The notes under the pieces: generated by a model
What the model saw: only the letters and a program-made list of their open reading frames with translations
Database searches by the model: none
Told to the model about the DNA's origin: nothing
Assembly: GCA_026003075.1 (NCBI GenBank)
Contig: BPGO01000003.1
Location: 276,025 to 340,024 of the forward strand
DNA from: Fimbriimonadales bacterium
GTDB taxonomy: Bacteria > Armatimonadota > Fimbriimonadia > Fimbriimonadales > GBS-DC
Length of the DNA: 64,000 nucleotides
Reading direction: 5' to 3'
In this document: one piece after another, positions 1 through 64,000 of the stretch
How the letters are laid out: each line of letters opens with the position of its first letter
Numbering within the stretch: the first letter of the stretch is position 1
Program-made: the position numbers and the translations under genes

Positions 1-2
1 AT

Positions 3-1121
3 TGGCGTGCCTTGTTGGAGGCGCCGATACTGGTGCTTGCGGAAGGCGCGGAAACCCTCAACGATGCACAGCTGCGTGCGCTGCGCTTGTGGCTGAACGC
101 GGGAGGTACTTTAGTGCTTAGCCTGGGCGCGTTTTCCAGTTGGCGGGCGACGCCGTTCGCCCCCCTTATCACAGCGGAGCCGCATGGCTTGTTTACGCCG
201 TTTATGCCCGATATGCCACAGATCGAACTGTCTTGGCGAAGGGTCGGCCAGGGGATGCTCCTCCTCTTCTCAGGGGATATTGGGTCGGCTCAGTGGCGCG
301 CCCGCCCCGAACTGCTGACGATGTTCCAAACGATTGCGTCTTCCAGTCGTCTCCCCTCGGAGTTGCTGACACGGCGCGTGGAGGCGGGTACGGAAGGTTT
401 TGTGGGGGCTATGCCCTATGAGCGACTGGACGGCGGCATGGTAGTATTGGCGTTGTATGGGCTTGGGGTGTGGGTGCTGAGTGCGTGGTTGCGTCGCCGG
501 CGGCGGTTGGCAGCGGTGTTTAAGCCGTTGGTCGGATTGACGGTGCTGAGTTGCGTTGTTGTGTGGCTGTTGGCGCCTCGCTTGCCACAAGATCAGCCTA
601 TCGTCTACCGCGCGGTGCTTCAAAGTGCAATCCAGCCAACCGTAGAAGCAGGGGTCCTGATGGCGCATCTTGAAGCGGGACGCCATCAGATTACGCTCCC
701 TGAAGACGCCTTCGTGGTCAGCATCCAGGTGCAGCCTTTCACGCCGATTGTCATCCGAGATGCCGCAGCGCCCCAGCTGGAGCTCCACTGCAAGAGCCAC
801 ACGCGCGTTGCCATTGGGTTCGTATGTCCTGTGGAACAACCGCCGCGGGTGCAACTGCAGCGATCAGGATGGTTTGCCACGCTCCGCAACCTTACGAACG
901 AACCGCTCCAATCGCTGCAGTTCTATGACGACTGGTTCCTAATGGGCGAATCGGTACCGCATCAACACATAGAATCGCTTCCGCCCCGTCAACAAGCGCG
1001 CTGTCGAGTATCTAAATCCAGCTCATGGCTTCGAACGCCTTTACCCCCCAGCGAGGCTTCGGTTTTCATTGAGGGCAAACCCGTGCAGGAGGTGCGCTCC
1101 TTGTGGGCATCCATTCCCTAA
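3..1121 (+). CDS. Membrane protein, 5' partial
   Basis: The reading frame is open to the left edge, so the true start lies outside the window; a TTG at 12 is only an internal candidate. The first part (an ALRLWLNAGGTLVLSLG stretch) resembles the glutamine-amidotransferase-like fold found in bacterial membrane proteins that act beside ABC-2 exporters. Two hydrophobic helices follow at roughly residues 140-190 of the visible part, separated by a WLRRRRR basic loop, and then a beta-rich C-terminal domain of about 170 residues. It overlaps the next gene by 19 bp, and three membrane genes follow each other on the plus strand, so they are probably one operon. Substrate and function are unknown; the ABC-exporter link is inferred from the neighbours. 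Confidence 0.6.
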   Translation, partial: WRALLEAPILVLAEGAETLNDAQLRALRLWLNAGGTLVLSLGAFSSWRATPFAPLITAEPHGLFTPFMPDMPQIELSWRRVGQGMLLLFSGDIGSAQWRARPELLTMFQTIASSSRLPSELLTRRVEAGTEGFVGAMPYERLDGGMVVLALYGLGVWVLSAWLRRRRRLAAVFKPLVGLTVLSCVVVWLLAPRLPQDQPIVYRAVLQSAIQPTVEAGVLMAHLEAGRHQITLPEDAFVVSIQVQPFTPIVIRDAAAPQLELHCKSHTRVAIGFVCPVEQPPRVQLQRSGWFATLRNLTNEPLQSLQFYDDWFLMGESVPHQHIESLPPRQQARCRVSKSSSWLRTPLPPSEASVFIEGKPVQEVRSLWASIP

Positions 1122-2143
1122 AGCGCTGGTGGCGTGCGTTTTTCGCGGAGAACCCGGTTGTGTGGCTGCTGCGTCGGGCGTTTCTGTTTGACCTCATGCG
1201 CAGTTTGGACACGCGCGCGAGCTCCGTGATACGCCAATATGAGCAAGCGGTTCGGCGTGGGGATTGGGAACACGGGCGTGTCTTGTTTGCGCACATTGCT
1301 CAACGCTGGCGTATTCCGCCCCTACCCCAATCGTTCTGGCTACGCGGCGATCGGTGGGCGTTCGTGTGTTTGTCGTTAGTGGGGTTGTTTTTTCTGGGCG
1401 CACTGTGGTGGTCTGGCTGGTGGGGCGTGTTGCACGGCAAACCCTTCGTGTTGGTATCTGTGCTGGCGTTTATGAATCTGCTTCCATTTTTCTACAGTTC
1501 GCTCCCGAACCTGTTGATACGCGAGCATGCGAACGGCACTTCGGTTTTTTTGCGCCTGACGCCGTTAAGCGGGCGCGATTTGCTCTGGGGAGCGTATGCC
1601 GCGTATGTCGTGGGGGGTGTGGTACGGCTCTATCTTTCGTGGTGCGCGCCTATCCTACTCACTTTAGGGTATCTCGTCTATGGTTCTCTAATTATGGCGT
1701 TGGGCATCTATCTGCAGGTAGGGCTGTGTCTTGTGATGACGGGGTTGCTTTGGCAGGTGGTGATGGGTTTATGCGCCACGCAGCGGATGACGCTACTATG
1801 GATGGTGGGCTATACCCTGTTCGTGGTGGTCATCAGCATAGGCGCGTGGTCGGGTGGAGTAGCGATTGTGGGCATCTATAATCAAGTGGGCATCTTGGAG
1901 CGAATGAGTACCATGCCCTTCTGGGGATGGGTTCTCCAGCCTGCGTTCTGGATGTCGGTGGTACTGCCGAGCGCCTGTGTGTTGATGGCGCCCTTAATCA
2001 CACAGCCGCTGTGGGGGCTAATTCAGGCTGTGTTTTGGGTGGGCGCTTGGCGTGTGTTAGAGCCGTTGGCAGTGCGTCGTCTGCAGCGCATGCTGAACGC
2101 TCCTGAACCCGAGCCGCAGTCGCAGGAGGGTGCATGGTGGTAA
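1103..2143 (+). CDS. ABC-2-like multi-pass membrane protein
   Basis: The gene starts at GTG 1103 with AGGAGGTG about 9 nt upstream, inside the end of the preceding gene. The 346-residue product has a cytoplasmic N-terminal part of about 85 residues rich in Arg and Trp, then at least six hydrophobic helices. The soluble-helical-then-membrane layout and the motif LLIREHANGTSVFLRLTPLSGRDLLWG, where a short amphipathic segment precedes a helix, recall permease subunits of ABC-2 exporters. No ATPase gene is visible; it may lie left of the window. The stop codon overlaps the start of the next gene by 10 bp, which supports translational coupling. The specific substrate cannot be told. Confidence 0.6.
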   Translation: MGIHSLKRWWRAFFAENPVVWLLRRAFLFDLMRSLDTRASSVIRQYEQAVRRGDWEHGRVLFAHIAQRWRIPPLPQSFWLRGDRWAFVCLSLVGLFFLGALWWSGWWGVLHGKPFVLVSVLAFMNLLPFFYSSLPNLLIREHANGTSVFLRLTPLSGRDLLWGAYAAYVVGGVVRLYLSWCAPILLTLGYLVYGSLIMALGIYLQVGLCLVMTGLLWQVVMGLCATQRMTLLWMVGYTLFVVVISIGAWSGGVAIVGIYNQVGILERMSTMPFWGWVLQPAFWMSVVLPSACVLMAPLITQPLWGLIQAVFWVGAWRVLEPLAVRRLQRMLNAPEPEPQSQEGAWW

Positions 2144-3750
2144 GCAGTGCGTGGATTGTGTTTCGTGTAGAGTATCGGCGGTTCGTGCGCACGCGCCGCG
2201 CTTGGGTCTTTATTCTCAGTATTCTGGTTGTGGGGTGGCTGCTCGCGTTTGGGGTCTGGCTTCTGGCTCGATCCGCACCGCTGGCGGCGCAGCAGTTGTT
2301 AGGCTTGTCTTATATGCCTGCTGGACTGATAGGCTGCTTGGCAGGGCTGCCGAGTCTGTTTGCAGGGGTCTTGGGGCTGCGCATGGTTCAAGATGTCTAT
2401 AAAACGCATCTCCTGCCGGACCTATACTTGACCGAACTGCATCCGCTGGGTGTGTTGATAGGGCGTGCGCTGGCGACCACCGCACTGGCGGGGGTGTCGC
2501 TCCTCACGCTTACCCCGGCGGCGTTGTGGCTCTGTGCGTTAATCGGTGTCTCGCCGTGGCTGTGGGTCGGGACGGTACTGCTGGCGTTGGCATCGTATGG
2601 CTTCGGCTTTAGCTACGATGCGTTCTCCCTACGCGAAGCACAATTGGCGCCCCTTATCGAGGCGACGCCATTGATCGGGCGCACCAGCAGAACGCTTAGC
2701 CTTCTCGGAACATGGGTATTCCTTGCTTGGATGCTCTTTGGGTTAGGCGCGATTCTTGTTCCAGAAGCGCATCGGTTGGCAGGTCTGCCTGTATGGGCGT
2801 TCTTCGCGTTCACAGCCCCGATGCTCTTATGGTACGGCAATTGGGGGGCGGTGTTGCTGGGGTTGGTGTTGACCCTCGGCGCGACGATGGTGTTGCTTGT
2901 GGGCGCTGCCCAGTGGCGCGGTTGGTGGTCGGATACAGCGTACCGATGGACTCGCATCGTGGGGACGGTTTGGTGGACAGCGCTAATTGTCCTCACTGTG
3001 GCGCCGCTTGCCACAATGACGCGCAGCGCCGCTGCTGTAGAGCATCTCTTACTCGCAAGCATGCTCGGTGTTGCCTTGCTCAACCTGTGGATTGCTCCTG
3101 CCTTAGGCTACTACGGCGTGGGGCGTCGCCCACGCGCCGTGCGCGGTGCGTTGCCCTACCCATGGGGCGGCGTTGTGTGGCAGTGGGGACTTCAGTGGCT
3201 CACGACCGTCACGCTCTACGGGGTGGTGGGATGGGCGTCCGGATACTGGGTCGCATGGGAGCGTTGGGGGTTCTGGGCAGTCTATACTTGGCTGGGGGTA
3301 ACGGTGCTCGCGCAAGTCCTCACAGTGGACTACTTAAGGAATGCCGCGTTCTGGCATCCGCAAAAAGAATCGCTTTTGGGACAGCGCTGGCTGCAAACTC
3401 ATACCCAGCACGTTTGGTACGAATCGCTGGCACAGACGGTTGGTTCGGGCATAACAGCCCTGTTTACTTTTCTCGGAGTGCTCCTCGGTTTGAGGTTCTT
3501 GCTGCGAAGCCTGGACGCGATGCTTGGGGGAGTACCGCTCTTATTAATTTTGGCGGACTGGTTCCCGCGCTTGCATCCGTGGTGGGGGTTCTACCAAGAA
3601 TGGCGAGGTATCGGCGATAACTGGCTCTATGTAGTCTACTTAATTCTCTTAACGCCGATGTTATGGGGTCGGCTTTTGCGTTGGCGCTCTTTCAAGAAGG
3701 CAGGCGAACCGAGAGAGCCTTCTGGCGCAGGGCAAGGAGGTGACGCCTGA
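2134..3750 (+). CDS. ABC-2-like multi-pass membrane protein
   Basis: The ATG at 2134 has AGGAGGG 3-9 nt upstream and overlaps the preceding stop. The 538-residue product has about twelve hydrophobic segments spread over its whole length and a charged C-terminal tail. The early segment MVQDVYKTHLLPDLYLTELH resembles the coupling region that ABC-2 permeases place after the first helices, and the previous gene carries a similar region (TSVFLRLTPLSGRDLL). The two genes may therefore encode a heteromeric permease. The gene ends 15 bp from the convergent glmS stop, and no clear terminator hairpin is seen in that gap. The annotation as permease is by architecture only. Confidence 0.6.
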   Translation: MVVSSAWIVFRVEYRRFVRTRRAWVFILSILVVGWLLAFGVWLLARSAPLAAQQLLGLSYMPAGLIGCLAGLPSLFAGVLGLRMVQDVYKTHLLPDLYLTELHPLGVLIGRALATTALAGVSLLTLTPAALWLCALIGVSPWLWVGTVLLALASYGFGFSYDAFSLREAQLAPLIEATPLIGRTSRTLSLLGTWVFLAWMLFGLGAILVPEAHRLAGLPVWAFFAFTAPMLLWYGNWGAVLLGLVLTLGATMVLLVGAAQWRGWWSDTAYRWTRIVGTVWWTALIVLTVAPLATMTRSAAAVEHLLLASMLGVALLNLWIAPALGYYGVGRRPRAVRGALPYPWGGVVWQWGLQWLTTVTLYGVVGWASGYWVAWERWGFWAVYTWLGVTVLAQVLTVDYLRNAAFWHPQKESLLGQRWLQTHTQHVWYESLAQTVGSGITALFTFLGVLLGLRFLLRSLDAMLGGVPLLLILADWFPRLHPWWGFYQEWRGIGDNWLYVVYLILLTPMLWGRLLRWRSFKKAGEPREPSGAGQGGDA

Positions 3751-3765
3751 CCCGTGCCGCCCCCC

Positions 3766-5598
3766 TCACTCCACCGTCACGCTCTTTGCCAAGTTGCGCG
3801 GTTGGTCGATTTCGCAGCCGCGCAAACGCGCCACATGATACGCGAACAACTGGAGCACGGGAATAGTGGTCAGCGGTGCGAGTTCCTCAAGGATAGGCTT
3901 CGGCACGAACACCGTGTAGTCGGCTTCTTGGGGCAGCAGTTCATCGCCCTCGACGGTCACCAAGAACACCGTGCCCTGACGCGCCTTAATCTCTTTGAGG
4001 TTGCCCAGCAATTTCTCACGCGTGCGCTCTTGGGTGGCGATAATGACCGCAATTACCCCTGGCTCCACCAAGGCGAGCGGACCGTGTTTCATCTCGCCTG
4101 CAGGCGGTTCTTGGGTGGGCACATAGGCGATTTCCTTGATCTTGAGCGCACCCTCCATCGCCACATAGGCGTCCACGCCGCGCCCTAAATAGAACGCGAG
4201 CGGCGTCCGGTACAGTTGCGCGGCGATTTGGCGCACCTGGGGCTCGGTCTCCAGCGCGCGGGCAATCAGCGAGGGCATCTGCATCAACCCCTTCACCCCC
4301 TCCGAGTAGACCTGCATCGGCAACGTGCCGTTAATCGAAGCCAGATACAACCCCAGCAGGTACAACACAGCCACTTGGGTGCTGTAGGCTTTGGTGGACG
4401 CGACGGAGATTTCGGGACCCGCTTGGGTGTAAATCACATGGTCGCACTCGCGGGCGATGCTGCTGCCCACCACATTCACGATACCGAGCGTGGTATAGCC
4501 CGCCTCGCGACATAAGCGGAGCGCGGCGAGGGTGTCCGCCGTCTCACCCGATTGACTGATAAACACTGCCAGCGTGTTGGGCTGCAAGATGGGGTCGCCG
4601 TAGCGGAACTCGGAGGAGTAGTACACCTCCACAGGGCGGCGCAACCAGCGTTCCAGCGCGTGCTTGCCGATGAGACCCGCGTGATATGCGGTACCACACG
4701 CCACAATCAGGATGCGCCGAAACTTCTGCCAGTCCTCCACCTCCAGTTTGAGCTCGGGGAACTGGATACCGCCGTTGGGCTTGAGCCTGCCCCGAAGCGT
4801 ATCACGCACAGCTTCGGGCTGCTCCAGAATCTCTTTGATCATAAAATGCTCGTGCCCACCCTTTTCGGCGGCTTCGGCAGACCAGGTGATTTCCACAGGG
4901 GGGCGTTCCACGGGTGCGCCGTCGAGGCGTGAGAGTCTCACCGAATCGCGCGTGACTACACCCACATCGCCGTTCTCCAGCAGGATGACGCGCCGCGTGT
5001 AGGGCAACAGCGCGGGAATGTCGGACGCGATGAAGTTTTCGCCCTCACCCAAGCCAATCACGAGGGGCGAATCGTTGCGAGCGACCACCACACGGTCGGG
5101 ATAGTCCGTAAACAGCACGGCAATCGCATACGAGCCGCGCACGGGCTGCAACGCGCGTCGCACCGCCTCTTCGGGGGCATAGCCCTGCCCTAGCTGTTCT
5201 TCGATCAGGTGCGCCAGCACCTCCGTATCGGTCTCCGAACGGAACTGATGCCCCCGCGCGAGCAGTTCCTGCTTGAGCTCCAGATAGTTCTCAATGATGC
5301 CGTTATGCACGACGGCGACGCGCCCTTGTTCGTCGGTATGGGGGTGGGCGTTTGGATCGTTCGGAATGCCGTGCGTCGCCCAGCGCGTGTGGGAAACCGC
5401 CAATCCGTGCGCCTCCACGCCGTTCAGCAAGTCACTGAGCTGCTGAATCTTGCCCGCACGCTTCATGACCTGCAGCGTTTCACCGCCCCAGAACGCGACG
5501 CCCGCTGAATCATAGCCCCGATATTCCAACCGTTTCAGGGTATCCAGCGCGACCTCCAGGGCTGGACGCGACCCGATATAGCCCGTGATTCCACACAT
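3766..5598 (-). CDS. glmS: Glucosamine-6-phosphate synthase (isomerizing)
   Basis: This enzyme makes glucosamine-6-phosphate from fructose-6-phosphate and glutamine, the first committed step to UDP-GlcNAc for peptidoglycan and LPS. The start is set at the ATG of MCGITGYIG, because the class II glutamine amidotransferase needs Cys as residue 2 (the nucleophile after Met removal); a longer open frame upstream adds 14 unsupported residues. The glutaminase domain spans about residues 1-240, and the two SIS sugar-isomerase domains follow with CGTAYHAG, SQSGETADTL and STKAYSTQV. The C-terminal GCEIDQPRNLAKSVTVE carries the conserved Lys needed by the isomerase. Length, 610 aa, is typical. No glmS ribozyme can fit in the 22-nt leader. 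Confidence 0.97.
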   Translation of the reverse strand: MCGITGYIGSRPALEVALDTLKRLEYRGYDSAGVAFWGGETLQVMKRAGKIQQLSDLLNGVEAHGLAVSHTRWATHGIPNDPNAHPHTDEQGRVAVVHNGIIENYLELKQELLARGHQFRSETDTEVLAHLIEEQLGQGYAPEEAVRRALQPVRGSYAIAVLFTDYPDRVVVARNDSPLVIGLGEGENFIASDIPALLPYTRRVILLENGDVGVVTRDSVRLSRLDGAPVERPPVEITWSAEAAEKGGHEHFMIKEILEQPEAVRDTLRGRLKPNGGIQFPELKLEVEDWQKFRRILIVACGTAYHAGLIGKHALERWLRRPVEVYYSSEFRYGDPILQPNTLAVFISQSGETADTLAALRLCREAGYTTLGIVNVVGSSIARECDHVIYTQAGPEISVASTKAYSTQVAVLYLLGLYLASINGTLPMQVYSEGVKGLMQMPSLIARALETEPQVRQIAAQLYRTPLAFYLGRGVDAYVAMEGALKIKEIAYVPTQEPPAGEMKHGPLALVEPGVIAVIIATQERTREKLLGNLKEIKARQGTVFLVTVEGDELLPQEADYTVFVPKPILEELAPLTTIPVLQLFAYHVARLRGCEIDQPRNLAKSVTVE

Positions 5599-5620
5599 AA
5601 CGATAGATCCTCTCATGGGG

Positions 5621-5626
5621 ATTATA
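5621..5626 (-). promoter_or_regulatory. -10 box of glmS
   Basis: A perfect TATAAT (minus strand) lies 22 nt upstream of the glmS ATG. The leader contains GAGAGG as a ribosome binding site. No convincing -35 hexamer was found. Confidence 0.6.
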
Positions 5627-5738
5627 CCATTCCGAAACAACCGCTAAGCGAACTGCCCGCTTTTTCGCCTTTTTTGAGTCGGTTATCACAGGAAGCCCAG
5701 TGAGGAGGCTTCCACTGACAACGATGGAGGTGCATTCG

Positions 5739-5922
5739 ATGAAACAAGCAAACCTTCGATGGAGCCTGTCGGCATCACTTCGCCAGCTTGGCAGGTACAG
5801 CGATTCTGTATGACCAAACCTTCAGCCAAAGCTTCACCGTGCTCGTGCCTGAGCCTGCCAGTATGATTGCGCTGGGCACGGGGTTGGTCGGGCTCCTTGC
5901 TGCGCGCCGACGACGCAAGTAG
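5739..5922 (+). pseudogene. Remnant of a PEP-CTERM anchored protein
   Basis: An ATG at 5739 with TGGAGGTG about 8 nt upstream opens a short frame (MKQANLRWSLSASL) that ends after 24 codons. In another frame the same stretch ends with VPEPASMIALGTGLVGLLAA followed by RRRRK and a stop at 5920-5922. That is a complete PEP-CTERM sorting signal: the VPEP motif, a hydrophobic helix and a basic tail, as recognised by exosortase systems. The start and the sorting tail survive, but the body of the protein is missing and the frames no longer match. I read this as an internal deletion with frameshift in an extracellular protein gene. The motif is clear; the history is inference. Confidence 0.7.
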
Positions 5923-6116
5923 CCTTTTATAAATCCTTACCCTTACTTTCCGCCCTCCTCGTCTGCAAAGGGCGAGGGGGGCTTGAGTACGCATCGCCAA
6001 GACACCGTAAGTGACGGAGGATCCCTCTGTATGAGCGCGCCTTTCACCTCTATACGGGTATCCTCCCCTCGCACAAGCGCAAAGCCGTTCGACAGCACCG
6101 ACGCCATCATACCCGG

Positions 6117-6122
6117 TATAAT
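6117..6122 (+). promoter_or_regulatory. -10 box upstream of the amidase gene
   Basis: GGTATAAT occurs 56 nt before the chosen amidase start, giving a leader of about 50 nt. No recognisable -35 element was found. Confidence 0.5.
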
Positions 6123-6178
6123 CTCGGGTTGGGTTGACCATCCGAGATCCTGGTATCGCAGCAGTCGGGAGGCTCTTT

Positions 6179-6856
6179 ATGGCACGCAAGATAGAACGAA
6201 TCGTGTGGCATACTGCGGCACATGGACGCGACGGTCAAGCGTTTGATACTACCGCCGCGCAGATGGACCAGTGGCATCGCGAGCGCGGCTGGAGCGAAAT
6301 CGGCTATAATGTGGTCATCCGCTTCGACGGTACGATTGAAAAAGGACGCGACCCGCGCAAAATCCCCGCAGGAGTCGCTGGCATCAATGAGACCACCTAC
6401 CACCTCTGTTTTTCTGGGCATGGCGACATTGCCCCGCTGACCCCGCAGCAACTGCAAAGCGGCGTGCAGCATACCATCGCGATGCTCCAGAAATATGGCT
6501 TGACGGAGCGGTTCCTGAACGAACCGGAGGGGCTTATAGTCATGGGGCATCGCGAGGTGAACGAGCTGGTCAAGCGAGGTTTAGCTCCCACACCCACTCT
6601 TAAGACCTGTCCCGGAAAGTTGGTGGATATGAATCAAATCCGCCTTCTGATACGCCAGCGGCTCATATCGATGCCTGCGGCGACCTACACCTACGATTCC
6701 CATGCGGCAGGGGAGCTTTTTGAGGGGCTACGACAAGTGTACAGCGCTGCAGCGCGCCTGAAACTGCCCGAGGAGACGCTCGCTGCTTTGAACCAGTTCC
6801 GGAAGCAGCCCGAGGTGGATGCACTCATCGATCGGTGGCTTCAGGAAAATCGCTAA
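6179..6856 (+). CDS. N-acetylmuramoyl-L-alanine amidase (amidase_2 family)
   Basis: The product is a peptidoglycan amidase of the zinc-dependent T7-lysozyme/PGRP-like family. The expected metal ligands are present: His in IVWHTAA near residue 11, His in VMGHREV near residue 123 and Cys in LKTCPGKLVD about 20 residues later. The ATG at 6179 was chosen because GGGAGG precedes it by about 8 nt; a longer frame from 6134 has no such signal. The catalytic domain covers about residues 1-155, and the remaining 70 residues are helical and unassigned. There is no signal peptide, so it is either cytosolic (recycling or prophage-type lysin) or exported by another route. It stands alone between the PEP-CTERM remnant and a convergent regulator gene. 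Confidence 0.85.
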   Translation: MARKIERIVWHTAAHGRDGQAFDTTAAQMDQWHRERGWSEIGYNVVIRFDGTIEKGRDPRKIPAGVAGINETTYHLCFSGHGDIAPLTPQQLQSGVQHTIAMLQKYGLTERFLNEPEGLIVMGHREVNELVKRGLAPTPTLKTCPGKLVDMNQIRLLIRQRLISMPAATYTYDSHAAGELFEGLRQVYSAAARLKLPEETLAALNQFRKQPEVDALIDRWLQENR

Positions 6857-6969
6857 CCTTGCATCCGTTTCAGGGATACTCGTCGCGCTTTATGAGGATG
6901 GCTTGCGTGGCGTTTTCCCAGTGCGCTTCGAGGTAGGTTAGGCGTGTTGGGACAAGACCATGAGGGGCG

Positions 6970-8271
6970 TCATGCGCCCGTAATCCGATGGATCCATCGG
7001 AGCGTGCGTTGGAGCGCGTGGTCGTCGGCGATTTGCCTGGCTTGCTCCAGCGCGTCCTGCGCCTGCCCCAGACGCCCAAGCGCGTGGCAGACCTCGTACA
7101 GCGTCATCAGGTAGTTCACTTGCGTGGCGGGGAGCGGGTTCTCTGGCGGCGTCAAAAGCTCCATCGCGTGATGGGGTTGTCCGACTCGGGTAAGCACCAG
7201 TGCGCGGGAGATACACTCGTGTTGACGCTCAGCGAGATTGTCGGAGCGCTGCAAACTTTGAAGCCCGTGTTCGGCGGCACCCAGCGCTTCGTCGGAGCGA
7301 CGCGCTTGAGCGTAATATTCCGCCATGCCCCGATAGAACCACGATTCGTACTCGGGCCACGGCGCAAACTGAGGCAGCCAATCGTGCAGAATCGACGCTG
7401 CTTCCAGAAGCCGTTTCTCGGTCAGTTCGGTGGTTTCAGCGCACTCGATAGCAATTGCCATAATTAGCCATGCGGCGTTGCGTGGGAACGGGCGTTCCCT
7501 GTCCAGCAGGCGTAGTCCGCGATAGGCATAGTTGGACGCCTGAGATACGCGCCCGTGCAGAGTGTACCACTGGCAGCAGAGCGTGTAGACCCACTGCAAG
7601 AGCGCGCCGTGTTGCGGGTATCGGCGCACATGCCACCATGTCTGCCCTTCCAGTGTTAGGAGGCGCAGTTCCATCCCTTCGGTCGCGCCTTGCCACAGCA
7701 GCTGTTTCAACGCTTCCGCCTGCATTTCGAGCGCGGTGGCGTCTTCCCGACCGGGGTGTGGGCTTGGGGGCGCAAGCCAGAGCGAGCGTGTGAGGATAAA
7801 GGCGACCTCCTCCGGCGTGGCTTGCAAGACATAACAGAGCGCGTGCAGGTGTTCATCCGACGGGATGATGTGCGACCGCTCCCAATCGCGCACGCTGCGT
7901 TCCGACACTTCCAGCGCACAGGACACCTGAGCGACGCTCCAGCCGCGGCGCAGGCGCAGAGCGCGCAACAGGTCGCCCAGCAACGGCGGGTTCAGCTCCC
8001 CAGACGGGTGAGGCATTTGGCGGGTCAGTTGTTGCAGAGTAGCTAAGGCGCGCGGCGCATGCAGCAGGCGCAACGCCTCCAAGCGCTCCGCTGCAGAAAC
8101 GCCCATCGCTTGAAGCACTTGCTCCAATTCCGGAATCGAAGGGCGCGTCTGCTCACGCTCCCAACGGTTCACAGTGCTGGGCGACAGGCGCGCACGCCGC
8201 GCCAACTGATGCTGCGACAACCCCCGCTGCTGGCGCGCCCGGCGAATCCACGCGCCAATCGTTTGCGCCAT
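6970..8271 (-). CDS. Transcriptional regulator with two XRE helix-turn-helix domains and a TPR-like C-terminus
   Basis: The ATG at 8271 (MAQTIGAWIRRARQQRGLSQ) has AGGAGG six to seven nt upstream, and a CATAAT box lies about 18 nt further out. The first XRE domain is at residues 3-60 and contains LSQHQLARRARLSPSTVNRW. A second, about residues 100-165, contains WSVAQVSCALEVSERSVRDW. The rest, to residue 433, is helical with tetratricopeptide-like spacing (for example RRSDEALGAAEHGLQSLQ and GRLGQAQDALEQARQIADDH). Two tandem HTH domains on one chain are unusual and would let one monomer contact two half-sites. It is divergent from the HAF-repeat gene with only 117 bp between them, so regulation of that gene is plausible but unproven. 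Confidence 0.85.
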   Translation of the reverse strand: MAQTIGAWIRRARQQRGLSQHQLARRARLSPSTVNRWEREQTRPSIPELEQVLQAMGVSAAERLEALRLLHAPRALATLQQLTRQMPHPSGELNPPLLGDLLRALRLRRGWSVAQVSCALEVSERSVRDWERSHIIPSDEHLHALCYVLQATPEEVAFILTRSLWLAPPSPHPGREDATALEMQAEALKQLLWQGATEGMELRLLTLEGQTWWHVRRYPQHGALLQWVYTLCCQWYTLHGRVSQASNYAYRGLRLLDRERPFPRNAAWLIMAIAIECAETTELTEKRLLEAASILHDWLPQFAPWPEYESWFYRGMAEYYAQARRSDEALGAAEHGLQSLQRSDNLAERQHECISRALVLTRVGQPHHAMELLTPPENPLPATQVNYLMTLYEVCHALGRLGQAQDALEQARQIADDHALQRTLRWIHRITGA

Positions 8272-8388
8272 CCCGATGCCTCCTACTCTATTATGCCCCA
8301 TGAACGCCTCGTATTTTGCAATTTCACCTCCATGCACCTTCTACGCCCCTAAAGTGGGCTATCCTAAGTGTAGGCAGGAGATGAGACC

Positions 8389-9675
8389 ATGCAACAGCAC
8401 GATTGGAGTCGAGCAAACAGAGCGCGTTTGAATCGCCCCACTGCGAGAATCGTTTGGCTCGCGCTGGTGATGGTGTACAGCGCAACGTACTCAATTCATG
8501 CCCAGTCGCTCACATGGTTGGGGACATTCGGAAACCCTTACAGCAGTGCGCGGGATGTGTCGGACGACGGGAGTGTGGTCGTGGGTTCGTCCCGATTCGA
8601 CAACTACAACCGCGCCTTCCGCTGGACGCGCACGGGCGGCATGCAGAATCTGGGCACTTTGCCCCAACACACCTATAGCGAGGGCTATGGGGTCTCCGCA
8701 GATGGGAACCGCGTCACAGGGACTGCGTATTATGTGATCCCCTACGGTGGGAGCGAACGGGCGTTTCTTTGGGTTTTTGGAAGCGGGATGCGCGACATCG
8801 GAAATCTGCCAGGGTCGCCCGTCAACACCGCGCTGGACATTTCTCGCGATGGCGCCACGATCGTTGGCTGGGGACGAGACTATGGGTATGCAATCCGAGC
8901 CTTCCGATGGACCTCCGGCACAGGGATGGTGAGCCTCGGCACCCTGGGCGGAAATGAGAGCCGAGCCAACGGCGTGTCCCGCGACGGAAGCGTCGTGGTC
9001 GGCTGGTCGTATAACCATTTGGGTGAACGGTGGGCGTTCTATTGGACGCGCGCCGCAGGTATGCAAGTCCTGTACCCGCTTGCTGCTTGCTGTGGCGAAG
9101 CGAACGCCGTCTCGGATAATGGTCAAATCATCGTGGGACGCTCCCACTCTGCCCAAACCGAGCATTGGCACGCCTGTATGTGGGCGTGGGACGGCTACGG
9201 CTATTCCGTCAGCGACTTGGGCACTTTGGGCGGCAACGAAAGCGTCGCACAGGGCTGCACGAACAACCGTGAAGTGGTCGGCTGGGCACATACGACCTCC
9301 GGCGCACGGCGCGCCTTCCGCTGGACGCCCAACGGCGGCATGGAAAACCTCTCCGAGACCTTCGCACGCCTACTCAGCCCCGGCTCATATCTGGAGATTG
9401 CCTTCGCCATCACGCCAGATGGGCGCTACATTGTAGGGCAAGGTTACAACGCGGCGGCAGGGCGCACCGAAGCGTTCTTACTGGACACGCGCTGCGTCAC
9501 TCATAACGGCGACATCGACGACAACGGATGCGTGGACGACGCCGACCTGCTTGCGGTGCTGTTCGCGTTTGGCGGCGCAGGGCAAGATTTGGGGCGCGTC
9601 GATACCAACTGCGACGGCGTGGTGGATGACGCGGATCTGCTGATGGTGCTGTTCAACTTCGGGCAAGGGTGTTAA
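8389..9675 (+). CDS. Secreted HAF-repeat protein with C-terminal dockerin-like repeats
   Basis: The ATG at 8389 follows AGGAGATGAGACC. A signal peptide covers about residues 20-44, with probable cleavage after YSIHA. The body consists of repeated units of about 45-50 residues of the type GVSRDGSVVVGWS...RAFRWT...GMxxLGTLGG, matching the extracellular HAF repeat family, a predicted beta-propeller. The last 65 residues hold two dockerin-type EF-hand-like segments, DDNGCVDDADLLAVLFAFG and DTNCDGVVDDADLLMVLFNFG, and the chain ends in Cys. The same tail occurs on the subtilase 4 kb downstream. The protein is presumably extracellular and tethered or scaffolded through the dockerin-like tail. The divergent XRE gene may regulate it. 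Confidence 0.85.
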   Translation: MQQHDWSRANRARLNRPTARIVWLALVMVYSATYSIHAQSLTWLGTFGNPYSSARDVSDDGSVVVGSSRFDNYNRAFRWTRTGGMQNLGTLPQHTYSEGYGVSADGNRVTGTAYYVIPYGGSERAFLWVFGSGMRDIGNLPGSPVNTALDISRDGATIVGWGRDYGYAIRAFRWTSGTGMVSLGTLGGNESRANGVSRDGSVVVGWSYNHLGERWAFYWTRAAGMQVLYPLAACCGEANAVSDNGQIIVGRSHSAQTEHWHACMWAWDGYGYSVSDLGTLGGNESVAQGCTNNREVVGWAHTTSGARRAFRWTPNGGMENLSETFARLLSPGSYLEIAFAITPDGRYIVGQGYNAAAGRTEAFLLDTRCVTHNGDIDDNGCVDDADLLAVLFAFGGAGQDLGRVDTNCDGVVDDADLLMVLFNFGQGC

Positions 9676-9882
9676 CCCCAACAGTCAAGTGAAGCAGGGG
9701 CATTCGGAGGTGTTTCCTCCTCCCCACAGATCCTCATGCGCACGGATGGGGCTGCGGCAGCCGAGCGCGAGCTCCGCTGCCGCGCTTGCATCACTGGAAC
9801 TCTAATAACACCTACCTCAAATCCCAAAATTTGCCATTTCGCAAAACAGGACTAAAGTCCCCCCTCTATTTTTTTAAATCCA
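9676..9882. other. Intergenic region with hairpins
   Basis: No gene was found here. The stretch contains GGAGG-TGTTT-CCTCC at 9705-9719 and an 8-bp inverted repeat GCGGCAGC/GCTGCCGC at 9754-9761 and 9776-9783. Either could end transcription of the HAF gene, although neither has a T-run. The small palindrome GGACTAAAGTCC lies at 9849-9860. Confidence 0.5.
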
Positions 9883-9891
9883 TGCTATAAT
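9883..9891 (+). promoter_or_regulatory. Extended -10 promoter of the subtilase gene
   Basis: TGCTATAAT is a perfect extended -10 element (TGn plus TATAAT), lying in an AT-rich stretch with a T-run just upstream. Transcription would begin near 9898, giving a leader of about 100 nt before the ATG at 10000. Confidence 0.65.
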
Positions 9892-9999
9892 AGTGTTGAG
9901 GTATTTTCGTAGAGACTTCGGAACGCAACAGGGCGTCTTTTGTTGCCTCCTTATTCTCCCACGAAAATTTCTCTACTCTTGCAGCAAGGAGAATTGTTT

Positions 10000-12900
10000 A
10001 TGCATTCACTTAAACGGAGTGCCTTTTCAAGAGGTTTTGTGCTTTCTGTCGCGCTCGTGCTGGCGTCGGTTATATGGGCGCAGCCCGATTTGCCCATTCC
10101 AGCGCCGCCGCCAACGGCGCCGCCGTTGGATCGACCTGTGTTTGAACCGCCTGCGCCGCGCGCGCCTGCGGAGCACCCCACCCGTGATAGGACCCGACGG
10201 GAACCCCGTCGCGCCGATTTATGAAACTACCCAGAAACGCACCCGCCCCAACACGCCCGACAGTAACGCCCCTGCTGAAGGCTTCACGCACGGCGGCGAC
10301 GGGGAATCTGTGGGCAAAATTGGCGACCCGTTCGTGTTGCCTTTTGGAACCAAAGGCGAGCGCGTGGCAATCGCTTTTCGCAACGGCGACTTCGTTCCTC
10401 CTGTAGGGGAGAAGGTTCAGCCAGCCCTGCGCCTACTTGCGGCGCAACGCGCCCAGGCGTTCAATCCCGCTGCAGGCAGCTCACGCCCCATGGTTCACGC
10501 GCTGATTCTGTTCAACGAACGGTTGAGCGACGGCATGCGGGCGCAGATGGAAGCCGCAGGCATCGAATTTCACGGCTTCTATCCCTACAACGCCTATCAA
10601 GCGCGTATCCCTGTGGACGCACTGGCGCGGCTGGAAGCCACCCAAGCCGTACGCTGGGTGGGCATGCCCGAACCGATTCAGAAATTGGACCCCGTGCTGG
10701 CGCCGCTGATGCAAAAAGGCGGAACGGAGCGCGTACCCCTCTATGTCAATCTCATCGGAGATGACCCCAGCGGTTCCGTCCGCGCCACCCTGCAAGCGGC
10801 GGGGCTAACCGTGTATACCTACCACCCTGACCTGCATTTCTATTATGCCGAAGGCAACGCCCAAGCCATCTGGAACGCGCTCTCGATGGACAGTGTGCTG
10901 TTTATCGAACCCGTGCCCGTGTCCACCCCGGCGCACACGGAATCGCAACCCTCCATCAACGCCGACCGACTGTGGGGCACTGAGTTCGATGGGCGCCCAC
11001 GCGATGGACGGCAAATCAAAATCGGCGTGATGGACAGCGGCATGAACACCAGCCACCAGGACTTCAGCAACCTATCTGGCGGAATGTTCGGCTACAACCG
11101 CACCACGGAGCAGAACTGGTGGAACGACCTGCACGGGCACGGCACCCATGTGTCGGGCACGCTGTTTGGGGAAGGCAACGCCCAGTTCCGCTATCGCGGG
11201 TTCGCCGCCGGGTTTCAAGAGTCGGGCTTGGAACAGTTTGACTTATTACATAGCAAAGTGTTCCGTTCTAACGGTTCTTCCGAAGGCAATTCCGTGGGTG
11301 AAGGGCTGGAAGATATGCGCGGGCGCGGGAATAACACGATCAAGCGTCATCTGTTCAACTACAGTGGCGGCTTTACGGGTACCAATTTACCTGGTACCGA
11401 TGCGCAGTCGCGCACGGTCGATCTCGCCTTTGGCGAGGATATTTTGCCCGTGATTGCCGCAGGGAATGAAGGTTCCAACGCGGGCACAGTGCGCGGACCG
11501 GGCGTCGCCAAGGGCGCGCTCACCGTCGGCAACATTTGGGATGACGGCGAGACCACCACCGACACGATGGCGCCCGACTCCTCACGCGGACCTACCGGCG
11601 ACAATCGCTTCAAGCCCGATGTGGTTGCGCCCGGACGCTGGATCGACTCGACCAGTAATACCGACAACAGCGGCTACCTCTTCGGCTGGAACGGCACTTC
11701 GATGGCTGCCCCCCATGTGGCGGGCTTAGCGGCGACGCTCAAACTCCACTACAACTGGCCCGCGTGGGCCATCCGTGCGATTCTGATGGGCACAGCAATT
11801 GATCTGGGGTTGGGACGCAATAATCAGGGTCTGGGCAAGGTCGATGCCCTCTTGGCGCATTACGCTTGGAACGGCGGCTGGGAAACCTGGTTCTGGGCGA
11901 ACGGCGGCACAGGCGATGTGCGCTATATCGATGTGAATGTACCCGCAGGCGTTTCCCGCATGCGCGTGACCTTGGTGTATCCCGATCCCCCTGCATCGGC
12001 AGGGGCAAGCATCGCCCTCGTGAACGACCTTGACCTCTATGTGCAAACAGGCACGCTGACTACCAATGCCTCGGGACAGTGGAGCTCGCTCTCTGCACGC
12101 AACAATGTGGAGGTCATCGAGATTAACAACCCCGCCGCGGGAACCTACCGCGTGAAGGTTTATACCTACGCGCTGAACTCCGGTAGTTCCCAGTCGTGGG
12201 CGTTCAACATCCACTGGACTTTCGGGAGCCAATCGCCGAATGTGAACCTAAGCCTCACCGCGCCGGCGGCTGTGAAGCCCAGTACGAACTTCACCGTCAC
12301 GGGCACTGCGTCGGCAGGGTCGTATGTCGCCTCGGGGGTGTTTGCACAGCTCACCGTGCCGACGGGCGGCTTGACGCGCAATGGACTGACCTATTTCCGT
12401 CGCGCACCCAACGGTGGGGAGGAGAGCGTCTACTTCAGCGGCGTGGTCGGCAAAAACATGGGCAATATCGGACATACCCTCAGCCGCAAGTTCGAGTGGA
12501 GCATGACCAGCGGCGCTACCGAAGGCACCCGCACCGTGCGCATGAGCGCGTCCTCCAGCAACGGCGGCAGCGCAACGCTGGATCGCTCTATCATCGTGGA
12601 TGGCACATCCCCTACCAACTGGAGCAACTTCAGCCCCGCGGACTGGATCAACACCCAGACCCCCACCTGTCGATTCAGGTACAGGATGTGCTGGCAGGAC
12701 TCAACACCAGTGCGCTCTTCTACTGGTACTACACGCCTGGCACGGGCACACAGGGTCCGTTCACAGCGACCACCAGCGCCTCGAACGGAACCACCGCCCT
12801 GGCGACGATCAACGCGCCGAATGTGCCGTTCAACACCGATAGCACCGGCACACAAGCGCAGGTCTATTTCCGCGCCTATGACCGTGCCGGCAACTACAGC

Positions 12901-14105
12901 GACAGCGGCTGGCAACAAGTGCGCATCGACACCGTCGCACCCGGCGACTGGCAGAACTTCACGCCCAGCGGACAGGTCTACGGTACCCGAATCACTTGCA
13001 CTATCCAAGTGCGCGATGTGAGCGTCTGGACTGAATGTAGGGCTGGGCTACTATCGCTACTCCACTGATGGCGGCGCCACATGGTCTGCATGGATCCTGG
13101 GTAGCACAACAGGCGCAAACGGCACAACCGCCTTCCAAACCATCACTGCGCTCAATGTACCCTTCCCGAACGCCAGCGCAACCCAGAACCTCATCCAGTT
13201 CGCGATTCGCGACATCGCAGGCAACTGGGGCTATAGTCCAACCTACACTGTGAACACCACCGACGCTTTCACCCTGACCGATGGAAGTGCGACCTACACC
13301 GTACGCCATACCTTCGGTGGTGTGTACCGCACAGGCGCGCAGCGGCGGCTCCACCGACTTCAATGTGGGCAGCGGCGACCGCATGTTCCAACAGTGGTGG
13401 TGGTATCGCACGCAAGGCTCCAACCGCGAGTTCGCGTTGTCGAACCTCGTGGCATACAACCGCCCCAGCGCGAACCGAATCGTGTTGACCTACGAAGAGC
13501 CTGTGGACACTGACCCTGCCCAACGCTACCAGATCCAACTCGATTACCGCTTGGAGCAAGTTGGGGCAGGAGCTGCGCGTGTCGTGGTTTCCTACCGCGT
13601 CACCAACTTGACCAGCAGCAGTCAACTGCTGAACCTATTCCACTATGTTGACTTCGACGGCGGTAGCGACACGATTCAAGTGTTGAACTCCGGGCGCATT
13701 CGTCAGATGTTCGGCACAGGCGGTTGCGCCGAGCTGAACGCAGACCCCGCAGCAAACCGCTGGGAAGTGGGTGTGTTCCCCACCGTTCGTGATAAACTGA
13801 TCAACACGGCAGCGGACAATCTTTCGAATGCGAACTCGGCAACCGGTGATGTGTCCGCAGCGATGCAGTGGGTGCGCTCACTCGGCGCCTCCGGCGTTAT
13901 GAGCGGCGTGGTCGTGCAGTCGCTCAACATGCCCCGACTCATGGGGGATGTCAACGGCGATTGCATCGTGGATGACGCTGACCTGTTGGAGGTGTTGTTC
14001 AACTTCGGCGCTACGAGCGACGCCACCGCCGACCTGAACTGCGACGGCGTTGTAGACGACGCTGACCTGCTCATCGTGCTGTTCAACTTCGGCAGTAGCT
14101 GTTGA
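10000..14105 (+). pseudogene. Subtilisin-like (S8) secreted protease with dockerin-like tail, interrupted by four frameshifts
   Basis: The start ATG at 10000 has AAGGAGA 7 nt upstream and a clear signal peptide ending near VIWAQ. The frame then changes at about 10170-10185, within a C-rich stretch. The next frame carries the full catalytic triad: Asp in IGVMDSGMN (about 11033), His in HGHGTHVSGT (about 11140) and Ser in NGTSMAAPHVAG (about 11700). After the protease come beta-sandwich repeats, with further frame changes at about 12669 (one base missing compared with the sister repeat TCTIQVRDV), about 13025 and about 13337. The last frame ends at 14105 with two dockerin-like repeats (GDCIVDDADLLEVLFNFG and CDGVVDDADLLIVLFNFG) and a terminal Cys. 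The corrected product would be about 1365 residues. Four indels suggest either decay or assembly errors; the coding content between them is well preserved. Confidence 0.85.
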
Positions 14106-14123
14106 GGTTCATTCCAACACGGA

Positions 14124-14148
14124 GGGCGCAAAGATGCTCTTTGCGCCC
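14124..14148 (+). terminator. Hairpin terminator after the subtilase
   Basis: A perfect 10-bp stem GGGCGCAAAG/CTTTGCGCCC with a 5-nt loop begins 19 nt after the subtilase stop. It is followed by a short T-containing stretch rather than a true U-tract. Confidence 0.7.
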
Positions 14149-14219
14149 TTCATAGAGTATCCCTCGACGCGCACAAGCCCCCTGCTGCGCCGAACCTCGC
14201 GGTTTGAAATTCGCATCGG

Positions 14220-14225
14220 TATAAT
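14220..14225 (+). promoter_or_regulatory. -10 box placed for leaderless transcription
   Basis: GGTATAAT ends 7 nt before the ATG at 14233. A transcript starting the usual 6-8 nt downstream would begin at or next to the start codon. Confidence 0.6.
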
Positions 14226-14232
14226 GTTGACT

Positions 14233-15330
14233 ATGCGCCGCGCTGTTTACGGGATTATCCTACTTCTGTTGCTACTTGCTGGCTGTGCGCCAGATTCCAA
14301 GCCGAATTCGCCAACGGCGGCGTTGGAGCCTGCGCCGAAAGATACGCTCCAAGTCGTCTTTTTCGATGTGGGGCAGGGCGACAGCGCGCTCATCGTGTTC
14401 CCGAACGGCAAGACGATGCTGATCGATGGGGGCGAGACCGACCAGGGGCGTCGGCTCGTGCAAAAACTGGGGCAAATCGGGGTGAAGCAAATCGATTGGC
14501 TCGTGGCGACCCATCCGCATAGCGACCACATCGGCGGGTTGATTCAGGTGCTCAAGTCGCTTCCTGTGGGCGAAGTGTGGGATATCGCGATGGCGTACGA
14601 GTCGCCCGTCTATCGCGATTTCTTGCTGGCGGTTCGGAACGCGCGCACTCCGGACGGTAAGCGTCCCGTGTTTCGGAAGGTGCGGGCGGGGATTACGCTG
14701 ACGCCCGCCCGTGGGGTGCGCGTGGAAGCGCTGGCGCCTCGTGAGCCGCTCCTTATCGGTACTCGCTCCGACCCAAACAACAACAGTCTCATCTTGCGCA
14801 TCGACGCACCGGGCGGCAGTTTCCTGTTCACAGGCGATGTCGAACGCGAAGGGCGTCAGCGTCTCTATGCTGCGCGTGCCCCGTTGCGAGCCGATGTCTT
14901 GAAAGTCTCGCATCACGGCGCGGCGAACGGCACCGACGGAATGTTCTTGAGGCATGTGAACCCGCGCGTGGCGGTGATTTCCGTTGGCGCAGGCAACCGA
15001 TATGGGCATCCCCACCGCGAGACGCTGGCGCTTTTGCAGGGCAGGCGCGTCTACCGCACCGACTGGCACGGCGACATCGTGATGCGTCTCGGCGCGGATA
15101 AAAAACTCCACATCGCCACGACCCGCCGCGCATCGGAACCCGCTTCAGCAGCAATGCAACCCTCCAAACCACGCATCGCGGGCGTCGTGATTGGCAACTG
15201 GAATTCCAAAGTCTATCACACTACCGACTGCCCACGCCTGCCCAAACCGCAAAATCAGGTGCGGTTCCGTTCAGCGCATGAAGCTGAGAAAGCGGGCTAT
15301 CGTCCCCATGCGTGCGTGATGGGTGAGTAA
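14233..15330 (+). CDS. ComEC/Rec2-like metallo-beta-lactamase-fold lipoprotein with C-terminal metal-binding module
   Basis: The start ATG at 14233 is chosen because it opens a short lipoprotein signal (MRRAVYGIILLLLLLAGC, lipobox LAGC with Cys18) and follows a TATAAT by 7 nt. The body is a metallo-beta-lactamase domain of the type seen at the C-terminus of ComEC and in stand-alone competence-like hydrolases. Its motifs are VFFDVGQGDSALI, the metal motif THPHSDHIGG, FLFTGDV and KVSHHG. The last 45 residues (GNWNSKVYHTTDCPRLP...AGYRPHAC) resemble the Ada-type zinc-binding module that ends some of these proteins. The gene converges on comEA with 7 bp between stops. A role in extracellular nucleic-acid processing is likely but not proven. 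Confidence 0.8.
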   Translation: MRRAVYGIILLLLLLAGCAPDSKPNSPTAALEPAPKDTLQVVFFDVGQGDSALIVFPNGKTMLIDGGETDQGRRLVQKLGQIGVKQIDWLVATHPHSDHIGGLIQVLKSLPVGEVWDIAMAYESPVYRDFLLAVRNARTPDGKRPVFRKVRAGITLTPARGVRVEALAPREPLLIGTRSDPNNNSLILRIDAPGGSFLFTGDVEREGRQRLYAARAPLRADVLKVSHHGAANGTDGMFLRHVNPRVAVISVGAGNRYGHPHRETLALLQGRRVYRTDWHGDIVMRLGADKKLHIATTRRASEPASAAMQPSKPRIAGVVIGNWNSKVYHTTDCPRLPKPQNQVRFRSAHEAEKAGYRPHACVMGE

Positions 15331-15337
15331 TTGCGCT

Positions 15338-16057
15338 CTATTTCACGACGACATAGGGACGCATGGTCTCCAGCCGTTTCTGCCCGATGCCCTGAACCTC
15401 CAGCAGCTCGTCCACCGATTGGAACCGCCCGTTGGTGCGTCGGTAGTCCACGATGCGCTGCGCCAAGACGGGACCGATGCCCGGGATCGCCTCCAGTTGC
15501 TCGGCGGTGGCGGTGTTGAGATCGAGGGGGAAGCGTACTGCTGAGGTAGATTTTGCGCTGCGTAGGTTGGCTTGTGTCGTGGAGTGGGGCGCATTTGCTA
15601 CCACTGTCGGTGGTGGGGCTTCGCCTTTGCGGGGCACATAGATTTTTTGTCCGTCGGTCAGTGTTTCCGCCAAGTTCAATACATCGAGGTCGGCGTTGGC
15701 GGTTGCGCCGCCCGCTTGACGAATAGCATCCTCCACGCGGCTATTCGGGGACAAGTGATACACCCCTGGTTGCTTCACCGCGCCCGCCACATGCACCGCG
15801 AGCGTTGTTGGAGGGGGCGATTCAGGAAGGGGGTTTGGCTCGGTTGTCGGGGGAATTTGAGTTGCCGATGGGGGCTTGCTTAGGTCAATCACTTCCACGG
15901 CGCTACCCTGCTGTAGGCTGGCCGTTTGCACGGTGGGCTGAATCGCACCACGCCCCCAACCATAGCCCAACAACCCTGCCAGTGCCACCGACGCCGCGTA
16001 GACACCCAACAGCGTTGCCCGCTCCTTAAGTTCCAGCTTCTCCCAAATGGAATGCAT
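15338..16057 (-). CDS. comEA: ComEA-like DNA-binding competence protein
   Basis: ComEA binds incoming double-stranded DNA at the outer face of the inner membrane during transformation. The 239-residue product has one N-terminal membrane helix (about residues 15-35), a Pro-rich linker, and a SLBB-like domain at about 88-145 (VHVAGAVKQPGVYHL...GQKIYVPRKGE). At about 175-237 is a double helix-hairpin-helix domain (LNTATAEQLEAIPGIGPVLA...LLEVQGIGQKRLE). This is the canonical SLBB-plus-HhH layout. The start is the ATG at 16057; no good Shine-Dalgarno sequence is seen, and a strong hairpin begins one base upstream of the start codon. Its neighbour is a ComEC-like hydrolase, and the prepilins upstream fit a type IV pilus or competence context. 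Confidence 0.88.
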   Translation of the reverse strand: MHSIWEKLELKERATLLGVYAASVALAGLLGYGWGRGAIQPTVQTASLQQGSAVEVIDLSKPPSATQIPPTTEPNPLPESPPPTTLAVHVAGAVKQPGVYHLSPNSRVEDAIRQAGGATANADLDVLNLAETLTDGQKIYVPRKGEAPPPTVVANAPHSTTQANLRSAKSTSAVRFPLDLNTATAEQLEAIPGIGPVLAQRIVDYRRTNGRFQSVDELLEVQGIGQKRLETMRPYVVVK

Positions 16058-16105
16058 GGAACGCCTCCCGCGCGTGGATGTGTTCGCTGCGTCGGGAGGC
16101 GTTCC
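16058..16105 (-). terminator. 13-bp inverted repeat between the prepilin stop and the comEA start
   Basis: Arms 16058-16070 and 16093-16105 are perfect (GGAACGCCTCCCG and its complement), with a 22-nt loop. The element fills most of the gap between the prepilin stop at 16127 and the comEA ATG at 16057. It could terminate the prepilin transcript or mask comEA initiation. There is no U-tract. Confidence 0.6.
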
Positions 16106-16126
16106 TGCCAGACGGTAGGGCGGATC

Positions 16127-17078
16127 TTACAGGTTCGGATTATCCGCCGACGGGTCTTGGTTCAGCCGAATGGTGCGCCCGCCCGCCGACGGGAACGAGG
16201 GATGCTGATCCATAAACACCGTATGCGGGATGTTCTTCACATGCCCATCGGCGAACGCCACATTCCAGTTTTCGGGGATGGGACCGCCGTTCGGCGCTTT
16301 CGAGCGTACCGTGCCACATCGGGAACGCGTCGAAGAACATGATGATCTCTGCAGGGCGCGCTACACTCGCCAGCGTCTTGGGATTGAAAGTCCACTGGGC
16401 GGGCGTACCGCCACGCATGCGATCGGAGTAGTTGTAGACGAGCCAGGTGTTGAACATATAGTCGTGCCCGAAGACCTGGTAGTGGCGCAATCCTGTCAGT
16501 TCGAACAGGCTGTTTTCCCCGCCATAGCCGACCACGGTGGTGGAGTCGGCGGGGCAGTACCAGATGCCTTTCACCGTGCGCGAGGTCATGATTTCTTGCC
16601 GATTTTGTGCCACGCCCGCTTTGATGTAGGGGTCTACGAGGCGGTGGATGTAGAAGGGGTAGGGGAGGGTAGCGGGTAGACCTGCGGGGCGTGGTGGAGC
16701 GTTGCCGACGATTTGCCCCATCGGCAGGTAGCGCAGCCCGGCGATGTTGTTGCCGTTGTTGGCGCAGGTAACGCCGCGCGTATCGATCCAGCAGCCCGTC
16801 GAACGCACCCACGGATTGCGCATCGTGGGCGGCGTGTTCGCGTCCAGAGGCTCCGAAGGACCGCCGCTCACATTCACGCCCATCGGCATGCGCTCGTCGT
16901 AGTCCTGCACATACATCAGTCCGCCGAGCGTAATCTGTTTGAGGTTATTCAAGCAACTCGTGCGAGCAGCCGCTTCTCGCGCGCGTGCGAACACCGGGAA
17001 CAGAATCGCCGCTAAAATGGCGATAATCGCAATAACGACCAAGAGCTCAATTAGTGTAAAGCCACGATGATTTTTCAT
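16127..17078 (-). pseudogene. DUF1559-type prepilin-like protein, frameshifted near the 3' end
   Basis: The ATG at 17078 opens the prepilin leader [20 protein letters not shown], cleaved before Phe by prepilin peptidase, followed by the [19 protein letters not shown] signature of DUF1559 proteins. About 255 residues are in frame, up to [10 protein letters not shown]. There, at about 16310-16316, the frame changes by one base, and the normal family ending is found in another frame: [20 protein letters not shown], then a tail ending SADNPNL and a stop at 16127. The uncorrected frame would run to 16140 with an unrelated tail. The product is probably a pseudopilin or surface protein in a type II secretion or type IV pilus-like system. 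One indel, real or from assembly, breaks it. Confidence 0.85.
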
Positions 17079-17092
17079 GGTGAACCCCCTTA

Positions 17093-17266
17093 TTAGAGCA
17101 GTTGTCCTTGTCCTTCGTTCGGGTTCTGCTGCACGGGCGGCGGGGTCACTGGCTCCACCTTCGGTTCCGGTGTCCGCATAAAGAGGAACCAGCTCAAGAA
17201 CACCACCGCGATTGCCAAGATGAGCAGCCCGACTGCGAGGACGGGCTTGTCACGAAATGCCTGCAT
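17093..17266 (-). CDS. Small single-pass membrane protein between two prepilin genes
   Basis: The start ATG at 17266 is fixed by AAGGAGG eight nt upstream. The 57-residue product is [16 protein letters not shown]-like: a short basic N-terminus, one membrane helix (about residues 9-31), then a Pro-rich tail ending [10 protein letters not shown]. It sits between two DUF1559 prepilin genes on the same strand with 10-15 bp gaps, so it is probably cotranscribed. Small genes with this layout commonly accompany prepilin genes in Armatimonadota and Planctomycetes, but I do not recognise a named family. Confidence 0.75.
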
Positions 17267-17276
17267 GGATGCCTCC

Positions 17277-18113
17277 TTACAAGCAGCGGTTCCAGATGAG
17301 CCAGCGCGTGTTGGCGGTATTGAAGTCGCGCAGCTCTTCATTATTGGAGCAGCCGCCTTGTGGGAACATGCGCGGGTTCGGGATGACCGCTTCGAGTCGG
17401 AACCATTTGGTATGTCCGTCGGCGAAGGTGAGGTTCAACCCCCCGCGGTGGCGCGCCATAATAGGCGCGTAGCCTGCAGTTCCACTGCGTGCCAGCACGG
17501 TAATGACCTGTCGGAACTGGGGCGTGCCTTCGCAGCCGCCGTAGGAGTTGTTATCCGCCGAGAATCCGAAGCAGTTCCCACCTTGCTGGGGCGAGCGTCC
17601 ATTTGCCGTATCCGCCAGCAGCACGAACTGCGCCGCTTCGCGAATCATCGCCAAGTTCGGCACCATAATCGTGTTCTCGCCGCTGGGTAGATCGCCGCCA
17701 ATCCAATACCATCCTGCAATGTGCGTGTTGTAGCCCACCGAAAGCCACCCGCGCATTGCCCAGCTATCCAGGGTAAAGTCTGCAGGCGGTTTTTCCGCAT
17801 TCGGGCAGAAAAACACATCCTTATTCTTCACATACGGGTTAATCAGGCTCGCCCAAGTGCGCCGGGCTGCATCAGGCAACCCAGTACCGCCCGGTCCCAG
17901 CACGACGCGGTTCATCGGCAAGGTCTGTTCATGGTCTGCCGCGTACATTGAAATCGCGCGGCTCAATTGATTCATGTTGGAAGCACAGGTCGTCTGGCGC
18001 GCCGACTCGCGCGCTTGCGCAAACACCGGGAACAGTATCGCCGCTAAAATGGCGATAATCGCGATGACTACCAGCAACTCAATCAGCGTAAACCCTCTGC
18101 CAGAACGCATCAC
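17277..18113 (-). CDS. DUF1559-type prepilin-like protein
   Basis: Translation starts at GTG 18113 or the ATG directly after it at 18110; AAGGAGG lies 9 nt upstream. The leader [19 protein letters not shown] is a class III (prepilin) signal with the conserved Glu five residues after the cleavage site. It is followed by [20 protein letters not shown], and the C-terminal [12 protein letters not shown] is the characteristic H-X9-DG-like ending of DUF1559 proteins. At 278 residues it is full length and, unlike its paralogue downstream, uninterrupted. It is the first gene of a three-gene minus-strand cluster (prepilin, small membrane protein, prepilin). A TATAAT about 84 nt upstream is the likely promoter. 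Confidence 0.88.
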
Positions 18114-18196
18114 TCTTGCCTCCTTTGACCAGCGCAGGCATCGAATAAATCACTCTCTATGATGCACTTGCCTGCGCGAAGTCAGTGGGTGTTTCT

Positions 18197-18202
18197 ATTA
18201 TA
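18197..18202 (-). promoter_or_regulatory. -10 box of the prepilin cluster
   Basis: A perfect TATAAT (minus strand) lies 84 nt upstream of the prepilin start. The flanking stretch 18203-18477 contains no gene that I can support. Confidence 0.5.
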
Positions 18203-18477
18203 CATCGATTTTTCGGAAATTCCTGCAGGATTGTGAGAAATTCGGGATGATAATCAGCGTTTCTTAGGAATCGCTACTCCAACGCACGCACTGATTGCCC
18301 GTGATGTAGCACCGCGCTCGGCGAGCCATCCCGCGCCCCATCACCGTGTTGGCGCACAGTAGCAGATTTGCTCAAACTTCCACACACGAACCCCTGCGGA
18401 GGTCAGATGCAGATTTCTCTTATCGCAAAAGCATGGAGGTAGGCGAGCACTAACAAACAAGACACCTTGCAGAAAGC

Positions 18478-18645
18478 TCATCCTTTTCTTTTTACTGGCT
18501 CTTTCAATGCCTTTGCGCACGATTTACACACCACTCGCCGTTTCCGAACCGAGGAGAGCTTTGCTATACAAAACACACAGACGGTTCTTTGACAAACCGC
18601 ACACTGCCATCCTATTGGGGTATTCGTTTTGGGGGGGGGATTCAT
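18478..18645 (-). CDS. Small cysteine-rich (zinc-ribbon-like) protein
   Basis: The 55-residue frame from ATG 18645 carries CAVCQRTVCVFC and CKSC, i.e. three CxxC pairs as in small treble-clef or zinc-ribbon proteins, and ends in a basic tail (KEPVKRKG). Residues 3-5 (PPP) are encoded by a run of nine C on the coding strand (18631-18639), so slippage would change the frame right after the start. The ribosome binding site is weak. The gene is divergent from polX and 73 bp away from it. The family is not recognised; a nucleic-acid or metal-binding role is only a guess from the cysteines. Confidence 0.5.
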   Translation of the reverse strand: MNPPPKTNTPIGWQCAVCQRTVCVFCIAKLSSVRKRRVVCKSCAKALKEPVKRKG

Positions 18646-18706
18646 GCTCGGGGCATCTTCTGTGTTCGGATTGTTTTTGTCATGAAACAGCCCCTCAAAC
18701 GGCAGG

Positions 18707-18712
18707 TATAAT
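18707..18712 (+). promoter_or_regulatory. -10 box placed for leaderless polX transcription
   Basis: GGTATAAT ends 6 nt before the polX ATG at 18719, and no Shine-Dalgarno sequence is present. The mRNA is probably leaderless. Confidence 0.65.
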
Positions 18713-18718
18713 CCTGTC

Positions 18719-20437
18719 ATGTCCAACGAGGCAATCGCCCAGCAGCTGCTGGAGCTCGCCGACCTGAGCGATTATGTGGGCGATAGCCCGTACAAGTCGC
18801 GTGCATATCGGCAGGCGGCGCACACCCTCGAAACCCTGCAAACCCCTATTGAAACCCTTGCTGAGGGTGGCGCGAAAGCGTTGGAACAGATCCCAGGCAT
18901 TGGCACGGCGATTGCGGAGAAGATTTTAGCGTACCTCCAGACGGGGGTCATTCCCAAACGCGAACAGTTGCTGCAGCAGGTTCCGCAGGGGATTCTGGAG
19001 GTGATGGCAGTTCCAGGGATCGGTGCGAAGACGGCGCGCCTGCTGCACGAGCAGCTGGGCGTGAGCGACTTACAGAGCCTGCGTCAAGCGCTTCTCAGTG
19101 GTGCGGCAGATCACTTGCTCGGCTCCCAGCGGCGCGAGCGGTTGCTTCGCTTGGTGGAACTTAGGCACAAGTCGCAACGGCGCACACCGCTGGGCTTTGC
19201 CCTCCCACGCGGTCGGGAACTCCTGCAAGCGATCCAGCAACTGGAAGGTGTGCAAAACGCCGTGCTGGGCGGCTCTGCACGGCGCATGCAGGAAGATGTC
19301 GGCGATTTGGACTACCTCGTCGCCACGGAGCAGCCTGAAACAACCCTTGAAGCGTTCGTGCGCCTCCCGCAAATCGCCGATGTGTATGCGCAGGGGGTGC
19401 GCCGGGCACAGGTGTTTCTAAGCGATGGGCTTCAAGTGGATGTGAAGACCGTCCCCCCAATCAGCTGGGGCGCAGGCATGCTCTCGATTACGGGGTCCAA
19501 AGCCCACTCCATTCGTTTGCGCCAGCGCGCCCTTGAGCGCGGACTGAAGCTGAACGAGTACGGCGTGTGGCAAGGCGGAACCTGCATCGCCTCCGACACC
19601 GAAGAAGCCGTCTACGCCGCGCTGGGCTTGCCGTGGATACCGCCACCCCTGCGCGAAGATACAGGCGAAATCGAAGCCGCTGAGCAGGGACGCTTACCGA
19701 ACCTCATCGTGGCAGTGCAGATTCGCGGCGACTTACAAAGCCACTCAAACTGGTCCGATGGGCTTAATACACTGGAAGAGATGGCACAGGCGGCGCACGC
19801 GCTGGGCTATGAATACCTCGCGGTGACCGACCACGCGCACCAGCTCGGCGATGCAAACGACCCCGTCGAGGCGTTCGCACAACGCCAGCGCGCAATCGAA
19901 CAGTTGAATGAGCGGCTTGGCGGACGACCGTACCTCCTGAATGCAATCGAGGTCAACATCCTTGAGGACGGCACGCTGCTTGCACCGGAGCCGATACTCC
20001 GCGCAGCGCAACTGGTGTTGGCGGGTGTTCACGACAACCACGGCATGCCCCCTGAACAGATGACCCAGCGTCTACTGCGGGCGTTAGAGAACCCAGCAGT
20101 GGACATTCTGGCGCACCCGACGGGCAGACGCTACGGCAAACGCCCACCGAACGACGCCGACTGGGAACGCCTCTTCGAGCGCGCCCGCGCACTGGACAAA
20201 GCGGTGGAAATTAACGGCTATCCAACGCGCATGGATCCCCCCACCCCGATTGCACGCATGTTGGTAGAAAGCGGCGCATGGATTAGCCTCGGCACCGACG
20301 CCCACACGGTGCGCGACCTACAGGCGATGGAACTCGCGATCGGGCTAGCACAACGCGCATGGACAACCCCCGAACGCCTCCTCAACACCCGCTCACTCAA
20401 CGAATTGCTCCAGTGGCTGCAAGGCAGGAGGAACTGA
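18719..20437 (+). CDS. polX: DNA polymerase/3'-5' exonuclease PolX
   Basis: This is a family X DNA polymerase with a C-terminal PHP phosphoesterase, acting in gap filling and base-excision repair. Helix-hairpin-helix motifs lie at about residues 50-125 (EQIPGIGTAIAEKIL and MAVPGIGAKTARLL). The nucleotidyltransferase core has GGSARRMQEDVGDLDYLV, with Asp195 and Asp197 as metal ligands. The PHP domain starts near residue 338 with DLQSHSNWSDG; Gln in place of the first His is common in PolX. It continues with AVTDHAHQL, ANEVN-like AIEVNILEDG, DILAHPTGR and SLGTDAHT. At 572 residues it has the usual length. The gene overlaps the following small gene by one base (TGATG), so the two are translationally coupled. 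Confidence 0.95.
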   Translation: MSNEAIAQQLLELADLSDYVGDSPYKSRAYRQAAHTLETLQTPIETLAEGGAKALEQIPGIGTAIAEKILAYLQTGVIPKREQLLQQVPQGILEVMAVPGIGAKTARLLHEQLGVSDLQSLRQALLSGAADHLLGSQRRERLLRLVELRHKSQRRTPLGFALPRGRELLQAIQQLEGVQNAVLGGSARRMQEDVGDLDYLVATEQPETTLEAFVRLPQIADVYAQGVRRAQVFLSDGLQVDVKTVPPISWGAGMLSITGSKAHSIRLRQRALERGLKLNEYGVWQGGTCIASDTEEAVYAALGLPWIPPPLREDTGEIEAAEQGRLPNLIVAVQIRGDLQSHSNWSDGLNTLEEMAQAAHALGYEYLAVTDHAHQLGDANDPVEAFAQRQRAIEQLNERLGGRPYLLNAIEVNILEDGTLLAPEPILRAAQLVLAGVHDNHGMPPEQMTQRLLRALENPAVDILAHPTGRRYGKRPPNDADWERLFERARALDKAVEINGYPTRMDPPTPIARMLVESGAWISLGTDAHTVRDLQAMELAIGLAQRAWTTPERLLNTRSLNELLQWLQGRRN

Positions 20438-20676
20438 TGACGATTCGTGCGTTTGTGGATCGAATCGAGACCACCCAAGAGGGCAACGCGCTCGCGGTGC
20501 TGCTCATTCGCCGTGCGGAGGGCGAGTATCTGCAGTGGCTTTGCCCGCTCGAGTGGCTGCCTCCGGGCACGCGCGAGGGCGATTGGCTCCGCATGGAGTT
20601 TGCACCCGACGCCGAAACACGCGCCGAAATGCGCAGCGAAATCGAGTCGCTCCTGCAGGAACTGCAAGGCGAATAG
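20437..20676 (+). CDS. DUF3006-like small protein
   Basis: The ATG at 20437 overlaps the polX stop (TGATG) and has AGGAGG 5-10 nt upstream, so it is certainly cotranscribed with polX. The 79-residue product begins TIRAFVDRIE, continues with ALAVLLIRRAEG and CPLEWLPPGTREGDWLRMEF, and ends in a helical tail. This order (a VDR-E start, a beta hairpin, and an LP-G-REGD-L motif) matches the DUF3006 family, small beta-barrel proteins often found beside ComEC-like hydrolases. The molecular function is unknown. Confidence 0.75.
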   Translation: MTIRAFVDRIETTQEGNALAVLLIRRAEGEYLQWLCPLEWLPPGTREGDWLRMEFAPDAETRAEMRSEIESLLQELQGE

Positions 20677-20694
20677 GTTCCATACTTTATCGGG

Positions 20695-20700
20695 TATAAT
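20695..20700 (+). promoter_or_regulatory. -10 box upstream of the DUF1015 gene
   Basis: GGGTATAAT ends 100 nt before the DUF1015 ATG, leaving a leader of about 93 nt with no obvious riboswitch fold. Confidence 0.5.
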
Positions 20701-20800
20701 TGCGCCGTCCTGCAGTGGAAGGGAATCTCCGTCAATTCACCTTCTATCCACCAGGCGATATTGAGGCACATCCTATCGTGTTGCGAAGGAGCAGATACCT

Positions 20801-22021
20801 ATGGCAATCGTGAGAGCCTTTCGAGCGACTCGGTTCGCGCGACTGATTCCCGAAGTGGTCGCCCCGCCGTATGATGTGATCGACGAATCGCTGCGTGCCG
20901 ACCTGGCAGAGCGGAACCCGTATAATATCGTTCATTTAACCCTCCCGCAAGGGGGCGAGCAGCGCTATGAAAACGCCGCGCGCCTGTTGCAACACTGGCT
21001 TGCCGAGGGCGTGCTGCAACAAGATAACGAACCCGCGATCTACCGATATACCCAGCGGTTTTTCGACCCGCTGACCCAAACCTACCGCACCCGCACCGGG
21101 TACTTCGTGCTGCTGCACACGGAACCTTACGAAAAGGGCGTCGTGTTGCCCCACGAACAGACCTTCCCCGGTGTCAAGGAAGACCGTTTCCGCCTGCTGC
21201 AAGCGACGCGCACCCACTTGGAGACGATTTTCGGGCTGTTCGAAAACACCCCCGCGTTCCAAAAGGCGATTGCCGATGCACTGTGGGAGCCGATTGCGCA
21301 GGTGGAGGGCGAGGGGCTTTTTGAGGGCAACGCCCACAGGTTGGAGCGCATCACAAATCCCGTACAGGTGATGCATTTCGAGCGTGCGTTCGAGAGTGCC
21401 CGCGTTTGGATTGCCGACGGGCATCATCGATACGAGACGGCGTTGCGTTTCGGGCAGACCTATGGAACCGACGGCTCGCCCGAACGGTTCTTGCCCATCT
21501 TGCTGGTTCCGCTGGACGACCCAGGTCTGGTGATTTTGCCGACTCATCGCATGCTCTCGGAACTGCCTCCCGGTTCCCCCCACGATTGGCAGGCGCGTCT
21601 GAGCGAGGAATTCGAGGTCGAGGCGGTCGCCCCCGAAACCGTCGTGAGCCAGATGGCGCAGTATGGCGGCGAGGCGATAGGGTTCGTGTGGCGCGAGGGC
21701 GCGTGGCTCATCCGTCCCAAAGCCTACCCGCCTGTGTCGGGTCAGCCCGACGCGCTGACCCGACTCGACTCGTGGGTGCTGCACGCGCGCGTGATGCCCG
21801 CATTAGGCTATCAGGAGCCTTCGAAAACCTACACCCGCTCGGCGGAAGAGGCGATTGAGGCGGTACGCACGAACAAGGCGCAGGCGGCGTTCCTGCTGAA
21901 CCCACCCCCACTAAGCGCCCTGCAACAGATTGCCAGCGCAGGCGGCAAAATGCCCCACAAGTCCACCTACTTCCATCCGAAAGTCCTCTCAGGGCTGATT
22001 CTATGGCAGGTGAAAGCATGA
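20801..22021 (+). CDS. DUF1015 family protein
   Basis: The start ATG at 20801 has AAGGAG about 10 nt upstream. The family signature is plain: FRATRFARLIPEVVAPPYDVI near the N-terminus, NPYNIVHLTLP at about residue 43, the central GVVLPHEQTFPGVKEDRFRL and WIADGHHRYETAL at about residue 205, and the C-terminal AAFLLNPPPLSALQQIASAGGKMPHKSTYFHPK. Length, 406 aa, is normal. DUF1015 proteins are widespread and usually found near serine or other amino-acid metabolism genes, but the biochemical role is not settled. The stop overlaps the kdsB start (ATGA), so the two genes form an operon. Confidence 0.9.
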   Translation: MAIVRAFRATRFARLIPEVVAPPYDVIDESLRADLAERNPYNIVHLTLPQGGEQRYENAARLLQHWLAEGVLQQDNEPAIYRYTQRFFDPLTQTYRTRTGYFVLLHTEPYEKGVVLPHEQTFPGVKEDRFRLLQATRTHLETIFGLFENTPAFQKAIADALWEPIAQVEGEGLFEGNAHRLERITNPVQVMHFERAFESARVWIADGHHRYETALRFGQTYGTDGSPERFLPILLVPLDDPGLVILPTHRMLSELPPGSPHDWQARLSEEFEVEAVAPETVVSQMAQYGGEAIGFVWREGAWLIRPKAYPPVSGQPDALTRLDSWVLHARVMPALGYQEPSKTYTRSAEEAIEAVRTNKAQAAFLLNPPPLSALQQIASAGGKMPHKSTYFHPKVLSGLILWQVKA

Positions 22022-22749
22022 AGGTCATCGGGGTCATCCCTGCGCGCTTGGCAGCCACGCGCTTGCCCAACAAACCGCTGCTCGACATCGCCGGGAAACC
22101 GATGGTACAGTGGGTGTGGGAGCGCGCGCGTCAGGCGCGCTCCCTGCACGCGATTTACATCGCCACGCCCGACCCCGAAATCGTGGCGGTCGCCGAATCG
22201 TTTGGCGCACAGGCGATGCTCACCAGCCACGCCCACCGCTCAGGCACCGACCGCATGGCGGAAGTCGCCCGACGCACCGACGGCGAAATCTATGTGAACA
22301 TTCAAGGCGATGAACCCCTGCTCAACCCTGAGGCGATCGACCGCGCCGTGCAGCCCCTGCTCGACGACCCCAGCGTGATGATGAGTAGCCTCTACTGCCA
22401 CGCCAAACCGGAAGACTATGAAACGCCCAGCGTGGTGAAGGTGGTCGTCGATTGCAACGGCGACGCGCTCTATTTCTCCCGATCACGTATCCCGTACCCA
22501 CGCGAGACCACTGAGACGCCTGTACTGCGCCATATCGGGCTGTATGTATTCCGCAAGCCACTGCTGCTCGAATACGCGCAGTGGGAGCCGACCCCGCTGG
22601 AGCGCACGGAGATGCTCGAGCAACTGCGCGTGCTGGAACACGGCTACAAGATCCGAATGGTCTACTTCGAACACCCGTCAATAGCGGTGGATACAGAAAC
22701 CGATTTGCAGCGTGTACGGGCGATTTTGGCAAGCGATGGCTCGATATAG
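22018..22749 (+). CDS. kdsB: 3-deoxy-manno-octulosonate cytidylyltransferase
   Basis: KdsB activates Kdo to CMP-Kdo for the lipopolysaccharide core, so this organism probably has an LPS-bearing outer membrane. The start is set at the ATG of MKVIGVIPARLAATRLPNKPL, the canonical KdsB N-terminus. That ATG overlaps the upstream stop by 4 bp, and a longer in-frame start inside the DUF1015 gene is unlikely. Other motifs are the nucleotide-binding NIQGDEPL, VKVVVDCNGDALYFSRSRIPYPR, HIGLYVFRK and ETDLQRV. At 243 residues the size is as expected (E. coli 248). The last 88 bp overlap the apbE gene on the other strand. Confidence 0.95.
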   Translation: MKVIGVIPARLAATRLPNKPLLDIAGKPMVQWVWERARQARSLHAIYIATPDPEIVAVAESFGAQAMLTSHAHRSGTDRMAEVARRTDGEIYVNIQGDEPLLNPEAIDRAVQPLLDDPSVMMSSLYCHAKPEDYETPSVVKVVVDCNGDALYFSRSRIPYPRETTETPVLRHIGLYVFRKPLLLEYAQWEPTPLERTEMLEQLRVLEHGYKIRMVYFEHPSIAVDTETDLQRVRAILASDGSI

Positions 22750-23531
22750 ACGGCGGTACTCAGTGCGTCGCACAGAATCGGGTCGTCCCCAATCACAACA
22801 GCAGGAGGGCGTGAAGGCGCAGGATAGCCTGTGCGCGGATCGATAATATGCCCGTAGCGCACGCCGTCCACCTCGAAATAGCGCTCCGTGTCGCCCGAGA
22901 CGCCGACAGCAGAATCGCGTAGGAGCGTTTCGCTGCCGTCGGGCATTCGGAACTGCCAGCCCTCCGCGTTGGGCGGCGCACCCAGCGCATACACCGTGCT
23001 ACCCCCCGAATCGATAAGCGCACTCGCCACCCCCAGCGAGCGCAGAAGCCGTACGCACTGCGCAATTGCCCAGCCCTTCCCAATCGCACCAAAACTCAGC
23101 TCCACACACGGCAGCGCATAGTAGACCCACCGCCCTTCAGGCTCCAGCAGCACCAGCTCCATTCCCACGCACGGGAGCATCTCCTCAATCGCCTCGCGGG
23201 TAGGGACACGGAACTGCTTATCCACAAATCCCCACAGGCGCAGTAGAGGCGTCACGGTGGGGTCAAACGCGCCCCCTGTGAGATCATAAAGCGATTTGCA
23301 TGTCTGCAACAGTTGGAACAGTTCTGGCTCCACGCGCACAGGGTGCTGATGCGCATGAGCATTTAGATAACATAGGTCGCTATCGGGCAAGTAGAGGCTG
23401 AGTTGGTGTTCGAGGCGTTGTGTCTCTTCGCGTAGCGCGCCCGCGATCGACTCTGCTGTCCGCGCATTGTCTTCGGGGAGGTGCACAGCGAACTCGGTGC
23501 CCATCGCACGCCAGCGGAAAACGAACATCAT
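22662..23531 (-). CDS. apbE: FAD:protein FMN transferase
   Basis: ApbE attaches FMN covalently to Thr or Ser of target flavoproteins outside the cytoplasm. Recognisable segments are RAMGTEFAVHL near the start, TGGAFDPTVTPLLRLWGF, SFGAIGKGWAIAQ (the conserved G-KG), SALIDSGGSTVYALG, RYGHIIDPRTGYPAP and CDALSTAVYI. The ATG pair at 23531-23526 gives a product without an obvious signal peptide; frames further upstream reach only unsupported codons. The C-terminal 28 residues (from about SLAKIARTRCK) are read from the antisense of kdsB and do not look like the usual family end, so the original 3' end may have been replaced. The flavoprotein target is not in the window. Confidence 0.85.
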   Translation of the reverse strand: MMFVFRWRAMGTEFAVHLPEDNARTAESIAGALREETQRLEHQLSLYLPDSDLCYLNAHAHQHPVRVEPELFQLLQTCKSLYDLTGGAFDPTVTPLLRLWGFVDKQFRVPTREAIEEMLPCVGMELVLLEPEGRWVYYALPCVELSFGAIGKGWAIAQCVRLLRSLGVASALIDSGGSTVYALGAPPNAEGWQFRMPDGSETLLRDSAVGVSGDTERYFEVDGVRYGHIIDPRTGYPAPSRPPAVVIGDDPILCDALSTAVYIEPSLAKIARTRCKSVSVSTAIDGCSK

Positions 23532-23616
23532 AGGGAGTGTACCCGAACCCGCCGCGCAGGGGCAAACGATCCCCCGGTCGTAAATCGCATTCACCCCAAC
23601 GCCTCAACACGCGAGG

Positions 23617-23622
23617 TACAAT
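23617..23622 (+). promoter_or_regulatory. -10 box placed for leaderless transcription of the glycosidase gene
   Basis: GGTACAAT ends 7 nt before the ATG at 23630, with no ribosome binding site between. Confidence 0.55.
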
Positions 23623-23629
23623 TCCCTTG

Positions 23630-25087
23630 ATGCGAGCAACCTATCGTGTGCGCCTATGGGCGTTGCTGTGTGGGCTGCTGTGGGCGCTTGCGCCTGCGTT
23701 GCAGCAACCCCCTGTTGAAAAGATCGAAAAGCGTATTAGCCCTCATCTGGTGCTCTTTCAGGAGATTTCCACCAATCCACCGCTTGCCATTCAGGGCGTG
23801 CGAATTACCCCTGCGCGGGCGGTCAGTTTTCATGCAACCCTTGGCAATGATGTGATAGCGACCGAAGGCGCGCTGCGTGGGCGCGAGCTCCCGAGCCGTA
23901 TGGCGTGGCGTCATCGCGCCGTTGCTGCTATCAACGCCGACTTTTTCGATGGGGGCGACCCCTTAGGGCTGTGTATCGTGAACGGTGAGCTGGTCAGCGA
24001 GCCGTTTCCGAGCAGACCCAGTGTCGGCTGGATGGCAACCGGTCAGGTGGTGATGGGCGACCCGACCCTCGATGCGGATATCACGCGCCCCGATGGCGCC
24101 AAACAGGCGATTACGGGCATCAATCGCGTTGCGAAAGCGGGAGGCGACCTGGTGTTGTTCACGCCGTTCTATGGCACGACCGCGCAGGCGGCGGCGTCGG
24201 GCGTCGTAGCGGTATTAGAGGCGTTGCCGCGTCCGGTGCGTGTGGGGGCGCAGTTGCAAGCGGTGGTGCGTGAAGTGCGTGAAGGCGTCAGCGCACCCAT
24301 CCCATCCACAGGCGGCGCACTGATCGGCACGGGCACAGCGGCAGAATTCTTGCGCACCCTGAAGCCGGGCGACCGCATCGTGATTCGCGTGGATTTGCAA
24401 GGCGATGGCGCGCCCCGGTGGCGCTCGGTTCAGGAAGCCGTCGCAGGCGGACCATGGCTGATACGCAACGGCAAGATTCTGGCTCCGAACGAACAGGGAG
24501 GCGGGTTCAATCAGCAAACCTTTGTCGAGCGGCGTCATCCCCGCAGCGCCGTCGGGCGCACAGCGCAAGGCGAGGTCATCTGGATTACGGTGGACGGACG
24601 TCAACCCCACAGTCAGGGCGCCACGCTCAGCGAACTCGCGCAGATACTGGCGCGCTACGGCGCGGTGGACGCGATTAATCTGGATGGCGGCGGCTCTTCT
24701 GCTTTGGTCGTGCGTAATCTCGTTGTGAACAGCCCGTCTGACGGGACAGAGCGTCCCGTCGCTAACGCATGGCTGGTCTACGACGACGCACAACGCCCCA
24801 CCTTGCCACGCTACACCGATTATCGCATCGAGCCACCCCAAGCTTCCTTGAAAGTCGGCGAGCAAATCCGCTTCCGCGTGATGCGTGGCGATCAGGCGAT
24901 TTCCACTTGGGAAGCGGTATGGGGCGCGAACGGGTTGGGGTTCATCGACCAATGGGGGCGGTTCCGCGCGTTACGCCCAGGACGCGGCGTGGTGAGCGCC
25001 TATGTGGATGGACAGTGGTTGCACGCCCCCGTGGAAGTTGTGGGCGAGATACCTACGCAAAATGGAAACAACGCTGGGAATCCGTAG
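23630..25087 (+). CDS. Secreted phosphodiester glycosidase (NAGPA-like) family protein
   Basis: The start ATG at 23630 opens a signal peptide (RVRLWALLCGLLWALAPALQ). The central domain, about residues 85-385, has the NAGPA/DUF2233 landmarks: AVAAINADFFDGGDPLG, RHPRSAVGRTAQGEVIWITV and the conserved INLDGGGSSALVV. These hydrolyse sugar phosphodiester bonds in the family's characterised members. The last 90 residues form a bacterial Ig-like module (PPQASLKVGEQIRF...WGRFRALRPGRGVVSA), probably for surface attachment. At 485 residues it is a two-domain exported enzyme. Its stop lies one base from the tRNA-Cys gene on the opposite strand. The natural substrate, perhaps a wall or exopolysaccharide phosphodiester, is unknown. 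Confidence 0.85.
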   Translation: MRATYRVRLWALLCGLLWALAPALQQPPVEKIEKRISPHLVLFQEISTNPPLAIQGVRITPARAVSFHATLGNDVIATEGALRGRELPSRMAWRHRAVAAINADFFDGGDPLGLCIVNGELVSEPFPSRPSVGWMATGQVVMGDPTLDADITRPDGAKQAITGINRVAKAGGDLVLFTPFYGTTAQAAASGVVAVLEALPRPVRVGAQLQAVVREVREGVSAPIPSTGGALIGTGTAAEFLRTLKPGDRIVIRVDLQGDGAPRWRSVQEAVAGGPWLIRNGKILAPNEQGGGFNQQTFVERRHPRSAVGRTAQGEVIWITVDGRQPHSQGATLSELAQILARYGAVDAINLDGGGSSALVVRNLVVNSPSDGTERPVANAWLVYDDAQRPTLPRYTDYRIEPPQASLKVGEQIRFRVMRGDQAISTWEAVWGANGLGFIDQWGRFRALRPGRGVVSAYVDGQWLHAPVEVVGEIPTQNGNNAGNP

Positions 25088-25088
25088 T

Positions 25089-25164
25089 TGGAGGCGCCGG
25101 TGGGAATCGAACCCACGAATAAGGGTTTTGCAGACCCTCCCCTTGGCCACTTGGGTACGGCGCC
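25089..25164 (-). tRNA. tRNA-Cys (GCA)
   Basis: On the minus strand a full cloverleaf can be drawn: acceptor GGCGCCG/CGGCGCC, a D-arm, an anticodon arm AGGGT-CTGCAAA-ACCCT with anticodon GCA, and a T-arm GTGGG-TTCGATT-CCCAC. The discriminator base is U73, the known cysteine identity element, and CCA is encoded. Without CCA the gene is 25092-25164 (73 nt). A TATAAT on the same strand at 25176-25181 lies 11 nt before the 5' end. Confidence 0.97.
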
Positions 25165-25236
25165 CCGACGACCCAATTATACCCCAAATCGATCCCTTGC
25201 GTTTCAAGAGGTGCGGGGCAGAACTAATAAAAAGGA

Positions 25237-25271
25237 GGGTGGCAGTGAAAGGAGAGCAAAGCCTGCCACCC
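25237..25271. repeat. 9-bp inverted repeat upstream of the MacB-like gene
   Basis: GGGTGGCAG at 25237-25245 pairs with CTGCCACCC at 25263-25271 around a purine-rich 17-nt loop. The rest of the 25165-25403 gap holds no gene I can support. A leader structure or terminator is possible. Confidence 0.45.
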
Positions 25272-25403
25272 CCAAGGAAGGAAGGTGAACTCGTTCCCAA
25301 TTAATATTATGGCACATCGGTCTCAAAAATTAATACCCTGCCGCAGGATTTGTCCCGAATTTCAGGAGCGAGTCGCAATTTCTTTCACTTAGGAATACGA
25401 ACG

Positions 25404-26609
25404 ATGCTGAAAAAAAGTTTCCAAGCGGCGTTAGAATCGATCTGGATGACCCCACGGCGCACTTTGCTGAGTGGTTTGGGGATGACGGTCGGCGTGGCGG
25501 CGATTGTGGTGCTGGTCTCGCTGGGCAAGGGGGTACAGCGGGATGTGGTCGCGCAGGTGGAGGCGTTGGGGGTCAATCTCGTGATTGTGTTGCCGGGCAG
25601 GCTTAGCCCCGAAAACCCGTTCAACCCGATGAGCTTCATCGGGCTGAGTACCCTCCGTGAGAGCGATGTCGCTGCCGTGATGCAGGTTCCCGGAGTGCGA
25701 CGGGTCGCACCGATTATGTTCGTCGCGGGCGGCGCGCAACGGGGCGACCGCTGGGCCGATGCGGCGCTGATTCTGGGCACCACACCCGAATGGTTCCAAA
25801 TGCGCCCGCATACGCTCAAATATGGACGCGCCTTCACCGCCAGCGAAGCGGAGCAGTTCGTCTGTGTTTTAGGTCCGAAGCCTGCTGAGCAACTGTTTGG
25901 CGCGGCGAACCCTGTCGGTCAACAAGTGCTGTTGAACGGGAAGCCGTTCCGTGTGATTGGCGTCACGGCGGAAGACACAAGCCGTTCGCTCTTTGGAAGC
26001 GGTGGATTCGAGTTCGCTATCTATGCTCCCATCCGCGCCCTGCAACGCGCGATGGGCAGCCAGCAGATTCACCGCGTGATTGCCCAAACGGCGCCTGATG
26101 TCGATCCAGCGCAAATCCAGGCGCAGATTAAGGCAGCGGTACTACGCAGCCATGGAGGGAGCGAGGATTTCTCGGTGCTGACTCAGGAAGAGCTGCTCAG
26201 CCGCCTGTTTACGCTGCTGCAGATTGTGTCGGTCGCGCTCACGGGGATTACTTCTATTGCGCTGGTGGTAGGCGGGATTGGCGTGATGAATGTGATGCTG
26301 ATGAGCGTGACGGAGCGCGTGCGGGAAATCGGGATCCGCAAGACGGTCGGGGCACAGCAGCGCGATATCTTTTGGCAGTTTCTGATGGAGGCGTTGCTCA
26401 TCGCGCTCATCGGTGGGGCGATGGGCGTGTTGCTGGGCTGGGGCGTGTGTGCGCTCATCGATCGGCTGACGGTGTTAACCCCACTTGTAACGGGAGAGAC
26501 CGTCGCGCTGGCGCTGTCGGTGTGTGGGCTGGTGGGACTAATTTTCGGCGTGTTGCCTGCCTACCGCGCCGCGCGCAAGGACCCCGTGGAGGCGTTGCGC
26601 TATGAGTAG
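25404..26609 (+). CDS. MacB-like ABC transporter permease
   Basis: The ATG at 25404 (MLKKSFQAALESIWMTPRRTLLSGLG) starts the classic MacB_PCD plus FtsX layout: one membrane helix at about 20-42, an extracytoplasmic domain of about 220 residues, and three helices at about 275-400 ending with the YRAARKDPVEALRYE motif that closes MacB and LolC-type permeases. The mechanotransmission family couples ATP use in the cytoplasm to movements outside the membrane. No ATP-binding partner or membrane-fusion protein gene is adjacent, so the partner must be elsewhere. Its stop abuts the stop of the convergent HPt gene with no spacer. Confidence 0.88.
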   Translation: MLKKSFQAALESIWMTPRRTLLSGLGMTVGVAAIVVLVSLGKGVQRDVVAQVEALGVNLVIVLPGRLSPENPFNPMSFIGLSTLRESDVAAVMQVPGVRRVAPIMFVAGGAQRGDRWADAALILGTTPEWFQMRPHTLKYGRAFTASEAEQFVCVLGPKPAEQLFGAANPVGQQVLLNGKPFRVIGVTAEDTSRSLFGSGGFEFAIYAPIRALQRAMGSQQIHRVIAQTAPDVDPAQIQAQIKAAVLRSHGGSEDFSVLTQEELLSRLFTLLQIVSVALTGITSIALVVGGIGVMNVMLMSVTERVREIGIRKTVGAQQRDIFWQFLMEALLIALIGGAMGVLLGWGVCALIDRLTVLTPLVTGETVALALSVCGLVGLIFGVLPAYRAARKDPVEALRYE

Positions 26610-26939
26610 CTATGCTGCCCGTTGCTGGAGGTAAGTCGCCAGCGTCTCCCAATACGCTTTGAGCCGTTGGAGCGCGTCGGGCGCGTCGGACAGATTACCC
26701 TGCTTGCCTGCCTGCTCCAACACCAGAGCAATCGCGGCGAACTCGTCCGCGCCGACGGCACGGGCGCTGCCCTTGAGCGTATGCGCCGCTTTGCCCAGCG
26801 TGTCGGCATCGCCCTGTGCCACTGCCGACTCAATTTCGCTCATCAGGCTGGGGGTCTGCGCTAAAAAGTCGCCCAGCAACTCCGCGATGAACTCCTCATC
26901 GCCCCCTGTTATCTCATGCAAGTAATCGTAATTGAGCAT
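26610..26939 (-). CDS. Histidine phosphotransfer (HPt) protein
   Basis: This 109-residue all-helical protein carries AAHTLKGSARAVGA with phospho-acceptor His53, the HPt signature. The start is MLNYDYLHEITGGDEEFIAE, also typical of HPt helix A. It lies 31 bp downstream of the hybrid kinase gene on the same strand, so it very likely receives phosphate from that kinase's receiver domain and passes it to a response regulator located elsewhere. No output regulator is present in the neighbourhood. Confidence 0.93.
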   Translation of the reverse strand: MLNYDYLHEITGGDEEFIAELLGDFLAQTPSLMSEIESAVAQGDADTLGKAAHTLKGSARAVGADEFAAIALVLEQAGKQGNLSDAPDALQRLKAYWETLATYLQQRAA

Positions 26940-26970
26940 GTTCGACCTCCTATTCGTGTGGGGTTGTATT

Positions 26971-29900
26971 CTATGCTGCTTTATGGTACGTAGTCGGATT
27001 CTCCAGCCACCTCGCCAGCGTTTCGCGGAGTTTGTCTGCCTGAATGGGTTTGCTCAGGTAGTCGTTCATGCCGCAGGCGAGGCATTTTTCGCGGTCGCCC
27101 TCCAAGGCGTTGGCGGTCAGCGCGATGATCGGCGTTTGGACGCCGCGTTCGCGCAGTGTGCGCGTCGCCTCGTAGCCGTCCATCTCCGGCATCTGGCAGT
27201 CCATCAGGATTAAATCATAAGCGTTCTCGGTGGCTTTCTGCACCGCCTCCAGTCCGTTGACCGCGATATCCACCTCCAGTTGCAACTTACCCAGCAGGCG
27301 CACAGCGACTTTGCGGTTGACCTCGTTGTCCTCCACCAGTAGGACGCGCTTATTGGGGAACGCTTCGGGCAGGGACTGCGGTTGCGCAGGGTTGTTGTGC
27401 CGCTGCGGAGGTTGGGCTGCGGGTAAGGGCAAGTCTACAAAGAACAGACTGCCCACGCCGACCTCGCTTTCCACGCCGATTCGCCCGCCCATCGTCTCGG
27501 CGAGTCTCTTGCTGATGGTCAGTCCCAGTCCCGTACCGCCGTATTTGCGCGTGGTGGAGCTGTCGGATTGGGTGAACGCCTCAAAGAGAGAGTCTCTCTT
27601 CTCTTCGGGAATGCCAATGCCCGTATCCTGTACCCCAATCCAGACTCCCTGGGGGTAGGTCGGACTGGGTAGCATGATGAGACTCACGCTGCCCTCGTGG
27701 GTGAACTTAATGGCGTTGCTGATAAAGTTCGCTACAATCTGTCGCAGGCGCACAGGGTCGCCGAGTACCCACTCGGGCGTGTTGGGATCGATCTGCGCCT
27801 GCAACACCAGTCCCTTCTCGCTGGCACGCCCACCAAATAACGCGAGCGTTTCGCGTGCCAACTCGTGCAGATTCACGGGGATTTGCTCTATGGTCATTTT
27901 GCCCGCTTCAATCTTGGAGAGGTCTAAAATATCGTTCAGCAGCTCCAGCAAATACCGGGCGCTGTTTTTGAGGGTGCGGAGCAGCTCTTCCTGCTCCTGA
28001 GTGAGTGGGGTGTCTTCCAGCAGCTGCACCATGCCGAGCACGCCGTTCATCGGGGTGCGGATTTCGTGGCTCATATTCGCCAGAAATTCGGACTTCGCCT
28101 GGTTGGCGGCTTCGGCGCGCACCGCCATCTCTTGGGCTTCCAAAAGCGCCAGCTCCAGTCGCTGGTTGGTCTCTTCCAGCATTTTCTGGGCGTACTTACG
28201 CTCGCTCACATCGCGCACCAAAATGATCACGCGCTCCTCAGTGTAAGGCACAAAGCGCGCTTCGTAGAAACGCTCCTCGCCGCGAACATGGAGGCTATAC
28301 TCCCACACAAATGGCTGGCGCGTCTCCAGCACGAAAACCACAGGGCGCATCGCCTGCTCGGCAAACTCGCGAGGCAAACAGTTGTAGATGCTATTCCCCA
28401 ACGCGAACTCTTTCGGCACAGCAAGTTGGCTCTCGTCGTAGGCGTAAATTTCATGGTAGATGCCGTCTTTATCGATCACGAAGAGCAAGTCGGGCAACGC
28501 AGAGAGCAGTGAGTTCAGATACTGCTCGCGTTCCTGCACTTGGCGCAACAGCTGCCTATACTCGGTTTGGTCGATTGCGACGCCCACCAGTGTTTTAAGG
28601 TTGCCGTTCTCGTCGTAGAGGTGAGAGTAGTAGGTTCGGTAATGGCGTCCCATCCATTCGCGTTCGGTGACGAGTTTTTCGCCCTGAAGCGCCCGCTGGA
28701 AGTCTTCATAGAGTTCCGGGACATCTTGGGAGAGTTGTAGGATATTGGCCCCTATCAGTGGGAGATCGGGGTAGCGTCTGGGCAGGTCGCGTAGCGCCGC
28801 ACCCTCAATAAGCTCGATGTTCCCCTGCGCGTCGGAGGCGAACACGATGACGGGCGCGTGTTCCAGCACCTGTTGGCGCAGATGGTTCAGGTAGCGCACC
28901 TGCTCCTGCTGGCGCTCATATTCCAGAACCAGGCTCACCAGGGAGGCCAATTGCTCCATCAGCAGAACTTCGTGGGGGCGAGGCGCACGCGCTTGCTTGC
29001 AATAGAACGCCAGCACACCAATCACCGCGCCTGTGTTATCCAAACACGGCTGCGACCAGCACGCCTTCAGTCCCAACGGCAACACGAGGTGCGCATAGTC
29101 CCGCCAAAGAGGATCCGTCGCCACATTGTCCACCACAACGCGCTCTTTTCGGCACACCGCGGCGCCACAGGAGCCGACGCCGGGACCGAGACGCAAGCCA
29201 TTAACAGCCTGTGTATACGATTCCGGCATCGTGGGGGCGGCGATTAACTGATAACATCCATCGCGCACCTGCGCCAGCGTACAGCGTATGTCGGGGAGAA
29301 CCTGCTCCAACTCGGCGCAGGCATCGTGCAAGATCTGGTGCACCGGTTCCCCTTGCAAAACGCGTTGCATCGCTTGCGCGTGGATTCGTTGCGCGGTAGC
29401 GTGGTACCGCAATCGCGAGGTGAGACCTTCCCGATAGCGCAGCGCTAATCCCAACGCCAACCCCGCAATGAGGGCGAACCCAACTGCATAGAGTAAGTTG
29501 CGTCGGTAGGCGCGGTCTATTACCGCAAGTTCCGCTAAATAATCCTTCGCAGCGATGTCGACGCCCAGTGCGCCTATCACATTGCCTCGGTGATCTCGCA
29601 GAGGTACATAGGCACATACATAATCGCCCCACGGGCTGGGCACGATATCCGTCAACTGCGGTGCGCCCGTTGTAAACACGGCGTGCATTTCCGGCTCGGC
29701 TTCGGGATACTCATCGCCGATGTAGGATTTGTCTTCCACGCCGTCGCCATCGTTGTCGCCGGGCGGTGTGGCGTCCAGTACGAAGTAAATCTTGCCGTCC
29801 TTGCGGGTGAAGGTGTAGATAAACTTGATTTGTGGGTCGGTCGCTTGGATTTTCGCCAGCGGCTCGATGGCGCGTCGGTATTTTTCGGTGTTCTCTTCGC

Positions 29901-30111
29901 CGGGTTTGAAAGTCTGGTGGAGTTCAGGGTCGACGGTGGTGGCTGTCGCCAACGCTGTATGCAACAATCTCTGATAGAATTCCTGTCGGAGAAGCGCGCG
30001 GGCTTCGTGGTAGAATGTGTTGATTCCGACTGTCGCTGCGCCGACGATAGTCAGCGTCGCCGTCGCGCCCCACAAGATGGGATAACCCCACTTCTGCTGC
30101 CATTGCCGCAT
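26971..30111 (-). CDS. Membrane hybrid sensor histidine kinase/response regulator
   Basis: Domain order: a membrane helix at about residues 12-35, an extracytoplasmic Cache-like sensor of about 165 residues (with a [19 protein letters not shown] stretch and [12 protein letters not shown]), a second helix at about 203-223, and a GAF domain at about 255-395 ([17 protein letters not shown]). Two PAS domains follow at about 410-650, then HisKA with the phospho-His near residue 682 ([15 protein letters not shown]), a HATPase with [10 protein letters not shown] and [10 protein letters not shown], and a receiver domain with the phospho-Asp near residue 970 ([13 protein letters not shown]). The ATG at 30111 is preferred over a TTG two codons upstream. 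Together with the HPt gene downstream it forms an incomplete phosphorelay. The ligand is unknown. Confidence 0.93.
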
Positions 30112-30147
30112 CGTCAAGGGGTTATTCCATAAAATCCGATTCAGTTG

Positions 30148-31389
30148 CTATTCGGGAGTGATTGCCACAAGGACACGCTGTTCTGGGGCGAGCAGTTGCT
30201 GTGCCAGTATGTGCAGGCGTTCGGGTGTGACGGCGTCAATCTCAGCGATGATTTCCTCCATCGGGGTCACATAGCCGCGCATCAGCGTCTCGCTGCCAAT
30301 GAGTTCTGCCCGCGCCTGGGTCGATTCCAACGCGAGGACGCGGTTCCCCTTGAGCAGGTTGCAGGCGTTGACCACTTCCTCCTCACTGGGCGGCTCCGTG
30401 AGGAGTTTATCAAGTTCGGTCTGGATCACCTCGACGGCTTGCTCGAAGGCGTTGGGGGCGACACCGCTGTAAATCACGAAAAGCCCCGCGTCGGACATCG
30501 GCATCGCATAACTGCCCACCTCGTACGCAAGTCCGCGCTTCTCGCGTACCTCCTGCCAGAGCCGACTGAACATGCTGCCTCCCAGTAGGGTGTTCAGCAC
30601 CGCTTGCGCATAGCGCCGCTCGTCGAAAAACGACACGCCATGCGTTACGAGGGCGAAGTGGGTCTGCTCCACATCGCGCGTCTCAATATGGCGTGCGGGT
30701 GCGTTCGGGTCGCGTGTCGGGGCAGGCTGCGTCGGGGAATCGGAGGCGCGGGGTTCGGGGTTCCAGCGTCCGAGCCAGCGATCCACTTCTTGAAACAGCG
30801 CGTCGGGGTCTAAGTTGCCCGCCGCTGCGACCACCACGCGTTCGGGGCGATAGTGGGTTTGGATAAACTCGAGAATCATTTCACGCGTGAATGCGCTGAC
30901 CGTTTGCGGCACGCCGATAATGCGTCGCGCCAACGGGTGGTCGCCCCAGTAGACCTCCGTCACGCGATCGTGGAGGATTTCGTCGGGGGTGTCTTCAATC
31001 ATGCGCATCTCTTCCAGAATCACGCCTTTTTCGAGTTCGATATCGTCGGGTTCTAAACGGGCGTTGAGGAACAGGTCGCTCAACACCTCGACGGCGACGG
31101 GCATATGTTCGGCGAGCATGCGGGCGTAGTAGAAAGTGAGTTCCTTGCCCGTGGAGGCGTTCAGCACGCCGCCGCGCCCTTCAATCTCTTGCGCTATCTG
31201 GGTCGCGCTGCGTGTGTGCGTGCCTTTGAACAGCATATGTTCCAGAAAGTGGGCAATCCCGTGCTGCTGGGGTGTCTCATCGCGTGAACCAGCGCGTATC
31301 CAGAGGCTTACTGTGAGCGACTGCACGGTGGGGATCGCTTCCGCAACGACGCGGATCCCGTTGCTCAAGGTGGTCTGATGCAGGTTCAT
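30148..31389 (-). CDS. M16 family zinc metallopeptidase
   Basis: The product is a processing-peptidase-like protease with the inverted zinc motif H47-F-L-E50-H51 (GIAHFLEHMLFKGT) and the downstream Glu region (YARMLAEHMPVAVEVLSDLF). R/Y-motif residues typical of active M16B peptidases occur at about 270-295 (LLGGSMFSRLWQEVREKRGLAYEVGSY, read in pieces). At 413 residues it is the usual single-unit size, probably a dimer. The start is the ATG of MNLHQTTLSNGIRVV; a TATACT box ends 9 nt before it, so the mRNA may be leaderless. The frame upstream of that ATG is unsupported. Confidence 0.92.
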   Translation of the reverse strand: MNLHQTTLSNGIRVVAEAIPTVQSLTVSLWIRAGSRDETPQQHGIAHFLEHMLFKGTHTRSATQIAQEIEGRGGVLNASTGKELTFYYARMLAEHMPVAVEVLSDLFLNARLEPDDIELEKGVILEEMRMIEDTPDEILHDRVTEVYWGDHPLARRIIGVPQTVSAFTREMILEFIQTHYRPERVVVAAAGNLDPDALFQEVDRWLGRWNPEPRASDSPTQPAPTRDPNAPARHIETRDVEQTHFALVTHGVSFFDERRYAQAVLNTLLGGSMFSRLWQEVREKRGLAYEVGSYAMPMSDAGLFVIYSGVAPNAFEQAVEVIQTELDKLLTEPPSEEEVVNACNLLKGNRVLALESTQARAELIGSETLMRGYVTPMEEIIAEIDAVTPERLHILAQQLLAPEQRVLVAITPE

Positions 31390-31398
31390 CGGGTGAGA

Positions 31399-31404
31399 AG
31401 TATA
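31399..31404 (-). promoter_or_regulatory. -10 box of the M16 peptidase gene
   Basis: GGTATACT (minus strand) ends 9 nt before the peptidase ATG. It fits the near-leaderless pattern seen at several other genes in the window. Confidence 0.55.
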
Positions 31405-31434
31405 CCCCAATACCGCGTCTGCGCCGCTGCGGTG

Positions 31435-32871
31435 CTACAGGGCATGCTGGGTCACGCTGTTGCCGTCGCAGGTAATCAGCACCGCTTCGTCATCTACGAC
31501 GGTCTCTATGTGTACGGGGCGTCCCCAGAGTTTGACCAGATAGCGCATGCAGCGGGTGGTGCGTTGCATATCGAGCGGCTTTCCGTCGTAGTGGTGTTTT
31601 AGGTACAGTTCGCCGCGATGCTCCCAATCGCCATCCTCTACGGTCAACACGGGCATGCCAAAGTTAGTCATATTGTCGACCAGCGTATTGCGCACGGTGC
31701 GCCAGTCGGTTTCGTCCACCACCCAAACCAACTCGCCGTTCTGCTCCTCCACACGATAGGTGTAGAGGTCTAACTCGCGCACGAGTTTCTCGGTGAGGTA
31801 CTTGTGCAGGAAGGTCTGGTCGCATTCCAGCGTGCGCACTTCAAAGAGTTTTTGCATTCCTTGTCCGACGGGGCGTTCGATGCGATAGCCCATCCAGTCG
31901 GTCTCTTCCTCGTCGGGGTCGATCGCGCCGTTCCAGCGTCGCTCAATATCGCGCAGCACCTTGTAGCCTACATAGTAGGGGTTGAGGCTGGTGCGCGAGC
32001 CGGGCTGGATGACCGACGAGTGCATCCGACGGAACTGCACATGCTCGTCGGGGGTGAGGGGGAGGTTTTCGAGGATGCGTTCATGCCAAAACGACGCCCA
32101 TCCCTCGTTGAGAATCTTTGTCTTGATCTGTGGCAAGAAGTAGATCATCTCCTCGCGAATCATGCTGATGATGTCGCGTTGCCAGTCTTCCAGCACGCGC
32201 GAGTGGTCGCGAATGAAGAGGAGTAAATCTTTCTGGGGCTCTTCGGGGATTTTGCGCTTTTTGGGTTCGGGTTTCGGTTTCGGCTGCACCAAGTAGAAGA
32301 GGTCTTCGTAGGTGTCGCCCGTGGGTTTCGGCTCGGCGTTCTCCTGCCTGCGTGGGGGCGCGCCGTAGGTGGGCAACACGGGGTCGATATGCTCTTCAAT
32401 TGACAGCACGGCGTCGAGAAACTGCTCCACCACCAGCGGTCCGTAGCGCATTTCGTATTCGCGGATGCGCTCCGCGTGCAGACGCGCGCGTTCAATCATG
32501 CGCCGATCGGTGTGTTCGAAGTAGATATTGTTCTTGAAAAAGTCGGAGTGTCCGTACACATGGGCAATCACTAATTTATGCGCCAGCATATCGTTCACAT
32601 CGAGTAGGAACGCCTGAGCGGGGTCGCTGTTGAATACGAGTTCGTAGATACGGCTTACTCCGTACTCGTACATGGTCTTTTGCACATGGTAGTCGCGTCC
32701 AAAGGTCCAATGCGAGAAGCGTGCGGGTAGCGCGTAGGAGCCCAGTTCGTAAATCACATGGGCGGGCGCCACCTCGAAATGCACGGGGAACGGGTCTAAG
32801 CCCATTTCCAGGGCTTTTTCGTAAATCATCTCAATCCAGCGTTCCAGCTCGGCGCGTTCTGCCTGCGTCAT
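31435..32871 (-). CDS. SpoVR family protein
   Basis: The family landmarks are clear: AERWIEMIY-like N-terminal helix, DPFPVHFEVAPAHVIYELGSY, ARFSHWTFGRDYHVQK, MVYEYGVSRIYELVFNSDP-like segment, and further on LPQIKTKILNEGWASFWHE and NPYYVGYKVLRDIERRWN. The start is uncertain: the ATG at 32871 has GGGGG about 7 nt upstream, while an ATG six codons earlier (32889) is also possible. SpoVR proteins occur widely in non-sporulating bacteria, often with a UPF0229 protein and a PrkA kinase. Neither partner is seen here. The molecular function is not established. Confidence 0.9.
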   Translation of the reverse strand: MTQAERAELERWIEMIYEKALEMGLDPFPVHFEVAPAHVIYELGSYALPARFSHWTFGRDYHVQKTMYEYGVSRIYELVFNSDPAQAFLLDVNDMLAHKLVIAHVYGHSDFFKNNIYFEHTDRRMIERARLHAERIREYEMRYGPLVVEQFLDAVLSIEEHIDPVLPTYGAPPRRQENAEPKPTGDTYEDLFYLVQPKPKPEPKKRKIPEEPQKDLLLFIRDHSRVLEDWQRDIISMIREEMIYFLPQIKTKILNEGWASFWHERILENLPLTPDEHVQFRRMHSSVIQPGSRTSLNPYYVGYKVLRDIERRWNGAIDPDEEETDWMGYRIERPVGQGMQKLFEVRTLECDQTFLHKYLTEKLVRELDLYTYRVEEQNGELVWVVDETDWRTVRNTLVDNMTNFGMPVLTVEDGDWEHRGELYLKHHYDGKPLDMQRTTRCMRYLVKLWGRPVHIETVVDDEAVLITCDGNSVTQHAL

Positions 32872-33024
32872 CGTTGCCCCCAGTCTCATGATATTAACGC
32901 AGATAATTGTCGGCAGGTTCCTATGGTTTCCAGAATCCTATGACGGCTGGAATGCGTCGTGTGGCGTATTTCGGAGCCGCCGCGCAGGAATTTCACTCGT
33001 TATGCCCTATTATCTTCGCTGAAG

Positions 33025-34242
33025 ATGACACGCAATCGTTGGACGATTCCCGTTGTGCTGGCAGTCACGGTGTTCGTGCATTACATCGACCGCAATAATC
33101 TCTCCATCGTGTTGCCCCAGATTGCCCGCGAGTTTGGTTGGAGCGATCAGCAGATGGGTCAGTACGGGCAGTATCTCTTGGGGGCGTTTTACCTCACTTT
33201 TGGGGCGGCGCAGATTTTGCTCAGTCCTTGGGCGGAGCGGTTCGGCGTGAAGCGCAGCTTGATGCTTTCGATTGTGGGGTTCTCGGTCTGTACAATGCTT
33301 GTGTATCCGCTGGGGGGTTCTTTGGGGGCGTTGATTGGGTTGCGCTTACTGCTGGGCGCGGCGGAGAGCGTGCATATGCCGATGAACAGCGCGCTGGTGA
33401 GCCGTTGGTTCCCTCCGCATGAGCGCGGGCGAGCGAACTCGATTTATGTGGCGGGGATCTTGTTGGCGTTGGCGAGTGCGCCGCTGTTGATTATTCCGCT
33501 TGCAGAACGGTTCGGCTGGCGGCCGACTTTTGCGCTGCTGGGGGCTGCAGGGCTGATGGTTAGCGTGCCGTTGGTGGCGACGCTGGTGAGCGATTCGCCA
33601 CCTCGTGGCTTAGAAGGTCCAACGCACGCGAAGCATCGCCTGAACGAGACCCTCCAAGCCGTAGACCGTGCTACGCTGTGGCTCTATATCGCAGCGGGGA
33701 TTTGTAATGCCTTCTGTGTGTTCGGGATATTGAACTGGCTGCCCAGTTATTTGAACCGCACTCGCGGCATCGAGTTCGGTGAGTTGAGCCTACCGTTGTC
33801 TGGGGTGTTTTTGTCGGGCATTCTGGGAATCTTTTTCTGGGCGTACTGGGGGGATCGGAGCGGCAAGCGCACCCTGTTGGCAAGCGTGGGGCTGCTGCTT
33901 GCAGGGGTATGTGTGCTCCTAACAGCGATTGCGCCCGCGAACGGCTGGGCAATCGGCTTGCTGGCGTTGGGGGTCTTTTTGCAGAGCAGTTATAACGCTC
34001 AGGAGTTTGCCACATTGCAGGGCATGGTACCCTCCGAACGAGTGGGAGCGATTACGGGGCTTTATAACGGAGCAACGGTGCTGTTCGGTGGGGTGGGAGG
34101 GTCGCTCATTCCAGGCACGGTCGTGGCGCTTACAGGGAGTTTTCAGGCAGGGCTGCTCAGCGTCGCGGTGGGGGCGGGTATGGTGAGCCTGCTTATGGCA
34201 CTCCTCACGCGGCGCCTCGCGTCACTGGCACGGGTGCTGTGA
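33025..34242 (+). CDS. MFS transporter, anion:cation symporter-like
   Basis: Twelve hydrophobic segments in about 405 residues, with VHYIDRNNLSIVLPQIAREFG in the first helix region, resemble the ACS branch of the major facilitator superfamily (hexuronate, glucarate and phthalate transporters). The loop between helices 2 and 3 carries SPWAERFGVKRSL, the family's G-x-x-x-D/R-x-G-R/K-like motif A. ATG 33025 was chosen because upstream codons are not conserved-looking; a TATTAT lies 11 nt before it. The substrate cannot be inferred from the neighbours (SpoVR on one side, a sodium:solute symporter on the other). Confidence 0.82.
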   Translation: MTRNRWTIPVVLAVTVFVHYIDRNNLSIVLPQIAREFGWSDQQMGQYGQYLLGAFYLTFGAAQILLSPWAERFGVKRSLMLSIVGFSVCTMLVYPLGGSLGALIGLRLLLGAAESVHMPMNSALVSRWFPPHERGRANSIYVAGILLALASAPLLIIPLAERFGWRPTFALLGAAGLMVSVPLVATLVSDSPPRGLEGPTHAKHRLNETLQAVDRATLWLYIAAGICNAFCVFGILNWLPSYLNRTRGIEFGELSLPLSGVFLSGILGIFFWAYWGDRSGKRTLLASVGLLLAGVCVLLTAIAPANGWAIGLLALGVFLQSSYNAQEFATLQGMVPSERVGAITGLYNGATVLFGGVGGSLIPGTVVALTGSFQAGLLSVAVGAGMVSLLMALLTRRLASLARVL

Positions 34243-34318
34243 GGCATATCAGTACGCTTGGAAGATGGCTTTTGGCATAAGCAGGACTCTGCGCGCGGAA
34301 CGCGAAACAGATTAGTGT

Positions 34319-34579
34319 ATGAAATCGGAGTCGCCGCTACGCGCCTACTGGCGTGCGAACGTGCGCCTCATCGCGACGCTGCTTACGGTGTGGTTCGTCA
34401 CGGCGTATGGCGTCAGCATCGTGTTCGCGCCGTGGCTGAACCAGTTTCGGCTGGGCAGCACGCCGCTGGGCTTTTGGCTCGCACAGCAGGGCAGTATCTA
34501 TGTGTTCATTCTGCTCATCTGGATTTACGCCCGCGCAATGGACACGCTGGATCGACGGTATGAGGTGCATGAAGACTGA
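34319..34579 (+). CDS. DUF4212 small subunit of a sodium:solute symporter
   Basis: This 86-residue, two-helix membrane protein (YWRANVRLIATLLTVWFVTA, then GSIYVFILLIWIYARAMDTLD) matches the DUF4212 family. Its genes always sit directly upstream of a large symporter subunit, as here with 38 bp between them. The conserved Y-x-x-D/E-like C-terminal tail (RRYEVHED) is present. It probably stabilises or regulates the large subunit at the inner membrane. Confidence 0.88.
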   Translation: MKSESPLRAYWRANVRLIATLLTVWFVTAYGVSIVFAPWLNQFRLGSTPLGFWLAQQGSIYVFILLIWIYARAMDTLDRRYEVHED

Positions 34580-34617
34580 GCGGGTCGCTAACCGCGCCTA
34601 TTTCACACGGACGCACG

Positions 34618-36360
34618 ATGACTGTTGAGCAGTGGACCTATCTGATTGTAGGGCTGAGCTTCGCGCTCTATATCTATATCGGCTACGCCTCGCGCGTGCG
34701 CGATACGAAAGGGTTCTATGTGGCGGGGCGCGGCGTGCCGCCCATCGCCAACGGCGCAGCGACCGCCGCCGACTGGATGAGCGCGGCGAGTTTTATCTCG
34801 ATGGCAGGGCTTATCGCCACGCTGGGCTACGACGGCGCCATCTATCTAATGGGGTGGACAGGCGGTTATGTGCTACTCGCGCTCTTGCTTGCCCCCTACT
34901 TGCGCAAGTATCGCAAGTTCACCGTGCCCGATTTCGTGGGCGACCGCTATGCGTCGCAGACCGCCCGTACGCTCGCCGCGCTGGCGACGATTTTTATCTC
35001 GCTCGTGTATGTGGCGGGGCAGATGCGCGGCGTGGGAATCGTGTTCAGCCGATTCTTAGCCATCGACATCGCTCAAGGCGTGCTGCTGGGCGTGGCAGTA
35101 ACGGCGTTTTTTGCCATCTTGGGCGGGATGAAAGGCGTCACTTGGACGCAAGCCGCGCAGTATACTATCCTGATTATCGCGTATCTCATCCCAGGGGTCG
35201 CGCTGGCGTACCTGCTGACGGGCAATCCCATCCCTCAACTTGCGTTCGCATTCAGCGACATCAGCGAACGGCTTAACCAGCTCCAGACCGATTTGGGCTT
35301 TAGCGAGTACACTGCGCCGTTTCAGAGTAAGTCGATGCTCGATGTGCTGGCGATTACGGGCGCGCTGATGGTTGGCACGGCGGGGCTACCGCATGTGATT
35401 ATTCGGTTCTACACCACGCCTGATGTGCGCTCGGCGCGCTACTCGGCGTTCTGGGCGTTGCTGTTTATCGGGCTGCTGTATACCACCGCGCCTGCGCTGG
35501 CGATGTTCGCCCGCTACAACTTGATTAACACGCTGCACGGCAAGCCGATGGAGCAGGTGCGCCAGATTGACTGGGTCGCCAAGTGGGAGCAGACGGGGCT
35601 GCTAAAACTCGTGGATAAAAACGGCGACGGCGTCGTGCAGTTCGCGAAGGGCAAAGCGTTTTTGGAGAAAAGCGGCAAGCCCGACTTCAACGCGCCCGAC
35701 AGGAGCAACCCCAACGAGGTGTATCTGGACAACGATATTATTGTCCTCTCTACGCCCGAAGTCGCGCAACTGGCGCCGTTCGTGATTGCGCTGTTGGCGG
35801 CTGGGGGGCTGGCGGCTGCGCTCTCGACGGCGTCGGGACTGCTGATTGCGATGTCCAGCGCGGTGGCGCACGATTTGTATTATCGGGTGTTCAATCCGCG
35901 CGCCCCCGAACGGCTGCGTTTGCTGGTGGGACGGCTGGCGATGGTTCCTGCGCTGTTCGCCGCGGCGTATCTGGGGATTAATCCGCCCGGTTTTGTAGCG
36001 CAGGTGGTGGCGTTCGCGTTCGGCTTGGCGGCGTCGGGGCTGTTCCCGGCGATTCTGTCGGGGATTTTTGACCGCCGTATGAATGCTCAGGGCGCTATTG
36101 CAGGCATGGTGATTGGCTTGGGCTTCACGACCGTGATGATTGCGCTGATGCGGGCGCCCCAACTCTTCGGCGCGCCTGAACCGTATCTGAAGGACTTCTT
36201 CGGGATCAGTGCGGAAGGCATCGGTATCGTGGGTATGGCTCTGAACCTGATAACCGCGCTCGTTGTCTCGCGCCTGACGCCGCCGCCCCCCGCACACATT
36301 CAGGAGATTGTGGACTCGATTCGCATCCCACGCGGCGCAGGCGAGGCGTTGGAGGAATAA
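34618..36360 (+). CDS. Sodium:solute symporter (SSS family, VC2705 type), intact copy
   Basis: This is a 580-residue, 13-helix symporter of the ActP-like branch that pairs with DUF4212. Helices begin at residue 4, and conserved segments include [23 protein letters not shown], the [17 protein letters not shown] region and AAALSTASGLLIAMSSAVAHDLYYR. The family-specific insertion around residues 320-375 contains VDKNGDGVVQFAKGKAF. It probably takes up acetate or a similar monocarboxylate. It is the only complete copy in the window: a 1.56-kb 3' piece reappears at 51.9-53.5 kb, and short 3' ends at 45.85-45.99, 60.47-60.61 and 40.27-40.30 kb. This marks the left edge of the amplified region. Confidence 0.92.
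   Translation: MTVEQWTYLIVGLSFALYIYIGYASRVRDTKGFYVAGRGVPPIANGAATAADWMSAASFISMAGLIATLGYDGAIYLMGWTGGYVLLALLLAPYLRKYRKFTVPDFVGDRYASQTARTLAALATIFISLVYVAGQMRGVGIVFSRFLAIDIAQGVLLGVAVTAFFAILGGMKGVTWTQAAQYTILIIAYLIPGVALAYLLTGNPIPQLAFAFSDISERLNQLQTDLGFSEYTAPFQSKSMLDVLAITGALMVGTAGLPHVIIRFYTTPDVRSARYSAFWALLFIGLLYTTAPALAMFARYNLINTLHGKPMEQVRQIDWVAKWEQTGLLKLVDKNGDGVVQFAKGKAFLEKSGKPDFNAPDRSNPNEVYLDNDIIVLSTPEVAQLAPFVIALLAAGGLAAALSTASGLLIAMSSAVAHDLYYRVFNPRAPERLRLLVGRLAMVPALFAAAYLGINPPGFVAQVVAFAFGLAASGLFPAILSGIFDRRMNAQGAIAGMVIGLGFTTVMIALMRAPQLFGAPEPYLKDFFGISAEGIGIVGMALNLITALVVSRLTPPPPAHIQEIVDSIRIPRGAGEALEE
34797..36360 (+). repeat. Repeat R3, copy 1 (symporter 3' part)
   Basis: This part of the intact symporter is repeated at 51926-53489, offset 17129 bp. 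Differences by eye are few and mostly silent, concentrated in the first 100 bp. Confidence 0.85.
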
Positions 36361-36365
36361 CAAAA

Positions 36366-36392
36366 GCAGGGATGCAAAACTTGCATCCCTGC
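36366..36392. terminator. Bidirectional hairpin terminator between symporter and propeller gene
   Basis: A perfect 12-bp stem GCAGGGATGCAA/TTGCATCCCTGC with a 3-nt loop lies between convergent stops. Identical copies sit at 45991-46017 and 60614-60640. Confidence 0.75.
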
Positions 36393-36402
36393 CCAATAAA
36401 CT

Positions 36403-37740
36403 CTACTGCCTTGGTGACATCATTACGCGCAAGTGGTCTGCCTGAAACTCCACCCAGTACACATTTCCGTCGCGATCGACGTCCCAAAGCGTGCCGCTGT
36501 CGATTCCAACTTCCAGCGCAATATCGCGCGCGCGTGAACGAACATATTGTCCTTGGGCGTCAAACTCCACTATCCAAAAGCCGTCAATCAACGTCGTGCC
36601 TTCTGTCTGATTCGCGTCGGTGTACAGGTATCTTTGTCGCTGCTGCTGGCGTGTATAGATTTTATAGATACGTCCTTGCTGGTCAAACAGAATGGGTATC
36701 TGCAACTTCCAGTTTCGTGCGCCGTTGTAAGCGTCCCACACATTCGGCAGGTGTCGCGACACATCCAGCTGCCACTGGATGGAGCGCACGATGCTACCTT
36801 CTATGGTGAACCAACGGAAGGTAAGTTCAGGCACGACATCGAACACTGAATCGTCAAAAACCCGCCGCTCGCGCTCATCGTAGAGGGTCCAGACACGGCG
36901 GTCTTCCTGTGGAAGCGACGACGCACTGTAATCCACAACAAGGACTTGCCCCGTATACCGATTGACAGCAAATGGGTCATAGGTTACCACCGGAAGCACA
37001 TTCACAGCCCCATCAGGTGAGACCACCAATAGTCGGTCAGACATGGTAGTAACCTTTTCCTTGCCATCATCCAACGATTCACTTTCAAGAATCCTTTGCA
37101 TCAGAAAGAAGCATCGACCTGTGTGATCCACTTCCCAAAGTAGGGCTGATCCAGGGTACAGGTTGTGGGGCGCATAAGCGTTGCGCACTGCCGCTTGAAT
37201 ACGCTCCGAGAGCGTCTTGTTGTAAGTTCCATCAGGGTTGTACACCTCTGCACCGTCATTCCCCTGCACATAGAGCTTGCCGTCTGCCCCCACGCGCATT
37301 CGCCCTGGATCGCCGCGTACAATCTCAATCGCGCGTACCCACCGCCCCTGACGGTCGTAGACCTGTACGTATGGGTTTGGGGGCGTGCCTGTGCCTATCC
37401 GGGAGCGACCTGACTCAGTCTCAGAGTTTGGCGGCAGCATCCGCACCGAGTCGTCAAAGAAGAACATCTGCCCATCCCAGCTCACGCAGAAACTGCCAGG
37501 CCACGCGCTACTTGCAGTCAGCTCAGGCTCCCGCTCATTCGCTTCACTGCCGTCAGATACAGGCGGAAACTTTTCGGGAATCACCATAAGCTGCCCCTGC
37601 GCCTTGCCATAGTTAATCTTGAACAATTCTACAGGCGCTCTCCCATCTTGTGCTGATGATGGTTCCAGAGCAACCACCGCCAACAACAGAGGCGTTCCTG
37701 CGACAAACGCTAATTTCGCCCAAGATTTCATCTTGCTCAT
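36403..37740 (-). CDS. Secreted beta-propeller-like protein, paralogue 1
   Basis: The ATG at 37740 follows GAGGAGG. A signal peptide ends near ALEPSSAQD. The body has the repeated strand pattern of NHL/six-bladed propellers: FCVSWDGQMFFFDD, YVQVYDRQGRWVRAIEI, MRVGADGKLYVQGNDGAEVYNPDGTYN, WEVDHTGRCFFL and the C-terminal LWDVDRDGNVYWVEFQADH. The 445-residue product is the most divergent of five paralogues in the window. Its last 120 bp (36361-36482), with the terminator, are identical to those of paralogue 3. Upstream lies only a sigma-factor remnant, so this is the degraded end of the module array. Function is unknown; the constant linkage to sigma-receptor genes suggests a secreted partner or ligand-sensing component. 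Confidence 0.78.
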   Translation of the reverse strand: MSKMKSWAKLAFVAGTPLLLAVVALEPSSAQDGRAPVELFKINYGKAQGQLMVIPEKFPPVSDGSEANEREPELTASSAWPGSFCVSWDGQMFFFDDSVRMLPPNSETESGRSRIGTGTPPNPYVQVYDRQGRWVRAIEIVRGDPGRMRVGADGKLYVQGNDGAEVYNPDGTYNKTLSERIQAAVRNAYAPHNLYPGSALLWEVDHTGRCFFLMQRILESESLDDGKEKVTTMSDRLLVVSPDGAVNVLPVVTYDPFAVNRYTGQVLVVDYSASSLPQEDRRVWTLYDERERRVFDDSVFDVVPELTFRWFTIEGSIVRSIQWQLDVSRHLPNVWDAYNGARNWKLQIPILFDQQGRIYKIYTRQQQRQRYLYTDANQTEGTTLIDGFWIVEFDAQGQYVRSRARDIALEVGIDSGTLWDVDRDGNVYWVEFQADHLRVMMSPRQ

Positions 37741-37829
37741 ACGACATCCTCCTCATTCTGTTTCCCGAATTCTTCGAAAAGTGTAGCCACGTTGTTGCAG
37801 CGCGCGTAGCATGTCCATCCATTCCCGCA

Positions 37830-37967
37830 TTACGCGCCTCGAACCCCGAACGCCCCCCAGAAGCGCAGCAACACCTCTTGCACAAGGTCTTCTGCGTCAG
37901 CAGTGCAGTGTGTCCACCGCATCGCGACAGAAAACATCCAGGTTCGCCACGCGGTCTCGGTAGGCAT
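37830..37967 (-). pseudogene. ECF sigma factor remnant (region 2 start only)
   Basis: The 45-codon frame from ATG 37967 reads PTETAWRTWMFSVAMRW and ADAEDLVQEVLLRFWGAFGV. This aligns with the first 42 residues of the sigma domains at 45171 and 59794, including the ADAEDIVQE core of region 2. It then runs into unrelated sequence and stops. An RBS-like GAGAGG is retained. The rest of the sigma factor and any receptor domain are missing, which leaves this module with only its propeller gene. Confidence 0.75.
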
Positions 37968-38006
37968 CGATACCTCTCTTGCACTACAATATAATTTAGC
38001 ACTCTC

Positions 38007-38231
38007 ATGCGAGATTCCTGCTGTTTCCAGCCCGAATACTGGATCGTTGACCCCGACCGCGAGTACGCGGAGTTCTGGCAGTTGGATGAGACGGGCGCAT
38101 ATCGCGTGGCGTTCGCAGGCAGCGAGGGCGTTTATCGCAGTCGCGAACTGAACGGCTTTTGGTTGCGCGTGGAGTGGCTGTGGCAGCAGCCTCCGATGGC
38201 GACGGTTCTCCAAGAGTGGGGACTGCACTGA
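38007..38231 (+). pseudogene. Uma2-family endonuclease fragment (C-terminal part)
   Basis: The 74-codon frame contains EYWIVDPDREYAEFWQLDE, then GAYRVAFAG and LNGFWLRVEWLWQQPP. This is the usual C-terminal third of Uma2 (DUF820) proteins, nuclease-fold proteins of unknown role that are common in Armatimonadota, Cyanobacteria and Chloroflexi. The catalytic N-terminal two thirds are absent, and the first eight codons are unrelated. A TATAAT at 37990-37995 lies 11 nt before the ATG, so the fragment may still be transcribed. It was probably brought in with the restriction-modification genes that follow. Confidence 0.65.
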
Positions 38232-38242
38232 CGCTCCTAAGG

Positions 38243-38248
38243 TATACT
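38243..38248 (+). promoter_or_regulatory. -10 box placed for leaderless transcription of the R-M operon
   Basis: GGTATACT ends 6 nt before the ATG at 38255, and no ribosome binding site is present. Confidence 0.55.
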
Positions 38249-38254
38249 TTCGGC

Positions 38255-39403
38255 ATGTCGCGTCCTGTCGTGCGTTTGCAAGGAAGCATCCAGAGCCTAC
38301 GCTTCAACGGGCAGCCCGCGACCTTGCCTAACTATGAATGGAGCGATTTCAATATCAATGCAGCCCGTTCTCCATGCAAAGTGCGCTTAGCTGACGGAGC
38401 TGGTCTGGCAGTGTCCAAATGGACAGGTCCGAAGCGCACACGCACCTATCCACTTGCAAAAGTGTACGATACTTACTCGCACAGCGGTAAGATTGTCACT
38501 GTTATACCTATCATCAAGGATGAGGGACGCGGCGAGCGAGAAAACGACACTAACCTTGACCGAGTGAACTTTATCACGCTGTCATGGATGAACCTGATGG
38601 GCGTGTATGTCATCCTCGCCTGGTATTGTGATGCTGATAAGAAAGATAACTACCGAATCACGCGCCAGCGATTAGACAACGATTATGTGCGTCAGAAGAT
38701 TGAAGAAGTAGCACGCTACAAAATGGACGCCCATCACTGGAACCAAGACCATTTCGTAAACGAGTTTGTTCCTCTCTACGAAAAAGCGTTGCATAGCTAC
38801 GCATTAATCGCCCAAAAGTTGGGCGTCGCTATGCATTCCCAGCAAAGGCTACTTTCGTTTCTCGATGCCGTACGTTCTACGGATAATCCGTGCAAGTTAG
38901 ATCTTGCAAAGTACGCCGAACTTTCTCTCTCGGCGTCCGAGCGCGCTGCATTACGAGAGACCGCTACTGAACATCGGATGGAGCGTGTCCAAGTAGGGAA
39001 CGCCAAGGGCTTCTTTGAGATACATAACTACTTGGGCGGCGTGTACTACCTGACTGCTGATGAGGTTATCCTGAATGGGGGCAATCAGGCTATCATACAG
39101 GAGAGCAAGAACACCACCAAGCGTCTCCTACCTTCACTGAGCGACATCAAGGATGGTCTGTTCAAGCTTTTACTGTTCTCGCAGCTTCAAGAGTTACGAC
39201 TTGGAGGGGCGTCGCTACAGTTTCGTACCCGACTGCGCTTAACGGGCGTCTTTAGGGGGAAACTGGAGCTACCTGCCGAACCTGAGGTGTTGAAATCGTT
39301 CACTACAGGCTGGGGAGAGCCTGTTCGCCGAAGTTTGCTCTGGCTGAATGAGGAACTGAGGCGACTTAGCATAGAGGGCTTCCTGGAGGGAACTCACTCA
39401 TGA
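38255..39403 (+). CDS. Putative type II restriction endonuclease
   Basis: The start ATG at 38255 follows a TATACT by 6 nt. I do not recognise a named family for the 382-residue protein. It overlaps a DNA adenine methyltransferase by 4 bp (ATGA), and it has a PD-(D/E)xK-like core: Asp269 in LTADEVILNGG, then Glu283-Ser-Lys285 in AIIQESKN. That spacing is typical of restriction nucleases, and the region after it is helical. An earlier segment, PIIKDEGRGERENDTNLDRV, is also acidic and may contribute to the fold. Taken with its partner the best reading is the nuclease of a type II system. The recognition site cannot be told from sequence. The R-M pair interrupts the duplicated module array. Confidence 0.65.
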   Translation: MSRPVVRLQGSIQSLRFNGQPATLPNYEWSDFNINAARSPCKVRLADGAGLAVSKWTGPKRTRTYPLAKVYDTYSHSGKIVTVIPIIKDEGRGERENDTNLDRVNFITLSWMNLMGVYVILAWYCDADKKDNYRITRQRLDNDYVRQKIEEVARYKMDAHHWNQDHFVNEFVPLYEKALHSYALIAQKLGVAMHSQQRLLSFLDAVRSTDNPCKLDLAKYAELSLSASERAALRETATEHRMERVQVGNAKGFFEIHNYLGGVYYLTADEVILNGGNQAIIQESKNTTKRLLPSLSDIKDGLFKLLLFSQLQELRLGGASLQFRTRLRLTGVFRGKLELPAEPEVLKSFTTGWGEPVRRSLLWLNEELRRLSIEGFLEGTHS

Positions 39404-40296
39404 CAAAGAGTCCACTTCGCTTTCCTGGCGGCAAGTCGCGGGCGATTGGGCAGATTCTCCCTCTGATACCTGACTTTGACGAATATCGCGAGCCGATGGT
39501 CGGAGGCGGCTCGGTTCTGTTGGCGTTGCGCCAGCGTTCTCCGCAGCGCAGGTACTGGATGAACGACCTCAACTACGAACTCTATTGCTTCTGGAAGGTC
39601 GCTCAGGAGTGCGCCGACCGCCTCGCGGATACGCTCCATCGCCTGCACAGCGAGACTCAGGATGGTAGGACGCTGTTCTATCGCCTGTTGGAACGCTATG
39701 GGCAGGGTGACGAGTTCGAGCGCGCCGTGCGCTTCTTTGTGTTGAATCGCATCACTTTCTCAGGGACAGTAGACTCAGGCGGCTACTCGGAGCAGGCGTT
39801 TCGCGGACGGTTCACCCCTTCTGCGATTGAGCGCATCCGACAAGTTGCGCCTCTGTTGCAAGGTGTACGAATCACCCACGGGGATTACGAACCCGTATTG
39901 CGCGAAGCAGGCGATGAGGTGTTCATCTTTTTAGACCCGCCGTACTACTCCGCGACGAACTCGCGTCTGTATGGCAAACGCGGCGAACTGCACCTAAACT
40001 TCGATCATCATCGTCTGGCGCGGGTGCTGAACCAGGTCGCGCATCGCTGGCTGCTTACTTATGACGACAGCCCCTTTATTCGCGAGCTGTACGCTGACTA
40101 TGCGCAGGTACGATGGACGCTGCAGTACGGAATGAATAACTACAAGCAGCCGTGTGCGCGTGCTGGGCGTGAGTTATTCATCGCGAACTACCCGATTCAG
40201 GCGCGGGATTCCTCGCCGCAACTCGCTTTAGTTTTCGAGAGGAACTGGAGCCGTTTCTATTCCACTGCAGGCGCAGGCGAAGCGTTGGAGGAGTAG
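39400..40296 (+). CDS. DNA adenine methyltransferase (D12 class, Dam-like)
   Basis: This N6-adenine methyltransferase has motif I as SPLRFPGGKSRAIGQI at residues 4-19 and motif IV DPPY at residues 179-182 (FIFLDPPYYSATN), the D12/alpha class order. The start ATG overlaps the nuclease stop. The last residues, GAGEALEE, are not methyltransferase-like. They are the exact C-terminus of the sodium:solute symporter, because the duplicated block that begins at about 40270 starts with the symporter's last codons. The methyltransferase is therefore fused at its very end to a module boundary, probably with little effect on activity. It would protect the host from the adjacent nuclease. Confidence 0.88.
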   Translation: MTKSPLRFPGGKSRAIGQILPLIPDFDEYREPMVGGGSVLLALRQRSPQRRYWMNDLNYELYCFWKVAQECADRLADTLHRLHSETQDGRTLFYRLLERYGQGDEFERAVRFFVLNRITFSGTVDSGGYSEQAFRGRFTPSAIERIRQVAPLLQGVRITHGDYEPVLREAGDEVFIFLDPPYYSATNSRLYGKRGELHLNFDHHRLARVLNQVAHRWLLTYDDSPFIRELYADYAQVRWTLQYGMNNYKQPCARAGRELFIANYPIQARDSSPQLALVFERNWSRFYSTAGAGEALEE

Positions 40297-40352
40297 GGTG
40301 TCCCCCAGCACGGGTGAGAACCGATTTTGGCTGCGGGTGGAGGGTTAGGGAA

Positions 40353-40386
40353 CGCGATGGCGGTAAGGCGCGCTCACCCCATCGCG
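40353..40386. terminator. Hairpin between methyltransferase and propeller 2
   Basis: Inverted repeat CGCGATGG/CCATCGCG (40353-40360, 40379-40386) lies between convergent genes. The same element is at 53546-53579, before paralogue 4. Confidence 0.6.
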
Positions 40387-40392
40387 CCCTAA

Positions 40393-41754
40393 TCATCGCG
40401 GCGACATCTTGACCTCCAAGTGATCGGGATGGAACTCTATCCAGTACACATTACCATGTTTATCCACATCCCACAGGTTAATCAGCCGCCCGACCAAGTT
40501 CTCCTGATGTCCATAGCTGCCTATCAGGCGCAGATTCGAAGCGCGAGGACGGACAAAACGCCCATCCGGCGTGAACTCAATAATCCAGAAGCCGTCCATC
40601 AGGGCTATGCCACGATCCGGGTCAGCAGGATCGTCCACCGTAATCCAATGGCGGCGTGTCGCGCTATAGACCCGATAGAGATGTCCCGCCTCATCCGTCG
40701 CAATCGCAAGGTGTCTCTCCAGGTTCACCGTGCCCACAAACCCATCCCACACATTCGGAACGCGGTCCGAAATGTCCAGATGCCAGACGAACTTCCTGAC
40801 CACCTCGCCATCAGGACGAACACGCTTGTACGGATCCTTTCTAAAGAGCGTGATTGTATCGGTTTGGGGTTCCTCGTCAGAGCGCGAGTGGATCACAACA
40901 AACTGAACCTCCATCCGCCCCTCCGCTCGTACATCGTAATCGCCTATGATAATCTCGCCCCGATAGCGGTCGATTCCCGCCTGATCATATGATGGGTAAT
41001 CCAGCAGATTGGATCCCCCATCTGGATGGATGACCAGCAAGCGTCCTTCCAATTGCTTTGTTCCACCCTCTTCAGAAACGATTTGGCGAGCCAAGAAGTA
41101 GACCCTTCCGTTGCGATCCACCTCAAAAAACTCAGGTGTGGCGACTTCTGAGTCTAAGCGAAACTCTGTTGCCGCCCGTTTGATCGCCTCCCCCACTGCC
41201 TCCGTGCGCTGCTTGTCGTAGGTTCCGTCGGGGCGGTAGATGGCGACACCACGCTTGGCATCGTCCACATAGAGCCAGCCTTGTTCGTCCACCCGAATTC
41301 GGGAGGGGAAGCCGTGTTTGAGTTTGATGGTGCGCACCCACTGTCCCTGACGATTGTAGACCTGCACCCACGGCGCCAGCTGGTCATCTTCTGTAGAGGT
41401 CTCTGCTTGAGGGGGTAGCTCGAGATTCTTGTCATAGTGGCGCAGAGGGTCGGCGATGTAAAACAGTTGCCCATCCCAGCTGACACAGAAGGTCGTGGGT
41501 CCACCGCCTGGTAGCGGTTCCCGCAACTCGTCGCCGTTCACCTCGCTGATCAGCCGTGAGCCAGGAAAGCGCACCCGCAGCTGGGTCGGCTTCTCACCGT
41601 AGGCAACTTTGAACAGGGAGACGGGCCGTGAGTCGGTTTGGATAGGAGGCGTTCGTCCAAAGCTCACGGCTGCAATGGTCAGCAAGCTAATCAGCACCAG
41701 CAACATCGGTGCGAGTTCACTCAGGGTTTCACTCTTTCGTAGGGTTTTTCGCAT
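40393..41754 (-). CDS. Secreted beta-propeller-like protein, paralogue 2
   Basis: The ATG at 41754 is preferred because GAGGTGA precedes it; a GTG three codons earlier overlaps that site. The hydrophobic signal (ELAPMLLVLISLLTIAAVSFG) is followed by the blade-like pattern of the family: FKVAYGEKPTQLRV, TFCVSWDGQLFYIAD, WVQVYNRQGQWVRTIKL, RIRVDEQGWLYVDDAKRGVA, FEVDRNGRVYFLARQIV, and LWDVDKHGNVYWIEFHPDHLEVKMSPR. The mature chain is about 415 residues. It lies 15 bp downstream of the sigma-receptor A gene, so the two form one transcription unit. It is nearly identical to paralogue 4 (substitutions cluster around the RKDPYKRVRPDGEVVRKF segment). Confidence 0.78.
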   Translation of the reverse strand: MRKTLRKSETLSELAPMLLVLISLLTIAAVSFGRTPPIQTDSRPVSLFKVAYGEKPTQLRVRFPGSRLISEVNGDELREPLPGGGPTTFCVSWDGQLFYIADPLRHYDKNLELPPQAETSTEDDQLAPWVQVYNRQGQWVRTIKLKHGFPSRIRVDEQGWLYVDDAKRGVAIYRPDGTYDKQRTEAVGEAIKRAATEFRLDSEVATPEFFEVDRNGRVYFLARQIVSEEGGTKQLEGRLLVIHPDGGSNLLDYPSYDQAGIDRYRGEIIIGDYDVRAEGRMEVQFVVIHSRSDEEPQTDTITLFRKDPYKRVRPDGEVVRKFVWHLDISDRVPNVWDGFVGTVNLERHLAIATDEAGHLYRVYSATRRHWITVDDPADPDRGIALMDGFWIIEFTPDGRFVRPRASNLRLIGSYGHQENLVGRLINLWDVDKHGNVYWIEFHPDHLEVKMSPR

Positions 41755-41769
41755 GGCTCTCACCTCAAC

Positions 41770-44700
41770 TTAGTTTTGGAGTTGCTGCAATCGGCGCAGG
41801 CGATAGGTTCTTCCTGATTTGTCTTCGCGCTCCATCAGGTCGCCCACCGTATCGGGACGCAAACGCGGGTTACCGCGTGTTGGTAGCGTTAGATGCTCCC
41901 CGTCGTTGATGGACACCCTATTATAGCGCCCCGAAGAGTCGATTACGTCCACCCAAATATAATAGTCTGTTAGCTCGTTAGTTTTCTTATGTCTTATCTC
42001 GTCCCGCCGTGTAAACTCGACGATGAGGGCGACGTGGCTTCCTCTTTTGACGAGGATATCGCCTGGCTGGGCATTCAGGCGGGCTTGTTTATTGTCGTCC
42101 CAGCCGCGCGTGTAGGGATAACTGCCGCTGGCTAAATGTTCGGTTCCGATATCCCACCAGCGTCTGGTCTGTCGCCTGTCGTCCTGTCGCCTATCCCAAC
42201 CCAATCCTGCCATCATCGCCGCTGCACTGATAAGTTTGGAGCAATCGATGCCAAATCCCTGATAGCCGCCCTCTGTGCTACTATCGCGCGTTGTAGGATG
42301 GACACGCCCTCCAAACCAGCAACCGCCCCACTCATACCTCACGCCGATAAACGCCGTCGCCCACTCCACTACGCGCAAACGATAGTTGGCGTCGCTCCCT
42401 TCAAAACGCTCACGCACCGACAGACGCATTGCGGCAGTAGCCTCCTCGCCACGCCTGTCCAGTCTAGCAAATATTTTTCTTCTCCCACTTACATATTCGT
42501 CCCAGTCGCTCTTGGGAATTTTCCCGATCCCTGATACCAGATAGTAGTCCCAGTCTTGATGAGTCACGGCAACGGCGTACCGTTTTGTGCCACGTTCTGC
42601 CCTGAATGAGTAGGTGGGTAAGTTACCTTCAATCTGTCGAAGGGTGTACCAGTAGATTCGGTTGGGGCGTTCTCCTGTGTGATGATGAACCTCCAACCAG
42701 CGGAATTCGAGTTTTGGACCAGGCCAGACACCACATCGTGAAAGGTCACTAACAGAACGCGAGAAGAAATTATTATCTGGGCGCTGTTCTCCTCGTGACC
42801 AGGATACATTCCCAATATAAATACCAGAAGGCTGACGAGTGTATACTATACCTTCAGGAAAGTCGATCTCACTATACCCACCGGTTATTACAGGTATCAA
42901 TTCTATCTCGGTACCGACATAAGGATAGAGCAATTCCTGATTGCTACTTGTTGCACCTCCACGAACTGCGTAGAAGATACCTACATTAAAGATTTGATAC
43001 GTTGTGAACTTAGGTGCAACGCCAACTTTTACCTGCCTTGGATGGTTATCACGATAGTAGCCTGCAAAATTATCAGTGAAGCGGGGTATAAAGTGATAGG
43101 TTCCGAACCGAGTCATCTGGTTCTCAGGAATGCGCACAATAACTGTATGTTCGCCTTCAGTAAAATATGCCGAGTCGATATTTTCAGAATGGATAGGATT
43201 GCGCACATCATTCCCAAAATGAACGTCGATGTGTCCACGCGACACCAAAGGGGTTCTTTGGAGATTAGAACGGGTGTTCTGCAGACGATACCTGATAGCA
43301 AAGTCAAAGGTGCGTTGTTGTGAGTTGTATCCCAAGGCAGTCAGGTTGAGCAGATCCATATGCACCCAACTTGCTGTGGTATCTACATTCACGAAGGAGC
43401 CTATAAAAGTTCCCAGACTCGCTGCAATTTGGTAGGGCACCTCGTTCTCTAATCCACTGTAGGGCGTGCGTTGTATCTGGACGAGGACGCGACCCGGCAG
43501 ATTAGTATTATTCACTGAATGCGTCGTCGTACCTGTCTGCACCTGCAGAAGTAAATCGCCCTGCCAGTGGGGTGAAATCAGATCCAGCTCCACAGTCTGC
43601 GTTTGTTCTGTCTCAGAAAAGATGATCCAGTCGTCACTGGCTATACGCACGAGAGGGTTGCTTACATTGAAACGGAACTCTTTTTTACAAACCCTACCTG
43701 CGCCATTTGTCGAATACTGGAGATAGGTCACTTCTGCAGTGTTTTCCCCGTTCGGCATCCCGATATCTGCTCTTCCAACATCGTTGTTCCAACCATAGGT
43801 GTAGTCAAGGGTTCCCTCTTTAGAGCCGCTTAGGCATCGGCAATATTCACGGATCCCATAGGGGTCGTTGCATTCCCAGTAGTCCAAGTACAACCTGCGT
43901 TCTGGAAACGCCCCCTCGGGGCGATTATTTTTGAAGGTTACATAACTGAAGTAAAGCGTGGGCGGTTCAGGCGAATCCGCAGCATAGAACTTGTACATAT
44001 CCGCAACTGTGGTCGTGCATCTGAGCGATTCATGGTCATGTTCGACAAAATAGTACTCCAACCCAACACGGAAGTCTGCGCATCTACCTGGTAGGAAGCA
44101 GCCTGGCTCGCCGATTCGGCAAAATGACCCTAATAAAGTTCCACCTATTCCAAACTGCGGAAAGTTGAACCTCACTTGGAATGAACTTGGCTGCAGCGTC
44201 GATTGCAACGCAAAAATGAATTGCCCATTCTCGTTCGTAAGGGGATGATTCCCGATCCAGTGGATCGTGCCCGCGGTTGTATGGATTTCCACAACAGCAC
44301 CCGGCACTGGTTTGCCATCAACGTCCCGAATCGTTATCGCTCCCCAAATTAGGCTCTCGCCATCGGCAGGGACGCTCGGCATATGCAGTCCTGCTCTCAC
44401 TTGATATCCATTCTCCAAAGCCTGCGTCAGTGTTCCATTCTGAAGAGCGGCGCTAAGCACTTCATTTGCTATCTGGTTCTCTCGGTCAGTCTGAGCAAAA
44501 GATAACTTAGGAGGGTACACTACTACACCCATCGTCAATAGGATTACCACAGCGCGAACTTGTCTTGCAGCGAGCGAGGCAAGCACTCTATCCCCCCCCC
44601 CCGCGCTTTCATCCAGCGGAAAGACTGGTTGATCATCAACATCAGCACCTCCGCCAATTAATTCGCTCTCTGCTCCCCAAAAGGTTGACAGCATAGTCTG

Positions 44701-45171
44701 TGCTTTTTGACGCATTCGGCAGAATTGGCATTTGACGGTTCCCACACTGACATTTAGGCGGCGTGCAATCTCCTGATAGGTATATCCCTCCAGATAAAGA
44801 TGGAGCATCTCCTGCTGTTGGGGAGAGAGCTGCTCCTCAAGCCTCTGTCGAAGCAGCTGCATTTCGGCGTGTTCTATAAGGCGGGTTTCAGAACCCTCGT
44901 GACCCTCGGGTAAAGGAGCATCCCAGTTTTCAAGCGTGATGTTTCGTTGCGTTGGTGCGCGACGGTTCCAATCAATGGTGCGAAGGCGAAGCCAGCGTCG
45001 GCAAACGGTTCGCGCCCACTGATGCGGGTGATATTCCCAAGGCAGGACACCGAACACCTCCCAAAACTGCAGCAGGACCTCTTGCACGATGTCTTCTGCG
45101 TCTGCGGCGCAGCGCGTCAAGGGCTGGGCTACAAAAAGCATCCAAGCACGCCATTCAGTCTCAGTACACAT
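41770..45171 (-). CDS. Sigma-receptor A: ECF-type sigma factor fused to secreted carboxypeptidase-regulatory-like and NlpC/P60 domains
   Basis: This 1133-residue chain is in frame throughout. Residues 1-165 are a complete ECF sigma factor: region 2 with ADAEDIVQEVLLQFWEVFG, region 4 with LSPQQQEMLHLYLEGYTYQE and IARRLNVSVGTVKCQFCRMR. After an acidic linker comes Gly191-193, encoded by 11 consecutive G. Next is a hydrophobic segment at about 200-221 ending SFAQ, which could be a membrane anchor or a signal peptide. An extracellular domain of the carboxypeptidase-regulatory type follows (WGAITIRDVDGKPVPGAVVE), then beta-rich domains, and finally an NlpC/P60-like domain with catalytic Cys near 976 (GFGIDCSKLI) and His near 1043 (GSHVALIVEF). 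ECF factors with large extracellular extensions are known in Planctomycetes; the G-run joint is the odd feature. TATAAT and AGGGGG precede the ATG. Confidence 0.85.
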   Translation of the reverse strand: MCTETEWRAWMLFVAQPLTRCAADAEDIVQEVLLQFWEVFGVLPWEYHPHQWARTVCRRWLRLRTIDWNRRAPTQRNITLENWDAPLPEGHEGSETRLIEHAEMQLLRQRLEEQLSPQQQEMLHLYLEGYTYQEIARRLNVSVGTVKCQFCRMRQKAQTMLSTFWGAESELIGGGADVDDQPVFPLDESAGGGDRVLASLAARQVRAVVILLTMGVVVYPPKLSFAQTDRENQIANEVLSAALQNGTLTQALENGYQVRAGLHMPSVPADGESLIWGAITIRDVDGKPVPGAVVEIHTTAGTIHWIGNHPLTNENGQFIFALQSTLQPSSFQVRFNFPQFGIGGTLLGSFCRIGEPGCFLPGRCADFRVGLEYYFVEHDHESLRCTTTVADMYKFYAADSPEPPTLYFSYVTFKNNRPEGAFPERRLYLDYWECNDPYGIREYCRCLSGSKEGTLDYTYGWNNDVGRADIGMPNGENTAEVTYLQYSTNGAGRVCKKEFRFNVSNPLVRIASDDWIIFSETEQTQTVELDLISPHWQGDLLLQVQTGTTTHSVNNTNLPGRVLVQIQRTPYSGLENEVPYQIAASLGTFIGSFVNVDTTASWVHMDLLNLTALGYNSQQRTFDFAIRYRLQNTRSNLQRTPLVSRGHIDVHFGNDVRNPIHSENIDSAYFTEGEHTVIVRIPENQMTRFGTYHFIPRFTDNFAGYYRDNHPRQVKVGVAPKFTTYQIFNVGIFYAVRGGATSSNQELLYPYVGTEIELIPVITGGYSEIDFPEGIVYTRQPSGIYIGNVSWSRGEQRPDNNFFSRSVSDLSRCGVWPGPKLEFRWLEVHHHTGERPNRIYWYTLRQIEGNLPTYSFRAERGTKRYAVAVTHQDWDYYLVSGIGKIPKSDWDEYVSGRRKIFARLDRRGEEATAAMRLSVRERFEGSDANYRLRVVEWATAFIGVRYEWGGCWFGGRVHPTTRDSSTEGGYQGFGIDCSKLISAAAMMAGLGWDRRQDDRRQTRRWWDIGTEHLASGSYPYTRGWDDNKQARLNAQPGDILVKRGSHVALIVEFTRRDEIRHKKTNELTDYYIWVDVIDSSGRYNRVSINDGEHLTLPTRGNPRLRPDTVGDLMEREDKSGRTYRLRRLQQLQN
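43309..44580 (-). repeat. Repeat R2, copy 1
   Basis: About 1.27 kb coding the first extracellular domains of A is identical by eye to 48902-50173 in B, offset 5593 bp. Outside it, the C-terminal halves of A and B diverge strongly. Confidence 0.85.
44592..44602 (-). repeat. Poly-G tract of sigma-receptor A (11 G, in frame)
   Basis: Eleven consecutive C on the plus strand encode Gly at the joint between the sigma domain and the hydrophobic segment. With 11 the fusion is open; with 12 a TAG follows directly (GGA TAG); with 10 a stop comes after about 15 codons. Confidence 0.9.
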
Positions 45172-45186
45172 CTGTACCCCCTAAGT

Positions 45187-45287
45187 ATTATACATTACTA
45201 TTAGTTACACACAGACAAGATTCCTGCCATTTAGGTACCGAATTGGCGAGGCCATGCGGAACCTTGTTTGCCTGAGTCAGGTACACT
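45187..45287. promoter_or_regulatory. Divergent promoters of the sigma-receptor and purL 5' fragment
   Basis: On the minus strand TATAAT (45187-45192) lies 15 nt before the sigma ATG. On the plus strand GGTACACT (TACACT 45282-45287) ends 8 nt before the purL ATG. Copies lie at 59810-59910 (identical) and around 50785-50882, where the minus-strand box is degraded. Confidence 0.6.
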
Positions 45288-45295
45288 TTGTCCTG

Positions 45296-45985
45296 ATGAG
45301 GACTCTCTGCCGTGCGCCCGAAGTGTGGCGCGACATGGGACTGACCGACGCCGAGTACCAACGCATTGCGGACCTGATGGGACGCGAGCCGACCGATGTG
45401 GAACTGGGCATGTTCGCCGTGATGTGGTCGGAACACTGCGGTTATAAATACTCGCGCCCGGTATTGAGCCTCTTTAAAAGGTATCGCGAGTCGCTGGAGG
45501 GCGCAGGCTTTGAGAACGCAGGCGTGATACCGCTGGATGAGAATCTGGGCGTCGCGTTCAAGGTGGAGAGCCATAACCATCCTTCGGCGGTGGAACCTCA
45601 TCAGGGGGCGGCGACGGGCGTGGGGGGCATCATCCGCGATATCTTCACGATGGGCGCCCGCCCTATCGCGATTTTGGACTCGCTGCGCTTTGGTCCCTTG
45701 AACGAGCCGCGCAACCGCTACCTGTTTGAGCATGTGGTGGAGGGCATCTCCAGCTACGGCAACTGCATCGGCGTGCCGACGGTTGCGGGCGAGGTCTATT
45801 TCCATCCGTGTTATTCGGGCAACCCGTTGGTGAACGCGATGGCGGTCGGCGTCGTGGGGATGGCGCTGAACCTGCTGACGGCGATTATCGTCTCGCGCCT
45901 GACGCCCCCACCTCCTACGCATATTCAGGAGATTGTGGACTCGATTCGCATTCCGCGCGGCGCAGGCGAGGCGTTGGAGGAATAA
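45296..45985 (+). pseudogene. Chimeric purL 5' fragment fused to symporter 3' end (junction type 1)
   Basis: The frame begins as phosphoribosylformylglycinamidine synthase: [39 protein letters not shown], the ATP/FGAR-site segment [15 protein letters not shown] and [20 protein letters not shown]. It covers about the first 184 of roughly 740 expected residues. At about 45846 it switches, in frame, to the last 45 residues of the sodium:solute symporter ([20 protein letters not shown], then RGAGEALEE). The product of 229 residues lacks most of the PurL active site and would not be functional. The start ATG and the TACACT promoter are those of the parent gene. This is a duplication scar rather than a gene. 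Confidence 0.88.
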
Positions 45986-45990
45986 CAAAA

Positions 45991-46017
45991 GCAGGGATGC
46001 AAAACTTGCATCCCTGC
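45991..46017. terminator. Bidirectional hairpin terminator, second copy
   Basis: Identical to the 12-bp-stem hairpin at 36366-36392, here between the purL/symporter scar and propeller 3. Confidence 0.75.
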
Positions 46018-46027
46018 CCAATAAACT

Positions 46028-47314
46028 CTACTGCCTTGGTGACATCATTACGCGCAAGTGGTCTGCCTGAAACTCCACCCAGTACACATTTCCGTCGCGA
46101 TCGACGTCGCACAATCTGTTGGCGAAATCGGTTTCCAGCGGCAGATTGCGCGCACGCACACTTCTGAAATGACCCTGTGCGTCGAACTCCACGATTGCGA
46201 AGCCCCGATCTACGGTAAGCCATTCTCTCGCAGAAGCGGTCGGAATAGCATGCCGCTCGATACGGGACGCCAGGTAAATCCGATATAGACGACCTTCGTT
46301 GTCCGTCATCACATTATCTGGCAACCAGCCGCGATAGGTGAATACATACGCATCGAAAAGATTAGGCGCGTGCTGCGCGATGTCTACTTGCCACGAGAAG
46401 GTTCTCAAGACCTCACCGCTTGAATCGACGACCTTGTAAGGGAGAGATGTATAAAGGTTGCACTGTTCCCTTTTGATTTCACGCTGTTCGCCAACGTCGT
46501 ACAAGACGGTTTCATGCTGCCGAATGTATCCCTCTGTGAGAGGACGCTGGTAGTTAGCGGTGATGATTTCCCCACGATACCGATCAATACCCAGTGGGTT
46601 GAAAATTTCTATCGGGACAAGACGAGTCTGACCGTCTGGCGAAACGATTAGCAGATTGTTTAGTCCTGACTCACCTTCTGGCACAGCCTCGCGACTCAAG
46701 AACACCCAGAAATAGATGCGTCCAAGACTATCTACCTCGCGAAAGATGACCTTTTCCAAGTTATACTGGACACGCGCCGCACGTACCGAGCGTTGTAGCT
46801 GTTCAGACAAGGTCTTGTTGTAGCTCCCGTCAGAGTTGTAGACCTCCACCCCTTCATCGCCGCCAACATACAGGCGTCCGTCCCGATCCACCCGAAAATA
46901 GGAAGGGCGTCCCTTAATTATCTTGATCGTTCTCACCCATTCTCCCCTTCGGTTGTACACCTGTATCCACGGGGGCGATTCTTCCTTGGCTTCACGGACA
47001 GGAGTGTTCTCGTCGTCAAATTTAGGTATGGCGCGCATTGAGTCGCAAAAGTAAAAGAGTTGTCCATCCCAACTGACGCAGAAGTTGTCGACGCCCCCAT
47101 ACGGAGGGTCTTCCTCACCCTCCTCAGCGTCATCGCGTGAACAAAACAGCACCATGCGCAGCTGCTGAGGATGGTCGCCAAACTTCACCTTGAACAGTTC
47201 CTGCTCTCGCGGTTGGGCAAGAGCGAGCCTTCCCAACGGCAGAACAGTGAGTAGAGCGAGCAGTATCGCTGTAAGCAGTCGCCAATCCCTTAGTGTTCGT
47301 CGATTATGTCGCAT
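46028..47314 (-). CDS. Secreted beta-propeller-like protein, paralogue 3
   Basis: The 428-residue product starts MRHNRRTLRDWRLLTAILLA with a signal peptide ending near LALAQ. It then shows the family pattern: ELFKVKFGDHPQQLRMVLF, DNFCVSWDGQLFYFCD, WIQVYNRRGEWVRTIKI, FRVDRDGRLYVGGDEGVEVY, and the C-terminal LCDVDRDGNVYWVEFQADHL. The gene lies 3 bp downstream of receptor B on the same strand and is therefore cotranscribed with it. The protein is identical to paralogue 5. A propeller gene at the 3' side of every sigma-receptor gene argues for a joint function outside the cell, but no enzymatic motif is visible. Confidence 0.78.
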   Translation of the reverse strand: MRHNRRTLRDWRLLTAILLALLTVLPLGRLALAQPREQELFKVKFGDHPQQLRMVLFCSRDDAEEGEEDPPYGGVDNFCVSWDGQLFYFCDSMRAIPKFDDENTPVREAKEESPPWIQVYNRRGEWVRTIKIIKGRPSYFRVDRDGRLYVGGDEGVEVYNSDGSYNKTLSEQLQRSVRAARVQYNLEKVIFREVDSLGRIYFWVFLSREAVPEGESGLNNLLIVSPDGQTRLVPIEIFNPLGIDRYRGEIITANYQRPLTEGYIRQHETVLYDVGEQREIKREQCNLYTSLPYKVVDSSGEVLRTFSWQVDIAQHAPNLFDAYVFTYRGWLPDNVMTDNEGRLYRIYLASRIERHAIPTASAREWLTVDRGFAIVEFDAQGHFRSVRARNLPLETDFANRLCDVDRDGNVYWVEFQADHLRVMMSPRQ

Positions 47315-47317
47315 AGC

Positions 47318-50236
47318 TTACCTCCTTCTATCGGGAATGCGTCGAACTTGATACCCGTGCGTGTTTGCATCCATGAGCCTTCTTAAGGCACACTGATGCC
47401 GTCCCGTGCGGTGATTTCCAGAAGCCTGCTGAGTCTGAATACGAACCCTATTCGCGCTCGCACCCGTTGACTCGAGTAGATCGATGCGAGTTACCAAGTA
47501 GTCAGCAGTCTCTCCTCTTTCGTCCGCGATCGGGGTTTTATCGATACCGTATACGAACATCACATGGCCTCTCCATTTCACTCTTTCTACCAGCTGACCA
47601 GTTCTCTGGTCGCGTACCCAATATGTCTCTGTACGACGCACTAAGATGTCCCCTCTATCAATCTGGATTCGCGCCTCTCTCTCAGAAGAAAAGCCGTTTG
47701 TATAGCTTGACCCCATAAGCATGCCCGTGTTTATCTCTCTCCAATCTGCCGGCCAGGTAATTCCTTCCATTCGCGCGGCGGAAGTAACTAATTTGGAGCA
47801 GTCGATCCCGAAACCTTGATAGCCCCTTGACAAGTCCCTTAATTCAGGGTGTACATATCCTCCGAACCAGCAGCCGCCCAGCTCATATCGCACATTCTGA
47901 AACGCTGTCGCCCACTCCAGCAAGCGCAGCCGATAGTTTGTGTCGCTACCAGTGATGCGTTCACGCACAGAAATGCGCATGGGCGCGCGGGAGTTTGCAT
48001 TATTGATCTTCTCCTTTCCTGTTATGTACTGAGTCCATTCACCTTTTGGTATTCTACCAATCCCCGACACCATATAGTAATTCCAATCAGGATTGGTTAC
48101 GGCAACCGCATAGCGTTTTGTGCCACGCTGAGCCGTTAGGGGAAGGTAAGGCAATTGTGGCGGAGGAATTAGGTATTCATGAAGGATATACCAATACTTT
48201 CGGTTCTTAGTCTCTCCTGTACAGTGCATAACCTCTACCCAACGGAACTCCAGTTTCGGTCCGGGCCAAATCCGCACGCTGTCTGTAGAGGCTTGATCAT
48301 TGCGCTCTATCCGACGGAGATATAGAGTTGTGCGATCGAAGAAATCGCTCCTGCCGACGGGCTTAGGCTCTCCGTTGCTCCAGTTGACTTGCCCGACGTA
48401 GACGCTTGTGCGTGGAATCGTGCCGTAGGAATAGCGGGTAGGCAAATCCACCTCACTATCCGCCCCCAGGACAAAAGCGACGATATCGATCGCATCACCA
48501 GCAAAAGGAAACATCAATCGCTCTCTCGTCTGGTTGTTGAGTTGAGTGATATTACGGATTGCGTAAGCAGTCTCTAACCCCCTCAATGTGGGCGTCCTGA
48601 ACGAAAGCGCTCGCCCAACGACCACCTGCCTTGGTTGCTCGTCGCGGTAATATCGAGCAAAATTATCGGTAAAGCGCGGGATAAAGTGATAGGTTCCGAA
48701 CCGAGTCATCTGGTTCTCAGGAATGCGCACAATAACGGTGTGTTCGCCCTCGGTGAAATATTCTGAGGCAATGTTTTCGGAATGAATAGGATTGCGCACA
48801 TCATTCCCAAAATGAACGTCGATGCGTCCCTGAGACACCAGAGGGGTTCGTTGTAGATTAGAACGGGTATTCCGCAGACGATATCTGATAGCAAAGTCGA
48901 AGGTGCGTTGTTGTGAGTTGTATCCCAAGGCAGTCAGGTTGAGCAGATCCATATGCACCCAACTTGCTGTGGTATCTACATTCACGAAGGAGCCTATAAA
49001 AGTTCCCAGACTCGCTGCAATTTGGTAGGGCACCTCGTTCTCTAATCCACTGTAGGGCGTGCGTTGTATCTGGACGAGGACGCGACCCGGCAGATTAGTA
49101 TTATTCACTGAATGCGTCGTCGTACCTGTCTGCACCTGCAGAAGTAAATCGCCCTGCCAGTGGGGTGAAATCAGATCCAGCTCCACAGTCTGCGTTTGTT
49201 CTGTCTCAGAAAAGATGATCCAGTCGTCACTGGCTATACGCACGAGAGGGTTGCTTACATTGAAACGGAACTCTTTTTTACAAACCCTACCTGCGCCATT
49301 TGTCGAATACTGGAGATAGGTCACTTCTGCAGTGTTTTCCCCGTTCGGCATCCCGATATCTGCTCTTCCAACATCGTTGTTCCAACCATAGGTGTAGTCA
49401 AGGGTTCCCTCTTTAGAGCCGCTTAGGCATCGGCAATATTCACGGATCCCATAGGGGTCGTTGCATTCCCAGTAGTCCAAGTACAACCTGCGTTCTGGAA
49501 ACGCCCCCTCGGGGCGATTATTTTTGAAGGTTACATAACTGAAGTAAAGCGTGGGCGGTTCAGGCGAATCCGCAGCATAGAACTTGTACATATCCGCAAC
49601 TGTGGTCGTGCATCTGAGCGATTCATGGTCATGTTCGACAAAATAGTACTCCAACCCAACACGGAAGTCTGCGCATCTACCTGGTAGGAAGCAGCCTGGC
49701 TCGCCGATTCGGCAAAATGACCCTAATAAAGTTCCACCTATTCCAAACTGCGGAAAGTTGAACCTCACTTGGAATGAACTTGGCTGCAGCGTCGATTGCA
49801 ACGCAAAAATGAATTGCCCATTCTCGTTCGTAAGGGGATGATTCCCGATCCAGTGGATCGTGCCCGCGGTTGTATGGATTTCCACAACAGCACCCGGCAC
49901 TGGTTTGCCATCAACGTCCCGAATCGTTATCGCTCCCCAAATTAGGCTCTCGCCATCGGCAGGGACGCTCGGCATATGCAGTCCTGCTCTCACTTGATAT
50001 CCATTCTCCAAAGCCTGCGTCAGTGTTCCATTCTGAAGAGCGGCGCTAAGCACTTCATTTGCTATCTGGTTCTCTCGGTCAGTCTGAGCAAAAGATAACT
50101 TAGGAGGGTACACTACTACACCCATCGTCAATAGGATTACCACAGCGCGAACTTGTCTTGCAGCGAGCGAGGCAAGCAGTCTAACCCCCCCCCCCCGCGC
50201 TTTCATCCAGCGGAAAGACTGGTTGGTCATCAGCAT
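47318..50236 (-). CDS. Receptor part B: secreted carboxypeptidase-regulatory-like and NlpC/P60-like protein, out of frame with its sigma domain
   Basis: Because the G-run has 12 G here, this part is not continuous with the sigma frame upstream. It can be read from an internal ATG (50236) with GAAGGTG about 4 nt upstream, passing through the G-run into the hydrophobic segment ending SFAQ, which would then serve as a signal peptide. The first 420 residues after that are identical to receptor A (WGAITIRDVDGKPVPGAVVE onward). The C-terminal half differs but ends in a similar NlpC/P60-like domain (LLEWATAFQNVRYELGGCWF, catalytic Cys in GFGIDCSKLV, His in WRGHVMFVYG). The result is a separate secreted protein of about 970 residues, if the internal start is used. 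Its propeller partner lies 3 bp downstream. Confidence 0.7.
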   Translation of the reverse strand: MLMTNQSFRWMKARGGGVRLLASLAARQVRAVVILLTMGVVVYPPKLSFAQTDRENQIANEVLSAALQNGTLTQALENGYQVRAGLHMPSVPADGESLIWGAITIRDVDGKPVPGAVVEIHTTAGTIHWIGNHPLTNENGQFIFALQSTLQPSSFQVRFNFPQFGIGGTLLGSFCRIGEPGCFLPGRCADFRVGLEYYFVEHDHESLRCTTTVADMYKFYAADSPEPPTLYFSYVTFKNNRPEGAFPERRLYLDYWECNDPYGIREYCRCLSGSKEGTLDYTYGWNNDVGRADIGMPNGENTAEVTYLQYSTNGAGRVCKKEFRFNVSNPLVRIASDDWIIFSETEQTQTVELDLISPHWQGDLLLQVQTGTTTHSVNNTNLPGRVLVQIQRTPYSGLENEVPYQIAASLGTFIGSFVNVDTTASWVHMDLLNLTALGYNSQQRTFDFAIRYRLRNTRSNLQRTPLVSQGRIDVHFGNDVRNPIHSENIASEYFTEGEHTVIVRIPENQMTRFGTYHFIPRFTDNFARYYRDEQPRQVVVGRALSFRTPTLRGLETAYAIRNITQLNNQTRERLMFPFAGDAIDIVAFVLGADSEVDLPTRYSYGTIPRTSVYVGQVNWSNGEPKPVGRSDFFDRTTLYLRRIERNDQASTDSVRIWPGPKLEFRWVEVMHCTGETKNRKYWYILHEYLIPPPQLPYLPLTAQRGTKRYAVAVTNPDWNYYMVSGIGRIPKGEWTQYITGKEKINNANSRAPMRISVRERITGSDTNYRLRLLEWATAFQNVRYELGGCWFGGYVHPELRDLSRGYQGFGIDCSKLVTSAARMEGITWPADWREINTGMLMGSSYTNGFSSEREARIQIDRGDILVRRTETYWVRDQRTGQLVERVKWRGHVMFVYGIDKTPIADERGETADYLVTRIDLLESTGASANRVRIQTQQASGNHRTGRHQCALRRLMDANTHGYQVRRIPDRRR
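48902..50173 (-). repeat. Repeat R2, copy 2
   Basis: Identical by eye to 43309-44580. The identity ends 11 nt short of the G-run, with two mismatches next to the run. Confidence 0.85.
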
Positions 50237-50766
50237 TAGCACCTTCACCCTTTAATTCGCTTTCAGACCCCCAAAAGGTTGACAGCACCGTCTGTGCTCT
50301 TTGACGAATTCGGCAGAATTGGCATTTGACGGCTCCTACACTGACATTTAGGCGGCGTGCAATCTCCTGATAGGTATATCCCTCCAGATAAAGATGGAGC
50401 ATCTCCTGCTGTTGGGGAGAGAGCCGCTCCTCAAGCCTCTGTCGAAGCAGCTGCATTTCGGCGTGTTCTATAAGGCGGGTTTCAGAACCCTCGTGACCTT
50501 CGGGTAAAGGCGTATTCCTGTCTTCAAGTGGGCTGTTTCGTTGCGCTGCGGCGTGGCGGTTTCGGTCAGTGGCGCGAAAGCGAATCCAGCGTCGGCAAAC
50601 GGTTCGCGCCCACTGATGCGGGTGATATTCCCAAGGCAGGACACCTGAACACCTCCCAAAACTGCAGCAGGACCTCTTGCACGGTATCTTCCGCGTCTGC
50701 CGCGCAGCGCGTCAAGGGCTGGGCTACCGAGAGCATCCAAGCACGCCATTCAGTCTCGGTACACAT
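50181..50766 (-). pseudogene. ECF sigma domain of copy B, frameshifted
   Basis: From ATG 50766 the frame reads as the other sigma copies (TEWRAWMLSVAQPLTR, AEDTVQEVLLQFWEVF). Compared with copy A there is one extra base at about 50646, after which the frame is lost and the unshifted reading stops after 66 codons. The rest of the sigma factor is preserved in another frame (LSPQQQEMLHLYLEGYTYQE, RRLNVSVGAVKCQFCRIR), ending DESAGGGG and TAG at the G-run. Apart from this base and the G-run there is no net indel between A and B over this stretch, although they differ by about a tenth of positions. Sigma B is inactive unless the extra base is an assembly error. Confidence 0.8.
50185..50196 (-). repeat. 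Poly-G tract of sigma-receptor B (12 G, out of frame)
   Basis: Twelve G lead to GGT TAG directly after the tract. Eleven would continue as GTT AGA CTG into the receptor frame, matching the in-frame state of copy A. Confidence 0.9.
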
Positions 50767-50890
50767 CCGTACCCCCTAGGTGTTATATATTCTATTAGTC
50801 TCACACAGACCAAGATTCCTGCTATTTAGGTACCGAATTGGCGAGGCCATGCGGAACCTTGTTTGCCTGAGTCAGGTACACTTTGTCCTG

Positions 50891-51934
50891 ATGAGGACTC
50901 TCTGCCGTGCGCCCGAAGTGTGGCGCGACATGGGACTGACCGACGCCGAGTACCAACGCATTGCGGACCTGATGGGACGCGAGCCGACCGATGTGGAACT
51001 GGGCATGTTCGCCGTGATGTGGTCGGAACACTGCGGTTATAAATACTCGCGCCCGGTATTGAGCCTCTTTAAAAGGTATCGCGAGTCGCTGGAGGGCGCA
51101 GGCTTTGAGAACGCAGGCGTGATACCGCTGGATGAGAATCTGGGCGTCGCGTTCAAGGTGGAGAGCCATAACCATCCTTCGGCGGTGGAACCTCATCAGG
51201 GGGCGGCGACGGGCGTGGGGGGCATCATCCGCGATATCTTCACGATGGGCGCCCGCCCTATCGCGATTTTGGACTCGCTGCGCTTTGGTCCCTTGAACGA
51301 GCCGCGCAACCGCTACCTGTTTGAGCATGTGGTGGAGGGCATCTCCAGCTACGGCAACTGCATCGGCGTGCCGACGGTTGCGGGCGAGGTCTATTTCCAT
51401 CCGTGTTATTCGGGCAACCCGTTGGTGAACGCGATGGCGGTGGGCGTTGCGCCGCTGAACCGCATCGTGACTGCTCGCGCCGATGCGCCAGGCAGCGCGG
51501 TAATGTATGTCGGCGCCAGCACAGGACGCGACGGCATCCACGGCGCCACTTTCGCCTCCGAAACGCTGGGGGAAGACCAAGAGGAGAAACGCCCCAATGT
51601 GCAAATCGGCGACCCATTCATGGAGAAACTGCTCATCGAAGCCACCTTGGAAGCCCTTGACACGGGCGCGGTGCTGGGCATGCAGGATATGGGCGCCGCA
51701 GGACTGACTTGCACGACTTGCGAGCCGACCTCTAAATCGGGCACAGGCGTGGAAATCGACACGAGCCTCGTGCCCACGCGCGAAGCCGACATGACCCCCT
51801 ACGAGATTATGCTCTCCGAATCGCAGGAGCGAATGTTACTGTATGTGCAGGCGGGACGCGAGGAAGCGGTGGCGGAGGTGTTCCGCAAGTGGGGGCTGAA
51901 CGCGGTGGTGATTGGGCGCGTCATCCTCGATGGC
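50891..51934 (+). pseudogene. purL: purL 5' fragment (junction type 2)
   Basis: The start and the first 550 bp match the fragments at 45296 and 59919. The PurL frame then continues through [19 protein letters not shown], the metal- and ATP-binding [31 protein letters not shown] and [13 protein letters not shown], up to VVIGRV. That is about 345 residues, roughly the first half of a 740-residue synthase. At 51926-51934 it joins the symporter within a shared nonamer, CTCGATGGC. The downstream symporter part is in another frame, so the PurL frame reads nonsense until a stop at 52405. A functional purL must exist elsewhere, probably to the right of this window. Confidence 0.88.
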
Positions 51935-53489
51935 GGGACTCATCGCCACGCTGGGCTACGACGGCGCCATCTATCTAATGGGGTGGACAGGCGGTTATGT
52001 GCTGCTTGCCCTTTTGCTGGCTCCCTATCTCCGCAAATACCGAAAGTTTACCGTGCCCGATTTCGTGGGCGACCGCTATGCGTCGCAGACCGCCCGTACG
52101 CTCGCCGCGCTGGCGACGATTTTTATCTCGCTCGTGTATGTGGCGGGGCAGATGCGCGGCGTGGGAATCGTGTTCAGCCGATTCTTAGCCATCGACATCG
52201 CTCAAGGCGTGCTGCTGGGCGTGGCAGTAACGGCGTTTTTTGCCATCTTGGGCGGGATGAAAGGCGTCACTTGGACGCAAGCCGCGCAGTATACTATCCT
52301 GATTATCGCGTATCTCATCCCAGGGGTCGCATTGGCATACCTGCTGACGGGCAATCCCATCCCTCAACTTGCGTTCGCATTCAGCAACATCAGCGAACGG
52401 CTTAACCAGCTCCAGACCGATTTGGGCTTTAGCGAGTACACTGCGCCGTTTCAGAGTAAGTCGATGCTCGATGTGCTGGCGATTACGGGCGCGCTGATGG
52501 TTGGCACGGCGGGGCTACCGCATGTGATTATTCGGTTCTACACCACGCCTGATGTGCGCTCGGCGCGCTACTCGGCGTTCTGGGCGTTGCTGTTTATCGG
52601 GCTGCTGTATACCACCGCGCCTGCGCTGGCGATGTTCGCCCGCTACAACTTGATTAACACGCTGCACGGCAAGCCGATGGAGCAGGTGCGCCAGATTGAC
52701 TGGGTCGCCAAGTGGGAGCAGACGGGGCTGCTAAAACTCGTGGATAAAAACGGCGACGGCGTCGTGCAGTTCGCGAAGGGCAAAGCGTTTTTGGAGAAAA
52801 GCGGCAAGCCCGACTTCAACGCGCCCGACAGGAGCAACCCCAACGAGGTGTATCTGGACAACGATATTATTGTCCTCTCTACGCCCGAAGTCGCGCAACT
52901 GGCGCCGTTCGTGATTGCGCTGTTGGCGGCTGGGGGGCTGGCGGCTGCGCTCTCGACGGCGTCGGGACTGCTGATTGCGATGTCCAGCGCGGTGGCGCAC
53001 GATTTGTATTATCGGGTGTTCAATCCGCGCGCCCCCGAACGGCTGCGTTTGCTGGTGGGACGGCTGGCGATGGTTCCTGCGCTGTTCGCCGCGGCGTATC
53101 TGGGGATTAATCCGCCCGGTTTTGTAGCGCAGGTGGTGGCGTTCGCGTTCGGCTTGGCGGCGTCGGGGCTGTTCCCGGCGATTCTGTTGGGGATTTTTGA
53201 CCGCCGTATGAATGCTCAGGGCGCTATTGCAGGCATGGTGATTGGCTTGGGCTTCACGACCGTGATGATTGCGCTGATGCGGGCGCCCCAACTCTTCGGC
53301 GCGCCCGAACCGTATCTGAAGGACTTCTTCGGGATCAGTGCGGAAGGCATCGGTATCGTGGGCATGGCTCTGAACCTGATAACCGCGCTCGTTGTCTCGC
53401 GCCTGACGCCGCCGCCCCCCGCACACATTCAGGAGATTGTGGACTCGATTCGCATCCCACGCGGCGCAGGCGAAGCGTTGGAGGAGTAG
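51926..53489 (+). pseudogene. Sodium:solute symporter lacking its first 60 residues
   Basis: From the junction onward the sequence follows the intact symporter ([19 protein letters not shown] to the end, [12 protein letters not shown]). The first helix and the start codon are missing. An in-frame ATG at the junction could start translation, but without helix 1 and without the DUF4212 partner upstream, activity is doubtful. Differences from the intact copy are few (for example Asp to Asn near FSNISERL, and Ser to Leu in ILLGIFDRR), so the duplication is fairly recent. Confidence 0.88.
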
Positions 53490-53545
53490 GGTGTCCCCCA
53501 GCACGGGTGAGAACCGATTTTGGCTGCGGGTGGAGGGTTAGGGAA

Positions 53546-53579
53546 CGCGATGGCGGTGAGGCGCGCTCACCCCATCGCG
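53546..53579. terminator. Hairpin between symporter fragment and propeller 4
   Basis: Same CGCGATGG/CCATCGCG element as at 40353-40386. Confidence 0.6.
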
Positions 53580-53585
53580 CCCTAA

Positions 53586-54947
53586 TCATCGCGGCGACAT
53601 CTTGACCTCCAAGTGATCGGGATGGAACTCTATCCAGTACACATTACCATGTTTATCCACATCCCACAGGTTAATCAGCCGCCCGACCAAGTTCTCCTGA
53701 TGTCCATAGCTGCCTATCAGGCGCAGATTCGAAGCGCGAGGACGGACAAAACGCCCATCCGGCGTGAACTCAATAATCCAGAAGCCGTCCATCAGGGCTA
53801 TGCCACGATCCGGGTCAGCAGGATCGTCCACCGTAATCCAATGGCGGCGTGTCGCGCTATAGACCCGATAGAGATGTCTCGCCTCGTCCGTCGCAATCGC
53901 AAGGTGTCTCTCCAGGTTCACCGTGCCCACGAACCCATCCCACACATTCGGAACGCGGTCGGAAATGTCCAGGTACCAATCGAATCTACTGACCACCTCG
54001 CCATCGGGACGAACGCGCTTGTAGGTCTCCTTTCTGAAGAGCGTGATTGTATCGGTTTCGGGTTCCTCGTCAGAGCGCGAGTGGATCACAACAAACTGAA
54101 CCTCCATCCGCCCCTCCGCTCGGACATCGTAATCGCCTATGATAATCTCGCCCCGATAGCGGTCGATTCCCGCCTGATCATATGATGGGTAATCCAGCAG
54201 ATTGGATCTCCCATCTGGATGGATGACCAGCAAGCGTCCTTCCAATTGCTTTGTTCCACCCTCTTCAGAAACGATTTGGCGAGCCAAGAAGTAGACCCTT
54301 CCGTTGCGATCCACCTCAAAAAACTCAGGTGTGGCGACTTCTGAGTCTAAGCGAAACTCTGTTGCCGCCCGTTTGATCGCCTCCCCCACTGCCTCCGTGC
54401 GCTGCTTGTCGTAGGTTCCGTCGGGGCGGTAGATGGCGACACCACGCTTGGCATCGTCCACATAGAGCCAGCCTTGTTCGTCCACCCGAATTCGGGAGGG
54501 GAAGCCGTGTTTGAGTTTGATGGTGCGCACCCACTGTCCCTGACGATTGTAGACCTGCACCCACGGCGCCAGCTGGTCATCTTCTGTAGAGGTCTCTGCT
54601 TGAGGGGGTAGCTCGAGATTCTTGTCATAGTGGCGCAGAGGGTCGGCGATGTAAAACAGTTGCCCATCCCAGCTGACACAGAAGGTCGTGGGTCCACCGC
54701 CTGGTAGCGGTTCCCGCAACTCGTCACCGTTCTCCTCGCTGATCAGCCGTGAGCCAGGAAAGCGCACCCGCAGCTGGGTCGGCTTCTCACCGTAGGCAAC
54801 TTTGAACAGGGAGACGGGGCGTGAGTCGGTTTGGATAGGAGGCGTTCGTCCAAAGCTCACGGCTGCAATGGTCAGCAAGCTAATCAGCACCAGCAGCATC
54901 GGTGCGAGTTCACTCAGGGTTTCACTCTTTCGTAGGGTTTTTCGCAT
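53586..54947 (-). CDS. Secreted beta-propeller-like protein, paralogue 4
   Basis: Nearly identical to paralogue 2, with the same signal peptide and the same blade-like segments (TFCVSWDGQLFYIAD, RVDEQGWLYVDDAKRGVA, WDVDKHGNVYWIEFHPDHLE). Substitutions include Val to Glu before NGDEL, Gly to Arg before SNLLDY, and a cluster giving RKETYKRVRPDGEVVSRFDW. The start ATG at 54947 has the same GAGGTGA. Its natural upstream partner, the NlpC/P60 receptor, is reduced to a short 3' remnant here, and the active upstream genes are instead a secreted protein and sigma-receptor C. It shows how propeller genes are reassorted with different receptors. Confidence 0.78.
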   Translation of the reverse strand: MRKTLRKSETLSELAPMLLVLISLLTIAAVSFGRTPPIQTDSRPVSLFKVAYGEKPTQLRVRFPGSRLISEENGDELREPLPGGGPTTFCVSWDGQLFYIADPLRHYDKNLELPPQAETSTEDDQLAPWVQVYNRQGQWVRTIKLKHGFPSRIRVDEQGWLYVDDAKRGVAIYRPDGTYDKQRTEAVGEAIKRAATEFRLDSEVATPEFFEVDRNGRVYFLARQIVSEEGGTKQLEGRLLVIHPDGRSNLLDYPSYDQAGIDRYRGEIIIGDYDVRAEGRMEVQFVVIHSRSDEEPETDTITLFRKETYKRVRPDGEVVSRFDWYLDISDRVPNVWDGFVGTVNLERHLAIATDEARHLYRVYSATRRHWITVDDPADPDRGIALMDGFWIIEFTPDGRFVRPRASNLRLIGSYGHQENLVGRLINLWDVDKHGNVYWIEFHPDHLEVKMSPR

Positions 54948-54962
54948 GGTTCTCACCTCAAC

Positions 54963-55127
54963 TTAGTTTTGGAGTTGCTGCAATCGGCGCAGGCGATAGG
55001 TTTTCTTTGATTTGTCTTCGCGCTCCATCAGGTCGCCCACCGTATCGGGACGCCGACGCGGGTTATCGCGTGTGTCCGGTAGCGTTAGATGCTCCCCGTC
55101 GTTGATGGATACCCTATTATAGCGCCC
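54963..55127 (-). pseudogene. 3' remnant of an NlpC/P60 receptor gene
   Basis: These 165 bp match the last 54 codons of sigma-receptor A (RYNRVSINDGEHLTLP region to RLRRLQQLQ), with a small in-frame length difference near 55075. They end abruptly at GCGCCC, next to the stop of the following gene. The remnant shows that a type-A receptor gene once stood here and was replaced. Confidence 0.75.
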
Positions 55128-55128
55128 T

Positions 55129-56592
55129 TTACCGCCCTCCACGCTCCAACTCCCGCAGTCGCCGCTCCACCCGCCATAACTGACTGCGTACCTCGATGCT
55201 CAAAAGCCCCGTCCACGCCCGCGCCAAATAGACCCGCACCACCTTGTCCTGCTCCCGCTCCCAACGACCCCGCAACACCTCCGCATACGAACGCAACCAC
55301 GCCCAGTCCGCCTCCGAAGCCTTCACCCTATCTGGACCCTCCGTTTCATGAAAGACCAAACTATCAAGCTCTTCTGCCAACACCGCCGCCGCCTCCCGAC
55401 GCACTTCGGGGGGACGAGCTGCCTCCAGAAACGGCTCCAAGACCTTCACCCAGCGCTCGATCTCTTCCGCAGGCGCCTGCGAATACAATCCCTCATACTG
55501 CTTCACAATACGCAATCCGAACGCTTGCAGCAGCGGCTCCGACAGACCCTGCAGGTAGGTCAGGTAGTCCATCACGCGGCGCGAGCGGAAACGCTTATAT
55601 CCCACCTCCGGCTTTTCATCGGGGAACTGTTGCCGAAGGGAGGTCCGCAGCTGCATTCGCTGTGTATCCTCTAAGTAGTGGGGGTCGGTAGCGAGGTAGA
55701 GGTAGAGCAGGGCGCGCTGGCGTTTCCAGAGGGGCAGCTGGGTGTTCTGGACACGCTGTTTTGCCCACTGGATGCGCTGTTCGGGGGTGGGCAGGCGGAA
55801 GTAGGGGGCTTCTTCATCCAGCACCTGCACCTGCTCTTCAAAGGGTTCCTCAATGCGTACCACAGGCAAAAACGGTACCTGTAAGACTATTTCCTCGGGG
55901 TCGGTTCTAAACCTGATGTTTGCTGTAAGGTCGTCACCTAGGGGAGAGAATAAGCACTCTCCACTCCTTACTGCCAACCAGACCTTTTCCCAAGAGAGGG
56001 TTTCCTGTGCCATGTTCTCGGGCACACGCTCATCATACGGTACCTTGACAAGCGGATAGTACTTAGGGACGAGGTAGTGCTCGCCCACTTCCCAAATCAA
56101 CGGTGCAGGCACTTCCCGCCCTCCCTCCACGCGCTTACAACCCATCCACAGCAGATGGAGAATATCCCCTGCCTTCACAGGCAACCCGAAGTCATGCGCT
56201 ACAGAGTAATAATCCATCCACGACTTCACTACTTGTGCTCGCAGCTCGTAGTAAGGGAATTTCCGAGGCGCCCAAGGTTCGACACGCCATACCTCTTCAT
56301 CCACGCGCCGAATGCCTACAATCCGCACCAGCACCATCCGATCCGCCAGCGAAGGCTGCGGAAGATCCGTCTGAAGCAGCGAACGCTTCTCGTACTCCTC
56401 AAACGCCTTGCCCGCTTTTTCTTCCTCCTGCGAGCAGATACGAAGCAGCTGCATCTCCTGCTCCTTCAGCTGCTCTCGGAGCTGCTGCAGCTGTTCCCGC
56501 GAAAGCGACGAAAGGTCGTCCTTGTTCATCGGCTGGCTCCAGAGCGCCAGTCCCAGACACGCTACCAACCCGACACTGATTGTTCGCATCAT
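55129..56592 (-). CDS. Secreted protein of unknown function
   Basis: The ATG at 56592 is preferred (GAGGTGA 7 nt upstream); a GTG three codons earlier is the alternative. A short signal peptide (RTISVGLVACLGLALWSQ) is followed by a Gln/Glu-rich coiled-coil-like helix at about residues 28-65 (REQLQQLREQLKEQEMQLLR). A beta-rich middle (MVLVRIVGIRRVDEEVWRVE) and a long helical C-terminal half come next, with many Arg, Glu and Trp residues. I do not recognise the family. It lies 5 bp downstream of the corrected end of sigma-receptor C, so it is probably the partner gene of that receptor, as the propellers are for A and B. Confidence 0.7.
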   Translation of the reverse strand: MMRTISVGLVACLGLALWSQPMNKDDLSSLSREQLQQLREQLKEQEMQLLRICSQEEEKAGKAFEEYEKRSLLQTDLPQPSLADRMVLVRIVGIRRVDEEVWRVEPWAPRKFPYYELRAQVVKSWMDYYSVAHDFGLPVKAGDILHLLWMGCKRVEGGREVPAPLIWEVGEHYLVPKYYPLVKVPYDERVPENMAQETLSWEKVWLAVRSGECLFSPLGDDLTANIRFRTDPEEIVLQVPFLPVVRIEEPFEEQVQVLDEEAPYFRLPTPEQRIQWAKQRVQNTQLPLWKRQRALLYLYLATDPHYLEDTQRMQLRTSLRQQFPDEKPEVGYKRFRSRRVMDYLTYLQGLSEPLLQAFGLRIVKQYEGLYSQAPAEEIERWVKVLEPFLEAARPPEVRREAAAVLAEELDSLVFHETEGPDRVKASEADWAWLRSYAEVLRGRWEREQDKVVRVYLARAWTGLLSIEVRSQLWRVERRLRELERGGR

Positions 56593-56597
56593 TTCCG

Positions 56598-59500
56598 TCA
56601 CCTCACCTGACCTTGTATCTTTTTGTTGTACGGACCAAACGCCGTTTCAGGTTGCTGCATCGCGTTGCTACCACCCGACGAGGCGCCTGTTTCATTCCCC
56701 GTTCCATTCGCCCAATTGCCCCGTTCTCCTGCCCAGCTGACCGCTTCCCCGTTGAAGCGAATGCTCCAGGCGCCCAGCTGGTGCACGGGCACATAGCTAA
56801 AGGGGAAGAAGAAGGTACGGACGGCAATTGCTGAGTAAAAGTGGAGCCTGGGCGTGTTGTTCTGATACCACCTGATCTGGATGTTGTTCAGATAGGGAGG
56901 GACTACAAAGGCAGGAGAATCGTGATACCCAATCTGTAGCACCCAGTTAGACGATAACGAGTTATAACTGAGACTAGGTATCGCTGACCTCCATATTGGT
57001 AGTATGCCCAGTGTCTGCGCGACCATCTCGTCTTTGCATACCAAGCATGGGTTATACGATCTTGAGGGCAACAGATGGTGTCCAGCAGCGGCGGTTCAGC
57101 ATCTCTGTCTCCCACCAAAACCCGATAGACCTGCAACGCCTGTCCCGCACCTTCAGGTTCCAGCTTCAAACGGAAGATATTTTGTCCATCAAAAATGTTC
57201 CACTCCTGCCCACGGCTCACTACTCTTACGCGAGCAGCCCCAGAAAGCGTGTAGCCGTTCCGCTGAAAGGCTTGATAGAGCGTTGGATGGATAGTCTCTT
57301 GATCCAGCGCCTGCACGATTGGCTCCCAGTCGGTCTGCTCCCGAACGCGAAACCACCCCTGAAATTGAGGTTCATATGCCAGATAGTACCATAACTGACC
57401 ACCCGTTCCATAGTCGAAATAGCCTTTCGTGAACTGTTCCACGGATTGAACGATCCCCACCTGTGCCCGCTGACGATGGCTGGCAACCACCTGCGTCTGA
57501 TAGGGATCCTGAGACAACCGCCACGGATGATCCACCCTGACCTCCGCCGCCACTAAGCGAGCCGGAGCGTCCATCGCTCCTCCCCACAACAGAGGGACAC
57601 GCTGGTTCGTGCAGGGGTTATCGCGCATTGACCATATCAAGCCACTTCGTGCGTGGTCTTCACCTCCGGAGCGGATTTCTACAGAGATAGCAAGCGTGGT
57701 GATCGCTGCTATATCCCAACTCTCCATCCAGCCCAGCTTCGCGGTTGTTAGCAGCTTGTGAAGGGTGTTCGCCTGGAACTCCAGCGGGGAATTAGTCCAG
57801 TAGTTCCACCAGTACGCCTTTGTGTCCGTGTTGCGAACCCTCGCGTTCAACGGCCACAGGTAGGTGTTATCTGGCACCCACCAGATGCCTTGCCATCCCC
57901 AATCATTCCGCCAGCCACTCTGTCTATCCGCTACCTCCACCGTGCCCATCGTGATCGACACGCCCGCTTGACGAAGCACAGGTAAAATCTCCTTCGTTCC
58001 CCAGAGCGGATCCACGCGTGGGTAAGTAATCAGATACAGCGAACGCCTTTTGTGATGCTCATACTCAAAAGGCAGTTTCTGACCCGGAGCCGCCACCGAA
58101 ACGATATGGGCTTTATGAGGGGCACTTGCTGCCAAGTAGCTCTCGTAGTTTATCTGCTCCGGCGTCCAGTTGGGGTCAGCTAAGCCCGCCTCTTCTCCCT
58201 CTTGAATATAGTCGCGCAACGGCACTGCCATCGACATCGGGCTGCCCAATCGCACCGCCAACCCCACATGCACCCACATCGACGCCGAACCCCGACGACC
58301 TTCGCTATCTTCTACCTCTACACGCACCAGATAACGATATAAGCGCTGATAAAAGTAATGAACCGTGTCCGATTCGCCCCGACCAGAACGTTCCACCACC
58401 TTGTTCGGGTCATCCCCAAAACGCCAGCGATAGGTGAAGGGCGGGGTACCCCCACACTCCAAATCCACCGTTGCGGTCATCGTAATCGTCTGCCACACGC
58501 CTGCAGGTTCTGGCTCCGCCTCCAGCGACACCGCCAGCTCGTTCTGCCGCCGCACCCGGGCAAAGGCGTAGGCGGTGGTTTGCCCGCACAGGATCTCCGT
58601 GCCGTCGGGCAGCCGCCCATACGCCTTCACCGTGCAACTGATGCGGAAACGCTTGCCTGCGTGCGCCTCCGTGAACAGAAAGCCGCCTTCAGGCCAGCGT
58701 GCGCCACCTTCTTCAGGACCTCGCTCAATCACCCAACGCCCCGCCTCCTGTCGCTCGATTTTCCAGGTATAGGTTAGACGACTGACGGCAGGTGGATTTT
58801 CACAGCCCGGTTCCGGGTCTCCAGGGGGATAGCCGGGCGGCCACGGTTTGCCTGGATCGCCGGGTGGGGCGGGTGGTCTCGGCGGGCAAGGGTAGGGGAT
58901 TTGGGGTGGACAGGGATAGGGGTAGGGTGGATCGTTAGGCTCTTCGGGCGGTGGATCGCCTGGTTGGCTTGGTGGGGGAATGTTGCCTCCTTCGCCCTTC
59001 CCCGAATCATCTATCCCAGGCAAATCTATAGGTTGTCTCATTTGCATCATTTGCGGTTGGGGACAGTCGCAGCTGGCTTGCGCTATACATTCCCAAGTGA
59101 CGCGTTTGCCTGGGCAGACCACGATGCTTTGGGGTTTGATACGCGCGATAACGCCTGCGTAGCCAAAGGCAACAAAGCCAAGGAGGATTATGACAAGCAG
59201 ATATTTGCTACTTCCCCCCCCCCCCGCGCTTTCATCCAGCGGAAAGACTGGTTGATCATCAACATCAGCACCTCCGCCAATTAATTCGCTCTCTGCTCCC
59301 CAAAAGGTTGACAGCATAGTCTGTGCTTTTTGACGCATTCGGCAGAATTGGCATTTGACGGTTCCCACACTGACATTTAGGCGGCGTGCAATCTCCTGAT
59401 AGGTATATCCCTCCAGATAAAGATGGAGCATCTCCTGCTGTTGGGGAGAGAGCTGCTCCTCAAGCCTCTGTCGAAGCAGCTGCATTTCGGCGTGTTCTAT

Positions 59501-59794
59501 AAGGCGGGTTTCAGAACCCTCGTGACCCTCGGGTAAAGGAGCATCCCAGTTTTCAAGCGTGATGTTTCGTTGCGTTGGTGCGCGACGGTTCCAATCAATG
59601 GTGCGAAGGCGAAGCCAGCGTCGGCAAACGGTTCGCGCCCACTGATGCGGGTGATATTCCCAAGGCAGGACACCGAACACCTCCCAAAACTGCAGCAGGA
59701 CCTCTTGCACGATGTCTTCTGCGTCTGCGGCGCAGCGCGTCAAGGGCTGGGCTACAAAAAGCATCCAAGCACGCCATTCAGTCTCAGTACACAT
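56598..59794 (-). pseudogene. Sigma-receptor C: ECF sigma factor fused to a Pro-rich, PKD-containing extracellular protein, with a late frameshift
   Basis: Residues 1-190 are identical to the sigma domain of copy A. After the G-run (12 G, in frame: GGGGSSKYLLVIILLGFVAF) a single membrane helix follows, then a Cys-containing segment (CPGKRVTWECIAQASCDCPQ) and a Pro/Gly-rich stalk (about 295-345). Next are Ig- or PKD-like domains (TPPFTYRWRFGDD, VRVEVEDSEGRRG), then an uncharacterised region of about 400 residues. The in-frame reading stops at 56903. Another frame continues with plausible beta-rich sequence (NWVLQIGYHDSPAFVVPPYL, GAWSIRFNGEAVSWAGE) to 56598, only 5 bp before the next gene. I therefore infer one indel at about 56960-57000. 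The in-frame product would still be 963 residues, so it may be functional even as it stands. Confidence 0.78.
59214..59225 (-). repeat. Poly-G tract of sigma-receptor C (12 G, in frame)
   Basis: With 12 G the fusion is open (GGA AGT AGC). One more G gives AAG TAG, a stop within two codons; one fewer gives a stop after about eight codons. Confidence 0.9.
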
Positions 59795-59918
59795 CTGTAC
59801 CCCCTAAGTATTATACATTACTATTAGTTACACACAGACAAGATTCCTGCCATTTAGGTACCGAATTGGCGAGGCCATGCGGAACCTTGTTTGCCTGAGT
59901 CAGGTACACTTTGTCCTG

Positions 59919-60608
59919 ATGAGGACTCTCTGCCGTGCGCCCGAAGTGTGGCGCGACATGGGACTGACCGACGCCGAGTACCAACGCATTGCGGACCTGA
60001 TGGGACGCGAGCCGACCGATGTGGAACTGGGCATGTTCGCCGTGATGTGGTCGGAACACTGCGGTTATAAATACTCGCGCCCGGTGTTGAGCCTCTTTAA
60101 AAGGTATCGCGAGTCGCTGGAGGGCGCAGGCTTTGAGAACGCAGGCGTGATACCGCTGGATGAGAATCTGGGCGTCGCGTTCAAGGTGGAGAGCCATAAC
60201 CATCCTTCGGCGGTGGAACCTCATCAGGGGGCGGCGACGGGCGTGGGGGGCATCATCCGCGATATCTTCACGATGGGCGCCCGCCCTATCGCGATTTTGG
60301 ACTCGCTGCGCTTTGGTCCCTTGAACGAGCCGCGCAACCGCTACCTGTTTGAGCATGTGGTGGAGGGCATCTCCAGCTACGGCAACTGCATCGGCGTGCC
60401 GACGGTTGCGGGCGAGGTCTATTTCCATCCGTGTTATTCGGGCAACCCGTTGGTGAACGCGATGGCGGTCGGCGTCGTGGGGATGGCGCTGAACCTGCTG
60501 ACGGCGATTATCGTCTCGCGCCTGACGCCCCCACCTCCTACGCATATTCAGGAGATTGTGGACTCGATTCGCATTCCGCGCGGCGCAGGCGAGGCGTTGG
60601 AGGAATAA
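59919..60608 (+). pseudogene. Chimeric purL 5' fragment fused to symporter 3' end, second copy
   Basis: Identical to 45296-45985 except for a silent A-to-G change near 60086. It has the same in-frame switch from PurL ([20 protein letters not shown]) to the symporter tail at about 60469. Finding the same junction twice shows that it was made once and then copied with the whole block. Confidence 0.88.
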
Positions 60609-60613
60609 CAAAA

Positions 60614-60640
60614 GCAGGGATGCAAAACTTGCATCCCTGC
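60614..60640. terminator. Bidirectional hairpin terminator, third copy
   Basis: Identical to 36366-36392 and 45991-46017. Confidence 0.75.
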
Positions 60641-60650
60641 CCAATAAACT

Positions 60651-61937
60651 CTACTGCCTTGGTGACATCATTACGCGCAAGTGGTCTGCCTGAAACTCCA
60701 CCCAGTACACATTTCCGTCGCGATCGACGTCGCACAATCTGTTGGCGAAATCGGTTTCCAGCGGCAGATTGCGCGCACGCACACTTCTGAAATGACCCTG
60801 TGCGTCGAACTCCACGATTGCGAAGCCCCGATCTACGGTAAGCCATTCTCTCGCAGAAGCGGTCGGAATAGCATGCCGCTCGATACGGGACGCCAGGTAA
60901 ATCCGATATAGACGACCTTCGTTGTCCGTCATCACATTATCTGGCAACCAGCCGCGATAGGTGAATACATACGCATCGAAAAGATTAGGCGCGTGCTGCG
61001 CGATGTCTACTTGCCACGAGAAGGTTCTCAAGACCTCACCGCTTGAATCGACGACCTTGTAAGGGAGAGATGTATAAAGGTTGCACTGTTCCCTTTTGAT
61101 TTCACGCTGTTCGCCAACGTCGTACAAGACGGTTTCATGCTGCCGAATGTATCCCTCTGTGAGAGGACGCTGGTAGTTAGCGGTGATGATTTCCCCACGA
61201 TACCGATCAATACCCAGTGGGTTGAAAATTTCTATCGGGACAAGACGAGTCTGACCGTCTGGCGAAACGATTAGCAGATTGTTTAGTCCTGACTCACCTT
61301 CTGGCACAGCCTCGCGACTCAAGAACACCCAGAAATAGATGCGTCCAAGACTATCTACCTCGCGAAAGATGACCTTTTCCAAGTTATACTGGACACGCGC
61401 CGCACGTACCGAGCGTTGTAGCTGTTCAGACAAGGTCTTGTTGTAGCTCCCGTCAGAGTTGTAGACCTCCACCCCTTCATCGCCGCCAACATACAGGCGT
61501 CCGTCCCGATCCACCCGAAAATAGGAAGGGCGTCCCTTAATTATCTTGATCGTTCTCACCCATTCTCCCCTTCGGTTGTACACCTGTATCCACGGGGGCG
61601 ATTCTTCCTTGGCTTCACGGACAGGAGTGTTCTCGTCGTCAAATTTAGGTATGGCGCGCATTGAGTCGCAAAAGTAAAAGAGTTGTCCATCCCAACTGAC
61701 GCAGAAGTTGTCGACGCCCCCATACGGAGGGTCTTCCTCACCCTCCTCAGCGTCATCGCGTGAACAAAACAGCACCATGCGCAGCTGCTGAGGATGGTCG
61801 CCAAACTTCACCTTGAACAGTTCCTGCTCTCGCGGTTGGGCAAGAGCGAGCCTTCCCAACGGCAGAACAGTGAGTAGAGCGAGCAGTATCGCTGTAAGCA
61901 GTCGCCAATCCCTTAGTGTTCGTCGATTATGTCGCAT
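60651..61937 (-). CDS. Secreted beta-propeller-like protein, paralogue 5
   Basis: The 428-residue protein is identical to paralogue 3 (signal peptide to LALAQ, DNFCVSWDGQLFYFCD, FRVDRDGRLYVGGDEGVEVY, WVEFQADHLRVMMSPRQ). It lies 3 bp downstream of the partial receptor gene at the right edge. Perfect identity at DNA level means duplication or gene conversion was very recent, or that an assembler has placed one repeat twice. Confidence 0.78.
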   Translation of the reverse strand: MRHNRRTLRDWRLLTAILLALLTVLPLGRLALAQPREQELFKVKFGDHPQQLRMVLFCSRDDAEEGEEDPPYGGVDNFCVSWDGQLFYFCDSMRAIPKFDDENTPVREAKEESPPWIQVYNRRGEWVRTIKIIKGRPSYFRVDRDGRLYVGGDEGVEVYNSDGSYNKTLSEQLQRSVRAARVQYNLEKVIFREVDSLGRIYFWVFLSREAVPEGESGLNNLLIVSPDGQTRLVPIEIFNPLGIDRYRGEIITANYQRPLTEGYIRQHETVLYDVGEQREIKREQCNLYTSLPYKVVDSSGEVLRTFSWQVDIAQHAPNLFDAYVFTYRGWLPDNVMTDNEGRLYRIYLASRIERHAIPTASAREWLTVDRGFAIVEFDAQGHFRSVRARNLPLETDFANRLCDVDRDGNVYWVEFQADHLRVMMSPRQ

Positions 61938-61940
61938 AGC

Positions 61941-64000
61941 TTACCTCCTTCTATCGGGAATGCGTCGAACTTGATACCCGTGCGTGTTTGCATCCATGAG
62001 CCTTCTTAAGGCACACTGATGCCGTCCCGTGCGGTGATTTCCAGAAGCCTGCTGAGTCTGAATACGAACCCTATTCGCGCTCGCACCCGTTGACTCGAGT
62101 AGATCGATGCGAGTTACCAAGTAGTCAGCAGTCTCTCCTCTTTCGTCCGCGATCGGGGTTTTATCGATACCGTATACGAACATCACATGGCCTCTCCATT
62201 TCACTCTTTCTACCAGCTGACCAGTTCTCTGGTCGCGTACCCAATATGTCTCTGTACGACGCACTAAGATGTCCCCTCTATCAATCTGGATTCGCGCCTC
62301 TCTCTCAGAAGAAAAGCCGTTTGTATAGCTTGACCCCATAAGCATGCCCGTGTTTATCTCTCTCCAATCTGCCGGCCAGGTAATTCCTTCCATTCGCGCG
62401 GCGGAAGTAACTAATTTGGAGCAGTCGATCCCGAAACCTTGATAGCCCCTTGACAAGTCCCTTAATTCAGGGTGTACATATCCTCCGAACCAGCAGCCGC
62501 CCAGCTCATATCGCACATTCTGAAACGCTGTCGCCCACTCCAGCAAGCGCAGCCGATAGTTTGTGTCGCTACCAGTGATGCGTTCACGCACAGAAATGCG
62601 CATGGGCGCGCGGGAGTTTGCATTATTGATCTTCTCCTTTCCTGTTATGTACTGAGTCCATTCACCTTTTGGTATTCTACCAATCCCCGACACCATATAG
62701 TAATTCCAATCAGGATTGGTTACGGCAACCGCATAGCGTTTTGTGCCACGCTGAGCCGTTAGGGGAAGGTAAGGCAATTGTGGCGGAGGAATTAGGTATT
62801 CATGAAGGATATACCAATACTTTCGGTTCTTAGTCTCTCCTGTACAGTGCATAACCTCTACCCAACGGAACTCCAGTTTCGGTCCGGGCCAAATCCGCAC
62901 GCTGTCTGTAGAGGCTTGATCATTGCGCTCTATCCGACGGAGATATAGAGTTGTGCGATCGAAGAAATCGCTCCTGCCGACGGGCTTAGGCTCTCCGTTG
63001 CTCCAGTTGACTTGCCCGACGTAGACGCTTGTGCGTGGAATCGTGCCGTAGGAATAGCGGGTAGGCAAATCCACCTCACTATCCGCCCCCAGGACAAAAG
63101 CGACGATATCGATCGCATCACCAGCAAAAGGAAACATCAATCGCTCTCTCGTCTGGTTGTTGAGTTGAGTGATATTACGGATTGCGTAAGCAGTCTCTAA
63201 CCCCCTCAATGTGGGCGTCCTGAACGAAAGCGCTCGCCCAACGACCACCTGCCTTGGTTGCTCGTCGCGGTAATATCGAGCAAAATTATCGGTAAAGCGC
63301 GGGATAAAGTGATAGGTTCCGAACCGAGTCATCTGGTTCTCAGGAATGCGCACAATAACGGTGTGTTCGCCCTCGGTGAAATATTCTGAGGCAATGTTTT
63401 CGGAATGAATAGGATTGCGCACATCATTCCCAAAATGAACGTCGATGCGTCCCTGAGACACCAGAGGGGTTCGTTGTAGATTAGAACGGGTATTCCGCAG
63501 ACGATATCTGATAGCAAAGTCGAAGGTGCGTTGTTGTGAGTTGTATCCCAAGGCAGTCAGGTTGAGCAGATCCATATGCACCCAACTTGCTGTGGTATCT
63601 ACATTCACGAAGGAGCCTATAAAAGTTCCCAGACTCGCTGCAATTTGGTAGGGCACCTCGTTCTCTAATCCACTGTAGGGCGTGCGTTGTATCTGGACGA
63701 GGACGCGACCCGGCAGATTAGTATTATTCACTGAATGCGTCGTCGTACCTGTCTGCACCTGCAGAAGTAAATCGCCCTGCCAGTGGGGTGAAATCAGATC
63801 CAGCTCCACAGTCTGCGTTTGTTCTGTCTCAGAAAAGATGATCCAGTCGTCACTGGCTATACGCACGAGAGGGTTGCTTACATTGAAACGGAACTCTTTT
63901 TTACAAACCCTACCTGCGCCATTTGTCGAATACTGGAGATAGGTCACTTCTGCAGTGTTTTCCCCGTTCGGCATCCCGATATCTGCTCTTCCAACATCGT
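61941..64000 (-). CDS. Receptor gene of type B, partial (5' part outside the window)
   Basis: The frame is open to the right window edge and identical by eye to 47318-49377. It includes the C-terminal NlpC/P60-like domain (GFGIDCSKLV; WRGHVMFVYG) and part of the extracellular region. The sigma domain and the G-run would lie about 0.8 kb beyond the edge, if the copy is complete. The state of that G-run, 11 or 12, would be a direct test of tract instability between otherwise identical copies. Confidence 0.8.
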   Translation of the reverse strand, partial: DVGRADIGMPNGENTAEVTYLQYSTNGAGRVCKKEFRFNVSNPLVRIASDDWIIFSETEQTQTVELDLISPHWQGDLLLQVQTGTTTHSVNNTNLPGRVLVQIQRTPYSGLENEVPYQIAASLGTFIGSFVNVDTTASWVHMDLLNLTALGYNSQQRTFDFAIRYRLRNTRSNLQRTPLVSQGRIDVHFGNDVRNPIHSENIASEYFTEGEHTVIVRIPENQMTRFGTYHFIPRFTDNFARYYRDEQPRQVVVGRALSFRTPTLRGLETAYAIRNITQLNNQTRERLMFPFAGDAIDIVAFVLGADSEVDLPTRYSYGTIPRTSVYVGQVNWSNGEPKPVGRSDFFDRTTLYLRRIERNDQASTDSVRIWPGPKLEFRWVEVMHCTGETKNRKYWYILHEYLIPPPQLPYLPLTAQRGTKRYAVAVTNPDWNYYMVSGIGRIPKGEWTQYITGKEKINNANSRAPMRISVRERITGSDTNYRLRLLEWATAFQNVRYELGGCWFGGYVHPELRDLSRGYQGFGIDCSKLVTSAARMEGITWPADWREINTGMLMGSSYTNGFSSEREARIQIDRGDILVRRTETYWVRDQRTGQLVERVKWRGHVMFVYGIDKTPIADERGETADYLVTRIDLLESTGASANRVRIQTQQASGNHRTGRHQCALRRLMDANTHGYQVRRIPDRRR

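Follow-up and report, generated by a model that had tools for sequence, protein, structure and literature searches.

Gene content and boundaries of the locus

The 64-kb stretch of DNA analyzed here (the window) comes from a hot-spring bacterium and hosts a nuclease/methyltransferase gene pair within an amplified array (Table 1). Both reading frames are intact and overlap by ATGA, as originally predicted. On the left, the array contributes a sigma-factor remnant that is 69% identical to the sequence at another gap (37848-37992 versus 45052-45196), rising to 80% over 37843-37908 versus 45047-45112. The remnant is therefore real, but the left junction does not lie at 37990, where it had been placed. 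Local alignment of 37841-38060 with 45041-45260 revealed that resemblance to the sequence separating the sigma-factor and purL pieces in the other gaps continues past 37990 and enters Uma2 at CCGAAT; since it extends this far, the ATG at 38007 is not the start of Uma2. The predicted Uma2 fragment is short and its Pfam score (19.3 bits) falls below the cut-off of 27, though its identity to other Uma2 matches of the genus is 58 to 77%, and we regard it as real.

To the right, the segment 40259-41931 is 97.7% identical to 53454-55127, and the protein encoded by the neighboring module gene matched no Pfam family above its cut-off. No Rfam family reached its gathering score between 36 and 42 kb. 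The motif GGTATACT ahead of the nuclease gene recurs in the sister genome JP3_11 (G005) and at loci L016 and L015, with GGTATATT at L023 (4 of the 15 other loci compared). It may represent an extended -10 element, from which a leaderless nuclease transcript could possibly arise; a consensus promoter/terminator scan assigned no promoter to the start of the nuclease gene and did not list GGTATACT.

Table 1. Features of the restriction-modification locus and of the related unoccupied site (window coordinates)
Feature	Position	Strand	Basis or remark
Sigma-factor gene-start remnant, array module, left neighbor	37843..37992	-	Identity to other gap
Left junction CCGAAT, present both in Uma2 and between sigma and purL in other gaps	38032..38037		Local alignment
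Uma2-family gene, 3' fragment	38032..38231	+	Pfam Uma2 8.2e-4, below cut-off
Candidate extended -10 element GGTATACT	38241..38248	+	6 nt upstream of nuclease ATG
Predicted Type II restriction endonuclease, 382 aa, D269/E283/K285	38255..39403	+	PADLOC, alignment, model
M.CbeI-like D12 (alpha-class) DNA methyltransferase, 298 aa, DPPY at 179	39400..40296	+	Pfam, PADLOC, structure match
Right copy of 41-bp symporter 3'-end repeat; gives the methyltransferase its last eight codons and stop	40270..40310	+	
Array module gene, right neighbor	40393..41763	-	Repeat-propeller-like by eye
Identical 41 bp at unoccupied symporter end in array (empty or healed site)	53463..53503	+	

The two gene products and their probable chemistry

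The nuclease frame is best started at ATG 38255, which makes the listed TTG at 38159 unnecessary, and its product matched PADLOC REase_II (1.1e-56). The predicted residues Asp269 and Glu283-x-Lys285 were confirmed and are invariant in all 14 aligned nuclease sequences, the window's own counted; this alignment excludes L031, L036, and L037 (broken frames) as well as L022, L024, L025, L027, and L030 (duplicates of genomes already included). A structure model built from the 14 sequences reached a mean pLDDT of 88.7, and a first, poor model from 6 sequences (48.1) was discarded. Modelled residues ~239 to 382 aligned to many PD-(D/E)XK-type proteins, among them XisH, McrC, EndoMS, BamHI, and PspGI, with Z values of 5 to 6.6 (all <8); the C-terminal part of the model thus resembles PD-(D/E)XK nucleases. 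Foldseek comparison of the whole model with solved structures yielded no match at E up to 0.001, the nuclease sequence matched none of the solved-structure sequences, and RE_HaeIII (PF09556) did not appear among its Pfam hits (E ≤1). Likewise, we found no match to the nuclease in plasmid and phage collections, and an IMG/VR scan with the nuclease alignment returned 100 pattern stretches, none of which is a relative.

The methyltransferase matched Pfam MethyltransfD12 (1.1e-36) and PADLOC MTase_II (2.1e-130), and a contig scan located its gene next after the nuclease gene in 16/16 loci. Together with the REase_II match and the PD-(D/E)XK-like C-terminal part of the nuclease, this pairing bears out the predicted restriction-modification pair. 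In the comparison of the source genome (G000) with JP3_11, dN/dS was ~0.13 for the nuclease and ~0.07 for the methyltransferase.

The best solved-structure match of the methyltransferase was 7m6b (E 3.3e-96, residues 1 to 273), i.e., M.CbeI, which is described as an alpha-class N4-cytosine methyltransferase (PMC8616854). According to PMC3425538, M.CbeI methylates GGCC, its earlier annotation as a D12 adenine methyltransferase having been mistaken. Together, CbeI and M.CbeI make up a restriction-modification system in Caldicellulosiruptor bescii (PMC3425538, PMC3679861). The methyltransferase of the window is identical to M.CbeI at 146/272 positions (54%), and both carry DPPY at 179; in both systems a nuclease gene adjoins the methyltransferase gene and the host is thermophilic. 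The locus studied here differs in its ATGA overlap and its symporter-end site; the likeness is one between the methyltransferases, with the target and chemistry of the present pair predicted from it. Cyanobacterial DmtB-type GGCC N4-cytosine methyltransferases are grouped with M.CbeI in PMC3425538, and that grouping is their link to our enzyme; two cyanobacterial assemblies contain relatives of the pair, and in one of them the nuclease is broken.

The methyltransferase had been predicted to modify adenine, a label taken from the Pfam name with no observation behind the word. An N6-adenine enzyme paired with the nuclease, with a Dam/DpnII-like or other adenine motif, would be compatible with the D12 match, the DPPY motif, the moderate depletion of GATC (see below), and a match to the NCBIfam dam subfamily TIGR00571 (3.2e-28). 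However, the score of the latter match (99.1 bits) lies below the curated cut-off of 114.85, the DpnII (8.3e-11) and Dam (1.4e-8) structures are far weaker matches than M.CbeI, and GGCC is the lowest or second-lowest palindrome at every pair locus ranked, which makes adenine modification highly improbable. With M.CbeI, an N4-cytosine enzyme acting on GGCC, as the nearest relative of solved structure, a search for an adenine motif would probably be misdirected. The product is instead probably N4-methylcytosine at GGCC; the 298-aa enzyme would most likely protect these sites, and the 382-aa nuclease would most likely cut them when unmethylated.

We therefore read the locus, from the methyltransferase and its adjoining nuclease, as a CbeI-type Type II restriction-modification pair whose target is most likely GGCC, with a probability of about 0.8. 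The pair is real and looks functional, an ordinary two-gene defence of a known kind.

GGCC scarcity in carriers and relatives

In 424 kb of the source genome, GGCC was observed 116 times against 2,138 expected. Across the pair loci of the contig scan, its depletion ranked first or second among palindromic tetranucleotides with enough expectation in 15/15 cases, L022 (JP3_11) not being part of this ranking. Depletion alone cannot name the target, because ACGT (0.07) and CTAG (0.05) are depleted as strongly as GGCC in the source genome; GATC (0.43) and CCGG (0.41) are moderately depleted.

Scarcity of GGCC extends well beyond the carriers. It occurred at 0 to 13% of expectation in 17 of the 18 family genomes sampled, carriers or not (samples of 3 to 424 kb, many genomes being incomplete); G054, with an expected count of 2, was not counted as informative, and G070 (SKYG83, 0.07) lies outside the 18. 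For example, G010, in which the pair was not found, is depleted to the same degree as the carriers (61/2160). We therefore rejected the present pair copy as the cause of the depletion, relatives in which no pair was found being equally GGCC-poor. A HaeIII-type nuclease was not found in the family genomes either (0/18 matches to PF09556, the only such family searched).

Among relatives of a Chloroflexota carrier, GGCC stood at 0.00 to 0.21 of expectation in the 6 genomes with the nuclease gene versus a median of 0.69 in the 13 without it (Mann-Whitney p=4.4e-4, without correction for relatedness; 19 of 20 genomes, G083 being all N). The genomes without the nuclease gene include G074 at 3/234 and three others at 0.31 to 0.44. 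Nuclease matches were detected in G073 and G079.

Avoidance of recognition sites is known to mark genomes that have, or once had, a restriction-modification system (PMC4687349). As in those cases, strong depletion of GGCC is seen in the carriers and likewise in relatives without the pair; here the pattern covers 17/18 genomes of one family at 0 to 13% of expectation. GGCC scarcity is thus probably a trace of long-standing restriction, and suggests that restriction at GGCC was long active across the family, including lineages where the pair was not found. Among the titles listed in a literature search, none reported GGCC depletion in this group (Armatimonadetes), which is no proof of its absence in print.

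Proposed insertion at the symporter end and fate of the pair

In JP3_11, the pair sits where a VC_2705-type symporter gene ends, enclosed by two identical copies of that 3' end, a perfect direct repeat of exactly 41 bp (76.8 bits versus a control maximum of 27.0, n=14). Among 8 genomes searched, the 41-bp repeat was found in G000 and G005 only. The left copy is absent from the window, where the flanks match no better than controls; the right copy encodes the final GAGEALEE of the methyltransferase, which indeed ends in symporter codons as predicted. The copy at the unoccupied site comprises the end of a symporter gene (51912-53489) plus 14 bp. Flank matches at 14 other loci did not exceed 28.8 bits, with L027, L028, and L033 surpassing their own control maximum by 1.8 to 3.7 bits; methyltransferase gene ends were approximate in these comparisons.

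The JP3_11 arrangement is as expected if the pair inserted at the symporter end with a 41-bp target duplication; this proposed step draws on that one genome and is less secure than the identification of the pair itself. Restriction-modification genes have been described as inserting with long duplications of their target (Nobusato 2000 and later, cited in PMC3031569). The JP3_11 locus shares with those cases, as far as PMC3031569 describes them, a target direct repeat flanking the pair; here it measures 41 bp and is found in one genome, the window retaining the right repeat only.

Alternatively, a larger symporter-Uma2-pair segment could have undergone tandem duplication with deletion and so produced the repeats, which would concern the route only. 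The whole locus is an amplified array, an intact Uma2 gene lies immediately 3' of the symporter in G012, and a 25-bp Uma2-like stretch (84%) lies just right of the right repeat, all of which such a route would accommodate. However, the Uma2 fragment is 71% identical to the G012 neighbor and up to 77% to other paralogues, the 25-bp similarity is marginal (reached by 0/1000 shuffles for the window and 11/1000 for G005), and the G005 repeat is perfect over exactly 41 bp, so we consider this route possible, although less likely than not. The idea that the Uma2 fragment is the ancestral symporter neighbor, as suggested by G012, was likewise weakened by paralogues being equally similar.

Elsewhere among relatives, the pair is sited at other places, and in G017 a deletion scar is all that remains of it. 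Synonymous divergence between G000 and G005 was 0.12 for the nuclease and 0.21 for the methyltransferase versus 0.28 to 0.41 for four neighboring genes; the methyltransferase value is not far under that of the lowest neighbor. From these sequence comparisons we infer that the pair moves within the family.

Contig C8 of the source genome carries HerA, NurA, and DruA genes in place of the pair's middle. The pair had been described as replacing a purL scar, which holds for the gap studied here; JP3_11 and C8 suggest that the pair first stood 3' of the symporter and that left-hand material was lost later. Following insertion with target duplication, the symporter module would have been amplified in the source genome, DNA to the left of the pair would probably have been lost from this gap through CCGAAT microhomology, and in the C8 module copy the pair would have been disrupted as its middle was exchanged.

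Type II pairs can kill cells upon loss, and it had been proposed that addictive restriction-modification genes could help to retain the amplified array; on this reading, cells would die when they lost it, and the array would be stabilized. In favor of this proposal, 1.56-kb direct repeats (34797-36356 and 51926-53485, 98.5% identical) enclose the pair, which recombination between them would delete. Nevertheless, in JP3_11 the pair coexists with a single symporter match (in a draft assembly in which repeats may be collapsed), the C8 copy has lost its middle, and G017 retains only the scar. Furthermore, no array gene was found within 4 to 13 kb per locus at the 15 named loci other than JP3_11, and scarce GGCC means fewer lethal targets. 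Array retention by addiction is thus unsupported and unlikely, and the role of the pair would be ordinary defence against unmodified DNA.

More tentatively, and at slightly less than even odds, the symporter 3' end may be a site of defence exchange: the GGCC pair would have entered with a 41-bp duplication and been copied with the amplifying module, its middle being exchanged for HerA-NurA-DruA in a neighboring copy, so that one genome's slot was filled by two defences. Long occupation of the family by such GGCC systems would have pushed GGCC down to a few percent of its expected count, an effect outlasting gene loss.

These results replace the predicted adenine modification with, probably, N4-methylcytosine at GGCC, and the type of modification determines what to look for in a methylome or a transformation protocol for these thermophiles. 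The sister genomes allow a single restriction-modification pair to be followed, base by base, through insertion, amplification, loss, and replacement. The almost complete disappearance of GGCC from the family represents a strong, testable case of a restriction footprint persisting in genomes in which the genes were not found.

Identity of the nuclease and the methyltransferase

The source genome of the window (contig C3:276025-340024) comprises 2.6 Mb in 18 contigs and is 84% complete. As the original prediction had it, the stretch holds a nuclease with Asp269/Glu283-x-Lys285 and a D12 methyltransferase overlapping it by ATGA; all 14 aligned sequences, that of the window among them, share D269, E283, and K285. 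PADLOC named the nuclease REase_II (1.1e-56) and the methyltransferase MTase_II (2.1e-130).

Features of the restriction-modification locus in the window and of its remains on contig C8 of the same genome
Feature	Location	Strand	Remark
Sigma-factor gene remnant (start of module gene)	37843-37992	minus	left end of 37.9-40.3 kb stretch
Uma2 gene fragment	38032-38231		right of sigma remnant
Nuclease gene	38255-39403		intact; right of Uma2 fragment
D12 methyltransferase gene	39400-40296		intact; overlaps nuclease gene
41-bp copy	methyltransferase end
41-bp copy	53463-53503		unoccupied symporter end
41-bp copy	contig C8
Transposase fragment	L020 (contig C8) 1620-1835		just left of HerA/NurA/DruA block
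HerA, NurA, DruA (DUF4338) genes	L020 (contig C8) 2205-6240	minus	one block inside pair remains

Among solved structures, the top match of the methyltransferase was 7m6b (E 3.3e-96); in the same comparison, the DpnII methylase gave 8.3e-11 and Dam 1.4e-8. 7m6b is M.CbeI of Caldicellulosiruptor bescii (PMC8616854), with which the window's enzyme shares 146 of 272 aligned residues. According to Chung et al. 2012 (PMC3425538), M.CbeI was formerly annotated as a D12 N6-adenine enzyme and its true product is N4-methylated cytosine in GGCC; its partner CbeI cleaves GG/CC, and its relative DmtB of Anabaena variabilis targets the inner cytosine. Labelling the present enzyme as an adenine one thus falls into an annotation error already on record for M.CbeI, and that part of the prediction is not supported. 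We file the pair under an already known kind of system.

The nuclease sequence matched no solved structure and no Pfam family above its cut-off. In its structure model (pLDDT 88.7), the C-terminal part (about 239-382) aligned to PD-(D/E)XK-type proteins, including XisH, McrC, EndoMS, BamHI, and PspGI, with modest Z scores of 5-6.6. Because the motif is present and the aligned range is consistent, this part is likely, although not proven, to be of PD-(D/E)XK type. Upstream, GGTATACT sits 6 nt before the nuclease ATG, leaving no space for a leader, which suggests a leaderless transcript. GGTATACT or GGTATATT lies 6-7 nt upstream of the ATG in 4 of the 15 other loci displayed and is absent from the remainder; the window's GGTATACT element was not among the sites listed by a consensus promoter scan. 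Elsewhere in the window, two nearby minus-strand genes have in common a stretch of 86% identity (16976-17060, 18006-18092) that encodes, by eye, a type IV pilin-like N-terminal signal.

Distribution of the pair and depletion of GGCC

Across 61 genomes (this one and 60 relatives), nuclease matches occurred in 7 and methyltransferase matches (E up to 1e-30) in 8, every one within the family. The nuclease match lacks the first 111 residues in relative G007 and is a 40-residue fragment in relative G017; two further relatives, G001 and G013, have the methyltransferase without a nuclease match, G001's lying at a contig start. In G007 (L018 6582-7836), the truncated gene is preceded by an unrelated ORF that by eye looks like the N-terminus of a Type I R subunit. 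A genome-contig scan gave 16 loci in Armatimonadota, Chloroflexota, and Cyanobacteria (by titles and kinship), with the methyltransferase directly downstream of the nuclease in all 16; searches of plasmid, phage, and IMG/VR collections with the nuclease yielded no relative. At the 15 named loci other than that of the sister species JP3_11, the 4-13 kb of available sequence showed no array gene; thus, the location of the pair varies from genome to genome. In G017 (L021 4434-4703), a single short frame fuses the beginning of the nuclease gene to the last part of the methyltransferase gene, which is a deletion scar of the pair; GGCC stands at 0.07 of expectation in the sample of this genome.

Relative to a second-order Markov expectation, we counted 116 GGCC against 2138 expected in this genome (424 kb), and 61 against 2160 (360 kb) in G010, a one-contig genome from the same genus where no copy of the pair was detected. 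The ratio was ≤0.13 in 17 of 18 sampled genomes of the family, carriers or not (3 to 424 kb per genome), the other, G015, being at 0.77. Twelve genomes were sampled from the rest of the order: 10 lay at 0.58-0.91, one at 0.22, and one had too little sequence. At the 15 examined loci with the pair, GGCC was the first or second most depleted palindrome (those with enough expectation), and the pair's own 2.17 kb contains 0 GGCC versus 6.3 expected. For relatives of one Chloroflexota carrier, the ratio was 0.00-0.21 in the six genomes that have a nuclease gene, whether or not it is intact, and the 13 without it had a median of 0.69 (one at 0.01, three at 0.31-0.44). Such site avoidance has been shown to mark long-lived systems and can also be left behind by lost ones (Rusinov et al. 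2015, PMC4687349). The depletion is evidence for GGCC as the predicted target and for restriction having acted over a long time in the family, but it falls short of proof, because ACGT (0.07) and CTAG (0.05) are as depleted in this genome's sample. Within the genus, the ACGT ratio ranged from 0.00 to 0.42 (samples of 5-424 kb).

Proposed insertion at the symporter end and later exchange

The nearest genome by pair locus (97% match) is taken to be that of Armatimonadetes bacterium JP3_11 (NKPV01000033.1). Here the symporter is followed by the pair and then by the module gene, and two identical 41-bp copies bracket the pair (76.8 bits versus at most 27.0 across 14 control flanks). The repeat comprises the last 27 symporter bases, stop included, and 14 downstream bases; allowing three mismatches in eight whole genomes, we found it only in JP3_11 (2) and this genome (3). 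The JP3_11 arrangement looks like an insertion with target duplication, as described for restriction-modification genes (PMC3031569). In the window the left copy has been lost, and the similarity between the 1-kb flanks is no higher than in controls. At 14 other loci, no flank match exceeded 28.8 bits; three scored 1.8-3.7 bits above the highest of their own controls.

The predicted ending of the methyltransferase in symporter codons is borne out by the 41-bp copy at its end. The enzyme's own poorly conserved tail was swapped for eight symporter-derived residues; activity need not suffer, given that homologues have unrelated terminal residues after a conserved LV(F/M/L)ER. Synonymous divergence from JP3_11 is 0.12 for the nuclease and 0.21 for the methyltransferase, against 0.28-0.41 in four genes nearby, and identity is 99-100% across 38347-39097; on these grounds, exchange seems to have affected the pair, and most of all the nuclease, later than its surroundings.

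The module is amplified in this genome. Left of the pair there is no symporter, and sequence resembling the intergenic region between sigma and purL in the other gaps runs to CCGAAT (38032-38037), common to that sequence and Uma2, where a microhomology deletion may have removed the DNA left of the pair. 'Replacing the purL scar', as first proposed, describes the gap correctly, but the likely history differs. In G012, of the same genus, an intact Uma2 gene lies immediately 3' of the symporter (L047 266-895); other species of the genus displayed have differing sequence there. Two array units (44592-49377 and 59215-64000) are 99.98% identical over at least 4.8 kb, which reflects either duplication in the very recent past or an artefact of assembly.

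Contig C3, which contains the window, ends at the equivalent of base 51913 and C8 starts at that of 51919, so the two probably adjoin. C8 carries in order symporter, transposase fragment, a 63-bp nuclease remnant, HerA/NurA/DruA genes on the opposite strand, the last 73 methyltransferase codons with the same 41-bp end, and a module gene with a broken frame. Pfam identified DruA (2.1e-111), NurA (1.5e-11), and the HerA central domain (1.3e-14); PADLOC named DruA and HerA, not NurA. Thus, one copy of the site retains the restriction pair intact, and another holds a different defence-type gene set.

Role of the pair

The pair's role is likely plain restriction of incoming unmodified DNA. That it holds the array in place is possible, given the long direct repeats on both sides, but is not favoured: JP3_11 has the pair without sign of an array (one symporter match, although its draft assembly may collapse repeats), and both C8 and G017 carry the pair in broken form. 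Deletion of the nuclease gene proved feasible in C. bescii (PMC3679861), an outcome that says nothing about addiction. The wider interest lies in the family-wide loss of GGCC and the in-place exchange of defence genes.

What the first reader, a model, noticed from the sequence alone, without database searches (positions are those of the whole stretch)
41770..43300. NlpC/P60-like catalytic domain at the outer end of a sigma-factor fusion
Receptors A and B end in a Cys/His peptidase-like domain (GFGIDCSK; then GSHVALIVEF or WRGHVMFVYG). A sigma factor physically linked to a peptidoglycan-hydrolase-like domain would let a cell-wall event report to transcription without a separate anti-sigma factor.
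Basis: partly seen in the sequence, partly recalled or inferred. Interest (0 to 1): 0.6.

Follow-up and report, generated by a model that had tools for sequence, protein, structure and literature searches.

The report
G-tract switch fusing sigma to receptor
In hot-spring Armatimonadota bacteria, a run of about ten to thirteen G's at the end of a sigma-factor gene appears to decide, by its exact length, whether the sigma factor is made joined to a surface receptor with an NlpC/P60-like enzyme domain, made apart from it, or made without it; if true, this is an unusual genetic switch that rewires surface sensing to transcription.

Summary
The domain call is right, by sequence: receptors A and B end in a divergent NlpC/P60 domain (ten-relative profile: 16 PDB chains, 15 of them named NlpC/P60, peptidoglycan endopeptidase or RipA-type proteins, best E 4e-4; hhalign to E. 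coli MepS/NlpC/MepH 96.6%). Two AF2 models were weak and Foldseek did not confirm the fold. The fusion is only one state of the locus. In A the ECF sigma head is in frame with TM-Ig-NlpC through a pure G11 tract. In B and D the tract is G12: the sigma ORF stops at the tract, and the receptor is read from an internal +1-frame start inside the sigma tail. Similar tract loci occur in about eight genomes of this family. Nine of ten examined carry a Shine-Dalgarno plus ATG in the +1 frame, 11-35 codons before the tract, and fused, split and off states are all seen. Two species differ by a single G within 2.1 kb of otherwise identical DNA. Best reading: a poly-G contingency switch that turns a two-gene sigma/receptor operon into a membrane-tethered sigma. 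Slippage, tethering, release and NlpC activity are inferred. Tethered ECF sigmas and poly-G phase variation are both known; I found no report of the combination.

The parts
41770..45171 (-). Copy A: sigma-TM-Ig-NlpC/P60 fused ORF (1133 aa)
44611..45171 (-). A: ECF sigma head (aa 1-187; region 4 at aa 113-155)
   Evidence: Pfam
44592..44602 (-). A: G11 tract at the sigma/receptor junction (C11 on + strand)
44603..44652 (-). A: internal Shine-Dalgarno GGAGGTG and +1-frame ATGs (MLMINQSFRWMKAR..) running into the tract
44494..44550 (-). A: hydrophobic anchor / signal-peptide-like segment ending LSFA|Q
   Evidence: sequence, hydropathy
41773..42411 (-). A: C-terminal NlpC/P60-like domain
40393..41763 (-). 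Secreted NHL-type beta-propeller partner gene behind A
47318..50248 (-). Copy B receptor ORF (976 aa), read from the +1 start through the tract
50178..50766 (-). B: sigma head, broken by a frameshift and ending TAG at the tract
50185..50196 (-). B: G12 tract
46028..47314 (-). Beta-propeller partner gene behind B
56903..59794 (-). Copy C: same sigma head fused to a PKD-domain receptor (963 aa)
59214..59225 (-). C: G12 tract, in frame
61941..63998 (-). Copy D receptor, cut by the window end; its G12 tract and intact sigma ORF lie just outside the window
60651..61937 (-). Beta-propeller partner gene behind D

Best explanation
A phase-variable sigma/receptor gene pair. An ECF sigma gene (frame 0) holds in its 3' tail an internal ribosome-binding site and ATG, in the +1 frame, that starts the downstream membrane receptor, as in an overlapping operon. 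A G-tract (10-13 G in the sigma-tail loci with intact heads; up to 17 in others) lies in that overlap, so both frames run into it. Gain or loss of single G's puts the receptor body in the sigma frame (one sigma-TM-receptor protein, a membrane-tethered sigma), in the +1 frame (free sigma plus separate receptor), or in neither (receptor off). In the fused state the sigma would sit at the membrane with an Ig-like/NlpC-P60-like ectodomain outside and act after proteolysis or a conformational change; in the split state it is soluble. Shown: tracts, frames, internal starts, tract-length differences between near-identical loci, constraint on out-of-frame bodies, NlpC/P60 similarity. Inferred: slippage rate, translation of both frames, topology, tethering, release, enzyme activity.
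For: G11 in frame in A, G12 out of frame in B/D, G12 in frame in C and the C8 copy. All three outcomes seen across the family. +1 frame with an ATG start enters the tract in every sigma-tail head except the tail-less L086/L091 type and the shifted L045; +2 never does; control for the joint pattern at random CDS positions 25%. Shine-Dalgarno of 5-8 nt before a +1 ATG in 9 of 10 loci; control ATGs 6.4% at >=5 nt (several ATGs per locus make this comparison somewhat generous). G005 G11 vs G010 G10 with 1040+1092 identical flanking nt; G000 G10 vs G005 G11 with 207+338. 8 of 17 tracts >=10 in the genome lie within 250 nt behind a region 4 domain; after collapsing related heads 3 of 12, P about 1e-6. 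Out-of-frame bodies keep long ORFs, dN/dS 0.17-0.63. Fixed two-ORF form without tract in G002.
Against: No reads, RNA or protein data; homopolymer errors in assemblies cannot be excluded, and the window's genome is an 84%-complete MAG. B has a second lesion in its sigma head. The L086/L091 sigma tracts and L045 do not fit the simple scheme. One putative sigma (L156, G014) has no Pfam match. The phylum-wide SD/ATG/poly-G pattern is not specific to sigma genes.
Confidence: 0.6

Rival explanations
1. The fused ORF is the working form everywhere. Frame differences at the tract are homopolymer sequencing or assembly errors, and the tract is merely a glycine linker.
For: Homopolymers are error-prone, and all genomes used are draft or MAG-type assemblies apart from single-contig G010.
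Against: A Gly linker needs no pure G run: GGG is 186 of 836 Gly codons in sampled window genes. The internal SD+ATG in +1 and its absence in +2 are unexplained. Contigs with k99/k141/NODE names look like short-read assemblies, where homopolymer indels are rarer (own knowledge). G002 has the split arrangement without any tract.
Confidence: 0.17
2. The normal product is two proteins, sigma and receptor from overlapping genes, and the fused ORFs of A and C are accidental or minor; slippage during transcription or translation may also make both from one DNA sequence.
For: Fixed split form in G002; separate adjacent genes in G014:C2; internal SD+ATG.
Against: Fused forms occur in several independent heads (A/C/C8 copy, G010 L139, G011, G017); DNA tract length really differs between near-identical loci.
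Confidence: 0.15
3. The G-tract is mainly a recombination joint for swapping receptor bodies onto a conserved sigma head or leader; its length has no switching role.
For: A vs C: 100% identity in the 150 nt before the tract, 31% after; BLAST boundaries at the tract. L095 and L084 share a leader but not a body.
Against: Does not explain the conserved +1 start and SD, or single-G differences inside otherwise identical loci.
Confidence: 0.08

Closest known systems
ECF sigma factors fused to transmembrane/extracytoplasmic parts (ECF52 SCO4117, ECF48, ECF53, IutY)
   Same: Sigma head, TM helix and extracytoplasmic domain in one protein; proteolytic release is shown for IutY (PMC8999054)
   Different: No zinc anti-sigma domain found here; ectodomain is Ig-like plus NlpC/P60-like; fusion depends on a G-tract and on an internal +1 start
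Poly-G contingency loci (Neisseria hmbR/hpuAB, Campylobacter)
   Same: Coding-region G-tract of about 10 whose length sets the reading frame (PMC3786947, PMC5084427)
   Different: Usually on/off of one surface gene; here it would choose between sigma-fused, split and off, and the switched protein includes a sigma factor; reversible switching not shown
NlpC/P60 peptidases (RipA/RipB, MepS)
   Same: Tyr, Asp-Cys, Gly-Asp and His motifs in the same order; profile matches
   Different: Below Pfam cut-off, third position D/E/H, insert before the Cys motif, found as the tail of a sigma-operon receptor

Membership tests
NlpC/P60 superfamily | Profile similarity over the catalytic core | tested here: met
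   hhalign 96.6%, E 6e-10; 16 PDB chains at E<=5, 15 named NlpC/P60, peptidoglycan endopeptidase or RipA-type; single sequences below the Pfam cut-off
NlpC/P60 superfamily | Catalytic Cys and His in conserved context | tested here: met
   Asp-Cys and His invariant in ten relatives
NlpC/P60 superfamily | Third polar residue (H/N/Q) | tested here: inconclusive
   E or D in most, H in the HRbin15 relative, aligned by eye
NlpC/P60 superfamily | Papain-like fold | tested here: inconclusive
   AF2 pLDDT 39 and 67; Foldseek returned no NlpC/P60 match among the 50 listed
ECF sigma factor | Sigma-70 regions 2 and 4, no region 3 | tested here: met
   Region 4 E 4e-11 in A (above cut-off), region 2 weak in A but above cut-off in relatives L044 and L038
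Membrane-fused ECF sigma (ECF52/IutY-like) | Sigma and TM plus extracytoplasmic part in one ORF | tested here: met
   A and C; not met in B and D
Membrane-fused ECF sigma (ECF52/IutY-like) | Fused anti-sigma (ZAS) domain | tested here: not met
   No such Pfam match in A, B or C; so it is not filed as an ECF52 member
Poly-G contingency locus | Tract changes reading frame, and length varies between close relatives | tested here: met
Poly-G contingency locus | High-frequency reversible switching within a clone | not testable with these tools
   No reads or cultures available

The most novel reading that the evidence does not exclude
A hypermutable G-tract sets, cell by cell, whether an alternative sigma factor is soluble or built into a membrane receptor with a cell-wall-hydrolase-like ectodomain, and the same tract is the joint at which receptor modules are exchanged on one sigma head.
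Probability: 0.4. Interest if true: 0.85.

Novelty: new variant of a known kind. Interest (0 to 1): 0.7.

Why it matters
Phase variation is usually on/off control of surface proteins. A tract that decides whether a sigma factor is free or covalently tied to a receptor would randomise the wiring of signal transduction itself, in a little-studied thermophilic lineage, and could be tested by sequencing one short amplicon. It also offers a natural series, from two overlapping genes to a fusion, for how membrane-tethered sigma factors arise.

Tried and rejected
AF2 of the NlpC-like domain twice with six-sequence alignments: weak models; the fold search with the better one gave no significant match. 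'B is also a fusion' rejected. Anti-sigma domain: none found. 'The tracts are chance' rejected. Sigma-tail tracts outside the family: none recognised in 20 tract loci of other families of the order, judged by reading the translated flanks and without a family search. Phylum-wide SD/ATG/poly-G pattern: 14 of 291 genomes, several outside the family, so not specific. Literature searches for phase-variable ECF sigma factors found nothing matching; one ECF reclassification paper was not held.

Full report
OBSERVATION. In a search of 113 genomes of the order, the C-terminal domain was found in 7 genomes at 11 places, all in this family. Single sequences score below Pfam's cut-off for NLPC_P60, but 5 of 6 members of the first alignment and three further relatives match that model. 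A ten-sequence profile retrieves 16 PDB chains at E<=5, best 4e-4; 15 are named NlpC/P60, peptidoglycan endopeptidase or RipA-type 'invasion' proteins and one (3i86) only 'putative uncharacterized protein'. hhalign to E. coli MepS/NlpC/MepH gives 96.6%. Asp-Cys and His are invariant; the third position, aligned by eye, is E or D in most and H in one relative. AF2 models were weak and Foldseek did not confirm the fold, so this rests on sequence.

The junction between sigma head and membrane part is a pure G-tract. A has G11 and is in frame. B and D have G12 then TTAG: the sigma ORF stops there, and the receptor is open from a start in the +1 frame. C and the copy on contig C8 have G12 then AAG and are in frame with a different, PKD-type receptor. 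The window has no G/C run of 7 or 8, yet runs of 9, 11, 12 and 12; a first-order Markov estimate expects 0.03 runs of 11 or more. In the whole genome, 8 of 17 tracts of at least 10 lie within 250 nt behind a sigma region 4; related heads collapsed, 3 of 12, P about 1e-6. Several others follow a conserved signal-peptide leader joined to secreted bodies, including RHS-like and dockerin-like ones.

FAMILY-WIDE ANATOMY. Named relatives are Fimbriimonadales/Armatimonadetes MAGs. Sigma-tail tracts were read in G000, G005, G006, G009, G010, G011, G017 and, with an upstream ORF that has no Pfam match, G014. In these tails the +1 frame has an ATG-started ORF that enters the tract, often encoding a signal anchor (e.g. 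MMRRRQTILGMMALSLAIANLVAMPHTLAALSEFS), while the +2 frame has none; exceptions are the tail-less heads L086/L091 and L045. A Shine-Dalgarno of 5-8 nt precedes a +1 ATG in nine of ten loci. The body is joined to sigma (A, C, C8 copy, G011, G017, G010 L139), to the +1 start (B, D, G010 L044, G009, L047a) or to neither (G005 L039, G006, L047b). G009 (G12, split) and G011 (G11, fused) share the last 69 nt before the tract. G002 has sigma and receptor overlapping in +1 with no tract. Among 20 tract loci from other families of the order, reading of the translated flanks showed no recognisable sigma tail.

IS THE TRACT VARIABLE? G005 and G010 are identical for 1040 nt before and 1092 nt after the tract but have G11 and G10. 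G000 and G005 are identical for 207 and 338 nt around a secreted-protein tract with G10 (in frame) and G11 (out of frame). Bodies in out-of-frame states keep long ORFs and dN/dS of 0.17-0.63 against relatives. This is what slippage predicts; without reads, homopolymer errors cannot be fully excluded.

MODULARITY AND NEIGHBOURS. A and C are identical over the 150 nt before the tract and unrelated after it, and BLAST homology boundaries coincide with the tract. The NlpC receptors are followed by an NHL-type beta-propeller gene (profile hits to NHL structures); in G014:C26 the sigma lies after the propeller and in G017 no sigma is adjacent.

MECHANISM. Shown: two overlapping frames with starts, a homopolymer in the overlap, three frame outcomes, length differences at near-identical loci, and NlpC/P60 similarity. 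Inferred: replication slippage, initiation at the internal ATG, N-in topology, sigma tethering, and release (perhaps by cleavage near SFA|Q and intramembrane proteolysis, as known for IutY, PMC8999054). Peptidoglycan sensing by the NlpC domain is a guess from the family.

NOVELTY. ECF sigmas fused to TM/ectodomains are known (PMC8999054), and so is poly-G phase variation (PMC3786947, PMC5084427). I found no description of a slippage-switched sigma-receptor fusion in the searchable papers, with the caveat that most subscription journals and one key ECF paper were not held.

Noticed in passing
window 44592-51913 and 59215 to contig end (window-equivalent 66535): A 7.3 kb segment is duplicated at 99.9% identity in an array that ends at the contig end; the array contains purL 5' fragments joined to a symporter gene's 3' end (chimeric ORFs such as 45254-45985), marking duplication junctions.
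   Followed up: partly
L084, L090, L093, L094, L095 (own genome): A related signal-peptide leader (..LTVALTLPPQFGFAAEL.. and variants) is followed by a G-tract and differing secreted bodies, including RHS-like and dockerin-like ones: likely further phase-variable surface proteins.
   Followed up: partly
L140:2640-2650 (G010): G11 tract between region 2 and region 4 of an ECF sigma gene; the two halves are out of frame as assembled.
   Followed up: partly
L106, L136, L137, L152, L155, L160, L193 (family genomes): G10-G11 tract a few nt before the ATG of sigma-like genes with weak Pfam matches; tract length could alter translation start spacing.
   Followed up: partly
L086 and L091 (own genome): Two related sigma genes ending directly in G17 and G10 tracts, with no internal +1 start; they do not fit the scheme for the other loci.
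   Followed up: partly
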